64,000 nt of DNA from Portulaca oleracea (lineage: Eukaryota; Streptophyta; Magnoliopsida; Caryophyllales; Portulacaceae). Positions 1 to 64,000 of this stretch are shown here, in pieces (positions within the stretch are counted from its first letter, which is position 1; each line of letters starts with the position of its first letter). Position numbers and translations under genes: made by a program. The notes beneath the pieces were generated by a model. That model was given only the letters and a program-made list of their open reading frames with translations, was not told where the DNA came from and did not search any database. The DNA is taken from contig CM055893.1 in assembly GCA_029582165.1 (NCBI GenBank), forward strand, positions 28,085,679 through 28,149,678, read 5' to 3'.

Positions 1-572
1 TATAAATCATGTAACACATATTTATTTATTTATTTATTTATTTTACTTCCTTTTCTATCTGTTTACAAATGAATTGAAATCGCAAAATAAAATGGATTGC
101 ATAAATTTACTCAATTGTATAGGGGTATATATGCGTATTGAGTTTTGACTCATTTGCGAAAATAAATTTATATTTTGTTTTAGGGGATGCACTTAGTGGT
201 GATAACAAGTACCAGTAAGAAGCATGGTTAGATTAGGAAGTAGGAGGTCCTAGTTACGCCGAGGTTGCATCGTCTACCTGTGTTATTTATGTTCCTTTGA
301 ATCAGTGTATATATATGGACTTTGAGCGTTATTTAAAAATTTCTTCTAATGATGTATTATGATAGCATAAAAGTCTTGTTTGGTGTAGCTATGGTTATGT
401 ATAACGTTAGGTTCTTCTTTGGTATTGTTGTTGGAGTTTGTTAATGGTTTGTTAAGCCTTGTCCATGATGGTGGACGGGGGCAATGCCTTTGGATTCGGT
501 TTTCCATTGTGTCAATCATTGGGATATGAGTTATTTAGACTTAATTTCTGATTATAAATCTGGGGGCGTTAC
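1..572 (-). mobile_element. Putative 3' LTR piece of a minus-strand chromovirus
   Basis: Read on the minus strand, the segment begins near 572 with GGTAACGCCCCCAG, resembling the TGTAACGCC-type starts of some plant gypsy LTRs, and is preceded by a purine-rich run (GCTGGGAGGG, about 573-585) that could be the polypurine tract. The gag remnant at 590-1236 lies directly on its internal side in the matching orientation. The LTR runs off the left edge, so its far end and any target duplication cannot be seen. It could instead be ordinary intergenic DNA; the call rests on position and the short start motif. Confidence 0.3.
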
Positions 573-589
573 CCTCCCAGCGATAGTGG

Positions 590-1236
590 GAAACAATCAA
601 TTCAAAAATCTCATGGCGATTTGCTCTTGAGGCTCTTGGAGATCACTCTCGATCAAAAGTTGCTCAAATTCTTGAATGTACTCGCTCAGACTTCTTTTAC
701 CTTACTCAAGGATAAAGAGCCTCCTCAATACGTCCTACTTGTATGTCCGAGCGAGGAATCGCTGATTCATTAACTTCTAAGTTTTTCCCATGATGCAATT
801 TTCCTCTGAGCATCCCGTGCTCGTTGTGCTTTGACACTCTCAAACCATAAGGAAGCCACCTTCCTTAATTTCAAACTCGATTTCCACCTTGAATGCCTTC
901 TCGTCGCAATTACCCTTTGCTTCAAAGATGCATTCCACCAATTGTACCCACTCCAAATACTCATCCGGATCAAGGGAGCCAGTGAAATCTGGAAGCTCAA
1001 CTCTTCCCCTTCGACGGAACATGTGAACGGAGTCTCTATCATCATCACTCGACTCAAAGTTTGGAGGAGGACTGATGGGACTAGGGGATGGTCTCTCTCT
1101 TCACAGGCAGATGTTGAACCTGGAGGTGTGCATCAATTTGAGTGAGTTGAGTAGTAATGGCATCAAGGACATTTTTAATTTTTGAGAACCGACTCTCATA
1201 GTCTGGGTTAAGGGCCTCTTTGAGCGGGGAACTCAT
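590..1236 (-). pseudogene. gag: Broken chromovirus-type gag
   Basis: The minus strand encodes a capsid-domain gag in pieces. A start at 1236 opens MSSPLKEALNPDYESRF and a helical stretch. The 840-1022 frame carries RVELPDFTGSLDPDEYLEW, typical of the gag (retrotrans_gag) N-terminal part. The 770-1057 frame carries KVASLWFESVKAQRARDAQR, the next conserved block. A third frame (about 600-750) carries LSEYIQEFEQLL. At least two frameshifts and several stops separate these blocks, so it is inactive. The expected zinc knuckle, protease and RT are absent: the gag end runs almost directly into the putative polypurine tract and LTR. Lineage is likely CRM/Galadriel-like, judged only from gag motif style. 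Confidence 0.75.
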
Positions 1237-1769
1237 AGATGTCCTTTAAAGCCAGCTTGATTCTTCTTGGTTAAGATCAATGACATTATCCAGACCAAGA
1301 AGAAAGGCAAGGGACGGATTGTGTTTGGGAATATTTTGTGGAGCTAGGTTCTTTTGTAGTTGGCTTGTATTTAGCATAGGGTTCTTTGTAGCTATTGCAC
1401 AAGAGAGACAATAGGGAATTTCAATCACCATTGATCACCAAAGCACGATCACCATAATACGATCACCACAACAAGATCACATCCCAACCACTCTAATCCC
1501 ACACTTGATAAACCAAAATGCAATCCAATCAAATAATTCACACCGGGAACGAGGTTCACCAATATGATCATAACAATATTCAACAACGAAATAATTATTC
1601 AAAGATGGCAAAAAAAATGGATTATGATCAAACTCCACTAATAAGAATAAAGACTTCCAAGAACATTCAACCCCAAAAGAGTATGAATACCCAATAATCC
1701 CAATGATTTCATTATGTTCATGAACACCAATAATCACCAAAATCAATCAAGAACAACAAAGCTCAAGTA
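1237..1769 (-). other. Untranslated leader of the minus-strand chromovirus
   Basis: No coding similarity was recognised. The segment lies between the gag start (1236) and, once the LINE is removed, the reverse complement of a Met-tRNA-type primer site at 4727-4738, so it fits a 5' leader. Around 1430-1480 it holds a short imperfect tandem repeat built on GATCACCA. Confidence 0.35.
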
Positions 1770-1783
1770 AGAGATGACATGGA
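1770..1783. repeat. Target-site duplication, left copy (LINE)
   Basis: AGAGATGACATGGA matches AGAGATAACCTGGA at 4711-4724 with two mismatches in 14. The two copies bracket the LINE, with the right copy starting immediately after its poly(A) tail. Confidence 0.7.
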
Positions 1784-1885
1784 ATAAGAAATTCATTAAT
1801 ATAATTTCTATTTCTTCAGAAAAGGATGGGGAGAGAAAGGGAGGAGGGGAAACAGGGGAGACGAAGTAGTGAGCATCATTCATCA

Positions 1886-3611
1886 ACACTCTTCGTTGGA
1901 AACCTGCCTAAGAAGCTAGATAGGTTTGGCCTTAAAGGGATTTTCCGAAGATATGCTGACATAATTTCTTCTAAGATTATCATCTGAAAGAACGCTTATT
2001 CAAACTTTGGGTTTGTAGAAGTTAGAAGAAGAAAGGATGCCAGAGTTTGCATCAACCAACTCAATCAATTGGTGGTGAGAGGCTGTAGAATTATTGTCGA
2101 TTGGGCAAAAGGGATGAATTCAGGTAAATAGAAGGCTGGGATGAAGAAGAAGAATCAGAGTTGGATCCTAAAGCCTTCAAGTAATAGCTCCATGGATGAG
2201 TCAATTTTTATAGAGTAAAGGGGGATGCAAATGAAGAATTTAAGGAGTGGTTACGACGAAGTCTTATCTGTACAGTGAGTGCTCCCGGCCTAGAGATCTG
2301 GATGCCCTGGCATACTTGATCAAAGATAATTTCGGTCCCATATCCAAGATTTCAGCAGTCAGTGGGGAGAAATATATACTCACTTTCCTGACCGTACATG
2401 ATATGAATGATGCTGGCTAATCTAATGGAACTGGCTGACTGGTTCATAGATATAAGAGCATGGTCTATGTATGATTCTGCTGATTTGAGGCGAGTATGGA
2501 TTGATATTATTGGAGTTCCGCCTCACGGATGGTCTTGGGATAATTTTCAAAAATGTGCGCAACCATGGGGCAAACTTCTTTCCCTGGCTAGATGCATCTC
2601 CTCTTCTAACCAATTCGAAGTTATGAGAGCGTTAATTCAAACTGATGTGTTTAGGAGGATTGATGGTGAATTACTTCTAGACATTCAAAGTTGTTCATTC
2701 AGAGTTTTCATTAGAGAGGACAGCACACATCTAATCCCCCGTCACTGTCTTATATCCAAGAAAGCTCAAAATCTTCAGGCTTTTCCAGTGATGGTGAAGA
2801 GAGTGTACAACACATTAATGGTGGGTGTCAGAACAACAATGGGATGGTCCAAGAGTCCTCAGTTCCTAAAGTTGGATTAAGCAATGAAATTGTCCAGGAA
2901 ACGACATATGCTCATGGGTTGCTCTGATTAAGTCCAAGATGTTGGCAGTCAAATCTACATCAAATCAACAATGATGAATCTCAACAGAACAATTCGACTT
3001 CGCTGATAAGGCAGCTATCCAACAGCGGTTGGATTGAGGAGGTAAGGAGGCTGAATGATCAAACCAATGCGTTGAAAGAGGAGCTCATTAATGCCCAAGG
3101 TGTGGCTGCTTGGAATGAGGTTGTTGATCTTCACAATGAAGAAGTGAACAGTCAGGCGATGGTTGATCCCAATAATCTCTCCCTAGCTGCTGTGCCAGTG
3201 ATTAATGATCAATCAATAATCATTTCCATGGCTACTTTGGGAAATGTGGCATCAATTGGATTTGAAAAATATGTGGAAGTTATGCACGATTTTATTGTCT
3301 TTCAAGATTCTGAAAAGGAAATTCAATCTTCCCCTCTTAATTGTGATCTGGCCTTTGATAATGAAGAAATCAATTCAGCCGACTCTGAAGATGACTACAT
3401 AATAAACGCCAGAGCCTACCTCACAGAGAAAGCTATTGAGTTTGGTAAGGCTATTGGCTTCATGAGACTAAAAAAGATCATCAGTAAACAAAAACATGTT
3501 GAAAGCAAGTCTTCGGAAAGAATGAGGAAGAAGGTTAAGGAAAGCAATAGAAGGAAATATGTAGAGTCCATTTCCCCTCATTCCATTGAGGGGGAGTTTG
3601 TGCATGAATGA
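1886..3611 (+). pseudogene. LINE ORF1 pseudogene: RRM and DUF4283-like domain
   Basis: About 1886-2110 encodes an RNA-recognition motif: LFVGNLPKKL matches RNP2 and SNFGFVEV matches RNP1, with a stop near 1985. The 2407-2880 frame (157 aa) carries RRVWIDIIGVPPHGWSWDNF and later SCSFRVFIREDS, the conserved core of the DUF4283 domain found in plant LINE ORF1 proteins. The 3072-3611 frame (179 aa) resembles the polar C-terminal part, with KAIEFGKAIGF followed by a basic stretch. The three parts lie in three frames, so two or more frameshifts have occurred. In the family this protein binds the element RNA. RRM-DUF4283 proteins can also be host genes, but the poly(A) tail and flanking duplication favour a LINE. 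Confidence 0.7.
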
Positions 3612-4700
3612 TGAGTTTCATAGGGAGTTTGTGGATATTCCATGAGAAGGAATTGGAAAATTTTCAAACTAATTCTTCAAGTCTGGAGGGTATTGACTCC
3701 CCTGGGTTAGTACAGTTTAGTCTGTAAGGGAGCCTCAAGAAGTTTTTTCTCATTTTTTTCTTGCTAAAGGGTGTTCAGGTGAGCTGCTATGGTTCGGTTG
3801 AATGAAGTTTATGAAGTCTCAGAATCAAAACGTTAATGGATGGCCATGCTTAATTGGGGTTTATTTCTGATTGTTGGTTGGTCAGTATGGTGGGGTTATT
3901 TCAAGAAATCACAGTTATGGTTGGAAGCAAGCAACAGTAAGAGCAAATTCAGGAGGTGCATTTTCAGCAACCTTCATGCTCTCATCAGTCTGATAGTGGT
4001 TAAGGGTGTTCTGAGGTCTTGGTTGGTGTGATCAGAAATTCTGGAGTTAGGGAGTGGTATGATTTTGAATTCTAGCTGCTAACGAGTTTTCAAAATCTCA
4101 TTTTTGGTCATTTCATCCCAATCCGAGTAGGATGAATTTTTGGTGTGTGATCAAAATAGTATGTTTAGCTGGTTTGTTCTGTGTGGCTGAGTATTACAAT
4201 GTATAAATTGATGTCTGGATGTGGATGGATGTCCCTGTTTACTGAACTCTAGAGATATGTTATATTGGAAGGAGCTCATTCAAGACTCTGCCATCATCAG
4301 CCCACTTTGATTTGGAGTGTTGATTCGCTACAGCAGGTGCTAAGAGGTTGGACTATCTGATGGGTGCAATATTATTTGATCATCTGGAAGAAATGGTGAT
4401 GCATAAAATCAAAAGGAGGGTAGGTCTTTGGTAAACTAGGTGGGAGAAATTTCATTTGTTCTTGACTGATTGACTAGATTTGATATTTTCTCAATTCTTT
4501 TGATTTTTCAATAGTCATCTGATGCATTACACAGTTGCTTTTGGGCACTGTCATAGTTGTTGTTGGTTGGTGCCTTAGCTACATTTTTCTTGCATGTGGC
4601 TTTGGCTTCCTTTGATTGAGTTGTATGCTCATTTTGATGCTTAATGGCATCCGATTGTTGTTGAAATAAAAGGGCTTGTTTGGTCGCTACTTATATATAT
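3612..4700 (+). other. LINE 3' region without ORF2
   Basis: About 1.1 kb with no recognisable endonuclease, RT or RNase H in any frame. It ends in AT-rich DNA with AATAAAA-like words (about 4665-4672) before the poly(A) tail. The 63-residue ORF at 3840-4031 matches nothing I recognise. Confidence 0.5.
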
Positions 4701-4710
4701 AAAAAAAAAA

Positions 4711-4724
4711 AGAGATAACCTGGA
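4711..4724. repeat. Target-site duplication, right copy (LINE)
   Basis: AGAGATAACCTGGA directly follows the LINE poly(A) tail and repeats 1770-1783 with two mismatches. Confidence 0.7.
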
Positions 4725-5021
4725 TGCTCTGATACGAAATGAAGTGTGGCGCGGTGGGAAAATAATAGAAATCTTGCTTAAGAAAGGAGGATGATAATGG
4801 ATGATGATAATTCTTCCTTAAAGATAAAAGTCACAACCCAAAAGAAAGGTAACACTGAGCTTGGAACACCAAAGAGACTGGATATGATCTTAGATAAAGG
4901 TCAGACCACCACCAAGACCTAACAATTCATCATGAATTTGATAAAGGAATCTCACCTCAAATTCAATAAAGAAGAGACTTGCAACACCACCATAACATAG
5001 AAATTATGGATAAAGTAAATC
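4725..5021 (-). other. Degenerate primer site and likely 5' LTR end of the minus-strand chromovirus
   Basis: ATGCTCTGATACGAAA (4725-4740) is the reverse complement of a decayed tRNA-iMet primer-binding site (consensus TGGTATCAGAGC). On the minus strand this puts the 5' LTR at higher coordinates, so 4741-5021 may be its U5 end. No match to the left LTR piece (1-572) is seen, but the two would cover different parts of the LTR. The segment is cut at 5022 by another LTR. Confidence 0.4.
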
Positions 5022-6360
5022 TGTTCGGTCTCATTTCGAGCCGAATTGATACCATTAATGAAGTGTTTATTTATTTTATCCCCTTAATTATTAGTTATTT
5101 ATGATAATTTTTGTGTTTTTGTAGGTTGATAAGAGAATAGTTAGAAAAGGGGTCAAATATAACAAAATCCGGATAAAAAGGAGATAGAAATGTCGAGACG
5201 CCACCAGTGCCTTCGAGACGCCATCAGCGCCGCAGCCGACGCCACCAACGCCTCTGAGACGCCACCAGCGCTGCAGCCGACACCACCAGCGTCTAATGTG
5301 GTCAGATGAATCTAGGGGGAAGAAATTAGGCACTGGCAGCGCCTACTAATCCGCCACCAACATCTGTCTTCGGAAAATCAAAACGATCATTGGGCGCTAC
5401 CAGCGTACATCCAACCGCTTCCAGTGCCTCAGTCAGAAAGTTCATCCGGGAAGAAAACTGAAGGCGCTGGTAGCACCTAGTCAAACGCGGCCAGCGTCTG
5501 ATATTTTTGTGCGCCAAAAGGGTTTCCTTGGTGTTCTTTTTACTTCCATTATTAAAGAAACCCCTAGGTACACAAGGTACTAATTTTAGTTTTTATCATA
5601 GTTTCTTAGCTTAGTTTTTATCTTTAGTTTTTCTTAGTTTTCTCAGATATTAGATCAATGTTTAGATTTTATTTACAGTTTTCTTCGATTGTAATCTATG
5701 CTTCTCGGCATTTAATTCGAGTTCAATTAAAATTTCAGTTTCTCGTTTCCTTCTCGCTTTTACTCATAGTTAATTTCAGTTTTTGCTATTTCACTTTCCT
5801 TAATATTAGTTTTCAACCCAAAAGTCCAATTTTTAGTGAAGAGGAGGATTAAGGTTCCCCGAATTTTCCTTTCGAGTGAGGATTCGGGCAGGCTTAGTAA
5901 TCCAAATCACGCTTTTTCTTGTTTGATCGGGAGAAGATCCGTGATTCGAGTTTAAGAAGCGAAGCGAAGTAATTCAGGTTCATGTTTTCTTTCCTTAATT
6001 TCAGTATTCAATTTAGTTCTTATATTTGTGCTATTATTTACTTTATTGAATATGAATTCTCTTTTTAGTTTCAATTTCTAGTTCCTAGTAGATTAGATTA
6101 GATTACAAGTTTTATTTCTCTGTTCATGCTTTCATTTAATTGTTCTTTGCCATTGTTTGGATAGATTTTAGTTTTAGTCTTGTCATTAATACTTAATGTT
6201 TCTAGGTTAGTTTCTTGCTTTAATTCATGATTTACTGCCTTAGTTTAATTTACTGCTTTCGAATATGAAACCTCACCAAATCAATTACCTAAACCTGACA
6301 CACCATCCCTGTGGATACGGCAACCCTTACTTTTTAACCCCAAATACCACAACCGAACAA
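5022..6360 (+). mobile_element. Solo or truncated LTR, Tat-type (TGTTCGGTCTC family)
   Basis: The segment starts TGTTCGGTCTCATTTCGAGC, identical to the start of the minus-strand LTR ending at 13394. The two also share a U5 block containing GAAGAGGAGGATTAAGG and CTTAGTAATCCAAATCAC (about 5833-5912 here, about 12515-12590 in reverse). A GC-rich palindromic block lies at 5190-5510, and long pyrimidine-rich untranslated DNA follows. Near 6303 CCATCCCTGTGGATACGG resembles the conserved tail of Athila/Tat LTRs. No primer site follows, so it is probably a solo LTR; the exact right end is uncertain. Confidence 0.6.
5190..5510 (+). repeat. GC-rich palindromic cassette (LTR 5022)
   Basis: An island in AT-rich DNA of iterated short words such as GACGCCACCAGCGC and GGCGCTGGTAGC, present in both orientations and therefore able to form many small dyads. 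It lies inside the U3-like part of the LTR. Confidence 0.55.
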
Positions 6361-6480
6361 AATCAGATTTATAGGAAAATAAGAGCCATTAGCTTCTTCA
6401 TTCTATTCATAAGTAAAGTCATCAAAAAAGTGTCATACATAAGTTAAACAAGAGATTTTCATAGGGAGAGAGGGAATAAC
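6361..6480. other. Junction DNA between two LTR remnants
   Basis: AT-rich, no coding or repeat signal recognised. Confidence 0.3.
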
Positions 6481-6890
6481 ACAAAATTAAACTCGGATTA
6501 GGCGCGGCAGCATGACTTGCATAAGGAGTCTACTCCTCGTGGGGTCTGTCGCAAACATTACAATAAACGTCACGACCGTGATAGGGAGATAGGCACTCCA
6601 AGTCTTTGTTGGGTTGGGGTCTTGACCCTAGCTGTCGCAATCGTGACTCATTCAACGGAAATTCAGTCGTGGTCGTGACGGGATGATCACAGGCATGATA
6701 GTCTTTGCTTCTAAAAGGTGTCACGGTCGTGACGATCGTCTAACCCAAAATGGAGGGAGAAGAGAAAGGGGTCACGTCGTGACCATGGAGGTCATGCCCG
6801 CGACACCCTGTTCTCCAGCCAACCGTCCTTTTCAAATGAGAGTCATGGTCATGACCATGGTGGTAACGCCGTGACGTCACTAACGACCTT
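6481..6890. repeat. GC-rich palindromic cassette of an unidentified LTR remnant
   Basis: The block repeats GTCACGACCGTGA-type words in both orientations (GTCACGGTCGTGAC near 6720, GGTCACGTCGTGACC near 6770, GGTCATGACC near 6847). It has the same build as the cassettes inside clear LTRs in this window, so it probably marks a decayed LTR. No LTR ends or primer site were found, and the orientation is not known. Confidence 0.45.
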
Positions 6891-8000
6891 CACCCTTTAA
6901 CAACTTGGCCTCTACACCACCATCTCGGGCCCCTTCCTTTGTCATTCGTGCCTAGATGAAAAGGACGCCAACCTAGACGGTGTCCCAGTCCATCCATCGG
7001 ATGGTCGTACCTTTCTTTCCCGGGCCCGGGTCCACCTTAAAGTGAACACCTTCCCAAGATTTTGCAGATGAGGAGAAAGGGACACGCTAAGGGATTCATT
7101 CACCAAAAGTTTATCGAATTTAACCCAACCCCCGTACGGTACACCTTCATTCATGTTTTTAATTTGAACTTTCCACTATTGATCAAATACTCGATCTCAA
7201 ACCCCTAAGATCTAATTAGGCCTTGCATGCCCCTTTTCAACCAATACTAACAATTAGTCGTCAGTCGTCATCATTTATTCACAATTTGGATGATAGGCAA
7301 CGACAATGGAGAAGAGACGATTTTAAAGGGAAAATAAAATAGGAGAAGGTATGTTCATTGTTGTCCCTTTTGTTGTTGGAAATCTATTTATTTTAATTAG
7401 TTTGCCTTAATTTCTTAAAAATCGAGTGAAACATTGCATGATTGATAATTTGGATGAAAATGTGATCTTCTAGCTTCACAAGTTTAACTTTGATGTTTTG
7501 TTTGGATTAAGAATGTGAGCTTCTTGCTTTAAAAACTTTATTTTGAGGTTTTGTTTATGTGGGAAAAGAGATATTAGATTAAATTAGTTTGAAATTTAGA
7601 CTCTTGATTTTTGTTGTCAATTTCCCTAGTAATCAATTTTTGATCTCATTAGTTTCACGGGATATTCTTGTAGAATGCAAAACGAAGGGAATAACCTCTA
7701 GGTGGCAAGTGGTCGTTATGGCATCAGTGATGGTTGAGAGTTGTTGTGTGGTGGTGGTAGAGAAAACCTTGCGGATGATGTTTCTTGATGAATTTGAAAA
7801 AAGTACAATAAAAATCGATTCATTGACAGGCAGGCAAACATCCTATTGAACCAAACACACAAGCTGCAAAATAAAAAACTAAACAAGCAAGCACCAAAGA
7901 AACGACGCAGAATCATAGGAATGGCAAAAGTTGATAACGAATTAAGGAGAGAGGTGAATAATTTTAGTTTTTTTAATTTTTTTTTTATCTTGACATTTAC
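6891..8000. other. Intergenic, no gene recognised
   Basis: Short ORFs occur (6942-7154 minus, 7589-7849 plus) but show no domain or conserved motif. The first 260 bases may belong to the LTR remnant that carries the cassette at 6481-6890. Confidence 0.4.
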
Positions 8001-8935
8001 ATGGTCACTTAAACTCTTCAAATTAAAAGTAAGAGTTTTAAAATTTTATAATTTTATAATTTTCAAATATTTATAGAACTTAAAATTTACAATTTAAAAA
8101 TTAAAAATTTCAAACTAAAAAATTTATGAACCATAAACATAAAAATTTTAAAATTGAAATTTTAAAAATTTAAAAATTTAAAAATTAAAAATTCAAAAAG
8201 TAGAATTAAAATATTTAAAAATTAAAAGTTAAAAATTTGAATTATTAAAGAATAAAAATTTTTTAAAAATTTCAAAAACAAAAAAATTAAAAGATAAAAA
8301 ATTTAAACATTTAAAAGTTAAAAATAACAAAAGTTACAAAATCAAACATAAAAAGATTAAAAAATTTCAAAAATTAAAAAATTAAAAAGTTTAACAATTA
8401 AAAATTTAAAAATTAAAAATTAGAAATTAGAAATTTTTTAAATTAAAAATTTAAAAGTTAAAATAAAATAGTCTAAAAAAAATAACAAAGTAAACAATAA
8501 AGAATAAAAAAAAATGTGATATTAAGAAATAAAAAATAAAAAAATAAAAAAAATTTAAAAATTTAAAAATTTAAAATAAGAAATTAACAAATATAAATAT
8601 AAAGAAAATTAAAAATTAAAAAAAATAAAAAATTGAAAAATTTGACAAATTAAAAAATTAAAGTTTAAAAAAGTTAAAAATATAATTACAAAATTAAAAA
8701 AATCAAAAATCAAAACTCAAAAATTCAAAAATTCAAAAATTCAAAAAATTAAGAAGGTAAAAGATTAAAAGATTATAAAATTATAAATTATAAATGAAAA
8801 TTTTAAAAATTAAGAATGAAAAAATTTGAATAAAAAAATTAAAAAATTCAAAAATTAAAAATTCAAAAATAAAAAATCATAAATTAAAAAATAGAAAACA
8901 TAAGACTAAAATTATAATTATAATAAATAAATAAC
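8000..8935. repeat. A/T-only low-complexity tract
   Basis: About 930 bases made almost entirely of AAAATT, AAAATTT and TTAAAAA words with very few G or C. It is strongly A-rich on the plus strand (T-rich on the minus) for most of its length, so it is not a simple palindrome. No fixed repeat unit is visible, which suggests slippage-grown degenerate low-complexity DNA. Confidence 0.8.
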
Positions 8936-10450
8936 TGGTCAAATATAATCTTTTGTATTTTTTATAATTTCGGTAATTTTTGATAATTTTCGATAAATTT
9001 TGGTAAATATTTATCAATTGGACCTTACTTGCGAAGTTTGTAAGCCCTAAATCTCATATAATGTTTTAGTTGTTTTGGTCCTCGTTGAATTTTTACTCTT
9101 TGGTTTTCTTTTAATCATTCCTGATTTAGACTTCATAGTTCATAGCAGGTATATTCAAACTATTAAAATTAATCATTAACTCTTATCCAGGTATAAATAA
9201 GTTGTGGAGTTGATTAAGAGAGTATTTGGTAAAAACTCCAAGGAAATTTTTTTCAGAGAAAACTTTTCACGGTAAAGATTTTTTTGGGAAGAATTTCCTT
9301 TAGCACCCCTAAGAAAATTTTTTCTTAAGAAAATTTAGGAAATGGTGCACTTCCTGTAAAATTTTTCCTAAGGTCAATCAACATTCAAACATGAAAAAAA
9401 TTAGTTAGCCTAAGAAAATAGACTATTTATACAAGATTTTTATCAAGCAAACACACTATAAGATTGTGAGATTGGGATGTGTCCTAAAGACATGGAGCAC
9501 TAAACTGAGTGTGAAGCAAGAAAGATGAGTTGGTGTAAGATTTGAAAAACCCACTGCCAATGAGAAAGGAAGGCGACACAAACGGGATTTGTCAAAATGA
9601 AATCCCCGGCAGCCGTAAGAATTAAGAAAGTCGTAAATGAAAGGCACAATCACGAGGTGGTCTGCCCCGTACGTACAATGTCAACTTGGGAAGTCGGGAA
9701 GGAACCCACTGGGAAAATGCTGCATTCTGGATCGTTTATTACTCCAGATCTAATTTGGGCTAAGCTAAGTCATTCAACTCCAAAATCGAAATTATAAATT
9801 AGAGATTTGCACGAGACACTATGCTATGCTAACCAGCTGGTACTTCCTGAACGACAGTACTGTAGGCTGTAGCAATAAAATATTAATAATAGAAAAAGGA
9901 TGACTTTAGTCGGATGGGTGGAAGAAAGACGACGGAAATTTCTGAATTCCATTGATTAATGTCTTCAGTAGTATTATTAAAATGGGATTAAGGGAACTAC
10001 TTTATGGGTTTTAACGAATATTCTGCAACAAAATATTCATGGGTTGAGTTAGTATCACCCCCCAAAAGCCTACGTCACACGAATAGAATAATACTAATTA
10101 ATTAAGAATTTAAGATGCCTGTCTTCTTGCCACACCATTCCCAAACGTACCGCAACGCCTATGTCAATTACATGCTTTTGACTTCTATTTTCATTCTATA
10201 TTTGCTTTAGGCCCTTCTATTTAAATTGGTTCAACTATCTAATCCAAACCTATTTAAACTTATTCAAACTTTACATAATTTCTAAAAAAAATATTATCTC
10301 TATAAACACAATTTCTTAAAATGTCTCATAGCTTATCCAAACCAATCCATTCTATTCAAACCTGATTTTAACCCATCCAAAGAACATGTCTCAACATAAA
10401 GTTTCATTATTTGCTATGCAATTGCATCGCATTCAATTAATCTAAGCTAT
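8936..10450. other. Intergenic, low-copy-looking DNA
   Basis: No domain was recognised. Around 9240-9400 repeated AAAATTTTTTC and TTTCTTAAGAAAA words form small dyads, possibly a decayed MITE. The segment 9450-9830 is the most gene-like in base composition of the non-LTR DNA, but its short ORFs (9456-9653 minus, 9597-9797 plus) have no recognisable motif. Confidence 0.35.
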
Positions 10451-10693
10451 CTACCCCCTCTGTTCCTATTTATTTATAACATTGGAACGCAACTGACTAA
10501 ATCAATACAATTATAAAATTTTAGATAGCAATATATTCAAATGATAAAAATGTCTTCAATTATTGTTAAATTAGCGACTCTCAAGTTTTTTGTTAAGCAT
10601 AAAAGTGGTGAAATTATTATTAAAAATGTAAAAAATTGACAAATAATTAGGGACAAATAAAATTAGCTAAGTTGACAAATAATTAGAGAGAAG
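10451..10693. mobile_element. Stowaway-like MITE
   Basis: The left end CTACCCCCTCTGTTCCTATT is a typical Stowaway/Tc1-mariner terminal repeat. The right side carries its approximate inverted copy, TTGACAAATAATTAGGGAC at 10635-10653, repeated as TTGACAAATAATTAGAGAG at 10672-10690. The interior is AT-rich and non-coding. The outermost right bases are degraded, so the exact end and the TA duplication are not certain. Confidence 0.5.
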
Positions 10694-10721
10694 AAACATT
10701 TATATTTAAATTAGAGTTAGA

Positions 10722-10730
10722 TATATTATA
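10722..10730. repeat. 9-bp target duplication, left
   Basis: TATATTATA, identical to 11293-11301. The sequence is AT-rich, so chance identity is possible. Confidence 0.5.
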
Positions 10731-11292
10731 GGATTTTTGGATGATAATATACCAACCTTTGGGGGTATTAGATTGTAATATACCAACCTTTTCTATTGGA
10801 CAGCAATATCTCTGACCTTTATACCTAGGTGACATTATTATACCAACAGTAACTAAGGGGGTGGTGAACCGGTCTCCATGCGCGCTAACATGGTCGGCGA
10901 AGGAAAAAAACTTGTCCCAAGCCAATAACTTCATTAACCCATTAGTTTTTCTCACTAACCCACATTACAAGACATTGATTGGTTGTGTCTCACGTCAGTA
11001 TGAAGACCGGTTAACCACCCCGTTAATCACTGTGTTAGAGCTGTTTTTTTTAAACGTGGGTTAGTGAGAAAAATAGAGTTGTTAACAGGCTTATTGGGCG
11101 ATGAAAAATTATTTTTCCTCCGCCTGTCACGTCAGAATCGAGACCAATTTACTAGTCACCACCTCCTTAGTCACTGTCGATATAATGATCTCACTTAAGT
11201 ATAAAGGTCAGGGATATTGTTGTCCAATAGTAAAAGTCGGTATATTACAATCCAATACCCTCAAAGATCAATATATTGTCATCCAATATCTC
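10731..11292. mobile_element. Long-inverted-repeat MITE, Mutator-like
   Basis: The two halves are imperfect inverted copies. The left end GGATTTTTGGATGATAATA pairs with GAGATATTGGATGACAATA read from the right end. Further matches are the TATTAGATTGTAATATACC and TATTGGACAGCAATATC blocks, the GGTGGTGAACCGGTCTCC region and the central TTTCTCACTAACCCAC word. A 9-bp identical direct repeat flanks it, the length typical of Mutator-like elements. There is no coding capacity, so it would need a transposase in trans. Confidence 0.65.
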
Positions 11293-11301
11293 TATATTAT
11301 A
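11293..11301. repeat. 9-bp target duplication, right
   Basis: TATATTATA, matching 10722-10730. Confidence 0.5.
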
Positions 11302-12389
11302 TTTATCTACACTTCACCAACTTTATCACACCACTTGTTTTCATTTTATTAGCTTTGCATATAATATATATATTTAAAAATTCATATATTTAATAAATAA
11401 TATGACTGATATGATTTAATATTTATCTTACTCACAGTTGCTTATTAAAAATTATAAACATTTTCTCATATTTATCCAACTTATACACACTTTAATCAAA
11501 TTTATCCATAACATCCAATATTTTACCGATTTATACACACAATCACTCAATGTACCGTAAAAAAAGAACAGGGCTCCCCGGGTCTAGTTGCTGTTGACCT
11601 GAGTATAGAAATAGTAAAATTAGGCTTGAAATGGAGGTGTGTTTGGTGGTCTTCAATGGGAAAAGTTGCACTCTACCCTGTAGCTCTGAAATGTTGGTGA
11701 CAAACTTTGAGGCTACCCCTCTATTTTCCAGTAATGTGGGCGGAATAGAGGTTTAGGGCTACACGTGGAAACAAGTTGGAAGCCTGATGGGTTTTTGTGG
11801 GTCTTTTGGCCCAACAGGTTGTGGGGAGCCCTTCTATTGGGTCATGTCAAATTCATTTAGATAAAAAATAATTGGATAAAAGTTAAGTTTTAATAAATTT
11901 TTTCAAATTTATTTTAATATACTAAAATTATCATTTTTGTGTTTTTTAGATCCATTAAATTTTAATAAGTTTTAATAAATTTTGATAAGTTTTAATAAAT
12001 TTTGATAAACTCTAATAGATTTAGATAAAAATTTACTCCATCCACTTTACTCAGAATTTGGACATGCCCTTAGTCTCTAACTTTTGTGGCCTTCCTTTGA
12101 ATCTTGTACTCCTTTGGCACTTCTTTTGCTTTTAATGGATAAAATGGGCCACCGCCCCTAATTATAAAAAAAAAAGTAAAATTAGTATTCTCTCTTTGCT
12201 ATTTTGGCACTTTTTTTTTCAAGTTAGGTTTAGGTCATAGGATAAGAAATGATAAAATAGGGTTGAGTTAAATTAGTTGTTGGGTGAAAATATTTTATTA
12301 ATAAAATTTGAATATTTTGAGAAAAATAAATGAAAGAGTTATAGGTGTTGTAAAAAGTATAATGAAATTGAGAACAAGAAACTGTACCT
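11302..12389. other. Intergenic with degenerate tandem repeat and an A-tailed tract
   Basis: Around 11890-12020 the words TTTTAATAAATTTT and GATAAGTTTTAATAAA recur as a loose tandem repeat. About 12070-12177 (CTTTTGTGGCCTTCC through CCCTAATTATA and then A10) looks like the 3' tail of a non-LTR retroelement. No coding region or box A/B promoter was recognised, so class and start are open. Confidence 0.35.
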
Positions 12390-12867
12390 AGATAGCCCAA
12401 AATCTTCACTCTAATTCCGAATCTCTATCCTTCATCTCGAATCTTCATCTTAAACCTTCTCTTGAGCCTTCTCCTAAACAAACTAGAAGCTGTGATTTGG
12501 ATTACTAAGAATCCCCAAGTTCTCTCTTTGAAGGAGAATTTGTTAACCCTTAATCCTCCTCTTCACTAAATTGGTTGGAAGTTTTGTGACTATAACTAAT
12601 GAATTTGAAGGACAAAACAACAATGAAAACTAGAGAGAACAACGAACTTGAGAAATTTCTTGATTTAAAATTGATTGAAAGAGAGTTGATTACAAATTGA
12701 AAATGAAACTAGAGAAAAGTTGGAAAACAATCAAAAGCTTAATGAAAAACCTAATTTAATCTAATTCTAAAGGACAGATAAGAAAGATGCATAAAAACAA
12801 AATCTAAACCTAATTCTACTTCTAATCCTACCTCTAACTATTTAATAATGAAGCTGATTTAATTGGG

Positions 12868-12875
12868 TATTTATA
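12868..12875 (-). promoter_or_regulatory. TATA box of the minus LTR
   Basis: TATAAATA on the minus strand, just downstream of the GC-rich cassette, in the usual U3 position. Confidence 0.5.
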
Positions 12876-12924
12876 GGAGTAAAAATAAGGCCCAAACCCT
12901 AAGATTAATCACAACCGCCGTTTC

Positions 12925-13140
12925 AATTTTTCTAGTGCAGCGTATCCGTCGCGGGCGCGACAACACCGTGGTAGCCTCCGTCCGAGATTTGCTCAATGGG
13001 CGTCGCGGGTGCCACAAATCCTGTGGCAGGCGCGACACATTTGTCACGGGTGGTACACAGATGGTGACGGGCGCGAGCTGCCTCAGGTCCATCCTTTCCC
13101 TTCTCTTCTTTAGGCTGTAGCGCCCGCTACAAGGGATGTA
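12925..13140 (-). repeat. GC-rich palindromic cassette (minus LTR)
   Basis: Words such as GTCGCGGGCGCGAC, TGTGGCAGGCGCGAC and GTAGCGCCCGCTAC with GTAGCGGGTGTTAC appear as opposed pairs. It sits between the LTR start and the TATA box. Confidence 0.6.
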
Positions 13141-13394
13141 GCGGGTGTTACGCCTTTGTTTGCACCAAAAATGGGGAAATGGTTCCCGGTTGGTTCCACT
13201 TCGATTCTCGGGTCGGCTAAGCTCAGGAAATCACTTGGGATTCTCCAAAATGTTCCTATAAAGCTCATTTTCCTTCTAACTCTTTATTATCCTACAAAAA
13301 TATAAAATCAACATAACTAATATATAAACAAGGAACTAAAACAAGCAAAACACCTTGTAAATGAAAACAATTCGGCTCGAAATGAGACCGAACA

Positions 13395-13408
13395 ATGCTC
13401 CCCCAACT
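13395..13408 (-). promoter_or_regulatory. Polypurine tract of the minus-strand element
   Basis: Minus-strand GTTGGGGGAGCAT ends directly at the LTR start. In LTR retrotransposons this purine run primes plus-strand DNA synthesis. Confidence 0.6.
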
Positions 13409-14624
13409 TCGCCGCCGCTGTCTACTAATTCCAGCAAGGACTACAAGGAGTTGTTGTGCCTCCCTTTCCCCCGTCATCGGAAGTGCCTTAATTGGCGAGA
13501 AGGTACATTACCAAACTATTGTTGAATACTTTGAAGCTCCTGAAACCTTAGAGTACGACCCTGTGATAAGAGTTCGAGCTCTCGTGCTATGTCTTTTGGG
13601 TTAATTCTTTTTCTACCATGTAGGACGACGCATTGGCCCGGCTAATTTGATTCGGGTCGTTGAGGACATGGCTCGGGGTTACAACTCGGTTCCTTTGATG
13701 CTGGTAGAGACAATGTTGGGTTTAGATGACCTCAATCCTGAACATCAGTATCGAGGAAGCCCCCTGTTACTGTAGGTAATTAACTTAAGCCATTTCCTTT
13801 ATTTTGGGATAAATTGGTGTGCAATTATAACCCTTGCTAATTACTTTTTCTTTGTTCAACAAATGTGGCTGATGGAACATTTGGGATTCGTGGAGGAACC
13901 CAAGACATCTTTTACCTTGGCGAATTATTGTCAAAGGAAGAGAAAATACACCAATCTTCGCTCAGTTACAGCATGGATCATATTCCTGAAAGAACCTCGG
14001 GATATTATGTTGTGGATTGAGTGGTGGCATATCCCTGAATATGTCACTTGTGATTCGAGGAACACATCTGTGTGCATTGCTAGTCTGACCCATATGACCT
14101 ATTACTTCCCCGATTGAGTGCGAAGGCAGATGGGGGGGGGGGGAACAAATAATCCCTGAGCTGCTATGTGAAGCCCCCAAGTGTCTAAAGCTCCGCCAAT
14201 CTGTCGTGGAATCGTGGCTGAAATATTGGCAGAAAAGACCCACCATTTGTGCCCCTTCAAAGGCGCACGTGTCTCCCAATGCTGATTCGGGCTATCAAGG
14301 CTAGTTGATAGCAGCTGTGGAGTCTCGTCGGGCCGGGGAGGCGAGAAGAGAACAAGAAGCAACATCAGTGAAGGAAAGACTTGGTCCTCGAACCACAGTA
14401 AAGGACGATTAGGGCCTAAAACTTCTGCAAAGGACCGACTTGGCCCTAGGGTCGAAGGTAGAAAACAGCCTAAGAGAGTTTATCGCCCGAAGGACACAGA
14501 GACAGGACCAGTCAGTCAAAGAGACAAAGAGACAAAGCTCGAGATTACTGGCGATGCAATGGAAGTGAATGAAGATTAGGAGATGAAAAGAAATGAAGGA
14601 AAGAAATGAAGATGTTGTTGCCAT
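13409..14624 (+). pseudogene. Plant-mobile-domain-like gene remnant, antisense to its host LTR element
   Basis: The plus-strand frame reads through EYDPVIRVRALVLCLLG, a stop at 13602, then GRRIGPANLIRVVEDMARGY, LMLVETMLGLDDLN, and after a likely intron near 13775-13862, MWLMEHLGFVEEPKTSF and WIEWWHIPEY. This order resembles the plant mobile domain / DUF7745 proteins found in DNA transposons and as extra ORFs in Tat-lineage retrotransposons. The intron donor GTAGGTAATT is plausible; the acceptor is degraded. A basic, polar tail follows (about 14300-14580), then AATAAA-like words near 14690. It lies antisense to the minus-strand LTR it abuts, the arrangement known for Tat antisense ORFs. It could also be a separately inserted gene fragment. 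Confidence 0.55.
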
Positions 14625-14719
14625 TAAATAATCTTGTATTTAATTTTCAAATTTTTCTATAACAAGCAATGTACTTGTATTGTCCCTTAATAAAATAAAA
14701 CAAGGCATTCTTCCAATCA

Positions 14720-15815
14720 TTGCTCAATTTGCAAATTTTGTCGTATAAATCACGCGTCCTCCTGGAAATCACTCGTTTTGGTCAGTTGAAATGCTGCGTT
14801 TTGTTTAAATTCTTTTGCTATGTATAAATACCCCAATGAACGATTAGTTAGGGGAGCTAGTTCATTAGAGAGAAAAGTACCATTAGAGTGAAGATTAGAG
14901 AAATTCCATAGTGATTAGTGAGTGATTAGTGGAGGATTAGTGCATTTGTATTGGATTTGATTGAAGTTCTATTGAAGATTGAAGAATTTTATCTACATTG
15001 GAGCTTGAAGTCTTAATTGTTCTTGATCATCCATTCGATCATCACCATATGCTGAGCATTTCTTAATCTCTACTCTCTTTTAATTAGCTTTAATAGTAGT
15101 TTAATTTCTATTTTGTGATTAGATTATTTTTGTGTTTGTGATACTTGGATTATTGTATTTGCTAGTTGTTTTTACTGTTTTGATCATGAATGTTGGATTT
15201 GTGGATGTTGTTAACATGTTAATTAGTATTATAAGAGGCTAGAAACCCCATGGATTAGGGGGAAATTAAGGGTGTGAATGGTTAATTAGGCTTGGGTTAG
15301 CAATTTTAGCGGGTAATTAGTAGGGGAATCAATTTCCCACTCCCATTCTTCTCTCAAGTGTGATGTATTTGGGATCGAAAGCTCCCAAATACATCTAACA
15401 CTTGTGTTAAAAGATAGGAGATGGGATAGTTAATGCTCCCAACTAGGGAATTTCGTTTCATTAACCCTCCGGGTCCGTGGTGGACATTGAGGAAGTTAAT
15501 CCGGATTATCCTCGGACGAGGAAGTTCGGTGGGTATTTTCTAACGGAATTGCCACTTGATTCCCCCTCTTTGTTGCTCACTAGTTGCAAAACCCATGTTC
15601 TCATTGCCGTTTGCACCCCGAAAATCTCCCGAAACCCATTTTCCTTCTTGACTGAACCTTAGTCTGTTTTCGTGACCTGTTTTCGCTAGTCATCACCAAA
15701 AAACCTTTTCTATCTAGTGACCTTAAGCTTACCTAGACCCGGTTGCTTTCGTTCTAGGCCCTTTGCTCCCTGAGAGAGAACGACAAATACCAGTTCACGC
15801 TAACCACGTTACACA
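14720..15815 (+). mobile_element. A1 5' LTR, truncated
   Basis: It ends in GTTACACA followed by AAA and the primer site. The block with GGGATAGTTA and CATTAACCCTCCGGGTCC is shared with the LTR pieces at 52873-53327; the region around the TATA box resembles 61320-61360. The TGTTTAG start seen in the 3' LTR is missing, so U3 and its GC cassette are lost on the left; the start given is approximate. Confidence 0.65.
14823..14830 (+). promoter_or_regulatory. TATA box, A1 5' LTR
   Basis: TATAAATA followed by CCCC; the corresponding A3 LTR position has TATATATA (61344-61351). Confidence 0.55.
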
Positions 15816-15818
15816 AAA

Positions 15819-15836
15819 TGGCGCCGTTGCCGGGGA
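15819..15836 (+). promoter_or_regulatory. Primer-binding site, tRNA-Asp type
   Basis: TGGCGCCGTTGCCGGGGA is the Athila/Tat consensus, complementary to the tRNA-Asp 3' end, four bases after the LTR end. Confidence 0.85.
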
Positions 15837-15949
15837 GCAAGCGCACCTAGCTTAGTTTCTTAGTTTAGGCTGTTTAAGATCATTTTCATAGCTAGATATT
15901 TGGTGTCTTTATTCGTTAAGAATTTGATTCTCTCATCATTTCTTTGTGT

Positions 15950-17406
15950 ATGCAGACTCGTTCTCGGCCTGGCCAGCCGCCATCTACTCCACCGAATTCG
16001 AAATCGGAGAATATTATTTGTCAAGCGAACGCTAGCTCGAGACGAGAGAGACAACAAAGAGAGCAAAGAGAATTGAAATTCCAATGGCCGACGGACTACC
16101 AGATCCACCACGTACCTTAGCTTCGTACTCATTACCATCCTCGGGTACGGGAGGCGCTCCCATTGTATTACCAGAATTACTTACAAATGCATCATTCAAG
16201 TTTAAACCATATTTGCTTGATATATTCAAGAATGCTCAATACCGTAGAGGTGAACATGAGAACCCCGTCAATTATATCAACAGGTTCGAGCAACGTATTG
16301 GGTTTGCGCAAATGAACGTTGTTTCCGCCGAATACATGAAGTTCATGTTCTTCCCTCTCACCTTGAAGGGGAAGGCATTGTTGTGGCTCATCACTTGTCC
16401 ACTGGGTACCTACTCTTCATGGGACGCTCTCAGTCGTGATTTTCTTCAAAGGTTCTTTCCTAATGATGAGACATGTAGATTGAGGCAAGCTATTATGAGT
16501 TTCAAACAAGAGCCCGGTGAAACCTTATTTGAAGCATTATGGAGGTTCAAAGGCCTCCAGTGGAGATGTCCTCACCACAATCTAGAAGATTGGCTCCTTT
16601 TACATCATTTCTACTGGAGATTATGTAGCTCTTTGCGAGAATCTATTGATCATGCTTCGGGAGTCATGTTTGTCAAAAAGACAACGAAGGAAGCAAATGT
16701 ATTCTTACATGAGTTATCTCAAAACTCTCCACACTGGGGAGGAGCCCGTGGTTCAAGAGATGGAGGTACTTCTTTGGAAAGCAATCCCACAATCAAGTTT
16801 CTCATGAATGCCGTATTGGAGATGCAACAAAAGAAGGCCCTTGAGGAGACCACAAGGCAAGTCAAAGCTGCTCAAGAGATACCATTGCTTATTCCTACCC
16901 CGGATGCTAGAGTTGTGATTTGTGATTTTTGTGGAGGACCGCATTCTTTACAACAATGTGGTGTATGCCAATTCGAGAAAAAGCAAGTCGTTTATCCTAA
17001 CAACAACCTTGCCTATTCCACTCAAAATCCAGTTCGCCCTCATGGGAACTATGCATACAACCAACAACCCTCACAAAACCAAAACCCACCTCCTGGATTT
17101 CAAAACCAAACCCGTCGCCCATACCAGCAAAACACCCATCATGGTCAATCATCCCAGACCTCAAAGACACCCCAAGAGCTTTCCATTTAGCAATTGTTGC
17201 AAAAGATTTCATTGACCCAAGATAGAGACCAAGTTCGTATTAAAAACCTTGAATTGCAATTGGCTCAAATGGCACAACAAGCCAAACCTATCCAATCTCT
17301 TCCTATCCAACCTCAACCCAACCCCAAAGGGAAACTTAATGCAATTACATTGAGGAGTAGTAGAGAGATTGAGGGTCCCAAAATGGTGGATGAGAGTATC
17401 TTGTGA
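15950..17406 (+). pseudogene. gag: A1 gag
   Basis: A start at 15950 opens MQTRSRPGQPPSTPPNS, then a frameshift leads into a 368-residue ORF (16084-17190). The capsid part carries NPVNYINRFEQRIGF, FFPLTLKGKALLWL and AIMSFKQEPGETLFEALWRF, the standard Athila/Tat gag order. A cysteine-containing segment (VICDFCGGPHSLQQC, about residue 277) stands where the Athila zinc-binding motif lies. A Gln/Pro/Asn-rich tail follows. After the stop at 17190 a second frame (17194-17406) holds NLELQLAQMAQQ and KGKLNAITLRS, the conserved linker before protease. Gag packages the element RNA. One frameshift and two stops make it non-functional. Confidence 0.85.
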
Positions 17407-19308
17407 GAGAGAGAAGCTGATGTGGTGGACATTACGGAGGAGGAGGATTTGGAAGAAAAAGAGGAGAATGAGTTTGTGCTAGTGGAGGGAAGCAAGGAGG
17501 TTTGTGAGGAAGAGCAAGGAGAGTCCAATATTGAACATGAGTTGATTAAGAAAGAAAGAGAATAGATGGAGAAAGTAAGAAAGGGAAAATGAGTTATGAT
17601 AGAACAAGAACTAATTCAAGCCATTGAGAAGCCAAAGACCCAACCACTGCCGGTGCCTTTTCCCAAGCGGTTAGTCAAACCAAAGTCGGATGCTAAGTTT
17701 TCGAAGTTCATAGAGATGCTCAAGAAACATCAAGTGAATATCCCATTCTTAGATGCTATTTCTGTCTTCCAAGGTTCCCTCATTTAAGAAGCATTTAAAG
17801 GAACTTTTTATAAGCAACGGAGAATTCAAGAGAAGTCTACTATTCACTTGACGGCTGATTGTAGTGCCATTATTGGGAACAAAACCCCGGAGAAACTTGC
17901 TAATCCTGGGAGTTTTTCTATTCCATGCACTATCGGAGATATGAGGATTGGTCGTGCTCTATGTGATTTTAGGGCTAGTGTAAGTGTTATGCCATATTCT
18001 ATATGCCGTAAGTTAAATCTTGATGATTTAACCCCCACAACAATCAATCTTCAACTCGCCGATCGTTCCGTGAGTAGACCATTGGGGATATTGGAAGACA
18101 TTCCGGTCCACATGGGTAGATTTTTGATACCTTGTGATTTTTTCATTTTGAAAATAGATGAGGATGTCAACATCCCTATTTTGGGACATCCATTCCTTTT
18201 TGCGGCCGGAGCGATGATAGATGTGAAGAATGGTCGTATGTCACTACATGTCGGGAATGAAAGCATTGTCTTTAACCTTGACGGGTCTTTGAAGAATCCT
18301 TCACTTGGGAATTCGTGCTATGCTATCGATATTATGGAGATGTTAGTTGATGAATATGTGGAAGAATCTCATATGCTTGAGTCTTCATGTGAAGATCCTT
18401 CGGGGACAGGTCTTCTTGAATCTTTTCAATTTGACCCCGAAGGTATCGATATCACATTTCTTACCAACCTTCTCAATTCAACACCGACACATGAGGAGAT
18501 TACTATTGATGAGCCTTATTTTGAGTGTATGGAAATTCAAGAAGTTCTCTGCAAAGTTATGTCTTCTTCTCAAGCTAAACCCTCTCCCCCTCAATTAGAA
18601 CTTAAACCCTTACCCCCTTCTTTGCGTTATGCTTTCTTAGATGAGAATGAGTCTTGTCTTGTAATTGTGAATTCCAAATTGCAAGAACCTGAATTCTCTA
18701 AGCTGCTTGATTTGTTAAAAAAGCATAAGGGTGCATTGGGGTATAAGATTGAGGACTTGAAGGGTATTTCTCCATCTATTTGCATGCATTCCATTGATTT
18801 GTTAGATGATGTAAAACCTACTAGGCAACCACAACGTAGGTTAAACCCCAATATGCAAGAGGTGGTTAAGAAAGAAGTAGTCAAGCTTTTGGCCGCTGGG
18901 ATCATCTTCCCCATCGCCAATAGTGAATGGGTAAGCCCGGTTCAATGTATGCCTAAGAAAGGTGGGATGACAATTGTTGAAAATGAAAAGCATGAGCGTG
19001 TGAGTAGCCAAACCGTCACGGGATGGCGGATGTACATAGACTATCGACAATTGAACAAAGTTACAAAGAAATATCACTTTCCCTTCCCCTTCATAGATCA
19101 AATGTTAGAGAGGTTAGCGGGTCATTCTTACATTTGTTTCTTAGATGGGCACTCGGGATTTTTCCAAATTCAAATTCATCCTGCACATCAAGAAAAGACC
19201 ACTTTTACTTGTCCTTATGGCACTTTTGCATATAGGACGATGCCTTTCGGTTTGTGCAATGTGCCCGGTACATTTCAAAGATGCATAATGGCTATTTTTA
19301 GTGACTAA
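17407..19308 (+). pseudogene. pol: A1 protease and N-terminal reverse transcriptase
   Basis: 17407-17847 is an acidic linker with stops and a frameshift. The 17848-19308 ORF (486 aa) starts in protease: SVSVMPYSICRKLNLDDLTP and PLGILEDIPVHMG are typical of Athila protease. The catalytic DLGAS is changed to DFRAS at residues 36-40, which should abolish proteolysis. RT follows: the N-terminal KPTRQPQRRLNPNMQEVVKK block, GWRMYIDYRQLNKVTKK, FIDQMLERLAGHSYICFLDG and YGTFAYRTMPFGLCNVPGTF. A stop at 19306-19308 cuts RT just before the catalytic MDD block, which continues in the next ORF. Confidence 0.85.
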
Positions 19309-19320
19309 ATTGAGCATTGT

Positions 19321-20112
19321 ATGGAAGTTTTTATGGATGATTTTTCTATTTATGGCCATTCGTTTGATGATTACTTGAGTAATTTGGAAAAAGTTCTTGT
19401 TCGTTGTGAAGAAGTATATTTAGTTTTGAATTGGGAGAAATGTCATTTCATGGTAGAGGAAGGAATTGTTTTGGGGCATTTGATTTCATCTAGGGGCATC
19501 GAGGTTGACAAGGCTAAGGTTGAAGTGATTGAGCGCCTACCACCCCCGATTTCCATTAAAGGGGTGTGTAGCTTCCTTGACCATACAAGTTTTTACCGCC
19601 GGTTCATCAAGGACTTTTCGAAAATCGCTCGTCCTTTAGCTGACCTCTTGTGCAAAGATGCCCCATTCTCCTTTACTGATGAGTGTCTTGAGGCCTTCTA
19701 CAGGTTGAAGCAAGCGCTAATTTCCGCACTGGTAGTCCAACCTCCGGATTGGACTCTACCGTTCGAGATTATGGCCGATGCAAGCGACGTCGCTGTTGGA
19801 GCTTGTTTAGGCCAAACAAAGGATAGGAAGCCACGTGTCATTTATTATGCAAGCCATGCATTTGATAGCGCTCAAAAGAATTATACAACAACGGAGAAGG
19901 AGCTCTTGGCCATCAATTTTGCTCTAAACAAATTCCGCCAATATTTGATGTTCTACTGAGTGATCGTTTATACGGACCATGCGACAATAAAGTTTCTAAT
20001 GGGAAAGAAGGAGACAAAGCCGAGACTTATTCGGTGGGTTTTACTCATGCAAGAATTTGATTTGGAGATCTGAGACAAGGTCGAAACCAAAAATGTAGTA
20101 GCAGATCATTTA
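19321..20112 (+). pseudogene. pol: A1 RT C-terminal part and RNase H
   Basis: The ORF 19321-19959 opens with MEVFMDDFSIYGHSFDDYL, the RT active-site block with both aspartates of the MDD triad present, then the RT thumb/connection (FYRRFIKDFSKIARPLADLL). RNase H follows: IMADASDVAVGACLG keeps the first catalytic Asp, and TTEKELLAINFALNKFRQYL holds the Glu helix. A stop at 19959 interrupts it; the [13 protein letters not shown] block lies beyond, before another stop near 20072 and the integrase ORF. Confidence 0.85.
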
Positions 20113-21489
20113 TTGAGAATTCTTGTTGATTTGAAGGAGTCCCAACCCATCGAAGATTCCTTTCCGGACGAACATCTTTTGACCATCAAGAACACTCACC
20201 CATGGTATATGGATATTATCAATTACTTGGCAAGTGAGGTAATCCCTCAAAACCTCACTCCACACCAAAGAAAGAAGTTTTTCCAAGATGTGAAACATTT
20301 CTATTGGGATGATCCGTTTTTGTTCCGCTTGTACAATGATGGGATGTATAGGAGATGCTTAACCGAGAGTGGGGTGAAGTCTGTTTTGGCTCATTGCCAT
20401 GAACTTCCATGTGGAGGTCATGGAGGCTCCCATAAGACAACCGCTAGAGTATTACAATTGGGTTATTGGTGGCCCACTCTATTTCAAGATGCTCATTTTC
20501 ATGTCAAAAGATGTTATAAATGTCAACGATCCGGGAACATCTCCCGTCGAAATGAAGCGTCTTTGAATTATATTCTTGAAGTAGAAGTGTTCGTTGTTTG
20601 GGGATTGGACTTTATGGGTCTATTTCCATCTTCAAGGGGCTACCAAGACATTTGTGTGGCGGTTGACTATGTGCCAAAGTCGATTGAAGCAATCCCATGC
20701 GTTAGATGCGATGGAAGATCCGTGTCTAAGTTTTTGAAGAAGGTCATCTTTCCTAGGTTCGGAATTCCAAGAGTTATCAATAGTGACAATGGCTCTCATT
20801 TCATTGAGAGAAGGTTCGAGTATTTGTTATCAAAGTATGGCACCAATCATAAGAGAGGACTCCCCTATCATCCTCAAACTCAAGGCCAAGTTAAGATTTT
20901 GAATCGCGCTATTAAAGAAGTTTTGGAGAAAACCGTTGCTTCTTCGCGAAAGGATTGGGTATACAAGCTTGATGATTTTTTATGGGCTTACCGCACCGAT
21001 TACGAAATGCCCATAGGAACTACTCCATACCGTCTAGTCTATGGGAAGGAATGCCATATTCCCGTAGAGCTTGAGCACAAAACGATGTGGGCTATTAAGA
21101 AGATGAACTATGATCTTAAAACGGCGGGCGTAAATCGTCTATTCCAATTGGAAGAGCTTGAAGAGTTGAGGCGATACTCTTACAAAAACAATAGGATCTA
21201 TAAAGAGCGCATTAAGGCTGGGCATGACAAGAGGTTGAATCATAGGGAGTTTAAGGTTGGTGACCAGGTTCTTATGTTCAACTCAAGACTTAAAATCTTC
21301 TCCGAGAAGTTGAGGTCAAGATGGTCGTGGCCTTTTGAGATTGTAAAAATCCTTCTTGTTGGGGTTGTGGAACTCAAGAATGATCAAGGAGATTGTTTCA
21401 AGGTCAATTCCTCAAAGATCAAGCCTTATGTCATGGGAGAAGAATACGTGGAGACTGTGGTAATTTGCCTCGCTGATTTTCGTGGATGA
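20113..21489 (+). pseudogene. pol: A1 integrase
   Basis: The 458-residue ORF covers the zinc-binding N-terminal region (HGGSHKTTARVLQLGYWW and CYKCQ), the catalytic core (WGLDFMGLFPSSRGYQD with the first Asp; INSDNGSHFIERRFEYLL with the second) and a C-terminal part with FKVGDQVLMFNSRLKIF. The third catalytic acid is replaced: HPQTQGQVKILNRAIKEVL has Lys where the family has Glu. With that change the enzyme should not join DNA strands. It ends with the usual Athila pol tail and is followed by a non-coding region, not an ORF3. Confidence 0.85.
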
Positions 21490-23334
21490 AAGAAGCATTG
21501 GGTTGAGCTGGAGACCTAAAACAAGCAACAATTGGGGAGGTACATGCTACTTTCCTCTTCTTTAGTTTTTCATTTTTTGTGTTCTTATTTTTCTTCCCTT
21601 ATGTTTTTTTTGTTTCTTCTTGTTTTAGTTCTAGATTGAAGAAAAGAAAATAGAAATTTGTGAGAAAATGAGAAAATAGAAAAATTTGAGAGTATGAGTG
21701 AGTGTGAGAAGTGAAATTTGTGAAGAGAGTGGTTGAATGAAGATTTTGAGTGTTAGGAGATGTTTTCGAGTGTTTGAGAGTGTGAAGAAAAGAGAGCTTA
21801 ATGATGAGAGGAAGTAGAAGTTTTACGACTTAGATTTATTTTCGAAAAAAGTGAAAGTTTCAGGTTTTGAGCCAGAGCAAGGTAGCAGGCGCGACAAGTT
21901 CTGTAGCACCCGCTATGTCTGCCTAGGAAGCTTTAAATGTCGAGATGTTCAGCTTCGTCGCGCCTATCATGGAGGCAGTAACGCCCGCGACGTACCTCCC
22001 AGTTTTTTGCCAGAACAAGGTCGCATGCAGGCGCTAACCCTCTTCTTCGCGGCCGCAACCTACACGAGCTGAAATCCCCATTTTCCCTCCAGACGGAGAT
22101 CGCCCCAGCGGTCTTCCTGTTTCGCGGTCGCGACCTGTCGAGCTGTAGATTTTTGTCGGGACTTCTTAACCCTTTTCTCCCTCATTTTAATTGATTTGCT
22201 CTTCATTCTACTTTCTCAAACAACTCTTTCTCTCTCTAAAACCCTAACACCCGTGCCCTAAGCTCTCATTCTCTCACAAATCTTCTAGCGAGATCCCTGT
22301 TTCTTCACGTTCTAGTTGAAACTGTGAGACTTTAGTTGACCACATCCGAGCTTGTTGAGAAAATGAAATCTAATTAAATTAATTGGTTTTTGTCGGTTAA
22401 ACCTACACGAATCTGATGTGAGTCCCTTAAGCACTTCATTTGCGTATGAGTCTGATGTGATTCCCTTAAGCACTCATGTCCCTTAAGCACTTCATTTGCG
22501 TATGGAGTAGCTCGCGTTGGGAGGGTAAACCCCAAAATGGGCCGTCCCGAATCCCGAAAAACACGGCATTAATCATGTTAAGTAAGTCTACCTACACGTG
22601 ACCGGTATGAGCGGCGCGACGCTCTTACCCCTTAAGCACCTTGTTTGCGAATGGAGTAGCCCGTGTTGGGAGGGTAAACCCCGTTATGGGCCATAGAATT
22701 CCCGAAAAAATTAACGCTAATTCTTGTTGAGCTGAGTTGAAATGTTGGGAAATCCTAAAACCCTACACCAAAGAAAGCTAACTACTAATAAATGTGGAGT
22801 CTCACCTTGCGTCTCCTACGGCCTTCACCAAGCCAAGGGCGACATAAACAAGGGGAAGACATCACCTAATTAATCCTTTTCGCTTTGATTCGAGCTTGGA
22901 TGTGAATTTTCTTTAGAATCAATCGGAATCATCCAGAACACACTAAGCACTTGTGCACATGGGATTTTGCTTTGCATGAGATGTTGGGAGTCGAAAATCT
23001 CTAAGATTCGCAATTGCTTGAGTTAGGTGTTTTTTTATGTGCTCACAAGGGTTCCTTTTGGTTGATTAGTATCGTTTTCTTGATTGCGATTGCAAGATTC
23101 TTTGAAGCAAGTTGTTTCCTCTTTTCTTTTTCGTTCCTTTGTTTTGTTTTTCACTTTCCCTCTCTCCTTTTTCTTTGGCTTTTCTGAGTAGAGTCGCTAC
23201 AAACCCTCACGAGACCCACCTCATCCACCCGGGCTACCGGGGGGTTTAAAGGGCTTGGTGCATACGCTAAATGCACTCGTTTCCTCCCACGACAGAGGAG
23301 TTTATGTTAGTTTAGGTAGTTTTTGTTTTGTTTT
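21490..23334 (+). other. A1 3' non-coding region, ORF3 deleted
   Basis: After the integrase stop come a GC-rich cassette (21870-22160) and a CT-rich leader ending with AAAACCCTAACACCC-like words (22190-22340). In A3 the same order is followed by ORF3, but here the sequence passes into 3' UTR. The block GTTGGGAGGGTAAACCCC appears twice (about 22518 and 22666) with surrounding similarity; A3 has it once per unit (60041). Confidence 0.65.
21870..22160 (+). repeat. Internal GC-rich cassette of A1
   Basis: Words such as GGCGCGACAAGTTCTGTAGC, GTCGCGCC, AACGCCCGCGACG and CGCGGTCGCGACC form short dyads between pol and a CT-rich leader, the position held by the A3 cassette at 56600-56770. Confidence 0.55.
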
Positions 23335-23378
23335 GCTCGGGACGAGAAAAAGTTTAAGTGTGTGTGTGTGTGGAGGGG
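23335..23378 (+). promoter_or_regulatory. Hairpin and polypurine tract, A1
   Basis: CTCG-GGA-CGAG (23336-23346) is followed by AAAAAGTTTAAGTGTG, a GT run and GGAGGGG directly before the LTR start TGTTTAGACCC. The purine tract is partly converted to GTGTGT. Confidence 0.6.
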
Positions 23379-23709
23379 TGTTTAGACCCATTTTTAGGCC
23401 TAAATAACGCCTTTATACTTAGTCTTTTCACTCGTTTCTAATTTATTTTTCATACCTTTTACTATGTTTTTGGTCTTTTTGTAGGTTTCGGTGTTTTTAC
23501 AAGAAAATGTAGCAAAAGGAGCTGTTTTGAAGCCTTTTTGGAAATCGCGAGAGATTTCCCGGGCCAAGCCGAGTTCAAGACTAAGTGGGAAGCAAGGTCG
23601 GATGCAAATAAACTCCCAAAGAACGTTTTCAGCAAGCGTAGCACCCGTTACATTCATCGTAGCGGGCGCTACAAGGCCATCTGACATTGCCCAGAACCGT
23701 AGCACCCGT
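23379..23709 (+). mobile_element. A1 3' LTR, truncated
   Basis: It starts TGTTTAGACCC like the A3 LTRs at 60760 and 63371. It stops at 23709 inside its GC cassette (GTAGCACCCGTTAC ... GTAGCGGGCGCTAC, 23640-23672), where the minus-strand LTR begins. Confidence 0.75.
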
Positions 23710-24652
23710 TGACAGACCTAAAACATATAAGGTATTTGTGTATCGCAAGTGTACGGGTCTTTGTAGTAATAAATATCGTTCTCTCTCAGAGATTTGCGCT
23801 CAACAATGCACTGAGATAGTTTGCTACAAAGAATGCTAGGTCGATCCAAGGTTTGTGGTAATAATTCAGGAAACTAAACTAAGAAAGCAGGAATTTTTAG
23901 GATTTTAAACAAATAGTTAAAGGCGTTCAGGGGAGTCCACTCTAGCCAATCAATCAAATTATCAACAATCCCGGTGTAGGTAACAAGATAATTCAGAGTC
24001 CATAATCTTTCTAGGTCTTTTCAAATTGATCTTTCGATCCGAAGTGAGTTACAGAGATTAGACTAAACATTATTTCTGACTATTTAACCCAATCAAAGAT
24101 AAAGAACTGATTACAAATTGACCCTAGGCTAGAATCATTATTTGTAAATATTTTCTAACCTATTCAATCTACGCTTTTCCAATTCAAGATTCAAACTTTC
24201 GTCATATTATCATGAATCTAATACCAAGTAAAAGGCGGTTAGCCAGATTTTACTATGACATACAATATACGCAGATTAAACGAATAAAAAGAAAACCTAA
24301 CACCGAGACTGCATTCAAAATCAACCAAAATACATCGAGTTTATCCAGGGGAATTAGCTACTCATATTGTTAAAAGTAAACAATGTAAATACTAAACAAT
24401 AACAAGAAAACATGAAAGTAAAATAGAAATAACTGGTGTTCGAATTGACGGAATTGATCTCCTCGTGTCAACCGAATCGATATCTTTGGTATCCTTCGAT
24501 CACTAACAACAATCTAAACTAATAACAATGTTTGTGAATTAACTGGAAAGAAACTATCTAAATCTACCCTAAAAGCTCTCTAATACAGTCGTCTAAAATA
24601 TAACTAAAAAGCGATTAAAAAACGATCCCTCAAACGGCAGGCATGAAACCCT

Positions 24653-24660
24653 TTATATAG
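24653..24660 (-). promoter_or_regulatory. TATA box, minus family-B LTR
   Basis: CTATATAA followed by AGGG on the minus strand, immediately downstream of the GC cassette. Confidence 0.55.
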
Positions 24661-24664
24661 TACC

Positions 24665-24880
24665 GAATTAGGGCACAAAACGCTAGCAGCATTTCCAGAA
24701 ACGCTGGCAGCATTTAGCACAAAGAGGGGTTTCTCCGTGTCTTGACGCTAGCAGCGCTTGGAAAGAACCGGTAGCATTTTGCATTTTCTCGGCTGCTGAA
24801 GCTTCTGGACGAGGCGCTGGCCGCGTTTAGCAAATGCTGGCCGCGCTTCTGCTTTCCGCCCAAAGCTGGGCTGGGCCTCG
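24665..24880 (-). repeat. GC-rich palindromic cassette, minus family-B LTR
   Basis: AAACGCTAGCAGC, AACGCTGGCAGC, GACGCTAGCAGCGCTT and GGCGCTGGCCGCGTTT are variants of one AACGC-GCAGCGTT theme arranged in both orientations. Confidence 0.6.
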
Positions 24881-25137
24881 CTGATTTGGGCCGCTTCCTC
24901 TTCTTTCCTTTCCTCCACTTTTCAACCTCTTTTTTTATTTCCTTTGAATTTTCCCCATTTTTCTTTCACTTTTCATCCTTTTTAGTAAATTTCCAATATT
25001 TCCTGCAAAATGTACTAATCTCGCGACCAAGTGAAGAAATCATAGAAATTGATATAAAAATACGGAATTTTGGATATAAAAAGCATGAAATAAACATGTT
25101 TTGAGCCCAAAAAACTCTATATAAAAGTCACTTATCA

Positions 25138-25176
25138 AATGCCCCCATGCTTAGCTCTTGCTTGTCTCCAAGCAAG
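25138..25176 (-). promoter_or_regulatory. Hairpin and terminal polypurine tract
   Basis: Minus-strand stem CTTGCTTG, loop GAGA, stem CAAGCAAG (25157-25176; 8 of 8 paired), then AGCTAAGCATGGGGGCAT and the LTR start. Confidence 0.75.
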
Positions 25177-27212
25177 TTAGAATTAAAAACAGGAGGATAA
25201 GGACTCAAACAGGGAAAACAAGACTTAGGAAGGGGGAAAAGTGACAAGAGTCTTGGATAGGGTTAAGAGAATAAAATTTTAACACCCCCTCAGGCTAACC
25301 ATTCGAACACATCAATCCAACAAGCAATCACTATGATTAGTCTGGACAAGAGCAAAACTCAGTTCAAAAGAGAAATGAAAAAATTATCGAAACCAAAAAG
25401 GAGAGAACAAACACTTTAGATGCACAAATCCGCCAACAATCTCAAGAATAATGCAAATATACACGGTTATTTATGGACGTAAGTCAGTCAAAAAGAGTAA
25501 ACCTCACATAGGAAAAGAATAAGAACACTTAAACAATCAAATTTGAATATGTATGTGAGCTTTTCTCATACTCAGACCAAAAGAGACAGTCTGCTATAAA
25601 CTTGGTGAGAATCTCACTCTCCACTACTCGAATGCAATGCAGAAGTGACAATCAAAAGGACTTTTCAAGGTTGTAATGAGGCTTAGGTTAGGGGAAAGGA
25701 GCGGTAAAATTTAGGAATGAGGAGCTAAGAGCCATGCTTGGATTGATTTTCAACGAGTATATCACTCTCAACTCTCCTTCTTGCTTAATGTATGCAAGGA
25801 ACTCCCTTTTCACCCTCAACAATATCAAACATCTCAATTGAATACAACGGGGTCAAAGCTTTCAGAACTTCGAATTTGAATCTCCCTAATCACCCTTTTC
25901 TTTTTGGAACTCTCTCTCTTTTTTTTTATTTTATACCTCTTTTTTTAATTTCTTTTTGGTGGGTGATCGGAAAGAAGAAAAATCATGGAATTATAACTTT
26001 GACCTCGATATAATGTAAGAACTACATAACCAAAACACTGACTATTCAGAAGGTGGGGATTTCGGTTTCTCCCAAATTGAAACAATGAGCACAATCTCTC
26101 CCAAACTCCATATTTCATTCAAAAACAGACCAAACCAATTGTTGCTTCCAAAAAAAAGAAAACACAAGCTCTCAGTCAACCAAGCCTGGCAAGGGATAGG
26201 AATCATTATAGGCCAAGGCTTGTATTGTCAGGGTTCAATCACAAAAGAAGGATAAACAAAGGCTAGACGGAGCAAAAAGATCGGTAAATATAATGTAAGG
26301 GAGACTATTTGGCTATGTAGTTTAACAGAATAAAAAAAATGAATGCCTTAATCACTTTATCACAGTGTGCAATGCAAATATGTAGTCTTGAGCAAGATGC
26401 AAAGCAAGTTCTAGAGATGCGACTGATGGTGGAGTCACTCAGGGAATCAAGGAATTGATAAAAATGATGAATTCATAATTTAGGCAATGTGGACTCACGG
26501 AATGGGGCTCAATCAACCAAACTTAGACCAAAGATTTGCGGCACACATATTTGTACATTCTAAGATAGTCAAAGCAGTCAAATACAACTTTCATAACTTG
26601 ACTCAAAATCGGAACATTTGAAGAAAAAGGGTTTCAAAAACTTTTGAGTTCTCATCTAGACTTTTCTAAGTGAAGCAAGTTGAACTCAAAGTAAGAAAGG
26701 TTTACATATCATCACCAAGGTATTTCCGATTTTAATCCTAATCATATCCTATATATTTTTTGGATTTTGTCTTTCCTAATTTTTTTTCGGTCTTTTTCTA
26801 ATTTTCTGATTTTTTTTTTGGATTTTTGAGTAAGTGAATGCAAAAGAAAGAAAAAGAAACAAACTAAGAAAAGAAATAAAAAAAGAATCTATATGCTTCT
26901 AACTAATGCAATCTAGGTGGATGCAATTAAAAAACAAACTAGAAGAAAAACTAAAGAAAGAAAACTTAGAAAGGAAACACTAGAAACAACTAAGAAAATC
27001 ACAACTCAAAACTCAAATAAAAGGAAACACTCAAACTAAAAACTAGAAAGCACACTAAAATAAGAACAATCAAACAAAAGAAACACACTAAAAACAATAA
27101 AATCACACTAAAAAGGTGAAAAATAAGCATGAAAAGAAAAAGAAAGACGAAAATAAAAGAAAAATAAACGAAAAACAGAGAAAGAAGAAATATTCATAAA
27201 AGTGATATATAC
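25177..27212 (-). other. 3' UTR between the two hairpin/purine motifs
   Basis: About 2 kb with no ORF of note, colinear in reverse with 39922-41903 of element B (for example the segment with TTTGCGGCACACATATTTG at 26535). T/A-rich stretches near 26740-26880 match those at 40260-40400. Confidence 0.65.
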
Positions 27213-27250
27213 AACCCCCATGCTTAAACACTGCGTTGTCCTCAATGCAG
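27213..27250 (-). promoter_or_regulatory. Internal hairpin and purine motif
   Basis: Minus-strand CTGCATTG, AGGA, CAACGCAG (27231-27250; 7 of 8 paired) followed by TGTTTAAGCATGGGGGTTG. It lies 40 bases after the ORF3 stop. Confidence 0.65.
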
Positions 27251-27289
27251 AAGACAACGGTGAAGGGTAAGGGCAGGCAATGCAAAAGA

Positions 27290-27580
27290 TCAAGGATCCT
27301 TGGTCGGTGGGGAAGGGTCGGTTTGGCTAGCAGGTGGTGGTGGTAAGGTCCGGTCAAACATGGCCTGGATAAGGCCGGTAAGGTTGGCGATCGACTCGTC
27401 AAGGTGGGTGAAATGCAAATCAGACTGCCTCCTAAACTCAGCAAAGTTCTCCGGCAACTCACTCACTCGACTCTCGGTCCATTCGATGGAGGTCTGGAGG
27501 TCGCAATAGCGCGCCTCGAAATCTACAGGTGGCTGCTCGGGTTGAGGGTCAGGATGGAGTTCGGGCTAAGGCTCGGGCTG
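27290..27580 (-). pseudogene. ORF3 C-terminal fragment
   Basis: On the minus strand the sequence is colinear with 39560-39850 of element B: a Pro/Glu-rich stretch, then a heptad-like segment corresponding to LQTSIDRTEHRVNELRESF. The stop is at 27290-27292. The frame is open in the part I checked, but the N-terminal part was separated by insertion of element B. Confidence 0.6.
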
Positions 27581-27839
27581 TGATAAGTCGTTTTTATATA
27601 GAGTTTTTAGGGCTCAAAACATATCAGCTTCATGCTTTTTGTATCCGATATATAGTATTTTTGTGTCAATTTCTGCGATTTATACACTTGTTTGGGAGTT
27701 TGGTGTGTTTTACAGGAATTGGTGGAATTATATCAAAAAGCATGAAGAATTGGAGAAGAAATAGCAAAAATCATGGAAAATAAAAAAAAGAAGTTGAAGA
27801 AGAAGAGAAAGAAGGAAGGAAGAAACGGCCCGTTATGCC

Positions 27840-28045
27840 ACGGCCCAACCCAATTAGGGCGGAGGGGACAGGTGCAGCGGCGTTTAAAACGCAGCCGCTA
27901 CCGCCCGTAAACATCAGAAACCGAGCAGAAGAGAAACGCAGGCCGCGTTTCTGGGGCGGAGCCAGCGCCCTCTCGCGGAGAACTTCACTTCTTGGGCAAA
28001 ACGCAGCCAGCGTTTCCAAAACGCAGGCCGCGTTTTGTGCCCTAA
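27840..28045 (+). repeat. GC-rich palindromic cassette, element B 5' LTR
   Basis: Iterated AACGCAGCCAGCGTTT, AACGCAGGCCGCGTTT and similar words, ending 9 bases before the TATA box. The 3' LTR copy (42210-42412) keeps the order but differs in several words. Confidence 0.65.
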
Positions 28046-28053
28046 TCCACCCG

Positions 28054-28060
28054 TATAAAA
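28054..28060 (+). promoter_or_regulatory. TATA box, element B 5' LTR
   Basis: TATAAAAGGG directly after the GC cassette. Confidence 0.65.
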
Positions 28061-29026
28061 GGGCTTCGTCCGCGTCGTAGAAAAGGATCGTTTTTTTTAT
28101 GAGTTTTATCTTTCGTTTTAGGAGCAACTTTTAGGAGCTTTTTAGAGTAGATTTTAGATACTTTCTCTACAATTAATTCTCAAGCATTGTTATTAGATTA
28201 GATTGTTACTTATGATCGAAGAACACGAAAGAGATCGATTCGGGTGACATGAAGGGATCGATTCCGCCAATTCGGACATGGTTTATTTCTATTTTACTCT
28301 TATGCTTTCTCGTTCTTGGTTAGATTTTGCGATGGTTATTTCTAGTATTATGAGTAGCTAATTTGCTTTGTTTGGGGGATAAACTCGATGTCTATTGATT
28401 GAATTTGAATACAGTTTTAGTGTTAGGTCATCTTTTTATTTGTTTAATTTGCGTGTATTGTATGTCATGGTAATTTGGCAATAGAACGACAGTTTGAGTC
28501 TTTACCTGGTTTTAGATTCTCGACAACAGAACGACAGTTTGAGTCTTGAATTGGATTGTGTAGATTGAATAGGTTTAGAAAATAGTTAGACATAATGATT
28601 CTTGCATAGGGTCAATTTATAATCAGTTCTTATCTTTGATTAGATTAAATAGTTAGAAATAATGTTTAGTTTAACCATTGTAACTCAGCTAGGATCGAAA
28701 GATCGAAGTGATAAGGCCTAGAAAGATTATAGATCCCGAATTATCTTGTTACCTGCACCGGAATTGTAGATGATTCGATTGATTGACTAGAGTGGACTCC
28801 CTTAAACGCTTTTTATTATTTGGTTAAACCCTAAAAATTTCTGTTTTCCTAGTTTAGTTTAGAAAACCTTACCACAACCTTTGGATCGACCTAGCATTCT
28901 TTGTAGCAAACTAGTTCAGTGCGTGGTTGAACGCAAATCCCTGAGAGAGAACGATATTTTATTACTACACTGACCCGTACACTTGCGGTACACAGACACC
29001 TATTAGTTTTAGGTCTGTAAAGTTTT

Positions 29027-29044
29027 TGGCACTGTTGCCGGGGA
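29027..29044 (+). promoter_or_regulatory. Primer-binding site, tRNA-Asp type
   Basis: TGGCACTGTTGCCGGGGA, two differences from the consensus, seven bases after the LTR end. Confidence 0.75.
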
Positions 29045-29166
29045 TTTGTTCCCCCAACCGCCATTGGACGAACGTGCTCTAGGTGATTAGGTTATTTACT
29101 TTTTGTTATTTTTCTTTATTTTTCTTTATTACCCTTGGTATTCTTGTTTTTGTTTTTTTCAGGTTT

Positions 29167-29654
29167 ATGCAAAAGGATTTCTCTTTTGAGTACGATCCCG
29201 AGATCGAACGCACACTTGGAGAGAGAAGGAAAAAAGCAAGATTGGAGAAAGAATTTTAAGAAAATCAAGAAACGAACGAAGAAGAGCAAAAATCAGATTC
29301 GGAAAAGGAAGAAGAGATAGGAGAACAGCGACCAATGACATTCGGGCAATATCTAACTCCCAATGTCACCAACCCGCAATCAACAATCAACGTTCCCACT
29401 ATCCAAGCAAACGACTTCGAATTACGTCAATCTTTGATCAACTTGGTTTCACAATCACAAATCCATGGATTGGCTAATGAAGACTCGAATCGACATCTTC
29501 AACTATTTCGTCCAGCTTGCGACACTTACAAGGACAACAATGTGTCGGAGGACGCCATCAAACTGCATCTCTTTCCGTTCTCGTTGGAAGGCAAGGCGTG
29601 GGAGTGGCTCGATTCGCTTCCACCAAATTCGATTACGACATTCGATAAACTCGC
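29167..29654 (+). pseudogene. gag: Element B gag, first part
   Basis: The start at 29167 opens MQKDFSFEYDPEIERTLGER, the same N-terminal pattern as element C at 48908. A stop near 29258 breaks the frame; the 29335 ORF continues with MTFGQYLTPNVTNPQSTINV and HLFPFSLEGKAWEWLDSLPP, the capsid core. The coding sequence is interrupted at 29654 by the nested element and resumes at 35826 after the 5-bp duplication CTCGC. Confidence 0.8.
29650..29654. repeat. 5-bp target duplication, left
   Basis: CTCGC, repeated at 35826-35830, flanks the nested element exactly at the TG and CA of its LTRs. Confidence 0.85.
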
Positions 29655-31142
29655 TGATAAGCCGCAAGTGCACGAGTGAAATTGTAGCATATATCAAGGT
29701 CGATCCCACAGGGACTTTGCTAGCTACACACCAAACTAGCTTCCTATGTGATTGCTAAATCAGTCGGGTTTTGAATGAGATCAACCTATAGCTAATTCTA
29801 TTCACTAACAAATAGCAAATCTAACTAATATTGACACAAATCACAAGATCCAATCAATAGGAAAAGGACGTTCAGGGGATAAAACCTAAGTAACTCTATG
29901 AATCAAATAAGTGGATTGAACATGTATGTCACCAATTTGGTACATTTTAGGGTCGATAATCGCATAAATTATTCCGTAGCGAGCTTTTGGCAATGAAACG
30001 GATTGCTTAGCAAAATCAATCACCTACTGTCGTGGTTATTTCAATTTTAACTAAGTTAAAGATCAAATTATCCAATGACCCCTAATTATAAAGTCTTCTA
30101 TGTCTAGTTCACTTCATAACTAATTTAATCCTAAGGGTTCCGATTATCGAATTTCTCCGTTCGGTACTTCATTCAACAATCTAATTCCATATTCTTGATG
30201 GCCAGTCAAAAACAATGACATACATAATCAAAGGATAAATGATATGCATTCAAACTAGATAACAACTTGTTCAATCCAACAAAATTCAATCCATGAAAGC
30301 AACTAATTAGAGTTTATCCCCCAAACTAAAATAAACTACTCACTACTCATGTTCAAAACACAAAACATATCAAAATCTATTCTAGAAAGCATGAAACCTA
30401 AAAGAAAGAGAAGTAAACCGAGATGGAAATCGTTCCTCGCTTGAATGATGATCGGTGGGGACTTTTGCTCCTCCACTTCAATGGATTTCTTGAGAATCGA
30501 TCTTCAAACTCCAATAAACCCTCAATCTTCAACTAAGGATGAAAGTGGATGGATGTGTGGAGGAAGGGATGGATGATGGTAGAGATGGAGATGGATGGAT
30601 GGTATGGAAGGATATGGATTAGGGTTAGGTTATGGAATGGAAGATGGTAGAATCATCATTGCCTATGAACAACCGGAAACAAGCATAATATAGGCAAATA
30701 GCAACTCAAAACCGCCGAAAATGAAGAGACACAGGTGACACGGACCGTGCCAGGGGTGACACGGACCGTGCCTCCCAGGCACTACCCGTGTCAGTGCACT
30801 GCTTCAATTTTTCTCATGTTCTGGTCATAGGCACTACCCGTGCCTCCTCTGGCACCACCCGTGCCACTGCAGACTCGGGCCTAAGAGCTCTTCGGGCCAT
30901 TGTTTGGGCCTTGGGTGATCCAACTTCACACTTTTTGGTCCTTCACGCACACAACTTGGATCTACACTTGATTTTTGGCTTGGTTTACATCGATTCTTCA
31001 CAAATTCCCTACAAAACTCACCAAACTCCAAACCAAGCGTAATATGGGAAATTCGGGTATAAAATAATATAATCAAATCAAATATTCCCCAAACTTCTCA
31101 TCAAAACAACCAAGTTTTCATATATACAAGAAGTACTTATCA
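29655..31142 (-). mobile_element. 3' LTR of the non-autonomous element
   Basis: On the minus strand it starts TGATAAGTACTTCTTG at 31142 and ends CGGCTTATCA at 29655. The conserved LTR tail CCCTGTGGGATCGACC lies at about 29698-29713. The GC cassette (30720-30890) is shorter than in the other LTR. Confidence 0.9.
30720..30890 (-). repeat. GC-rich cassette, 3' LTR of the non-autonomous element
   Basis: Words GACACGGACCGTGCC (twice), GGCACTACCCGTGTC, GGCACTACCCGTGCC and GGCACCACCCGTGCC form dyads. Confidence 0.6.
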
Positions 31143-31181
31143 AAATCCCCCATGCTTAGTCCTTGCTTGTCCCTAAGCAAG
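31143..31181 (-). promoter_or_regulatory. Hairpin and terminal polypurine tract
   Basis: Minus-strand CTTGCTTA, GGGA, CAAGCAAG (31162-31181; 7 of 8 paired) followed by GACTAAGCATGGGGGATT and the LTR start. Confidence 0.7.
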
Positions 31182-32875
31182 TCCAAACTCAAAAGAAAAG
31201 GCAAAGAAAGAAAATGAAAGAAAATAAAAGAAAACGGGACAAAAAGACTCAAAGAACTCAAAGCAAAAGCAAAAAGACTCAAAAGTAAAAATAACAAAAA
31301 CGAAATTTTTTATTTAATTACAACTCCTAAGGATGGCAAAGATAGAACATTCAATCAACCCAATCTAATCTAAAGTACAGCCCGAGAGTGAAAAAAGAAG
31401 CCAATTTACACAAGTAAATGAAGACAAATTATTCAAGAATGGTACTCATCAAGTTCAACCAATCACCCTTAATCACCGAATGAGATAAGAAGGCACATGT
31501 TAAGCATGAAACTAGGTTAGAATGAAGAGCAAACTCACTTTCTGGGAATGTGGAAACACTCCTCTCATGTGTTTAAATACGAAAAATCACTGAAAGTTCG
31601 CTCAAATACTCAAACCAAAGTCACAACCAACCACGTACTTGCTAAGAATCTCAACTCTCCACCGCAATTTGCAAAGCAACAATGACAATCAAGAGGACTT
31701 TCAAGGGTTGTAACGGGGCTAGGGTTAAGGGTAAGGAGTGGAAAATATTTGGGAATTGTGGAGCTAAAAGCCAAAGCTTGAAATTATTTCGCACCAATTC
31801 GACATACATACACTCTCACCACTTAAAATCAATCCAATTCAACCCCACAAACAATTGGAAACTTGCCCCAAAACAAAAGAAACACAATGTAAAACACTTT
31901 ATTCTCTTTTTCTTCTTTTTTCCGGAATTCTCCGATTTTTTTCTTTTTCGCTTTTTTTTCTGTTTTTTTTCTTCTGATTTTTTTTCTTTTTTTTTCTCTT
32001 TCTTTTTTAATGAAACATACACACTTATAAACAACACACACTAGGCAAGCTACCAATTCCAACCAACAACCTCAATGCACATAATTGGGGAATCAAATCA
32101 ATATTTAAAACTCAACCCAATCCCCATCACAAACCAAACCACCAAAGCAACCATAATCAACCCAACTTCAAACTCAAAACATTTCAAGCAATGGCTTAAG
32201 GGTAGGAAATATATAATCGGCCAAGGCTCATAATGTTGGTTCAAGAAAAGAAAAAGTCAAGGCTAGAAAGGGTTAACTAAGGATATTATGATGTAAACGG
32301 GTGGTCAAGGCTTGCGGGTTCAAATCCTAATGCCTCTATCATCTTGTCAATGTACAACGCATAGCAATTTCAAGGAGATGCAAAGCAAATGAAGGAGGAT
32401 GCAACAATGGTGAATCACTCATGGAAATTAGACTAATAAAAATGATTAGTCTTTTCTTTAAGGCTTATGTGGACTCACGGGTAGCGCTCAACAATCATTA
32501 CCTAGTTTAAAAAGATATGCATATGCACAACTCACTCTTACAATAGAAACAAAGGCAATTGGTCTTACTATCCTAGCACAATTCTCACAACAATTAGCTT
32601 CACAACTCATGTCAATTCACAGTCTTTCACAAACGGGCTATACAAGATCAAATTAAGTCAAAAGAAAACTATCTTTATTTTTTAGATTTTCTAATTTTTT
32701 TTCAGATTTTCTAATTTTTTCTGAAATTTTTTACAAGACTCAAAATGAAAACAAGAAAATATGAAACTAAAACAAACTACGAAAAGAAGAAAAGAAAAAC
32801 CACAAGCAAATCTAACTAATGCACATATATACCATAATGGACAAAGACTACAAATATCAAATTTTTCACACGAAT
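31182..32875 (-). other. 3' UTR of the non-autonomous element
   Basis: About 1.7 kb without a credible ORF. Long T-rich runs (31905-32005) give spurious Lys-rich ORFs on the minus strand. Overall layout parallels the family-B 3' UTR (for example GTGGACTCACGGGTAGCGCTC at 32470 against GTGGACTCACGGAATGGGGC at 26490). Confidence 0.6.
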
Positions 32876-32910
32876 CCCCCCATGCTTGGAAAAAGCATTG
32901 TCCTCAATGC
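32876..32910 (-). promoter_or_regulatory. Internal hairpin and purine motif
   Basis: Minus-strand GCATTG, AGGA, CAATGC (32895-32910) then TTTTTCCAAGCATGGGGGG. It lies about 120 bases after the stop of the 241-residue ORF. Confidence 0.65.
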
Positions 32911-33030
32911 AAGCACAATCAAATAAATTGCAAAATGGGAAATAAGGAAAGATCTCACCAGGTTAGGTGCTAGATGCACCTAAACTATCGCATCTTCAAG
33001 AATGGGGCGAATGGAGCATCAGTCACCCCA

Positions 33031-33756
33031 TCAAGAACTCAAGACTTGGGCCATTACTGTAGATGATGTCAATGCCCTAAGAAGCTTGTCAAACTCTTCA
33101 GCATGCGGTTTACAAGCTTGCAAATAAGAGAGCAACAAAAGAGTTATAGCAGAAAATGTAAGTATCGCTCTCTTAAATAGATCAAAGGCCTTAGAAAAAT
33201 CAAAAGAATCAAAATAAGTCGTCCACATGATTTTTCTAGCTGAGTCCTCTAGGAATTCACAATATGGATCAAGATAGAGATGAAACCCTTCTAAAGTGCC
33301 TAAGGACAAGTCAAAGACATTGTTGATCCCCTCAATCACAGTCACATCACAAGAGTTAACCACACATTCCACATCAACATGAACATCAATGGTCTTTTCA
33401 CAGGGAATGGGCTCCTCAAGGTTCTTAGGGGCAACAGAAGTTAGTGAACAAAGTACAGAAGCATGGAGTACATCATTAGATTCCTCTCTTGAAGGACCCA
33501 ATCCACCCACAAACCCCTCACAAGACTCCTCATCAATAGCATCAATTGACTCATGACAAACATCATCATCATACCTAGCATCAAACCTATGGGAATCACT
33601 CACCTCAAACCCCGTCGACTGAGAAAAAGGTAAGGATGCATTAGGAAAAGTCAAGACACCATCAGTAGTGTCTCTGGGTAAGCTAGAATGAGAAGGAGCA
33701 ACAGTTGGCAAAGATGACTCAGAAGAGTAAACTATTTCCTCTAGACTAGCTTCCAA
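33031..33756 (-). CDS. Unknown 241-residue protein of the non-autonomous element
   Basis: The ORF overlaps the gag fragment by 16 bases in another frame. It is acidic and rich in Ser, Asp and Glu (DDDVCHESIDAIDEESCEGF), with several Cys and His residues, and ends with a hydrophobic segment (AILTFSAITLLLLSYLQA, about residues 193-210) and a short tail. The segment could be a membrane helix or a buried helix. No protease, RT or other known motif was found. It occupies the place where gag-pol would continue. It could be a rapidly evolving relative of ORF3, a captured host sequence or a degraded pol read in a chance frame; the near-identical LTRs argue that the ORF was present at insertion. Confidence 0.5.
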   Translation of the reverse strand: MEASLEEIVYSSESSLPTVAPSHSSLPRDTTDGVLTFPNASLPFSQSTGFEVSDSHRFDARYDDDVCHESIDAIDEESCEGFVGGLGPSREESNDVLHASVLCSLTSVAPKNLEEPIPCEKTIDVHVDVECVVNSCDVTVIEGINNVFDLSLGTLEGFHLYLDPYCEFLEDSARKIMWTTYFDSFDFSKAFDLFKRAILTFSAITLLLLSYLQACKPHAEEFDKLLRALTSSTVMAQVLSS

Positions 33757-34135
33757 CTTATCTTGTTGCTCTTACGCCTCATCAAAATCTGAAGACTAGC
33801 TAAGCCTGGGCATGTAGATTCATCATGGTCAAAAGAATTACACAAACGACAATGAGGCAAACAATGGGGTTGAGTACATAATCTAGCATGAGATGCAGAA
33901 AGATTGGGGAAAGAAGATGCACCATAATAATTTTCAAAATCACGAGTATCACGTGCAAGCCACTCAAGCAAACTCCAAGCTTCATCAACAGTTTGAGTAT
34001 CATAGAAACCAAAATACTCTAATAGAGTACGGGTCTCTATATTCACCCCCTCCACAACAATATCAAGAATATCTGATTTCCCAGGAATAATACCACATGG
34101 AACAGGACAAGCAAGTAATCGCTCAAAATAGCGCT
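33741..34135 (-). pseudogene. gag: C-terminal half of gag with zinc knuckle
   Basis: The 34055-33741 ORF reads VNIETRTLLEYFGFYDTQTV and DEAWSLLEWLARDTRDFE, matching the C-terminal capsid part of Athila/Tat gag (G...R.LL....F....EAW.LLE.LA). A perfect CX2CX4HX4C knuckle follows (CRLCNSFDHDESTC, about residues 69-82). The same frame extends upstream to about 34135 with FERLLACPVPCG, but the N-terminal half of gag is missing and no good start was found there. After the knuckle the frame closes and the 241-residue ORF takes over one frame away. If translated, it could still bind RNA. Confidence 0.65.
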
Positions 34136-34292
34136 AAAATAATTCCTGCTCAAATTGGGGGAAATAGATAATTGCCATTTTTTTTTGATTTTTTTTTGAA
34201 AAAAAAAATAAAAAAAATAAAAACGGGAAAAACAAAAGGGAAAAGATCTAGTCAATCTAAGGATATTCGTTCGGTGGCGGCTAGGGACAAAG

Positions 34293-34310
34293 TCCCCGGC
34301 AACGGCGCCA
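34293..34310 (-). promoter_or_regulatory. Primer-binding site, tRNA-Asp, perfect
   Basis: Reverse complement of TGGCGCCGTTGCCGGGGA, six bases inside the 5' LTR end. Confidence 0.9.
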
Positions 34311-34316
34311 AAAACT

Positions 34317-35825
34317 TGATAAGCCGCAAGTGCACGGGTGAAATTGTAGCATATATCAAGGTCGATCCCACAGAGACTTTGCTAGCTACACACCAAACTA
34401 GCTTCCTATGTGATTGCTAAATCAGTCGGGTTTTGAATGAGATCAATCTATAGCTAATTCTATTCACTAACAAATAGCAAATCTAACTAATATTGACACA
34501 AATCACAAGATCCAATCAATAGGAAAAAGACGTTCAGGGGATAAAACCTAAGTAACTCTATGAATCTAATAAGTGGATTGAACATGTATGTCACCAATTT
34601 GGTACATTTTAGGGTCGATAATCGCATAAATTATTCCGTAGCGAGCTTTTGGCAATGAAACGGATTGCTTAGCAAAATCAATCACCTACTGTCGTGGTTA
34701 TTTCAATTTTAACTAAGTTAAAGATCAAATTATCCAATGACCCCTAATTATAAAGTCTTCTATGTCTAGTTCACTTCATAACTAATTTAATCCTAAGGGT
34801 TCCGATTATCGAATTTCTCCGTTCGGTACTTCATTCAACAATCTAATTCCATATTCTTGATGGCCAGTCAAAAACAATGACATACATAATCAAAGGATAA
34901 ATGAAATGCATTCAAACTAGATAACAACTTGTTCAATCCAACAAAATTCAATCCATGAAAGCAACTAATTAGAGTTTATCCCCCAAACTAAAATAAACTA
35001 CTCACTACTCATGTTCAAAACACAAAACATATCAAAATATATTCTAGAAAGCATGAAACCTAAAAGCAAGAGAAGTAAACCGAGATGGAAATCGTTCCTC
35101 GCTTGAATGATGATCGGTGGGGACTTTTGCTCCTCCACTTCAATGGATTTCTTGAGAATCGATCTTCAAACTCCAATAAACCCTCAATCTTCAACTAAGG
35201 ATGAAAGTGGATGGATGTGTGGAGGAAGGGATGGATGATGGTAGAGATGGAGATGGATGGATGGTATGGAAGGATATGGATTAGGGTTAGGTTATGGAAT
35301 GGAAGATGGTAGAATCATCATTGCCTATGAACAACCGGAAACAAGCATAATATAGGCAAATAGCAACTCAAAACCGCCGAAAATGAAGAGACACAGGTGA
35401 CACGGACCGTGCCAGGGGTGACACGGACCGTGCCCTTCTTTGCCGACACGGGATCGTGCCTCCGTGCACTACCCGTGTCGGTCGCTTCAATTTTTCTCAT
35501 GTTCTAGTCATAGGCACTACCCGTGCCTCCTCTGGCACCACCCGTGCCACTGCAGACTCGGGCCTAAGAGCTCTTCGGGCCATTGTTTGGGCCTTGGGTG
35601 ATCCAACTTCACACTTCTTGGTCCTTTACGCACACAACTTGGATCTACACTTGATTTTTGGCTTGGTTTACATCGATTCTTCACAAATTCCCTACAAAAC
35701 TCACCAAACTCCAAACCAAGCGTAATATGGGAAATTCGGGTATAAAATAATATAATCAAATCAAATATTCCCCAAACTTCTCATCAAAACAACCAAGTTT
35801 TCATATATACAAGAAGTACTTATCA
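34317..35825 (-). mobile_element. 5' LTR of the non-autonomous element
   Basis: Starts at 35825 and ends at 34317 on the minus strand, nearly identical to 29655-31142. The cassette at 35390-35600 carries an extra segment with CCGACACGGGATCGTGCC and a different spacing. Confidence 0.9.
35390..35600 (-). repeat. GC-rich cassette, 5' LTR of the non-autonomous element
   Basis: Same GACACGGACCGTGCC theme as 30720-30890 but rearranged and longer, while flanking LTR sequence is almost unchanged. Confidence 0.6.
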
Positions 35826-35830
35826 CTCGC
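35826..35830. repeat. 5-bp target duplication, right
   Basis: CTCGC, matching 29650-29654. Confidence 0.85.
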
Positions 35831-36720
35831 CATCACCTTTTTGGCGAAGTATTTTTCTGCAAAAAGCTCACCAGCCTAATGAATCAGATTTCTACATTCA
35901 CGCAGGAGCCGGATGAGTCACTATATGATGCTTGGGAAAGATTTAAGGACATTCTACGACAATGTCCTCAACATGGATTTGAACCTTGGGTTCCTATCCA
36001 ATCCTTCTTCAATGGAGCGAATGAGTCGACAAGAGGATGCATCCTCTCTGCAGCCAGAGGCGATCTCATGGACAAGACTATGCCTTAAATCACGAGTCTG
36101 ATCGAACATCTGGCGAACAACTCATGTCAGTGGTCTAAACCCCGCCAAAAGGCGGGAGGTATGTTTAATGTTGATGCAATTTCTTTATTGTCATCTAAAC
36201 TTAATTCTTTAAGGCAAAAAATGGACTGATTGAGTTTATCACCAAACCCTCCTACCTGTAATGTCTGTTAGTCAACCGAACACGAAACTTTTACTTGCCC
36301 TACAAGTGGAGCTAGTAATGAATAAGTCCAACAGGCCAACTATGTTGGCAACCAAACACAGAATTATGATATGAATTCCAACACTTACCACCCTGGACTT
36401 AGAAATCACACGAATTTTTCTTATATGAACGACAACCCTACTGGTCCTCTTCAAGGACAAGGACAAGGACAACAAAAGTATGTTCCCCCACCTCAAAGAC
36501 CACCTCAACAAGGCCGTCCTCGAAAATCTAACTTAGAAACCTTGATGGAAAGCCTTATCGCCGGACAGAAGAAACAAAAAAATGTCATAAAAGACTTAAT
36601 GCAAAAGGTAGAGGCTTTAGCAACCCACAATAAGATTTTAGAAAATCAGATCGCTAATTCAGCTACTCCCTCTACTAGTTTGCCACCTCAACCTGTTCCT
36701 AAACCCGAATACTCAATGTA
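35826..36720 (+). pseudogene. gag: Element B gag, second part
   Basis: Gag resumes after the nested element. ISTFTQEPDESLYDAWERFK and CPQHGFEPWVPIQSFFNG complete the capsid domain; stops occur near 35876 and 36086. A Gly/Gln/Pro-rich stretch (36371-36520) and a coiled-coil-like segment (IKDLMQKVEALATHNKILEN, about 36590-36650) follow, as in element C at 50130-50200. Breaks show that this copy is inactive. Confidence 0.75.
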
Positions 36721-37295
36721 ACGCTATAACTTGCGAAGAAGTTAACTTTCAGTGTGAACCTTTAGGAGAGCATATTTTGCATGGGATAGTCAAGAACGAC
36801 CCTAAACCAGACCTGTTAGAGGGAATTAAAACCCCCTCAATTATGCCTAATAAGGAAGACCTAAGCGATTTTAGGATCCCTGTTCAGTTGGATGGTAAAC
36901 CCATCAAGTATGCGTTGTGTGATACCGGATCCGAGGTGAATGTTTTGCCTACGTCTTACTAAAGGAAATATGAACATAGGGAATTGAGGGTATCGATAAG
37001 ATTTTTCGTCTAGCAGATAAGACCCTTAGGAAACATCTAGGAATCTTATATGAAACATCTAGGAATCTTAGATACAGGAGAAGATCCAGAACTAGAGATT
37101 ATTCTAGGGAGGTCTTTCCTTTCAAATGTCAATTGCAAGATGGATATGAGGAAAGGAACAATGATCATCGAGCTAGGAAAGTCGATGACAGAGTATGAAG
37201 TACGAAAAGGCAAGTTAATTCAGAAAAAAGTTTCGAAGATAATTCATGATGATGGTGATTCGGTTCCAAAACGGTTCAAGGACCCCGATGAGTAG
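36721..37295 (+). pseudogene. pro: Element B protease
   Basis: The 36777-36962 frame has FRIPVQLDGKPIKYALCDTG, with the aspartic protease DTG motif intact and SEVNVLP behind it; a stop follows at 36960. The 37050-37295 frame carries LEIILGRSFLSNVNCKMDMR, the second conserved protease block (ILGRPFL in the family), and ends in a lysine-rich tail at a stop. Protease releases gag products during particle maturation. No RT sequence follows. Confidence 0.75.
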
Positions 37296-37659
37296 GGTCC
37301 ATAATGTCGAGCTAACGACGTTAAACAAAGTAACCCCAGGGAGGTACACCATTATCTAATATTTATTCCTCCCCACTTTTTTTTTTAATTTTAGTGCAGT
37401 TATTTTATTTCAATTTTTACACCCTAGCAATTTTTAATTTTGAAGTTTACTAATGTTTTTCTTTTAGTGTGTAGAGAAAAGGAAGAAATTCAAGGAATTT
37501 ATGGCTTTTATTAAAATTATTATTTCTAACCTAATGAATTTTATGTTGGTAGATGTTTGTAGGGATTTTTGGCATGTCAAATTGTAGGGAAAATAAGGAG
37601 CAAACAAAGAAAAAGGGAGAAAACAAGCAAAAAGTTACAAAAATCGAACTACCATCATC
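37296..37659 (+). other. Post-protease non-coding segment
   Basis: Contains CCCAGGGAGGTACACCATTATC (37336-37357), comparable to the GGGAGG motif after pol in Athila elements (56138), then T-rich DNA. No pol remnant seen. Confidence 0.5.
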
Positions 37660-37785
37660 ATGTGAGAAAACGCAGCCAGCGTTTTCAAAACGCCAGCTGC
37701 GCCTCATTCAGAGAGTCAGGTAGGAGTTCTTTTGCAAAACGCAGGCCACGTTTTAAAAATGCTGGCTGCGTTTTATTATTTACCC
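37660..37785 (+). repeat. Internal GC-rich cassette of element B
   Basis: AAACGCAGCCAGCGTTTT, AAACGCCAGCTGCGCC, AAACGCAGGCCACGTTTT and TGCTGGCTGCGTTTT: the same word family as this element's LTR cassette, placed upstream of the ORF3 leader. Confidence 0.65.
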
Positions 37786-37799
37786 AGAAAATTTTGCCC

Positions 37800-38539
37800 G
37801 CCTCTTTCAATTTAGTCGAGCCCTCCTTTCGCTTTTTCTTTCATTTGAAAAGAAAACTCCTCCTTGCTTTACCCTAACCCGACAACCCCTCTCCCCAAAC
37901 GCCACCAGTGCCACCACCCACCACCGCTCTCGCCGCCGTCCACCTTGCCGGCGCCGACGACCATCAACACCACCACCTTCTTCTCTCTCTTCTCTTCTCA
38001 CTTGCACTCTAACACTTTGAATCTTCAAATTCGATTCCTCTTCCCTCTTCAACTCAAGGTATGGAATTTTCAACTCTTTCTCTTGTTCTTTGATTATATA
38101 CTTCATTCTTGGTATGATTTTGGTTGAATACTTGAGTTTATTGAATAATTTGTTCAATGTATACCATATATCATATCCTAGATTCGAATGTCTTGATTTG
38201 GGTTTGATTCTTGGATGAATTCTTGATTAGGGCTTGGTTTGAGTTGATTGATCTTTGATCTTTTTGTTCAAGAATTGAGAGAATTGTGATGTTGGATATA
38301 ATGTGAGAGCAATGTGATGTTGAAATTGAGAAATTTAGGTCTAGGTTTTGGTTGTGATTATGTTGTGGTGTTATACTATGTTTTTAGTAAGGTTTTAGGT
38401 TAGATTTATCTTGATTTCAATCCCTAGTATCAAATAAGCATGGGGGGTTTGTTAGTACTAAGTTTTGCATTATGATCATGCTTATTTGATACCCTAGAAT
38501 CTAACTTGGTGATTGTACTGATTTTGTTAGTATTTTTAG
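37800..38539 (+). promoter_or_regulatory. ORF3 leader with probable 5' UTR intron (element B)
   Basis: A C/T-rich leader (37800-38056) ends CTCAAG|GTATGG; TATTTTTAG at 38531-38539 directly precedes the ORF3 ATG. The GT-AG segment 38059-38539 (481 bases, T-rich 3' end) looks like an intron that would bring the leader next to the start codon. Confidence 0.5.
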
Positions 38540-39850
38540 ATGGTGAGAACTAAGAACCCTAGCTTTTCCGGACCACCAGGTGATAACAACGAAGCCGGAG
38601 GCAGCCGGAAGCGTAAAGCTACGGCAGCGGAAAAAGGAAAACAGAAGGCCGCACCTTCAAAGGACTCGGAAACCCAAACCCCTTCAATTTCGAAGGGGAA
38701 ATTAAGAAAAGGTACGACTCCCTCTCCCAAAGAGCCATCATCCTCACCAAATATATGCATGAAACTTTCTTGCGTAGTTGTGGTATGTTGGATGATGTTG
38801 ATTGGATGTTAGGTCGTTGTCACATGACCAACTTAGCTAGGTTAGGCGAACCGACCTATAGGAGGATTACCCTTGATTTTTTGTCGATCCTAGTTGTGAA
38901 CCTCCAAGGGAGGGACGGGTGCATTCGTTTCCAGCTTTTGGGGGTAGAGAGGACCATGATCGTGTCCTAATTTACCCGTGCCTTTGACCTTCCCGAGCGA
39001 ACATGCAGGAATTCATCCCTTATACCCGTAGATTGGGATGGACAGGGTTTCTTTTTCAGAATCTCAGGTTTTGACAATTGGGACCCTAGCAACACCCCCG
39101 CGATCGCGATTAGAAACCCCGTAATGAGGTATGTCCACCGCATACTCTCATGCAGTATTTTCGGAAGACCCGGTAGCTCAAACAAAGCTGCCCGGGCTGA
39201 TTGTTATATGTTGTGTTGCATGCTAGATGTCGACACTCGTGCTGACCCCGCAGCTATGTTAGCTCACCATCTTTCTAGTTTCGCCACCTCAACCAACAAA
39301 GGCATTGCCATAAGGGGGCTACGTTACTCACCTTGCACACCAATTCGGCTTTAGGCCACCTAGGAACCCCACTGACCTAGTCCTGGGTAGCTTATTCTTA
39401 GATGGGGACCAATGTAATGCCTTTGGTTTGTGTAAGTTTGATAAGGACTCGCGTTGCCTTTGGGTCTATCCCAACAACGCTAGGTTCCCTCTGCCTAACC
39501 CCCACACCTCACCCCAAGTTGCTGAGAATTTGATATGGATACCACCATTTCCTGAGTTCGATCCCGAGCCTGAACATGAAATCCACCCTGACCCTCAACC
39601 TGAACAACCCCAACTATATTATGAGGCGCGCTTTCATGACCTCCAAACCTCCATTGACCGGACCGAGCATCGTGTCAACGAGTTGAGGGAGAGTTTTGTT
39701 GAGTATAGGGGTCAGACTGACCTTCGTTCCGACCGCCTCGACGAGTCCATAGCTAACCTTGCTTGTCTTAAACAGGCCATGTTTGATCGAGCCTCACCAC
39801 CACTAGGACCGAGCCATACTAGCCCTTCCCCACCGACCGAGGATCCTTGA
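38540..39850 (+). pseudogene. Element B ORF3 (ATHILA ORF-1 / env-like family)
   Basis: The start at 38540 opens MVRTKNPSFSGPPGDNNEAG and a Lys/Ser/Pro-rich N-terminus. A frameshift near 38750 leads to the domain typical of the ATHILA ORF-1 family: LARLGEPTYRRITLDFLSIL, then after a stop NPVMRYVHRILSCSIFGRPG (39115-39180) and the Ala/His-rich block ending about 39354. A third frame (39428-39850) holds WIPPFPEFDPEPEHEIH and a coiled-coil-like stretch (LQTSIDRTEHRVNELRESF). The role of this protein is not established; older work calls it env-like, but no signal peptide is visible here. Several frameshifts show decay. Confidence 0.7.
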
Positions 39851-39884
39851 TCCTTTACTTGACCTTACCCTTCATCGTTGTCTT

Positions 39885-39922
39885 TTGCATTGAGGACAAT
39901 GCAATGGTTAAGCATGGGGGTA
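39885..39922 (+). promoter_or_regulatory. Internal hairpin and purine motif (element B)
   Basis: TTGCATTG, AGGA, CAATGCAA (39885-39904; 8 of 8 paired) then TGGTTAAGCATGGGGGTA, 34 bases after the ORF3 stop. Confidence 0.8.
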
Positions 39923-41903
39923 TGAATATTCTGTGAATATTTTTCTTATTTCTTTGTTTTTCATTTATTTTTCTTTTATTTTCGTCTTTCTTTTTCTTGT
40001 TTCATGCTTATTTTTCAGTTTTTAGTGTGATTTTTCTTGTTTTTGTGTGTTTCTTTTATTTGGTTATTCATAGTTTAGCATGCTTTTTAGTTTTTAGCTT
40101 GTTTGTTTTCTTTTATTTGAGTTTCTTGTGTGTTTTTCTTTTGTTTTATAGTTTTCTTAAGCTTTTCTTTCTAAGTTTTTCTCTTAAATTGCATCCACCT
40201 AGATTGTATTAGTTAGAAGCATATAGATTTTTCCTTTATTTCTTTTCTTAGTTTGTTTCTTTTTCTTTCTTTTGCATTCACAAATCCAAAAAAATCAGAA
40301 AATTAGAAAAAGATAAAAAAAATAAAAAATAAAGAAATGAAAAAAAGAAAAATAATATAGAAAAGAATGGAAAAAACCAAAAAAAGTATAGGATAGGACT
40401 AGGATTAAAACCGGAAACACCTTCGGTGATGATTTGTAAACCCTTCTTACTTTCAGTTTAACTTGCTTCGCTTAGAAAAGTTTGGATGAGATCTCAAAAG
40501 TTTTTGAAACCTTTTCCTTCAAATGTTCTGATTTTGAGACAAGTTGCGAAAGTTGTATTTGACTGTTTTGACTATCTTAGAAAGTATAAATGTGCGTGCC
40601 GCAAATCTTTGGGCTAAGTTTAGTTGATTGAGCCCCATCCCGTGAGTCCACATTGCCTAAATTTTGAACTGATCACTTTTATCAATTCCATGATCTCCCG
40701 AGTGACTCACCCATTAGTTGCATCTCTAGAACTTGTTTTGCATCTTGCTTGAGACTACATATTTGCATTGTACGCTGTGACAAAGTGATTAAGGCATCCA
40801 TTTTATTTTGTAAAGCTACATTGCTAAATGGCCTACCTTACATTATATTTACAAGTCTTTTTGCCTCGCCTAGCCTTTATTTATCCTTCTTTCATGATTG
40901 AACCCTGACAATACAAGCCTTGGCCTTCGATATCCAATATCCCTTTGCCTTGCTTGGTTGGATGAGAGTTTGCCGTTTTTTTGGAAGAAACAGTTGGTTT
41001 GGTGTGATCGTGAACAAAATATGAAGTTTGGGAGAATCTGAAAGTCCCGCAGTTTGAATGATTGGTGTTTGGTTATGTTGTTCATATATTTTATCGAGGT
41101 CGAAGTTATAATTCCATAGTTTTCTTCTCCCCGATCACCCACCAAAAAATAATAATAATAAAAGAGAGAAAAAGAGTTCCAAAAACGAAAGGGTGTTTAG
41201 GGAGATTCAATTTAAAGTCCTGAAAACTTTGACCTGGTTGTATTCAGTTGAGATGTTTCATATTGTTGTGGATGAAAGGTGAAATTCCTTGCATACATTA
41301 AGCAAGAAGGTGAGTTTAGAGTGTTATACTCGTTGAAAATCAATCCTAGCATGGCTCTCAACTCCTCATTGCCAAATTTTTCCGCTCCTTTCCCTTAACC
41401 TAAACCCAGTTACAACCCGGAAAAGTCCTTTTGATTGTCACTTGTGCATTGCATACCAGTAGTGGAGAGCGAGGCTCTTACCAAGCTTATGGTAGTTTGT
41501 TTCTATTGGTCTGAGTATGAGAAGAACTCACATACATATTCAAAATTGAGTGATTGAGTGTTTATTCTTTCCTATGTGAGGTTTGCTCTTTTTGATTGAC
41601 TTACGTCCATAACTAACCGCGCACATTTGCATTATTGTTAAGACTGTTGGCGGATTTATGCTCCTGAAGTACTTGTTCTCTCGTTTTGGTTTCGAAAATT
41701 TCTTCTCTCTCTTTTGAACTGAGTTTTGATCTTACCCAGACTGATCTTTGTGCTTGCTAGTTGAATTTATGTGTTCGAATGGTTAGCCTGAGGGGGTGTT
41801 AAGATTTTGTTCTTGTAATTCTATCGAAAACTCTTTCCGCCTCTTTCTCTTCCTAAATTTGTTTTTCCTGTTTGAGCCCTAATCCTCATGTTTTCAATTT
41901 TGA
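39923..41903 (+). other. Element B 3' UTR between the two hairpin/purine motifs
   Basis: About 2 kb, no credible ORF; colinear with the reverse of 25177-27212. Contains a T-rich tract (39930-40200) and an A-rich tract (40280-40400). Confidence 0.65.
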
Positions 41904-41942
41904 CTTGCTTGAGGACAAGCAAGAGCTAAGCATGGGGAGATT
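41904..41942 (+). promoter_or_regulatory. Hairpin and terminal polypurine tract (element B)
   Basis: CTTGCTTG, AGGA, CAAGCAAG (41904-41923; 8 of 8 paired) then AGCTAAGCATGGGGAGAT and the LTR start at 41943. Confidence 0.8.
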
Positions 41943-42209
41943 TGATAAGTCGTTTTTATATAGAGTTTTTAGGGCTCAAAACATATCAGTTTCATGCTTT
42001 TTGTATCCGATATATAGTATTTTTGTGTCAATTTTTGTGATTTATACACTTGTTCGGGAATTTGGTGTGTTTTACAAGAATTGGTGGAATTATGTCAAAA
42101 AGCATGAAGAATTGGAGAAGAAATAGCAAAAATCATGGATAATAAAAAAAGAAGTTGAAGAAGAAGGGAAAGAAGGAAGGAAGAAACGACCCGTTATGCC
42201 ACGACCCAA

Positions 42210-42412
42210 CCCAATTAGGGCGGAGGGACAAGGCGCGGGCAGCGTTTTTAAAACGTAACCCGCGCCTCGTCCAGAAACATCAGAAACCGAGCAGAAGAGA
42301 AACGCAGGCCGCGTTTCTAGGGCACAGCCAGCGCCCTCTCGCGGAGAACTTCACTTCTTGGGCAAAACCCATCCAGCGTTTCAAAAACGCAGGCCGCGTT
42401 TTGTGCCCTAAT
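42210..42412 (+). repeat. GC-rich palindromic cassette, element B 3' LTR
   Basis: Same themes as 27840-28045 with visible word changes (for example GGCGCGGGCAGCG near 42233), while the flanking LTR sequence is nearly the same. Confidence 0.6.
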
Positions 42413-42419
42413 CCAGCCG

Positions 42420-42426
42420 TATAAAA
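42420..42426 (+). promoter_or_regulatory. TATA box, element B 3' LTR
   Basis: TATAAAA before GGGCTTCG, as in the 5' LTR. Confidence 0.6.
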
Positions 42427-43011
42427 GGGCTTCGTCCACGCCGTATAACGTGTGAATTTAGATGAATTTAGATAGGGAAAGGAGTCACCATTGATTTTAG
42501 GAAATCCATAAACCAAAATAAAAAATGAAAACTCCAGTATGCGAGCTTAGATTCCGAGCCCGGGAGTAAGATTACGAATCCAAGAATTAAAGAATTCTTG
42601 GATTCGCTTGTTTCAAAAACAGACTCTACTAAAATCGAGCTCGAAATGAAAGAGAGCGGGGGGAAGTTTAAAAGCTTTCACAACATTATATTCTAAACAT
42701 ACAAAATGTGGTGCATATTTAGAAATTACTATACAAAGATGGCTTTGAGAGTAGGGTTACATGATTATGAAATTATAAATTAAAATGATCAAACCTCACT
42801 TGCTTGCAAGTAATAATGAAGAATAGATAGAGACTTGAGATGACGAACTTTGGTACCGCGCACACTTGAGAACTTTTGGATGGAGATAAAATAGGGATTT
42901 TTTGAGAGAGAAATGGGAGATAATGCGGGTGTTAATGGTGAAAGGTGGTGATAATTGTTGATGGGACGAGTTAATGAAAATTGTTGATGAAATGAGTGAA
43001 GGAATGGGGGG

Positions 43012-43019
43012 TATTTATA
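43012..43019 (-). promoter_or_regulatory. TATA box of the Ogre-type LTR
   Basis: CTATAAATACCCC on the minus strand, between the GC block and the LTR end. Confidence 0.5.
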
Positions 43020-43189
43020 GGTGAAAGGAGATGTATGAGGATGGAAGGAGGAGGAGGCATGATCCAAAGATCATGCTCCCATGGCTGACATCAAGGTTGT
43101 AGGGCCTTCAGCATGGCAAAAGTCAAAGCAAAGATCAAGGGATTGCATGGAACCGGGGGGGGGGGGATTGGCGGGAAGATCAAATTTGC

Positions 43190-43440
43190 GATGTCAAGGC
43201 CCCGCCGCCTATGCCAGATGAAGGCACAGATCGATGATATGGTAGGTAAAAAAAAGGACCTGTGATTTCCGCTAAGGCCCTGCGGCCTTGGCTATATTTT
43301 CAGGGCCGAAGTCACGCCTTGGGCCCAATTTGAAACTGAGCAAGGCCTTGTGGCCTACACGCTCGTTTTCTCTTTGTTTCCGGACCGCCCTTGTTTTTGA
43401 GCCTTTCCCTTGGCCTTGGCCAAGGCCTTGGTAGCTATTT
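43190..43440 (-). repeat. GC-rich palindromic block of the Ogre-type LTR
   Basis: AAGGCCCTGCGGCCTTGG, AAGGCCTTGTGGCC and TTGGCCTTGGCCAAGGCC are overlapping dyads, with a G12 run just outside at 43157. Confidence 0.6.
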
Positions 43441-43512
43441 TTGCCCAATTTCCAGGTTCTTGTATTCCGCTTGCGCAGCTGAAATTTATCAGTACAAAAT
43501 TCGGTGTCTACA

Positions 43513-44151
43513 GATGGAAAAATTTCATGGGCACAAGGTTTTTCGAGAAGCACCTTTTATAATACATCTCCTTTTTGTTGGCGACTCTATTTTGTTTTGT
43601 AACACCTCCATGAATTAAATTAGAGCTGTTAAAGGGCTACTAGGGTGTTGTGAGTGTGTATGGCTATAAGATATATCTCGAAAACTCTAGCTTAACATTT
43701 GCTAAAGGTGTGCCTCAAGTTTGCTAAAGAGAGATTTTATTAGAGCAAGATTTATGGGAAGTCTTGGCCCAAGAGAATTAACATGGCCAACATGTGCATA
43801 TTGGGAAGGTAAAGAAAAAGGTGTTCCTCCTTATCAAAAACCATATAGCCTAGAAAGTAACAAACTACATGGAAAATTTAATCTTGTGGGAAGGACAATA
43901 ACTGTTGATAAAGGTCGAGGCCCAAGTAATCCTTACCTACGTAATAAGTATTTTCATATTTTCAAAAGACTTCGGTCATTCTTTGCAGTCTATTATAAAT
44001 AGGTTCTGGAGGGGTTATGATGCAAACAAGAGGGAACTACATTGGTAAATGGTTCCCAATAGTATGATAGCAAGATGGACATTGTACTTTGTTTTAGAGA
44101 TTCGAAAGCATTTAATCTTGTGTTGTTGGTGACGCAACTCTAATGATTGAT
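43513..44151. other. Unassigned DNA between two LTRs
   Basis: No known domain. ATTATAAATAGG at 43992 could be a TATA box, so part may belong to a decayed LTR. The 93-residue ORF at 43721-44002 matches nothing I recognise. Confidence 0.35.
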
Positions 44152-45467
44152 TGATGGAGAACATCCAACAACAGTCACAAAAGCAGCACAAGAAGGATCA
44201 GCACCAGCAGGAGAGGCAGGAGATGCACAAGCAACATCAGCTTCACTAGCACCTTCAGCAGAAGCATCAAGACTTGTTAATTTACAAAACTTAGGAGCAG
44301 CAGCAAAGCTAACAGGCTTCGAAGCCTCATGGATCAGATTCAAGGATTCTACATCATCTTTATCACCTACCAGTCCACCAACAGCATCCATCCAAGCTTG
44401 TTACCTTGGTAAAGCAAGCCTTGACAATCACATCCATCCATCCCACCAGCATTGGTCAATTGGACCAAGTTCAGTTCCCGACAACATCAATCTAAGCAGT
44501 ACCATTTCTCAATTTGATATCTCTGAATTGAGGAAGAATTAGGAGAGAGTCCCTAGGAGATTTTTGTTCCTTGTCATGCCATTTTCAAGTCCAAGCCAAG
44601 TCCCAACATGATCAAGTTTGATATCATCGAGTTACAAGCACCAGAACATGGAAGTTTACAATATGAGCTTTTGCAGAACCCCAGTTCTGTGCTAAATGTT
44701 TTAACAGCAACATCTATGAGGGTTATTTTGGTCATTTCCCACCTGATTAAGCTGTTGAGATTTCATCTATCTTGGTTAAGAGTGTCACGCAGTTAGAATA
44801 GCATGGTAACTCAGTTTTACCTCCGTAGGCAGGAAAGGTTTTGATTGGTTTACGTTTTCACTTTTGTATTTTTGGTCCAATTAGATTTCAGTAATGTATT
44901 TCTTTTATTTTGATAATGTATCCGGTTAGATTAGTTAGTCTAAGATGTAATACAATGTAATTGATCAGCTTAAGTATGCTCAGGATTAGTTAAGGTAGAT
45001 TAGCAGGTTTCTTCATACTTAGGAAACCTCTAATCAAACTGAAAAGGAGTGTAGTACATATGTTGTGTTTTCAGCTACTTAATATCATTATCAGTGTAAT
45101 TTTAATAGCATTCTCTAGTGTCTTAGAACCTCTATGTGTTTGTGAGTGTTCTACAACTGTCAATCTTGGTTAAATCAGCTCCAGTCACTGAATTTTGGCA
45201 AGATTCAGCAAGTGTTAGCTGCGCTTGATCATCCAGCCTCTGGTGTGTCTGTACGAGGTTGAATGTGATAGTGCTTTGCCCTTGTTTCAACTATGGTGTA
45301 TTTGTATCACTTGTAAGTAAGTCTATCCTTTTATTTCCTTATTGGTTTGTCATCCATTCTAGCTAATTGCATCAAATTAGCTTTGGTTGGAACAATTAGA
45401 AGTGTGTGTCTACTTGTGTGGTGTATGTGAGGTCAATGCTCTGATCTTAGTGACCTTGCATACATCA
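44152..45467 (+). mobile_element. Chromovirus 5' LTR
   Basis: TGATGGAGAAC ... CATACATCA: the 5-base ends are exact inverted repeats and TCT separates them from the primer site. An open frame inside (44147-44542) is a by-product of low stop density. No clear TATA box lies inside, so the start could be farther left. Confidence 0.6.
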
Positions 45468-45470
45468 TCT

Positions 45471-45482
45471 TGGTATCAGAGT
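45471..45482 (+). promoter_or_regulatory. Primer-binding site, tRNA-iMet type
   Basis: TGGTATCAGAGT, one change from TGGTATCAGAGC. Confidence 0.8.
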
Positions 45483-45523
45483 TGTGTTCTATCTCGGAGG
45501 GAGTTTGTTTATGATTTCTGAGG

Positions 45524-46584
45524 ATGTCAACCACCAGTAAAACACCTCAGGAGATAATAGAGCAAGCTCTAAAGGAGAAGTATGAGCTTGAAAGGCCAGT
45601 GATGTATTTGAGAGATCAGTTGCAAAATTATATGTATCTGAAACAAAAGCAAATTCAAGAAGATGAGATTGAGAGAGAACAGGGGTATCAAGTCGAGGAA
45701 GAAGAACTGGAAGATATTGAGGAGGAGGAGAATCCATTTGGTGACTCTTGTTTTATAGAAGAGGTAGGTAGAGGATCTCCAGCAAATAGGAGGTTCATTA
45801 GGAGGAGTTATAGAAAGAGAGGTGGACGAGGCGATTATAAGTCAAGGAGAGGAAGTAATAAGGACGATACAGAAGAAAGGCGAGTAGCGAAGCTTGATCT
45901 TAAGTGTTGAGATACTTGAGTTTAAGACAGATCTAAATGTAGAAGTATTTCTGGACTGGTTACAGAACATGAAAGAGTTTTTGATCTGAAAGAAGTATCT
46001 GATGAGAACAAGGTTAAGCTTGTAGCTGTCAAACTGAGAGGACATACTTCGACCTGGTGGAGTAATTTGCAAAAGAGAAGAATGGAGAAACCAGGCAAAG
46101 ATAAAGTGAGAACTTGGGAGAAAATGAAGAAGCTTGAGGAGAATTTTTTGCATGAGAACTATATGCAGGACAATTTTTCTAAATTGCATCATCTAGTTCA
46201 AGGAGGGAAATCTGTGGAGGAATACACCAAAGAATTTGAGCATTTATTATGGAGATGTGATCTTAAGGAGAATGATGTGCAGACTTTGGTGAGGTATTTG
46301 GCAGGTCTTAATGACAGTATAAGGAATGTGGTAGAGTGGCAGACTTATTCCAGCAAGGAAGAGTTGAGCTCTAAGGCTCATAAAGTGGAGTAGTAAAGGA
46401 AGAACAGGTCTAGGGAGTATGCAGCCTATAATCCACTACCTCGACCACAACAATCCCAGCCGCCTCAAAACAGATTCCCACCCCCTAAACCATCTCAAAC
46501 ACAACCCCAAACCTATCCCCAAAGACCATCAGCCCCTGCAGGTGTTTCAGGTGTTAAAGCCTAGGGCACATTGCTTCAGAATGC
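45524..46584 (+). pseudogene. gag: Chromovirus gag with zinc knuckle
   Basis: The 45524-45910 ORF opens MSTTSKTPQEIIEQALKEKY and has an acidic then Arg/Gly-rich stretch. The capsid core follows in two frames: TSTWWSNLQKRRMEK near 46050 and LHHLVQGGKSVEEYTKEFEH, LAGLNDSIRNVVEWQTYSS in 46067-46393. A CX2CX4HX4C knuckle is recognisable at 46543-46584 with a TAA codon inside it. Motif style is that of CRM-like chromoviruses. Frameshifts and stops make it inactive. Confidence 0.8.
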
Positions 46585-47428
46585 CCACAAAAAGAGTTGC
46601 GAGTCTTGCTGAATATCAAGTTGTTCTTTTTATTGACTCTGATATGATTATGTGTAGGAAGAAGAACCAGTGTATGAGGAACCCGAGAATGATCCAATAA
46701 ATGATGATATCATATATTGAGCAGCACAGCAGTTGAGGAAGTTGAAGAGTAGAGGGAGAATATATTTCATACAAAGTGCACAGTGGAGGCAAAGTTTGTT
46801 CAGTGATAATTAAAAGTGGAAGTTGTACCAATGCAAATTCAAACACTATGGTAAAGAAGCTAAACCTTACAACAAAGCCCCATCCATCTCCTTACACTAT
46901 CCAGTGGCTCAATTAAGGGAAAGGTATCCAAATTTCTTCTTGATGCCTTGTTAATTTTTCCATTGGTCATTCAAATAAAGATGAAGTCTGGTGTGATGTT
47001 TTACCAATGGATGCGCGTCACATGTTATTGGAAAGAGCTTGGTTGTATGATAGGTCTGTGAGCCATTGTGGGAGAGCTAACACCTATACCCTCACCCTAA
47101 ATCAGAAGAAAATCATCCTCATACCCATGAAACCATCCCAGCTAGCCATGAAAACCAAAGCCTTGACCCTTGAACTTAGTCTTGATGTGTTACTTATGCT
47201 TGATCAGCATGAATTTAGTGCCCAAAGAGACTTTATCCTTTTACACCTTGAAGAACCCTTTGAGCCACAAAATGACAACCCTTTATTCCAACCTTTACTC
47301 TAGCAGTACCAACATGTTTTTCCAGAGGAGATGCCATCTGGTTTACCACCAAAGAAAGACATTCAACACAAGATTGATCTTGTTCCTGATTCAGTGTTGC
47401 CTAACACACCGGCCTATGGGATGACCCC
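46585..47428 (+). pseudogene. pol: Chromovirus protease and start of RT
   Basis: The protease reads SGSCTNANSNTMVKKLNLTT (about 46810-46870), but the catalytic Asp expected just before it is Lys. The downstream block with EVWCDVLPMDARHMLLERAW (46982-47041) fits the family pattern of WCDVxPMDACHxLLGRPW. 47307-47428 carries EEMPSGLPPKKDIQHKIDLV, the conserved start of chromovirus RT. The RT is lost at the insertion point of element C. Confidence 0.75.
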
Positions 47429-48740
47429 TGAAAAGTGCATTATTTGCACTTATTTCTAGGTGTTTTAGAAGCATAATAATGTTAAATTTAGGCGAAAAAT
47501 GCGTTTAATCTTCCCCATTCCTCTATTTACGCTTGGTCTTTGTGTTTTTGGTATTGATTTGCAGGTTTAGGGCCAAAAAGTTGGTTTTTGGAGCAAATTT
47601 GGTATGGCCAAGGCTACCACGGGCATCAACCACTATTGATCAGACCGTGGTAAAAATGTCAGCAAGAAACGAGCAGAAATTGGCTGGACAGCGCCAACCC
47701 CAGGCTGCCCGTGGTGATAGCCACGGACCATGGTGGCCGCTGTTACCTCGCTTTGGTGGTTATTTTTGCGGAAATAAACTGGGGAAAGAGTTGGACGGCC
47801 GTTGAGCATTCATTATGGGCAGAAAAGAGGGAACTTTTTAGAGTAACCAAAACACCTCCATTCATCAAGAATCAATCCGAAGAACTTGAAGAATTGGAAT
47901 TCAAGAAGAAGCACGCGACACTCGTGAACTATTTTCCGCTCGGAGATCGAGAGATCCTACGAAATTCCTCCTAGTGTTTGCTTTACTCTTCTCACATTTT
48001 CTTTCTTAATTCTAGAATTGATTATCATGTTTAGGACGTATTTCTTGTTTTCAATGAATATTTGTGAGTAGATTTCGTTCTTTCAAAGGTTTTATGAACC
48101 AACATTATGGTGTTTGATTAGAAATGTTTTAGTTTGTGCTTGAATTCTCGATTGAATCAATAGAAGGTTGCGTTTTTCATGCTTACGAACGTTCTTAAGG
48201 CCTTGGATGTGTATAATTATGAGATTAACTTGAGAAGTACCGAAAGGTGAATTAGAAGAATTTGACTACCAACTTGTCTACCTAGGCTTACGAAAGTTGA
48301 AAAAGGAGTAGTAAACTAGGGAATCATTAGATAACCCGACCTTTTGAGACCTTCAATTATGTTTAACCTGAAAGGCAGACAAAAGTTATTGATTAGGTTA
48401 GTCAGGATAATTCTATTTAGCATCGAAAGGGCGATAGAATTTAGAGGTTATCGATTGTTGATTCGTTTGAGTTATTTTCTTGTACATGCTTTAACTTGGC
48501 TTTCAGACTCTGTTGTTAGGTGAATAAACCCTAGAAGTCTTTGTCCATTGAATTACCTTAAGCTAAACCTTTCCTGTCGACCTTAGTTTTAGTTAGTTCG
48601 TTAGAAATTATCAAAAATCATCAAACCCGATTGGCTTAGCAATTAAGTAGAGGGATAGTTTACTGCATTACTAGACTAAGTCCCTGTGGGATCGACCTTG
48701 ACATTGCAAGAATAGTACCCGTGTGCTTACGGCCCTGTCA
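47429..48740 (+). mobile_element. Element C 5' LTR
   Basis: TGAAAAGTGCATTATTTGCA start and CCTGTCA end. GC cassette 47600-47765; conserved tail GTCCCTGTGGGATCGACC (48681-48698). 1312 bp. Confidence 0.85.
47600..47765 (+). repeat. GC-rich palindromic cassette, element C LTR
   Basis: ATGGCCAAGGCTACCACGGG, AGACCGTGGT, GCCCGTGGTGATAGCCACGG and ACCATGGTGG provide overlapping dyads. Confidence 0.5.
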
Positions 48741-48746
48741 AGTTTT

Positions 48747-48764
48747 TGGCACCGTTGCCAGGGA
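48747..48764 (+). promoter_or_regulatory. Primer-binding site, tRNA-Asp type
   Basis: TGGCACCGTTGCCAGGGA, two changes from consensus. Confidence 0.8.
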
Positions 48765-48907
48765 CTTTGTCCCTAGTAGCCATTAAACGAAGACTCTCAG
48801 ATTGACTCAGCTATTTTTTTTTTCTTTCTTTTTCTTTCCCTTACTTGTGATCCCTTCTTGATTTTGATTGTGTTTCGTTTCTTGTTTTTTCTAGGTACTC
48901 TCAATAT

Positions 48908-50302
48908 ATGCAAAAGATTCCGGAGTTTGAGTTCGATCCCGAGATTGAACGTACTCTCCATTTACGCTTGAAGAGACTGCGAATAGAGGAAGCTAGCAAG
49001 CAGCAAGAAGAGGAGTCTGCATCACAATAAAAAATGGCTGGTGGAGAAGCACAGCCGAAGGCATTGGAACAATACATTGCCCCAAATGTCACAGATCCTC
49101 CCACGGCCATCAACTCTCCCAACATCGCCAAGATGCCAACAATGAGTTTGAGTTGAAGAATTCCTTGATTAATCTGGTCAAAGCTTCGCCATTTCGTGGT
49201 CACCCTAGTGAGGACCCCAACCGACACCCCTGTATCTTTCTCTAGGCGTACGATACGTTCACGACGAACGGGGCCTCACCGGGTGCAATCAAGCTACGGT
49301 TGTTTTTCGTTTTCCTTGGAGGATCGAGCTTGGGCGTGGCTAGACTCTTTTCCGCCGAACTCCATCACCATTTTCGATCAGATGGCGAGCGCATTTCTTA
49401 ACAAATATTTCCCGCCAAGTAAGCTGACAGGCCTCCGCAACCAAATATCCACCTTTGTCCAAGAGCCGGATGAGAACCTGTACGAGGCTTGGGAACGGTT
49501 CAAAGATCTACTTCGTTGGTGTCCACATCATGGTCTTGAGCCATGGGTGCCCATCCATGCCTTCTACAATGGAGTGGATGATCAGTGAAGGCGATGATTC
49601 TCGCAGCAGCTGGGGGGAACATCATGAACAAGGCGGTCGATGATCTCTATTCTTTGATCAAGCAAATGGTGTCCAACAGTCATGAATGGTCCAAGCCCCG
49701 TTCCTCGAGAACGGGAGGTAAGTATGATGTTGATGCCATTTCTGTTTTAACTGCTAAAATAGATGTCGTGACTCAAAAGATAGACCGCTTGCATGTAAAT
49801 GCCAGTCCTCCCCAACCATGTGCTTCTTGTAGTTCATATGTTTTGTCCTGTTGGGTTAGCTAGTCCCGAGACCTCGGACCAGGCCAATTACATTGGAAAC
49901 CCAAGACAAAACTTTGACCCGTACTCTAATGTCTACAACCCGGGATTGAGATATCATCCTAATTTTTCCTATCGGAATAACAATCCTACGGGACCCCACT
50001 AACAACAACAGGCCCAAAGACCACCTGGTTTCCAAAGACAACAAGCCCAACCCCAACCCCAACCTCGAAAAACCCAAGAGCCTGACTGGAAGGCATTGAT
50101 GGAACGTATGATGGTGTCTCATAATCAGCATGAAGAGACCATCAAGCATTTAGTTGATAGAGTTGACCAGTTAGCAACTCACAACAAAATACTTGAGTCT
50201 CAGATTGCTAGCCAGGCTAGTACTTCCTCCACTCCTCCAGGAAAGCTTCCGAGCCAACCTGTTGCGAACCTAAAAGACCAATGCAATGCCATAACCTTAT
50301 GA
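48908..50302 (+). pseudogene. gag: Element C gag
   Basis: The start at 48908 opens MQKIPEFEFDPEIERTLHLR, then a stop at 49027. MAGGEAQPKALEQYIAPNVT follows. The 49196-49588 frame has AWAWLDSFPPNSITIFDQMA and LRNQISTFVQEPDENLYEAW; the next frame has AAGGNIMNKAVDDLYSLIKQ. A Gln/Pro-rich segment and the coiled-coil-like EETIKHLVDRVDQLATHNKI lead to the KDQCNAITL linker before protease. The order matches element B gag closely. Several frameshifts and stops. Confidence 0.85.
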
Positions 50303-51454
50303 AGTGGGAGGCAATTGGCGAGGCCTGAGGCTAGTTGTGATGAGCATGTTGTTGTTGATGTGCATGATGATGTTGCTGAGAATGTGGTTGATGTTGAGAA
50401 TTGAATAATGTGAATGCTGATGTGAGTGATGGCGTGCATGAAGAGGTAAATGTGCCTCTTAAAGAACCTGTGATTGATGTTGATGTGCAAAGTGAGAAAA
50501 AAGTTTCAAAGGATGCGACAAGAATTCCCCAAAGAGTTTACACTCTACCCTTGCCTTTCCCTCAAAGATTGGCTAAGGCTAAGAGTGATAAGCAATTCGG
50601 GAAGTTCTTGGAGGTCCTCAAGAAACTCCATATTAATAGTCCCTTCACCGATGCCCTGTCTCAAATGTCTTCTTACGCTAAATTTTTGAAAGAAATTTTG
50701 ACAAACAAAAGGAAGTTGGAAGAGCATGAGACCGTGGCATTAACAGAACAGTGTAGTGTCGTGCTCCAAAATAAACTTCCCCCGAAGCTAAAGGATCCGG
50801 TAGCTTCACTATTCCTTGTGAAGTTGGAAAGATCTCTATTGATCGTGCATTATGTGATCTTGGTTCTAGTGTGAGTCTTACGCCTCTATCTTTGTCCCAA
50901 AAGCTTGGTATGGGTGAAGTAAAGCCCACTACCATTTCCCTCCATTTGGCCGACCGATCGGTCAAGTTTCCCATAGGAATCTTAGAGGATGTTCCCATTA
51001 AGTTGGGCAGTTTCTTTGTTCTTGTTGACTTTGTTATCCTTGAGATGGAGGAAGATACCCGTACCCCTATTATTCTTGGTGGACCTTTCAGGCTACGGCT
51101 GGGTGTTGCATTGATGTGAAAAATGGTAGGATGTCCTTTAGTATAGGAGGTGAGAAACTTGAGTTTAATTTGTTTGAAGCTGCTAAATTATCTGCATTTT
51201 CTGATGATTGCCTTAGAGTGGATATCGTTGATTCCATTCTTAGGGAAGATAGCACTAACATTCGTTTTCACGATCCTCTTGAGCTTTGTTTGTTGTCTAA
51301 CAGTAAAACACAAGATCACGATCCCGAGGTTGCCCATTGTGTGAAGCTCTTGCAGGCATCCCCAGAAATTCCACCAACGCTGGAAACGGTGGAGGCATTA
51401 GAGATTGAAAGCAAAAGTAAGCAAGCTTCGAGGAGAAGGAAGCTCCAAAGGTAG
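50303..51454 (+). pseudogene. pro: Element C protease
   Basis: The 50401-50874 frame carries RVYTLPLPFPQRLAKAKSDK and LPPKLKDPVA, the conserved pre-protease segment. After a frameshift near 50815 the 50871-51119 frame gives the protease: the codons just before its first Met still read CDLGSS, so the catalytic site is intact, followed by GILEDVPIKLGSFFVLVDFV. PIILGGPF replaces the family PIILGRPF. 51116-51454 is the linker toward RT. Confidence 0.8.
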
Positions 51455-51456
51455 AA

Positions 51457-52564
51457 TTGAAACCTCTCCCTTCTTCCCTAAGGTATGAATTTCTTGGCCC
51501 CATTTCCTCTTATCCTGTGATTGTGAATGCAAACTCTAATGATGGTGAGATTGATTCATTGTTGAGAGTCCTTAGGTCGCATCGTAAGGCCATTGGCTAT
51601 ACCATAGATGACCTTAAAGGAATTAGTCCCTCAAGTTTGCATGCATAGGATTTTGATGGAAGATGACTATAAACCCACCATAGAAAGTCAAAGAAGGTTA
51701 AACCCTAACATAAAAGAGGTGGTGAAAAAGGAGGTCTTGAAATTACTTGATGTTGGGATTATCTACCCTATTTCTGATAGTGAGTGGGTGAGTCCGGTGC
51801 ATGTTGTGCCTAAGAAAAGGGGGATGATTGTGGTGAAAAATGAGAACAATGAGCAGATTCCTACCAAGACTATGACGGGGTGGAGGATGTGTATTGATTA
51901 TCGCAAACTGAATGATGCAACCCGTAAAGACCACTTCCCTCTCCCCTTCATTGACCAAATGCTTGAAAGACTGGCGAATAATTCATTCTTTTGTTATCTA
52001 GATGGGTATTCCGAGTTTTTCCAAATCCCTATCCATCTTAGTGATCAGGAGAAGACCACCTTTACATGTCCTTATGGTACATTTTCCTATAGGAGAATGC
52101 CATTTGGGTTGTGTAATGCACCTGCTACTTTTCAACGATGTATGATGGCTATTTTCTCTGATTTTATTGAGGACATTATGGAGGTGTTTATGGATGATTT
52201 TTCAGTCTATGGCAATTCTTTTGATCACTGTTTGAGAAATCTAGCTAAAGTGTTGTCTCGATGTGAAGAAGTGAATTTGGTTTTGAATTGGGAGAAGTGC
52301 CATTTCATGGTACAAGAGGGTGTAGTCCTTGGTCATGTTGTGTCAAGTAAAGGCATTGAGGTTGACAAAGCAAAGGTTGAGGTGGTTGAAAAACTACCAC
52401 CTCCAACTTCTGTTAAGGGTGTTAAGAGTTTTCTTGGACACGTTGGTTTCTACCGACGGTTCATAAAAGATTTTTCAAAAAATGCTAGACCTCTTACCCG
52501 ATTGCTTGTCAAAGATGCGCCTTTTGTATTTAATGATGTTTGCTTGAGTGCTTTAACAGGTTGA
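51457..52564 (+). pseudogene. pol: Element C reverse transcriptase
   Basis: After a short frame (51457-51648) the ORF 51608-52564 (318 aa) covers nearly all RT: YKPTIESQRRLNPNIKEVVK, GWRMCIDYRKLNDATRKDHF, FCYLDGYSEFFQIPIH with the first catalytic Asp, and MEVFMDDFSVYGNSFDHCL with the catalytic Asp pair, then FYRRFIKDFSKNARPLTRLL. All three catalytic aspartates remain. The ORF ends in a frameshift at the RNase H start. Confidence 0.85.
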
Positions 52565-52871
52565 AAGAAGCTTTCATCACCGCGCTTATTACACAAGCCC
52601 AGGACTGGAATTTGCCGTTTGAAGTGATGTGCGATGCGAGTGATTATGCATTGGGGGCTGTTTTAGGGCAAAGAAGAGATGGCAAACCCTTCGCCATCTA
52701 CTATGCGAGCCGAACTCTGGATGAGGCTCAAGTCAACTACGTCACCACGGAGAAGGAGTTCTTGGCGGTTGTTTTCACCTTGGAGAAGTTTCGACCATAC
52801 TTGATCAACACCAAGGTGATTGTGTTCACCGATCATGCCGACATTCGACACCTATGAAGAAGTCGGACACC
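52540..52871 (+). pseudogene. pol: Element C RNase H, truncated
   Basis: FEVMCDASDYALGAVLGQRR has the first catalytic Asp; TTEKEFLAVVFTLEKFRPYL has the Glu helix; FTDHADIRHL has the next Asp. A one-base loss closes the frame at 52857 and homology stops near 52871, where the A3 LTR piece begins. Confidence 0.8.
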
Positions 52872-52872
52872 T

Positions 52873-53327
52873 ACGAAAATCCCCGAACACATCTAACACT
52901 TGAGAGGAAATTTGAAATTGGGATAGTTAGTACTCTACTCATGAAAGTGAATAAAGGCTAACTAGGGAATTCTGTTTCATTAACCCTCCGGGTCCATGGT
53001 GGACTTTGGGGAAGTTAATCCGGACCATCCTCGAAAGAGGAAGCTCGGTTGGTATTTTCTATCGGAATTGCCACTTGATTTTCTTCCTTCTTGCTGTCTT
53101 GTTGCAAAACATATTCCCTTGTTCCCGTTTGCATCTTGAAAAGCCTCCGAAGCCCATTTCCTTTCCTTGACCGACCTTAGCTTTGTGTCTCACTTTGTGA
53201 CCCCTTTAAACCGATATCCTTACCTTAGCAATCTCATCCCGACCATTGACCTAGTTTCTATGACCAAGGCCCCTAGCTCCCTAAGAGAGAACGAAAAACC
53301 CGAGGTCTCACAAACCACTGTTACACA
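52873..53327 (+). mobile_element. A3 5' LTR, U5 piece
   Basis: Starts within CGAAAATCCCCGAACACATC (also at 61867) and ends GTTACACA. Shares the CATTAACCCTCCGGGTCC block with A1. The 5' two thirds of the LTR are missing. Confidence 0.8.
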
Positions 53328-53330
53328 AAA

Positions 53331-53348
53331 TGGCGCCGTTGCCGGGGA
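53331..53348 (+). promoter_or_regulatory. Primer-binding site, tRNA-Asp, perfect
   Basis: TGGCGCCGTTGCCGGGGA, three bases after the LTR end. Confidence 0.85.
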
Positions 53349-53476
53349 GCCAGCGCCCCTAGTTTTAGTTTCTTGGTTTTTGGTTATTTGAGTTTGGTTT
53401 CACTCTAGAAATGAGTTTGTGTCAATCCAAATGAATTTGATGCTTCTTCATTTCTTGTAGGAGTCTTCGCGTTCTA

Positions 53477-54686
53477 ATGGGTGAAGCTCAAGCTGGTTCA
53501 CCTCGTACCCTTCTATCATATGTCGTTCCATCATTGGGTATGGGAGGAAGTCCTATCACTTTACCACCATTACCACCCGATGCTGTGTTTGAGTTTAAAC
53601 CGCACTTACTTGAAGACTTCGAAAGAAACCCGTTTTATGGGGACGATACTGCTGAAAGTCCCATTGCTCATATTGATAAGTTCGAAGACCGGATTAGCTT
53701 TATACACATTCCAAGGATATCATCAGAATATTTGAAGTTGAAATTCTTTCCTCTCACTCTTGCGGGGAAAGCGAAGATGTGGCTACAAACATGTCCACCT
53801 GGTTTTTATTCTTCATGGGAGGCACTCAAAGGAGATTTTCTTCATCGTTTATTTCCGGCGGAGGTGACACACCGACTTCGAGCAGAAATTTTAATTTTCA
53901 AACAAGGGCCGGGAGAGAGTCTTTTCGACGCTTGGGGGAGATTTAAGAGTCTTCAACGACAGTGCCCTCATCATAATTTACCGGATTGGATGTTGCTTCA
54001 ACATTTCTATCATGGGCTCCATGGTCCTCTTAGATAATCTATTGATAATGCGTCCGGAGGGATGTTTTTAAAGAAGACCATAGAAGAGGCCAATATTTTC
54101 TTACATGAGCTATCACAACACGCTCCTCATTGGGGGAGTGGCCAAAGTTCAGAAGACGGAGGCAATCTTTTAGAGTATAACTCCATTATAAAGTTTCTTT
54201 TGTCCACTGTTTGTGAAATGCAAAAAGAGAAGTCGAATGCGGAGGTTTCAAATCAGTTGAGAATTGCCCAAGCAATGCAATCCTTTGCATCCACTTCTAT
54301 TCCGAATGTTCATACTTGTGAGTTTTGCTATGGTCCACATCCTACCCAACAATGTGCAAAAATTCAACAATTGGTGTAAATGAATGCTATCCATTCTCCC
54401 TTCGACTACCAAGATCCTTTTCAATCACCAACATCACCCTTCTACTTCTCAACCCCATGAACATCACTCATTTATTCAAGAAGAATCCTTCCATCAAAGC
54501 CAACAAGATATTTCACAACCCCAAATTTCTTTACCACCCCAAGAATCGTCGATTGAGTTGATGCTTAAGCAAATCATGGAGAATAAAGAGAGAGATCGAG
54601 CTTACATCCGAAGTCTCGAACTTAAAATAGCTAAGTCAACCAACCTCAATCGATACCTATCCAAACTCAACTTGTTCAAGAGGTGA
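53477..54686 (+). pseudogene. gag: A3 gag
   Basis: MGEAQAGSPRTLLSYVVPSL starts the ORF 53477-54037. The capsid core has SPIAHIDKFEDRISFIHIPR, FFPLTLAGKAKMWLQTCPPG and LIFKQGPGESLFDAWGRFKS. A stop at 54035 splits it; the 54062-54379 frame continues with KKTIEEANIFLHELSQHAPH and a Cys/His-containing segment (HTCEFCYGPHPTQQC) like A1. The Gln-rich tail and the NLNRYLSKLNLF segment follow in another frame. The capsid is about 50 percent like A1 by eye, so A1 and A3 are distinct subfamilies. Confidence 0.85.
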
Positions 54687-55765
54687 AGGTGAATGTTATT
54701 ACTTTGCGGAGTGGAAAAGAAGTTGAGGGACCCAAGTTGGTAGAGGAGTAACCTTTTAGAGAGAATGAGGGAGATGATGAAAATATAATTGAGAGAGAAG
54801 ATATGGAGGTTGAGCAATCCGATGATGAGGTGAATGAGGATGATGTTGTGATAGAGAAGCCTAATGATGAGGTGAAAGATGATTTGGTGAAACCCAAGGA
54901 GATTGAGAAGGAGAATGATCTTGATCAACCCACGGGGCAGTTGAAACCATATAGACCACCAGTTCCATTTCCCGGAAGATTGGTTCAACAAAAGAATGAC
55001 GAGAAATTCTCCAAGTTTATTTAGATGATGAAGAAACTCCAAGTTAATATACCATTTCTAGATGCCATGTCGGAGGTCCCTTTATTTAAGAAACATCTCA
55101 AGGACCTTTTGACAAACAAGAGAAGAATCAAGGAGTCATCTACTGTTCATCTCACGGTTAGTTGCAATGCTATCATGAGAAGCAAGACTACCGAGAAACT
55201 AGCCGATCCCAGTAGTTTCTCAATTCCTTGTTTAATTGGTGATATGAGGATTGATAATGCATTATGTGACTTGGGGGCAAGTGTGAGTGTCATGCCACAC
55301 TCTATATGTAAGAAGTTGAACCTTGATGACTTGACCCCTACAACTATCAACTTGCAACTTGCAGACCGAAGAGTTAGGAAGCCCTTGGGAATATTAGAAG
55401 ACATCCCGGTTCAAGTGGGAAGTTTCCTTATCCCTTGTGACTTCATTATTTTGGAGATGGATGAGGATAGGAGAAGTCCCATTATTCTTGGTCGACCCTT
55501 TTTGGCTACCGCTGGAGCTATCATAGATGTGAAAAGAGGTCGTTTGTCTCTTCATGTAGGTAGAGATCATATTGTTTTTGACATTGACCCTTCAAGGATG
55601 AAATCGTATAAAGAATCTCATTTCAAGGCCAATGCAGTGGTAGGCATCTTGGATGAGCCTCAAAAGGAGTCTTATTTCCTTGAAGTTGAGCCCGATGATT
55701 GGGGAGAAATCAAATATCTAGGGGCTTCGCATCAAATTTCAAGTGCAACAAAGTCAAGGATTTGA
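54687..55765 (+). pseudogene. pro: A3 protease
   Basis: An acidic linker (54700-54950) leads to PYRPPVPFPGRLVQQKNDEK. After a stop at 55022 the 246-residue ORF (55025-55765) covers the whole protease: ALCDLGASVSVMPHSICKKL with an intact catalytic motif, PLGILEDIPVQVGSFLIPCD and SPIILGRPFLATAGAIIDVK. It is the only protease in the window with both conserved blocks in one open frame. The ORF ends in a frameshift and no RT follows. Confidence 0.85.
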
Positions 55766-56096
55766 TTTTCAAAGGTCCCAGGCCTAGTAAACCACCAAAC
55801 ACCAAATTGAAGTTACTTTCTACTTCTATCTCTTCATGGCCTACTAACCTTTTAAGGAAGCGAGCTCCATTTTTTCCTAAGGCTAGGAAGTGTTGGAAGA
55901 GAAGAAGGAAGCGTCGGTGGAGGAAGACAAGGAAAATGCTACCCGGATATCCTAGGCGGATGATTAGACCACCGGAAGAGTATCCCATGTCAATCACAAC
56001 TCTTTTTGAGAATCGTTGGAAAAAGAGGAAGAAGAATTGGTGGAAAAGATTGATAAGGTTTTTGGGTTGTGTCCCAAGGATTCCAAGAATCAAGTA
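55766..56096 (+). pseudogene. Short post-protease tail replacing RT and integrase
   Basis: About 330 bases in mixed frames. The last frame ends with VEKIDKVFGLCPKDS. No RT, RNase H or integrase block is present. It is followed by CTATGGGAGGCACCCAATAA, the GGGAGGCA motif that follows pol in Athila elements, which places the pol deletion between protease and this point. Confidence 0.55.
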
Positions 56097-57735
56097 AGTA
56101 ATTAGGTCAAGCTAGGGACCTAAAACTAGCGCTCTATGGGAGGCACCCAATAAGTTTTGAGCTTCTTGTTTCAAGTTTTTAGTTTTTTCATATTTCTAAT
56201 TTTATTTTTTTTTCTTCTTTTTAATTTTTCTTTTTAGTTTTTCTTTAGGTTTTTGTATTATTCTTGTCTTTTTAATTTTTCTTTATTTCCTTCTTTTGTA
56301 AATTGAGGTATTTAGTTCTAAGTTCAAAAAGAAAAAGTTTGAAAAAAAAGAGAGAAAAATGATGTGAAAAATAGAAAGAGTTGAAAAAAATAATAATAAT
56401 AAGAAAATTGAAGTTGGAGTGAAAGAAGTAAGTGTGAGTGAGTGAGGTTTTTGAAAATAATATGATTGTCGAGAGAGTTTGAGAGTTAGAAATTTTTGGA
56501 TTGAATGTGCGGAAGTATGAAAAAATTGAGTGTTGAAATGTGGAAGTTTTAGGAGTTAGAATTTTATTTTGGAAGTGTTGGAATTTTTGTTGGCATTCTC
56601 AGCAGGTAGCAGCCCCTACCTATGAAGCAACAGCAGTAGCAACGCAACGTCAACAGCCCACCGCAGCTGCGACGAGTGGAGACCGCAGCTGCGATCGACG
56701 CACGCCCAACAACTTCCCCTACCCTCAACATGTCGCGCCCGTGACAGTGTCGGTCGTGCCCGCGACCTGACATTGATAGCGACTTAATTCGGCCCCAAAA
56801 TCCCGATTTCTTTCTCATTTCTCTCATTTCTTTTCTCACACACTCGACCCGCTCTCCCTCTACAGCCCTAAGCGATTACAAAGAACCCTCACTCATACCC
56901 ATTCCATCCCTCTCAATCATTAATTCAACTCTCATTTCCTCTCATCTTCGAACCCCAAAACCCTAATTTCTTCTCTTGGCTGCGAAAATTTGCTAGGGTT
57001 CGAGTTTCTATCTAGATTAGTCCATTGTGTGCGATTTTACTCAAGCATTCGTCCCATACAGCTAAAGGACGTATCTCTTGTGTCATTGTGCGAATTTCTT
57101 TCCTTTCTCACCTGATTTTGGTCCATTCGTCATTGTTGCTGAGTTGGGAATTGATTTTGTCAATTTTTACTCACGATTTTACCTTGCTATTTGCTGAGAT
57201 TGGGTGTACTGAGTTCGAATGTTGTGCTATTGCTTAGTGTTTGTGTGATTAGTTTCTGTTTTTTATCTGTTGAAAGCACACACACTCTTGTTAAACTATG
57301 AGTTCTTATCAATACACACCCACACAGTAAATTGATTTAGTGTGCTGTTATGGAATTCGTTGTGTACATGCTGTGTTAACTCATTAGTGTTAGTGCGATT
57401 AATTATTGCAATTCATTTGTCAAAGCACAAGTATGCTAGTTGCACTAAGAGTTTGTCGATTTTCACACACACTTACACTATCAGTAGGCTGCCTGCGCGC
57501 TATTCTTGCATTCTGTTTTAGTGTAATGTGTATTTTTGCTCATTTTGTCAAGCAAGAACCGTTCCTCCTTGCTGAATCTATGTCCAAGTGCTCGGATCTG
57601 AGGTAATCTCTTGTGTAACTTGTGCATAAGCTCTTCAAACTCAAGTGTTTGTTGCTTGTGTCGAATTTTTGTTTACCTTTCAGATTAGGCACTATTATTG
57701 CTAAAGTTCTTGCCAAGTCTTGCTTTTGGTTCATC
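56097..57735 (+). promoter_or_regulatory. A3 inter-ORF region and ORF3 leader with probable intron
   Basis: A T-rich then A-rich stretch (56160-56400), the GC cassette (56600-56770), then a C/T-rich leader with CCCCAAAACCCTAATTTC near 56950, typical of plant 5' UTRs. ATCTGAG|GTAATC at 57603 and TTTACCTTTCAG at 57672-57683 frame an 81-base GT-AG segment just before the ORF3 ATG at 57736. Confidence 0.5.
56600..56770 (+). repeat. Internal GC-rich cassette of A3
   Basis: ACCGCAGCTGCGACGAGTGG, GACCGCAGCTGCGATCG, GTCGCGCCCGTGAC and GTCGTGCCCGCGAC form dyads upstream of the ORF3 leader. Confidence 0.6.
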
Positions 57736-58993
57736 ATGAGTGGAAGGAGCAAGCGTTCACATGTCGAGGAAGCTTCTTCATCGCAATCCGGATCATCTTC
57801 ATTTACAAAGGACTGTTACAAAGCGCAACCGACCACACTAATTTGGTGTGAACCTGATGCGGATGTAACTTTCCGAGATAAAGAGCATAGACAACGGTAG
57901 AAGTGCTACAAGCACGGAAAATATGTGCACCGGATATTTATGATGCGGCGACGATCGAAGCCATCCATTGTAAGCCAAGCTTCGATTATCTCATTGGCGT
58001 TCTTGGTTGGGAAGTGTTCATCATGATCGATGAATCGATTGTGGACCAACCCATCCTCGAATTTCTAAGCTCCTTGAAGGTTCATGATGATGGCAAAAAA
58101 GATGCTCATTCTGAATACCGATTCGCCAACAAAGATAAGAAATGCACCTTGAAGCATTTTTGCCAAAGGTTGGGGTTGGCCGAAGATGGGAGATTTTATG
58201 AGCGATGCGCAAATTTTGATGAGCAAAAGGCAATGAAAGACTTAACTTGTTGGAGGAGGATGAATCATGGCACGAGAAATGGAGAACCACGCTATCATTG
58301 CTCCCAAAACTCTAAGGCGCGTGATTTTTGCAATCTGGTCATACGAATCTTCCATAGAATCGTGACTAGTTCAGTATTTAGGAGAGATGATGGACGCCCC
58401 AAGGTTCGGAAAGATGATCTCTTTGTGATCTATAATGCAGTGAGGGGTAAAAGAGTCAACACCGGATCTTGTATTCTACATTGTCTTCGGGAGATTAGCA
58501 TGGAACCTCGACCCACTACTATTGGGATGGGGCACATCATTTGCCACTTCCTAGTTCAAGAAGGTTTGGGAAATATTTGAAGAAGTCGACACCGCGCAAT
58601 CTTCTGGATCCTATCGACAAGGTTCGATTGCAGAAAATGAATATCCTCATGAAGCACCCAAGTGACACGATCTATTGCCATGGACACGACGACAAAACAA
58701 AGATTCTCTTTGATCCGGACTATGCGGAGCAATGGTTGGATATCACTAAGGAGCATAACCGGTCTTGTGGTCAGGTTCCCAGTGACCGCAAGGTGGGTGG
58801 TCCGGATGTGTCCGATGGCGAGGAAGAAGAAGAGGACAATGAAGAAGAAGGGGAAGAAGAAGAAAAAGAGGATGAAGAAGAGGAGCATACTGGCCATGGT
58901 GAAGCTAGCGGAAGAGGAAGTCATCCATGGGAAGCTTCATTTGAGCATCTCAACTCTCAATTCGAGCAAATGAAAGTTGACCTTCGAGAATAA
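57736..58993 (+). pseudogene. A3 ORF3 (ATHILA ORF-1 / env-like family)
   Basis: The start at 57736 opens MSGRSKRSHVEEASSSQSGS. After a frameshift near 57900 the 225-residue frame (57903-58580) holds ILEFLSSLKVHDDGKKDAHS, CTLKHFCQRLGLAEDGRFYE and ARDFCNLVIRIFHRIVTSSV, in the order of the ATHILA ORF-1 family. The 58541-58993 frame continues with the IDKVRLQKMN region and a strongly acidic Glu run (about residues 95-112), then a heptad-like end. No signal peptide or clear membrane helix is visible, which speaks against a classic envelope protein in this copy. Function in the family is unknown. Confidence 0.7.
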
Positions 58994-59399
58994 CGAACGA
59001 TACTCTAGCATCAAAACAACTTGTTGGAGACCCAACAAGATCTGTTATGTGCCCAGCAGTCTACACTTCAAAGGCACGAGGAGTATTTTCAACAAGAAAA
59101 CCACAATTGGCGTGACTGGGGGTATTACCACTACTCCATTGCAAACAACCCCTAGCACCACCAGAGTACATGAACCACCACTATCCTACCTTCTTTCCTT
59201 ATCACCCATATCCTCCCCTGGGAGGATCCGAGCAATGATTTGTAAGTGTCCCCACTCCCACTTCACTCTCTTTATCTATTTTATTTACACTGTTAGTGTT
59301 AGATAAGTGTGGGGGGTGCTCTTTGGGAGAGTTGGGAAGTGCTAGTTGTTCTTGTTTGTTTGTTTTTGTAGGTTCTCTACCTTTTCATGTAACACCTTC
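58994..59399 (+). other. A3 3' UTR, first part
   Basis: May still include the ORF3 C-terminal tail in broken frames (to about 59230). TAAGTGTGGGGGGTGC at 59303 is a purine-motif look-alike preceded by a weak ACACT-GTT-AGTGT hairpin. Confidence 0.45.
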
Positions 59400-59444
59400 C
59401 CACAATGAGGACATTGTGGCATATTAAGTGTGGGGGGGGGGGGA
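59400..59444 (+). promoter_or_regulatory. Internal hairpin and purine motif (A3)
   Basis: CCACAATG, AGGA, CATTGTGG (59400-59419; 8 of 8 paired) then ATTAAGTGTG and a G12 run. Confidence 0.8.
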
Positions 59445-60722
59445 GATATTTTGTTTCAAGGGTAGATCACCTAGTATTTTTGGTTTTTGTATTTTTGATT
59501 TTTGTTTTTCTTAGATTTTGCCTAAAATTTGAAAAAATTTTGTGTGAAAAAGGACAAAAAAAAGGGAGTGAAACCCTTAATAAGTTTTCTTTCGGTTTTC
59601 ATTTTCTCTTTGTTTTTATTTTGTTTCTTGGATCTTTTTGTCAAAATTGAGAAGCCGTTTTTAACTTCCTTAAAAGAAACCGGTCTGAGCATTTTCCACC
59701 ATGTCTCGGGTACTAGTCATGACTTATCTCTCTAGATGTCCTGCATTGAGTGTCTAGTGAAATACCCGATTCCTTTCACATTCTGGTTGAAGTCGGGAGA
59801 TTCTAGGGGTTTGTGTCCGAGCTTATTCTTTTTTTTTCCTGTTTAACAAAAGCAAAAGCAAAGTCAAAAAGAAAGAAAAAAACTAAACAATCGGATTAAG
59901 TGGGGCGTGTCGGCTGAACGACATCATCCACCATACACTTAGCCAACCTACATGGGCCCGGTATTAGTGGTACGACGCTATTACCCCTTAAGCTCCTCCT
60001 ATATCAAATTCTCGACGGAGGTGTGTATGGAAAAGACTGTGTTGGGAGGGTAAACCCTGAATTATGGGCCGTCCAATTCCCAAAAGTAAGGCTAATACCG
60101 ACCTTTAAAAAGTAAAAGAAAAAAAATAAAGAGAAAGAGAATTTTGTTGGGATTACCCAACCCGAAAAGAAAAGTTTAAGCGTTTATAAAGTGTGGGGCC
60201 TCTCCTTGCATCACCTGCGGCCCTCACCAAGCCAAGGGCGACCAAATGCGGGGAAGGGCAACTCTTGTTCGTTTCGTTGTTTTGAGCTCGGGCATGCGTC
60301 TTTGGAGTCTTTCGGATTCAGCTAGAACCCACTAGCACATTTGCACATGGGGTTTTGTTTGGCATTGGGTGTATGAAATCGAAAATCTTTAAGACTGACT
60401 TTTGCTTGGGATGGGTGCTTGTGAGACGCTCATAACGGTTCATTTTGGAGGCTTAATAACGTCTTCTTAATTAAGGTTACAAGATCCTTTGAATCGAAGC
60501 TTTTGTTTCTCTTTCTTTTTGTTTTCTTCGGTTTTGTTTTCATTTTCCCTCTCTCCTTTTTCTTTGGCTTTTGTAGGTACAGCCGCTACAAACCCTCACG
60601 ACTCCATCTCGTCCACCCGGGCTGTTGGGGGGTTCAAAGGGCTTGGTGCATACGCTAAATGCACTCGTTTCCTCCGACGACAGAGGAGTTTGTGTTAGTT
60701 TAGGTAGTTTTTGTTTTGTTTT
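59445..60722 (+). other. A3 3' UTR between the two hairpin/purine motifs
   Basis: About 1.3 kb. Contains GTTGGGAGGGTAAACCCTG (60040) and the surrounding GGTACGACGCTATTACCCC block shared with A1 (22600-22700). No credible ORF. Confidence 0.6.
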
Positions 60723-60759
60723 GCTCGGGACGAGAAAAAGTTTAAGTGTGGGGGGGGGG
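60723..60759 (+). promoter_or_regulatory. Hairpin and terminal polypurine tract (A3)
   Basis: CTCG-GGA-CGAG (60724-60734), then AAAAAGTTTAAGTGTG and G10 ending at the LTR start TGTTTAGCC at 60760. Confidence 0.75.
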
Positions 60760-60999
60760 TGTTTAGCCTCAATTTTGTGTCTAAATAACGCCTTAATTCT
60801 TAGGCTTTTGACTCGTTTCGTGTTTATTTTCATTGCTTTTTAGTATGTTTTTGGTTATTTTGTAGGTTTTGGCGTTTGACACAAAAACGAGGTAAAACAG
60901 GCCATTTTAGAGCATTTTTGGTGATTTCTTGAGCCGAGCCAGACCGAAAGCTGAGGCGGAGTTAACCCAAAACCACCTTCCCTTCATTTGGTGCAAATC

Positions 61000-61290
61000 A
61001 GAGGGGTAACACCCGCTACGATCCTCGTAGCGGGTGTTACATGCCTTGGAATGAAGGAAGGAACAATGGGAAGTAAGCCAGAGGGTCGCCCCCGCCACCC
61101 TATTGGTAGCACCCGCTACCTCAGCTGGGCCGAGGAAGATCCTACCTGCGGTCAGTGGATACCGTGCCTACGGTCGATCGAAGGAGAAAATCGCCTGCAG
61201 TTTTCGTAGGGTAGCGCCCGCCACCCTCCTTGTGGCACCCGCTACCTCCCCAGGACAGCAAAGAGACCGTACCTACGGTCTCCCTATGTT
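61000..61290 (+). repeat. GC-rich palindromic cassette, A3 3' LTR
   Basis: A perfect 16-bp inverted repeat with a 3-base loop (61006-61021 and 61025-61040, GTAACACCCGCTACGA and its complement) is followed by imperfect dyads (GTAGCGCCCGCCAC with GTGGCACCCGCTAC) and GACCGTACCTACGGTC. Confidence 0.75.
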
Positions 61291-61343
61291 CTGCGCGTGT
61301 TTTCGGCTTGTGCGACGACGTTTTGCCCAACTGTTTTGCCTTG

Positions 61344-61351
61344 TATATATA
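61344..61351 (+). promoter_or_regulatory. TATA box, A3 LTR
   Basis: TATATATA downstream of the cassette; the second copy is at 63976-63983. Confidence 0.5.
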
Positions 61352-62011
61352 TTCCTTTTGAAGATTATCTTAGGAGGATATCTTAGGTTATCTTTTTGAT
61401 ACTTAGACCTTACATTCAGCTTGTATTCGAGAGAGATTAGTGAGAGATTAATCTAGGGTTTTGGTGATTTGTGTTTGTTATTGAAGATTTGTGGATTCAA
61501 ACAATTGAGAGATTGTTGGATCATCTTTTTATTGCTTTCTCTCGTTCATCTACAACATTTTGATAAGTATTCTCTTCCTCTTTCATTAATTGCTTGCTAA
61601 TTACTTACTTTTTCTTTAATTTCTTTGCTTGCTATTTTGATTATTTTGCTTGTTCTTGATTGTTGGATGTTAGAAATCATGTTTAGGTTTGGTTTGGATG
61701 TTGTTAGCTTAGTTAGTATCATGATTGGTTGCTAGAAACCCTATGGGTTAGGAGGTAATTAAGGGTGTGAATGGGTAATTAGGTATGGGTTAGCAATTTT
61801 AGGGAGTAATTAGTTGGGGAATCAATTTCCCACTCCATTCCTTCCCTCAAGTGGGATGTATTTGGGTCCGAAAATCCCCGAACACATCCAACAATTGAGT
61901 CGGAAGGTTGGAATTGGGATAGTTAGTACTCTACTTACGAAAGTGAATAGAGGCTAGTTGTTCTTGTTTGTTTGTTTTTGTAGGTTCTCTACCTTTTCAT
62001 GTGACACCTTC

Positions 62012-62061
62012 CCACAATGAGGACATTGTGGCGTTTTAAGTGTGGGGGGGGGGGGGGGGGA
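62012..62061 (+). promoter_or_regulatory. Internal hairpin and purine motif, second copy
   Basis: CCACAATG, AGGA, CATTGTGG (62012-62031; 8 of 8 paired) then TTTTAAGTGTG and a long G run. Confidence 0.8.
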
Positions 62062-63332
62062 GATATTCTGTTTCAAGGGTAGATCACCTAGTAATTTTGG
62101 TTTTCGTATTTTTGGTTTTTGTTTTTCTTAGTTTTTGCCTAAAATTTGAAAAACTTTTGTGTGAAAAAGGAGAAAAAAGGGAGTGAAAACCTTAAAAGTT
62201 TTCTTTCGGTTTTCGTTTTCGCTTTGTTTTTACTTTGTTTCTTGGATCTTTTTGTCAAAATTGAGAAGCCGTTCTTAAACTTCCTTAAAAGAAACCGGTC
62301 TGAACATTTTCAACCCTGTCTCGGGTATTAGTCATGACTTATCTCTCTAGATGTCCTGCATTGAGTGTCTAGTGAAATCCTCGATTCCTTTCACATTCTG
62401 GTTGAAGTCGGGAGATTCTAGGGGTTTGTGTCCAAGCTTGTTCCTTTTTTTTCCTGTTTAACAAAAGCAAAAGCAAAGTCAAAAAGAAAGAAAAAAAACT
62501 AAATAATCGGATTAAGTGGGGCGTGTCGGCTGAACGACATCACCCACCATACACTTAACCAACCTACACGAGCCCGGTATTAGCGGTACGACGCTATTAC
62601 CCCTTAAGCTCCTCCTATATCGAATTCTCGACGGAGGTGTGTATGAAAAAGACTGTGTTAGAAGGGTAAACCCCGAATTATGGGCCGTCCAATTCCCGAA
62701 AGTAAGGCTAATACCGACCTTTAAAAAGTAAAAGGAAAAAAATAAAGAGAAAAAGAATTTTGTTGGGATTACCCATCCCTAAAAGAAAATTTTAAGCGTT
62801 AATAAAGTGTGGGGCCTCTCCTTGCATCACCTATGGCCCTCACCAAGCCAAGGGCGACCAAATGCGGGGAAGGGAAACTCTTGTTCGTTTCGTTGTTTTG
62901 AGCTCGGGCATGCGCCTTTGGAGTCTTTCGAATTCAGTTAGAACCCACTAGCACATTTGCACATGGGTTTTGTTTGGCATTGGATGTACGAAATCGAAAA
63001 TCTTTAAGACTGACTTTTGCTTGGGATGGGTGCTTGTGAGATGCTCATAACGGTTCCTTATGAGGCTTAATAACGTTTTCTTAATTAAGGTTACAAGATC
63101 CTTTGAATCGAAGCTTTTGTTTCTCTTTCTTTTTGTTTTCTTCGGTTTTGTTTTCATTTTCCCTCTCTCCTTTTTCTTTGGCTTTTGTGGGTACAGCCGC
63201 TACAAACCCTCACGACTCCATCTCGTCCACCCGGGCTGCTGGGGGGTTCAAAGGTCTTGGTGCATACGCTAAATGCATTCGTTTCCTCCCACGACAGAGG
63301 AGTTTGTGTTAGTTTAGGTAGTTTTTGTTTTG

Positions 63333-63370
63333 TTTTGCTCGGGGCGAGCAAAAGTTTAAGTGTGGGGGGG
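63333..63370 (+). promoter_or_regulatory. Hairpin and terminal polypurine tract, second copy
   Basis: TTTTGCTCG pairs with CGAGCAAAA around a GGG loop (63333-63353; 9 of 9 paired), then GTTTAAGTGTGGGGGGG and the LTR start at 63371. The first copy has lost the outer pairs. Confidence 0.8.
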
Positions 63371-64000
63371 TGTTTAGACCCAATTTTGTGTCTAAATAAC
63401 ACCTTAATTCTTAGGCTTTTGACTCGTTCCATGTTTATTTTCATGGCTTTTTAGTATGTTTTTGGTTATTTTGTAGGTTTTTGCGTTTTACATAAAAACG
63501 AGGTAAAACGGGCCATTTTAGAGCTTTTTTGGTGATTTCCCGAGCCGAGCCGGACCAAGAGCTGATGTAGAGTTAACTAGAGACCACCTTCCCTTTATTT
63601 GGTGCAAATCAGTGGGGTAATACCCGCTACGATCCTCGTAGAGGGTGTTACATGCATTGGAATGAAGGAAGGAACAAAGGGAAGTAAGCCAGAGGGTAGC
63701 CCCCGCCACCCTATTGGCAGCACCCGCTACCTCAGCTGGGCCGAGGAAGACCGTACCTGCGGTCAGTGGATACTGTGCCTACGGTCGATTGAAGGAGAAA
63801 ATCCCCTGCAAATTTTCGCAGGGTAGCGCCCGCCACCCTCCTTGTGGCACACGCTACCTCCCCAAGACAGCAAAGAGACCGTACCTACGGTCTCCTAGAC
63901 CATACCTACGGTCTCCCTATGTTCTGCGCGTGTTTCGGCTTGTGTGCTGACGTTTTGCCCAACTGTTTTGCCTTGTATATATATCCCTTTTGACGATTAT
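63371..64000 (+). mobile_element. A3-type LTR, second copy, cut by the window end
   Basis: TGTTTAGACCC start, colinear with 60760-61366. The cassette has an extra GACCATACCTACGGTCTCC-like unit at about 63898-63916. Confidence 0.8.
63610..63920 (+). repeat. GC-rich palindromic cassette, second LTR copy
   Basis: The 16-bp stem of the first copy is present with two mismatches (63617-63632 against 63636-63651), and the ACCGTACCTACGGTCTCC unit is repeated. Confidence 0.7.

Follow-up and report, generated by a model that had tools for sequence, protein, structure and literature searches.

Several LTR retrotransposons of Portulaca oleracea carry a short inverted repeat directly before the polypurine tract. 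Is it the pairing of the two arms that is preserved, and what would such a hairpin contribute to the elements that bear it? We address these questions in a window of 64,000 nt from the 1.13-Gb genome, which is densely filled by LTR retrotransposons, and in further copies of the module; the scope is one genome and genomic copies only. The module is laid out as a stem of 8-9 bp, an AGGA, GGGA or GGA loop mostly closed by G-C, a spacer of about 3-6 nt and a purine tract.

Hairpin modules in the window

Six elements, labelled E1 to E6 from their 3' ends, bear the modules of the window. E3 (plus strand) is flanked by repeated LTRs starting at 27581 and 41943. Its internal hairpin, TTGCATTG-AGGA-CAATGCAA, occupies 39885..39904, 34 nt past the stop at 39850 of the ORF 39314-39850, and is followed by the tract TAAGCATGGGGG at 39909-39920; its terminal hairpin, CTTGCTTG-AGGA-CAAGCAAG at 41904..41923, precedes a tract at 41927-41942 that abuts the LTR. 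E5 (plus strand, LTR from 60760) and E6 (plus strand, between the LTRs from 60760 and 63371) have the internal hairpin CCACAATG-AGGA-CATTGTGG at 59400..59419 and 62012..62031, with tracts from 59425 and 62037, respectively. The terminal hairpin of E6, TTTTGCTCG-GGG-CGAGCAAAA, lies at 63333..63353 before a tract from 63357, and that of E5 has decayed to the 4 bp of CTCG-GGA-CGAG at 60724..60734, with a tract from 60743. Both modules are kept in E6 though no ORF is listed inside it.

Two elements lie on the minus strand. E2, a remnant at about 24.8-27.6 kb, has a terminal hairpin CTTGCTTG-GAGA-CAAGCAAG at 25157..25176, with the tract from 25153 and the LTR from 25137 downwards, and an internal hairpin CTGCATTG-AGGA-CAACGCAG with one mismatch at 27231..27250, with the tract from 27226 downwards. 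E4 is nested (LTRs at about 29655-31142 and 34317-35825); its terminal hairpin CTTGCTT-AGGGAC-AAGCAAG is found at 31162..31181, with the tract from 31158 downwards, and its internal hairpin GCATTG-AGGA-CAATGC at 32895..32910 precedes CCAAGCATGGGGGG. E1 (plus strand, about 15-23.4 kb) retains gag, RT, RNase H and integrase pieces at 16036-21489 by Pfam matches and a terminal hairpin decayed to the 4 bp of CTCG-GGA-CGAG at 23336..23346, where TG repeats break the tract before the LTR from 23379; no internal module was seen between 21,489 and 23,336.

Every hairpin listed in the first-pass annotation is present at its position, and the internal hairpin of E2 and the terminal hairpin of E4 have been added to that list. 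Its description of a module occurring twice per element holds for five of the six elements, E1 having no internal copy in the stretch read; one copy does sit at the LTR and one upstream, at a distance that widens from the proposed 1.4-2.1 kb to about 1.3-2.1 kb. The statement that the tract is always of the TAAG type is contradicted by the internal site of E4 and the terminal site of E1. The core TAAGYRTGGGGG is common to the internal and terminal sites of E2, E3, E5 and E6, from which the E4 internal site deviates.

Two additional plus-strand tracts in the window lack an RGGA hairpin: TAAGCATGGGGGG in E3 at 38435..38447 and TAAGTGTGGGGGG in E5 at 59304..59316, the TAA of which terminates the ORF 58974-59306. 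Together with loci L005, L008, L009, L012, L023 and L024 elsewhere, they represent TAAGYRTGGGGG-like tracts located upstream of an internal module, by about 1.48 kb in family A and 0.6-0.8 kb in family B.

Rfam returned four matches over the whole window at the gathering threshold, none of them over a module, and one match with E up to 1 in 39800-42000, outside the modules. The four are all to 'snoR71' (RF00097), on the minus strand at 16477-16583, 35873-35979, 49430-49536 and 53873-53979, antisense to gag-like sequence, and this family may be a model of a retrotransposon fragment. We also observed a 16-bp perfect inverted repeat at 61010-61044 (minus-strand match at 61026) in the LTR downstream of E5, and diverged short-distance repeats in the low-GC (22%) interval 8001-10000.

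Recurrence across the genome and pairing of the arms

Genome searches were run with patterns free of stem letters, save the C after the loop in AGGACN{6,16}TAAGYRTGGGGG, and with each pattern reversed as control. This one matched 2,583 times in the whole genome (1,319 + 1,264) against once (0 + 1) for its reversal. The tract core TAAGYRTGGGGG alone gave 9,979 (5,027 + 4,952) against 280 (133 + 147), and RGGA followed by the tract 6,409 (3,162 + 3,247) against 17 (9 + 8), again genome-wide. Among the 100 RGGA-plus-tract matches listed, 14 belong to one repeat (275-277 bp downstream of the terminal B tract in L036, L052 and L075), 6 to a GCCAAATGC type and 2 to a purine repeat; a perfect stem of at least 6 bp is found in 64 of the other 78, which include two rows with the terminal B stem that their label had placed in the repeat class. 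The first 30 tract sites of contig 1 (L031-L060), a sample taken regardless of any hairpin, include 10 lying directly at an LTR. Nine of the ten form a perfect stem of 6 bp or longer; an 8-bp stem occurs in 3 of the other 20.

A search for AGGAC before AAAGGGGG returned mostly background (378 against 303 in the control). Among its 100 matches listed, 83 have stems of 0-3 bp and 17 have stems of 5-11 bp with G.U allowed, and the latter include four previously unseen stems. A single family accounts for ten of the 17, and seven of its members stand in one array (G000:C3:33820266-33841667), where an AAGTTTG-AGGA-CAAACTT hairpin before AAAGGGGG recurs in seven copies about 3.4-3.6 kb apart; this is perhaps a tandem array of the 3' part of an element. 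One further search (129 against 43 in the control) showed two recurring sub-types with A-T or G-C as the outermost pair. Three other routes to new stems were abandoned. Allowing a non-C base after AGGA gave 211 matches against 15, but the 30 loci viewed were mostly decayed known stems or stemless; admitting C or T in position 2 of the 3' arm (230 against 2) led mostly to a separate conserved site; and one more pattern variant (29 against 0) gave mostly decayed known stems. The separate site, GCCAAATGC-TAAGCATGGGGG (L043 and others), shows no clear stem, and some of its copies lie 3.8-7.1 kb upstream of a same-strand terminal A module among the matches listed.

Pairing was counted in 58 distinct modules of five groups: internal A (11), internal B (13), terminal A (10), terminal B (15) and chromovirus-type (9). 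A fixed register of eight pairs per module was used because a MAFFT alignment gapped the terminal A stem and shifted that of terminal B; the loop length of 3 for terminal B and 4 elsewhere is a fitted choice. One GCCAAATG row, L101-L110 and copies without an RGGAC loop, such as E1-type decay or the E2 terminal copy, were excluded. Of the 464 stem cells 434 are paired, 430 as Watson-Crick pairs and 4 as G.U. Re-dealing the 3' arms 2,000 times gave a mean of 270.1 paired cells (sd 14.2) and a maximum of 316, and sliding the register by 1-3 positions left 148-205. At the first position 51 rows have G-C and 7 have A.C, while positions 2-8 each accommodate two to four Watson-Crick pairs (CG, AT and TA at position 4, for instance, and CG, GC and TA at position 5). 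Loop and closing base, G-G-A-C, are invariant in all 58 rows, though row selection required it.

The commonest 5' arm of one group pairs with the 3' arm of another at five or fewer of eight positions in 17 of 20 combinations; cross-pairing reaches 7/8 for internal A with internal B and for terminal B with terminal A. Arm identity between internal B and the chromovirus-type group is 0-16%, and flanks show 24-35% identity between groups, while loop and tract are kept. Within groups, 7 cells have changed on both sides, 4 are G.U and 30 are broken; the broken cells are as expected from decay after insertion. Since the shuffles do not model relatedness, the safest count is that of separate stems, five groups and four more.

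Could these hairpins be products of composition, as short inverted repeats scattered through T- and G-rich DNA? Such repeats do exist in the window, where 8 of 13 hairpins around GAGGA have no such tract behind them. The near-absence of control matches, the excess of paired cells over every shuffle, the two-peaked stem lengths and the stems at nine of the ten unselected LTR-abutting sites reduce this explanation to a negligible chance. The stem is very probably under selection for pairing and not for sequence, as judged from the aligned copies. The first-pass annotation had likewise taken differing stems with preserved pairing as a sign of selection on structure, a claim now well supported by the shuffle of arms, the unselected sites, the new stems and the comparison of flanks. 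Covariation is present, and stems are found in most intact copies, by a tree-unaware count in one genome.

A chromovirus-type group and placement of the families

The module occurs beyond Athila-type elements, in two branches of one plant genome. In the chromovirus-type group, a hairpin AAGTTTCG-AGGA-CGAAACTT is located between pol and the tract. It came to light through the text AGGACGAAAC, which recurred in a search with a background-like number of matches (117 against 112 in the control). Among 20 loci fetched, the ten with AGGACGAAAC have stems of 7-9 bp before the tract and the remaining ten 0-1 bp; the ten were picked by that text, so only the 5' arm constitutes an independent test. Different families among these ten loci are alignable over just 35-93 nt, round the hairpin and tract.

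The order in L113/L098 is integrase C-terminal domain, weak chromodomain, stop, hairpin, tract and LTR. The integrase C-terminal domain of L113 matches PF24626 with E = 1e-26, and the Chromo domain of L098 scores 21.2 bits (E = 2.7e-4), under the curated 25.1. L113/L098 is a chromovirus; the other nine loci bear the clade name by resemblance and are putative members. A coding constraint, with an FEDE frame running through the hairpin, was considered and ruled out in L098: the chromodomain frame ends before the hairpin, and the module, which falls after the chromodomain stop and ahead of the LTR, is therefore not maintained by coding there. In L111, L112 and L114 the hairpin is surrounded by short reading frames of 7-51 residues.

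An ATHILA ORF-1 domain (PF03078, E = 3.4e-6) was found at 38617-38967, in E3 only. The Athila/Tat scope suggested at first is too narrow, as the chromovirus-type group has the module too, and no sign of Tat was seen. Family B (E1, E5 and E6) gave no PF03078 match among the ORFs scanned. Four broken ORF pieces of E1 have Pfam matches without the additional archaeal-type RNase H domain, which serves as the criterion of the Tat lineage (PMC6317226); the placement of family B is putative.

Stem-to-LTR distance, folding and possible roles

The base of the 8-bp stem lies 17-20 nt from the first LTR base in all 22 Athila-type terminal copies with intact core arms (terminal A: 18 in two, 19 in eight and 20 in one; terminal B: 17 in one, 18 in eight and 19 in two). 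With decayed copies included, 31 of 36 fall within this range: 30 by script and E2, mis-anchored by the script, with 19 by hand. The five beyond it measure 21, 21, 22, 26 and 28 nt, E5 (21) and E1 (28) among them. Chromovirus-type copies range over 18-30 nt and exceed 20 nt in 6 of 10. The polymerase-dependent RNase H cut of the HIV-1 reverse transcriptase falls 18 bp behind the end of the primer and is favoured when the enzyme pauses (PMC3185654); the spacing of 17-20 nt comes close to this distance, an HIV-1 value that may not be that of the plant enzyme. The first-pass annotation had suggested two uses, positioning or protecting the primer and providing a second priming site; for the terminal hairpin the near-constant distance from stem to LTR favours positioning as the putative use.

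We propose, at a probability of roughly 0.4, that the module is a cis-acting structure for plus-strand priming in plant Ty3/gypsy elements, a pause hairpin placing the RNase H cut. During minus-strand synthesis, reverse transcriptase would copy U3, then the tract, and would then run into the hairpin of the template RNA; by pausing at the base of the stem it would bring RNase H to the junction of tract and U3. Stems could differ and yet stay complementary because, under the proposal, what counts is the pairing rather than the sequence of the stem. The RNA hairpin would act only before or during the arrival of reverse transcriptase, since RNA already copied sits in a hybrid. A role of the module in plus-strand priming, by whatever means, seems fairly probable. 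A pause or ruler mechanism is doubtful, its odds being lowered by the local folding results and by the spacing in decayed copies. The spread of chromovirus-type spacing, the five outlying distances and the conserved tracts without hairpins also count against a pause hairpin.

Minimum-energy folds of 83-nt stretches contain the module helix in 33 of 58 cases, and by group the best local fold has it in 2 of 11 internal A, 8 of 13 internal B, 7 of 10 terminal A, 9 of 15 terminal B and 7 of 9 chromovirus-type copies. The 23-nt hairpin on its own outfolds nearly all windows of its own flanks (the median fraction as good is 0-0.049 by group), and folding z-scores of eight 76-nt stretches range from -3.4 to 0.0. 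In internal A copies a competing helix between the upstream TTGTCTTC and GAGGACAA usually wins locally (L009, L017, L023 and 27216-27258 on the minus strand of the window are examples); the competing helix and the module hairpin are predicted to be mutually exclusive there and perhaps form a switch. G-tracts pair with upstream pyrimidines in local folds as well. Beside the scarcity of G.U pairs, the local folding result is the main weakness of reading the module as an RNA hairpin, as one would expect more than 4 G.U among 464 cells of an RNA helix.

The same observations suit a hairpin in DNA. The minus strand could fold beside the 5' end of the tract RNA once the upstream RNA is removed, shielding or marking the primer, or the repeat could be a double-stranded protein site. 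The almost exclusively Watson-Crick character of the paired cells (430 of 434), the ratio of broken to G.U cells (30 against 4) and the frequency with which RNA folds favour other structures all agree with this, whereas the conservation of the loop as RGGA does not, a double-stranded site has no other sign, and few G.U pairs are to be expected anyway, most rows being close copies. We regard a DNA role as improbable. The same low credit goes to an RNA element serving another step, be it Gag or nucleocapsid binding, packaging, RNA stability or translation end, with the RGGA loop as a putative protein-binding site. The invariance of the loop and its closing base under the row selection used, and the location of the internal copy of E3 shortly past an ORF stop, would fit such an element; the tie to a purine tract, seen internally as well as next to the LTR and also in chromovirus-type elements, and the narrow distance to the LTR speak against it.

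Work on other systems bears on the proposed priming structure in several ways. The mechanism of the polypurine tract was called unknown in a 2015 lentiviral RNA study, in which structure-dependent cleavage appears as a possible first step of primer making, although the precision of the cut would not follow from the helix in question (PMC4439019); an earlier study considers it improbable that primer function in lentiviruses is modulated by RNA structure (PMC3616985). The lentiviral helix, as described, includes the G-rich end of the tract itself, whereas the Portulaca module is a separate upstream hairpin, known from genomic sequence alone. Like the module, the U-box or T-box of retroviruses and Ty1 is a cis element sitting immediately 5' of the tract; it is important for plus-strand priming there and is described as a T-rich sequence rather than a hairpin (PMC10085805); among our spacers, AGC, GAC and GTG of terminal A are not T-rich, and CTTT and ATTT of the chromovirus-type group are. 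The Conserved Hairpin Site of the fungal GalEa Copia elements is a conserved LTR-adjacent hairpin thought to be needed for transposition; according to its description it differs in lying after the 5' LTR at the would-be primer binding site, in another superfamily and with conserved stem sequences (PMC5445492). The Ty3 tract is reported to have a lower base-pairing probability in its RNA (PMC11381356). In a paper on Retand 'polypurine' occurs once, and 'stem' and 'hairpin' never (PMC11963269); a paper on Diaspora describes the tract and likewise never uses the two words (PMC1142308).

The internal copy raises a question of its own. Its stem is preserved to much the same degree as that of the terminal copy (80 of 88 cells paired in internal A and 97 of 104 in internal B, against 74 of 80 in terminal A and 112 of 120 in terminal B). 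Among the 100 RGGA-plus-tract matches listed, at least 10 of 12 internal B modules have a terminal B mate 1.27-1.66 kb downstream; with mates 0.8-2.6 kb away, the counts there are at least 10 of 27 for terminal B (internal B mate), at least 3 of 15 for internal A (terminal A mate) and at least 3 of 22 for terminal A (internal A mate). These counts are minima, because a pair is scored only if both of its members fit the same pattern and appear among the matches listed. The paired arrangement is thus frequent in family B and within the window without being universal.

The internal copy might supply a second primer, in the manner of the central polypurine tract of lentiviruses and Ty1, a second internal tract resembling the 3' one; RNA structure is reported round both tracts there, with a link to RT pausing as a possibility (PMC4439019, PMC3616985, PMC5371799). 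The last of these sources gives no known central tract for Ty3 (PMC5371799). Use of the internal copy as a primer, as its sequence would allow, is somewhat unlikely in our estimate. The G-run of family B varies more in internal copies (6-17) than in terminal ones (6-10; Levene p = 0.003), which is weak evidence because long runs also slip more; the variance in family A shows no significant difference between internal and terminal copies (p = 0.17). Alternatively, the internal copy could be a functionless relic of an older 3' end, left behind after a gain of 1.3-2 kb of non-coding sequence before the LTR. The closest likeness is Bongo3, a Tekay chromovirus of beet, described with a second polypurine tract (PPTa) just past its last ORF, at the pol stop, besides the LTR tract; other families in that paper are given no duplicated tract in its available text, from which 'stem' and 'hairpin' are absent, and the likeness is one of description, not of sequence (PMC3605345). 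The cross-pairing of families A and B by position and the lack of an internal copy in the stretch of E1 read also agree with a relic. An internal stem preserved about equally to the terminal one, and the retention of both modules in the ORF-less E6, do not, and we hold the relic explanation tentatively at most. The remark in the first-pass annotation that no description of the module was known has to be narrowed accordingly: no account of plant elements with a hairpin ahead of the tract was found in literature covered mainly by titles and abstracts, and for Bongo3 an additional tract at the pol stop is on record.

The proposed priming structure can be taken furthest as an RGGA-loop 'ruler' hairpin that predates the split between Athila-type elements and chromoviruses and sets the RNase H cut, with the internal copy as a working second plus-strand origin; we consider this full version improbable. 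If true, a hairpin kept within a narrow range of the tract/LTR junction, whose stems vary yet remain complementary, would offer a simple and testable answer to how the polypurine tract works in plant Ty3/gypsy elements. The hairpin would also provide a handy signal for annotating the 3' ends of elements, and its two copies a natural experiment on second plus-strand origins.
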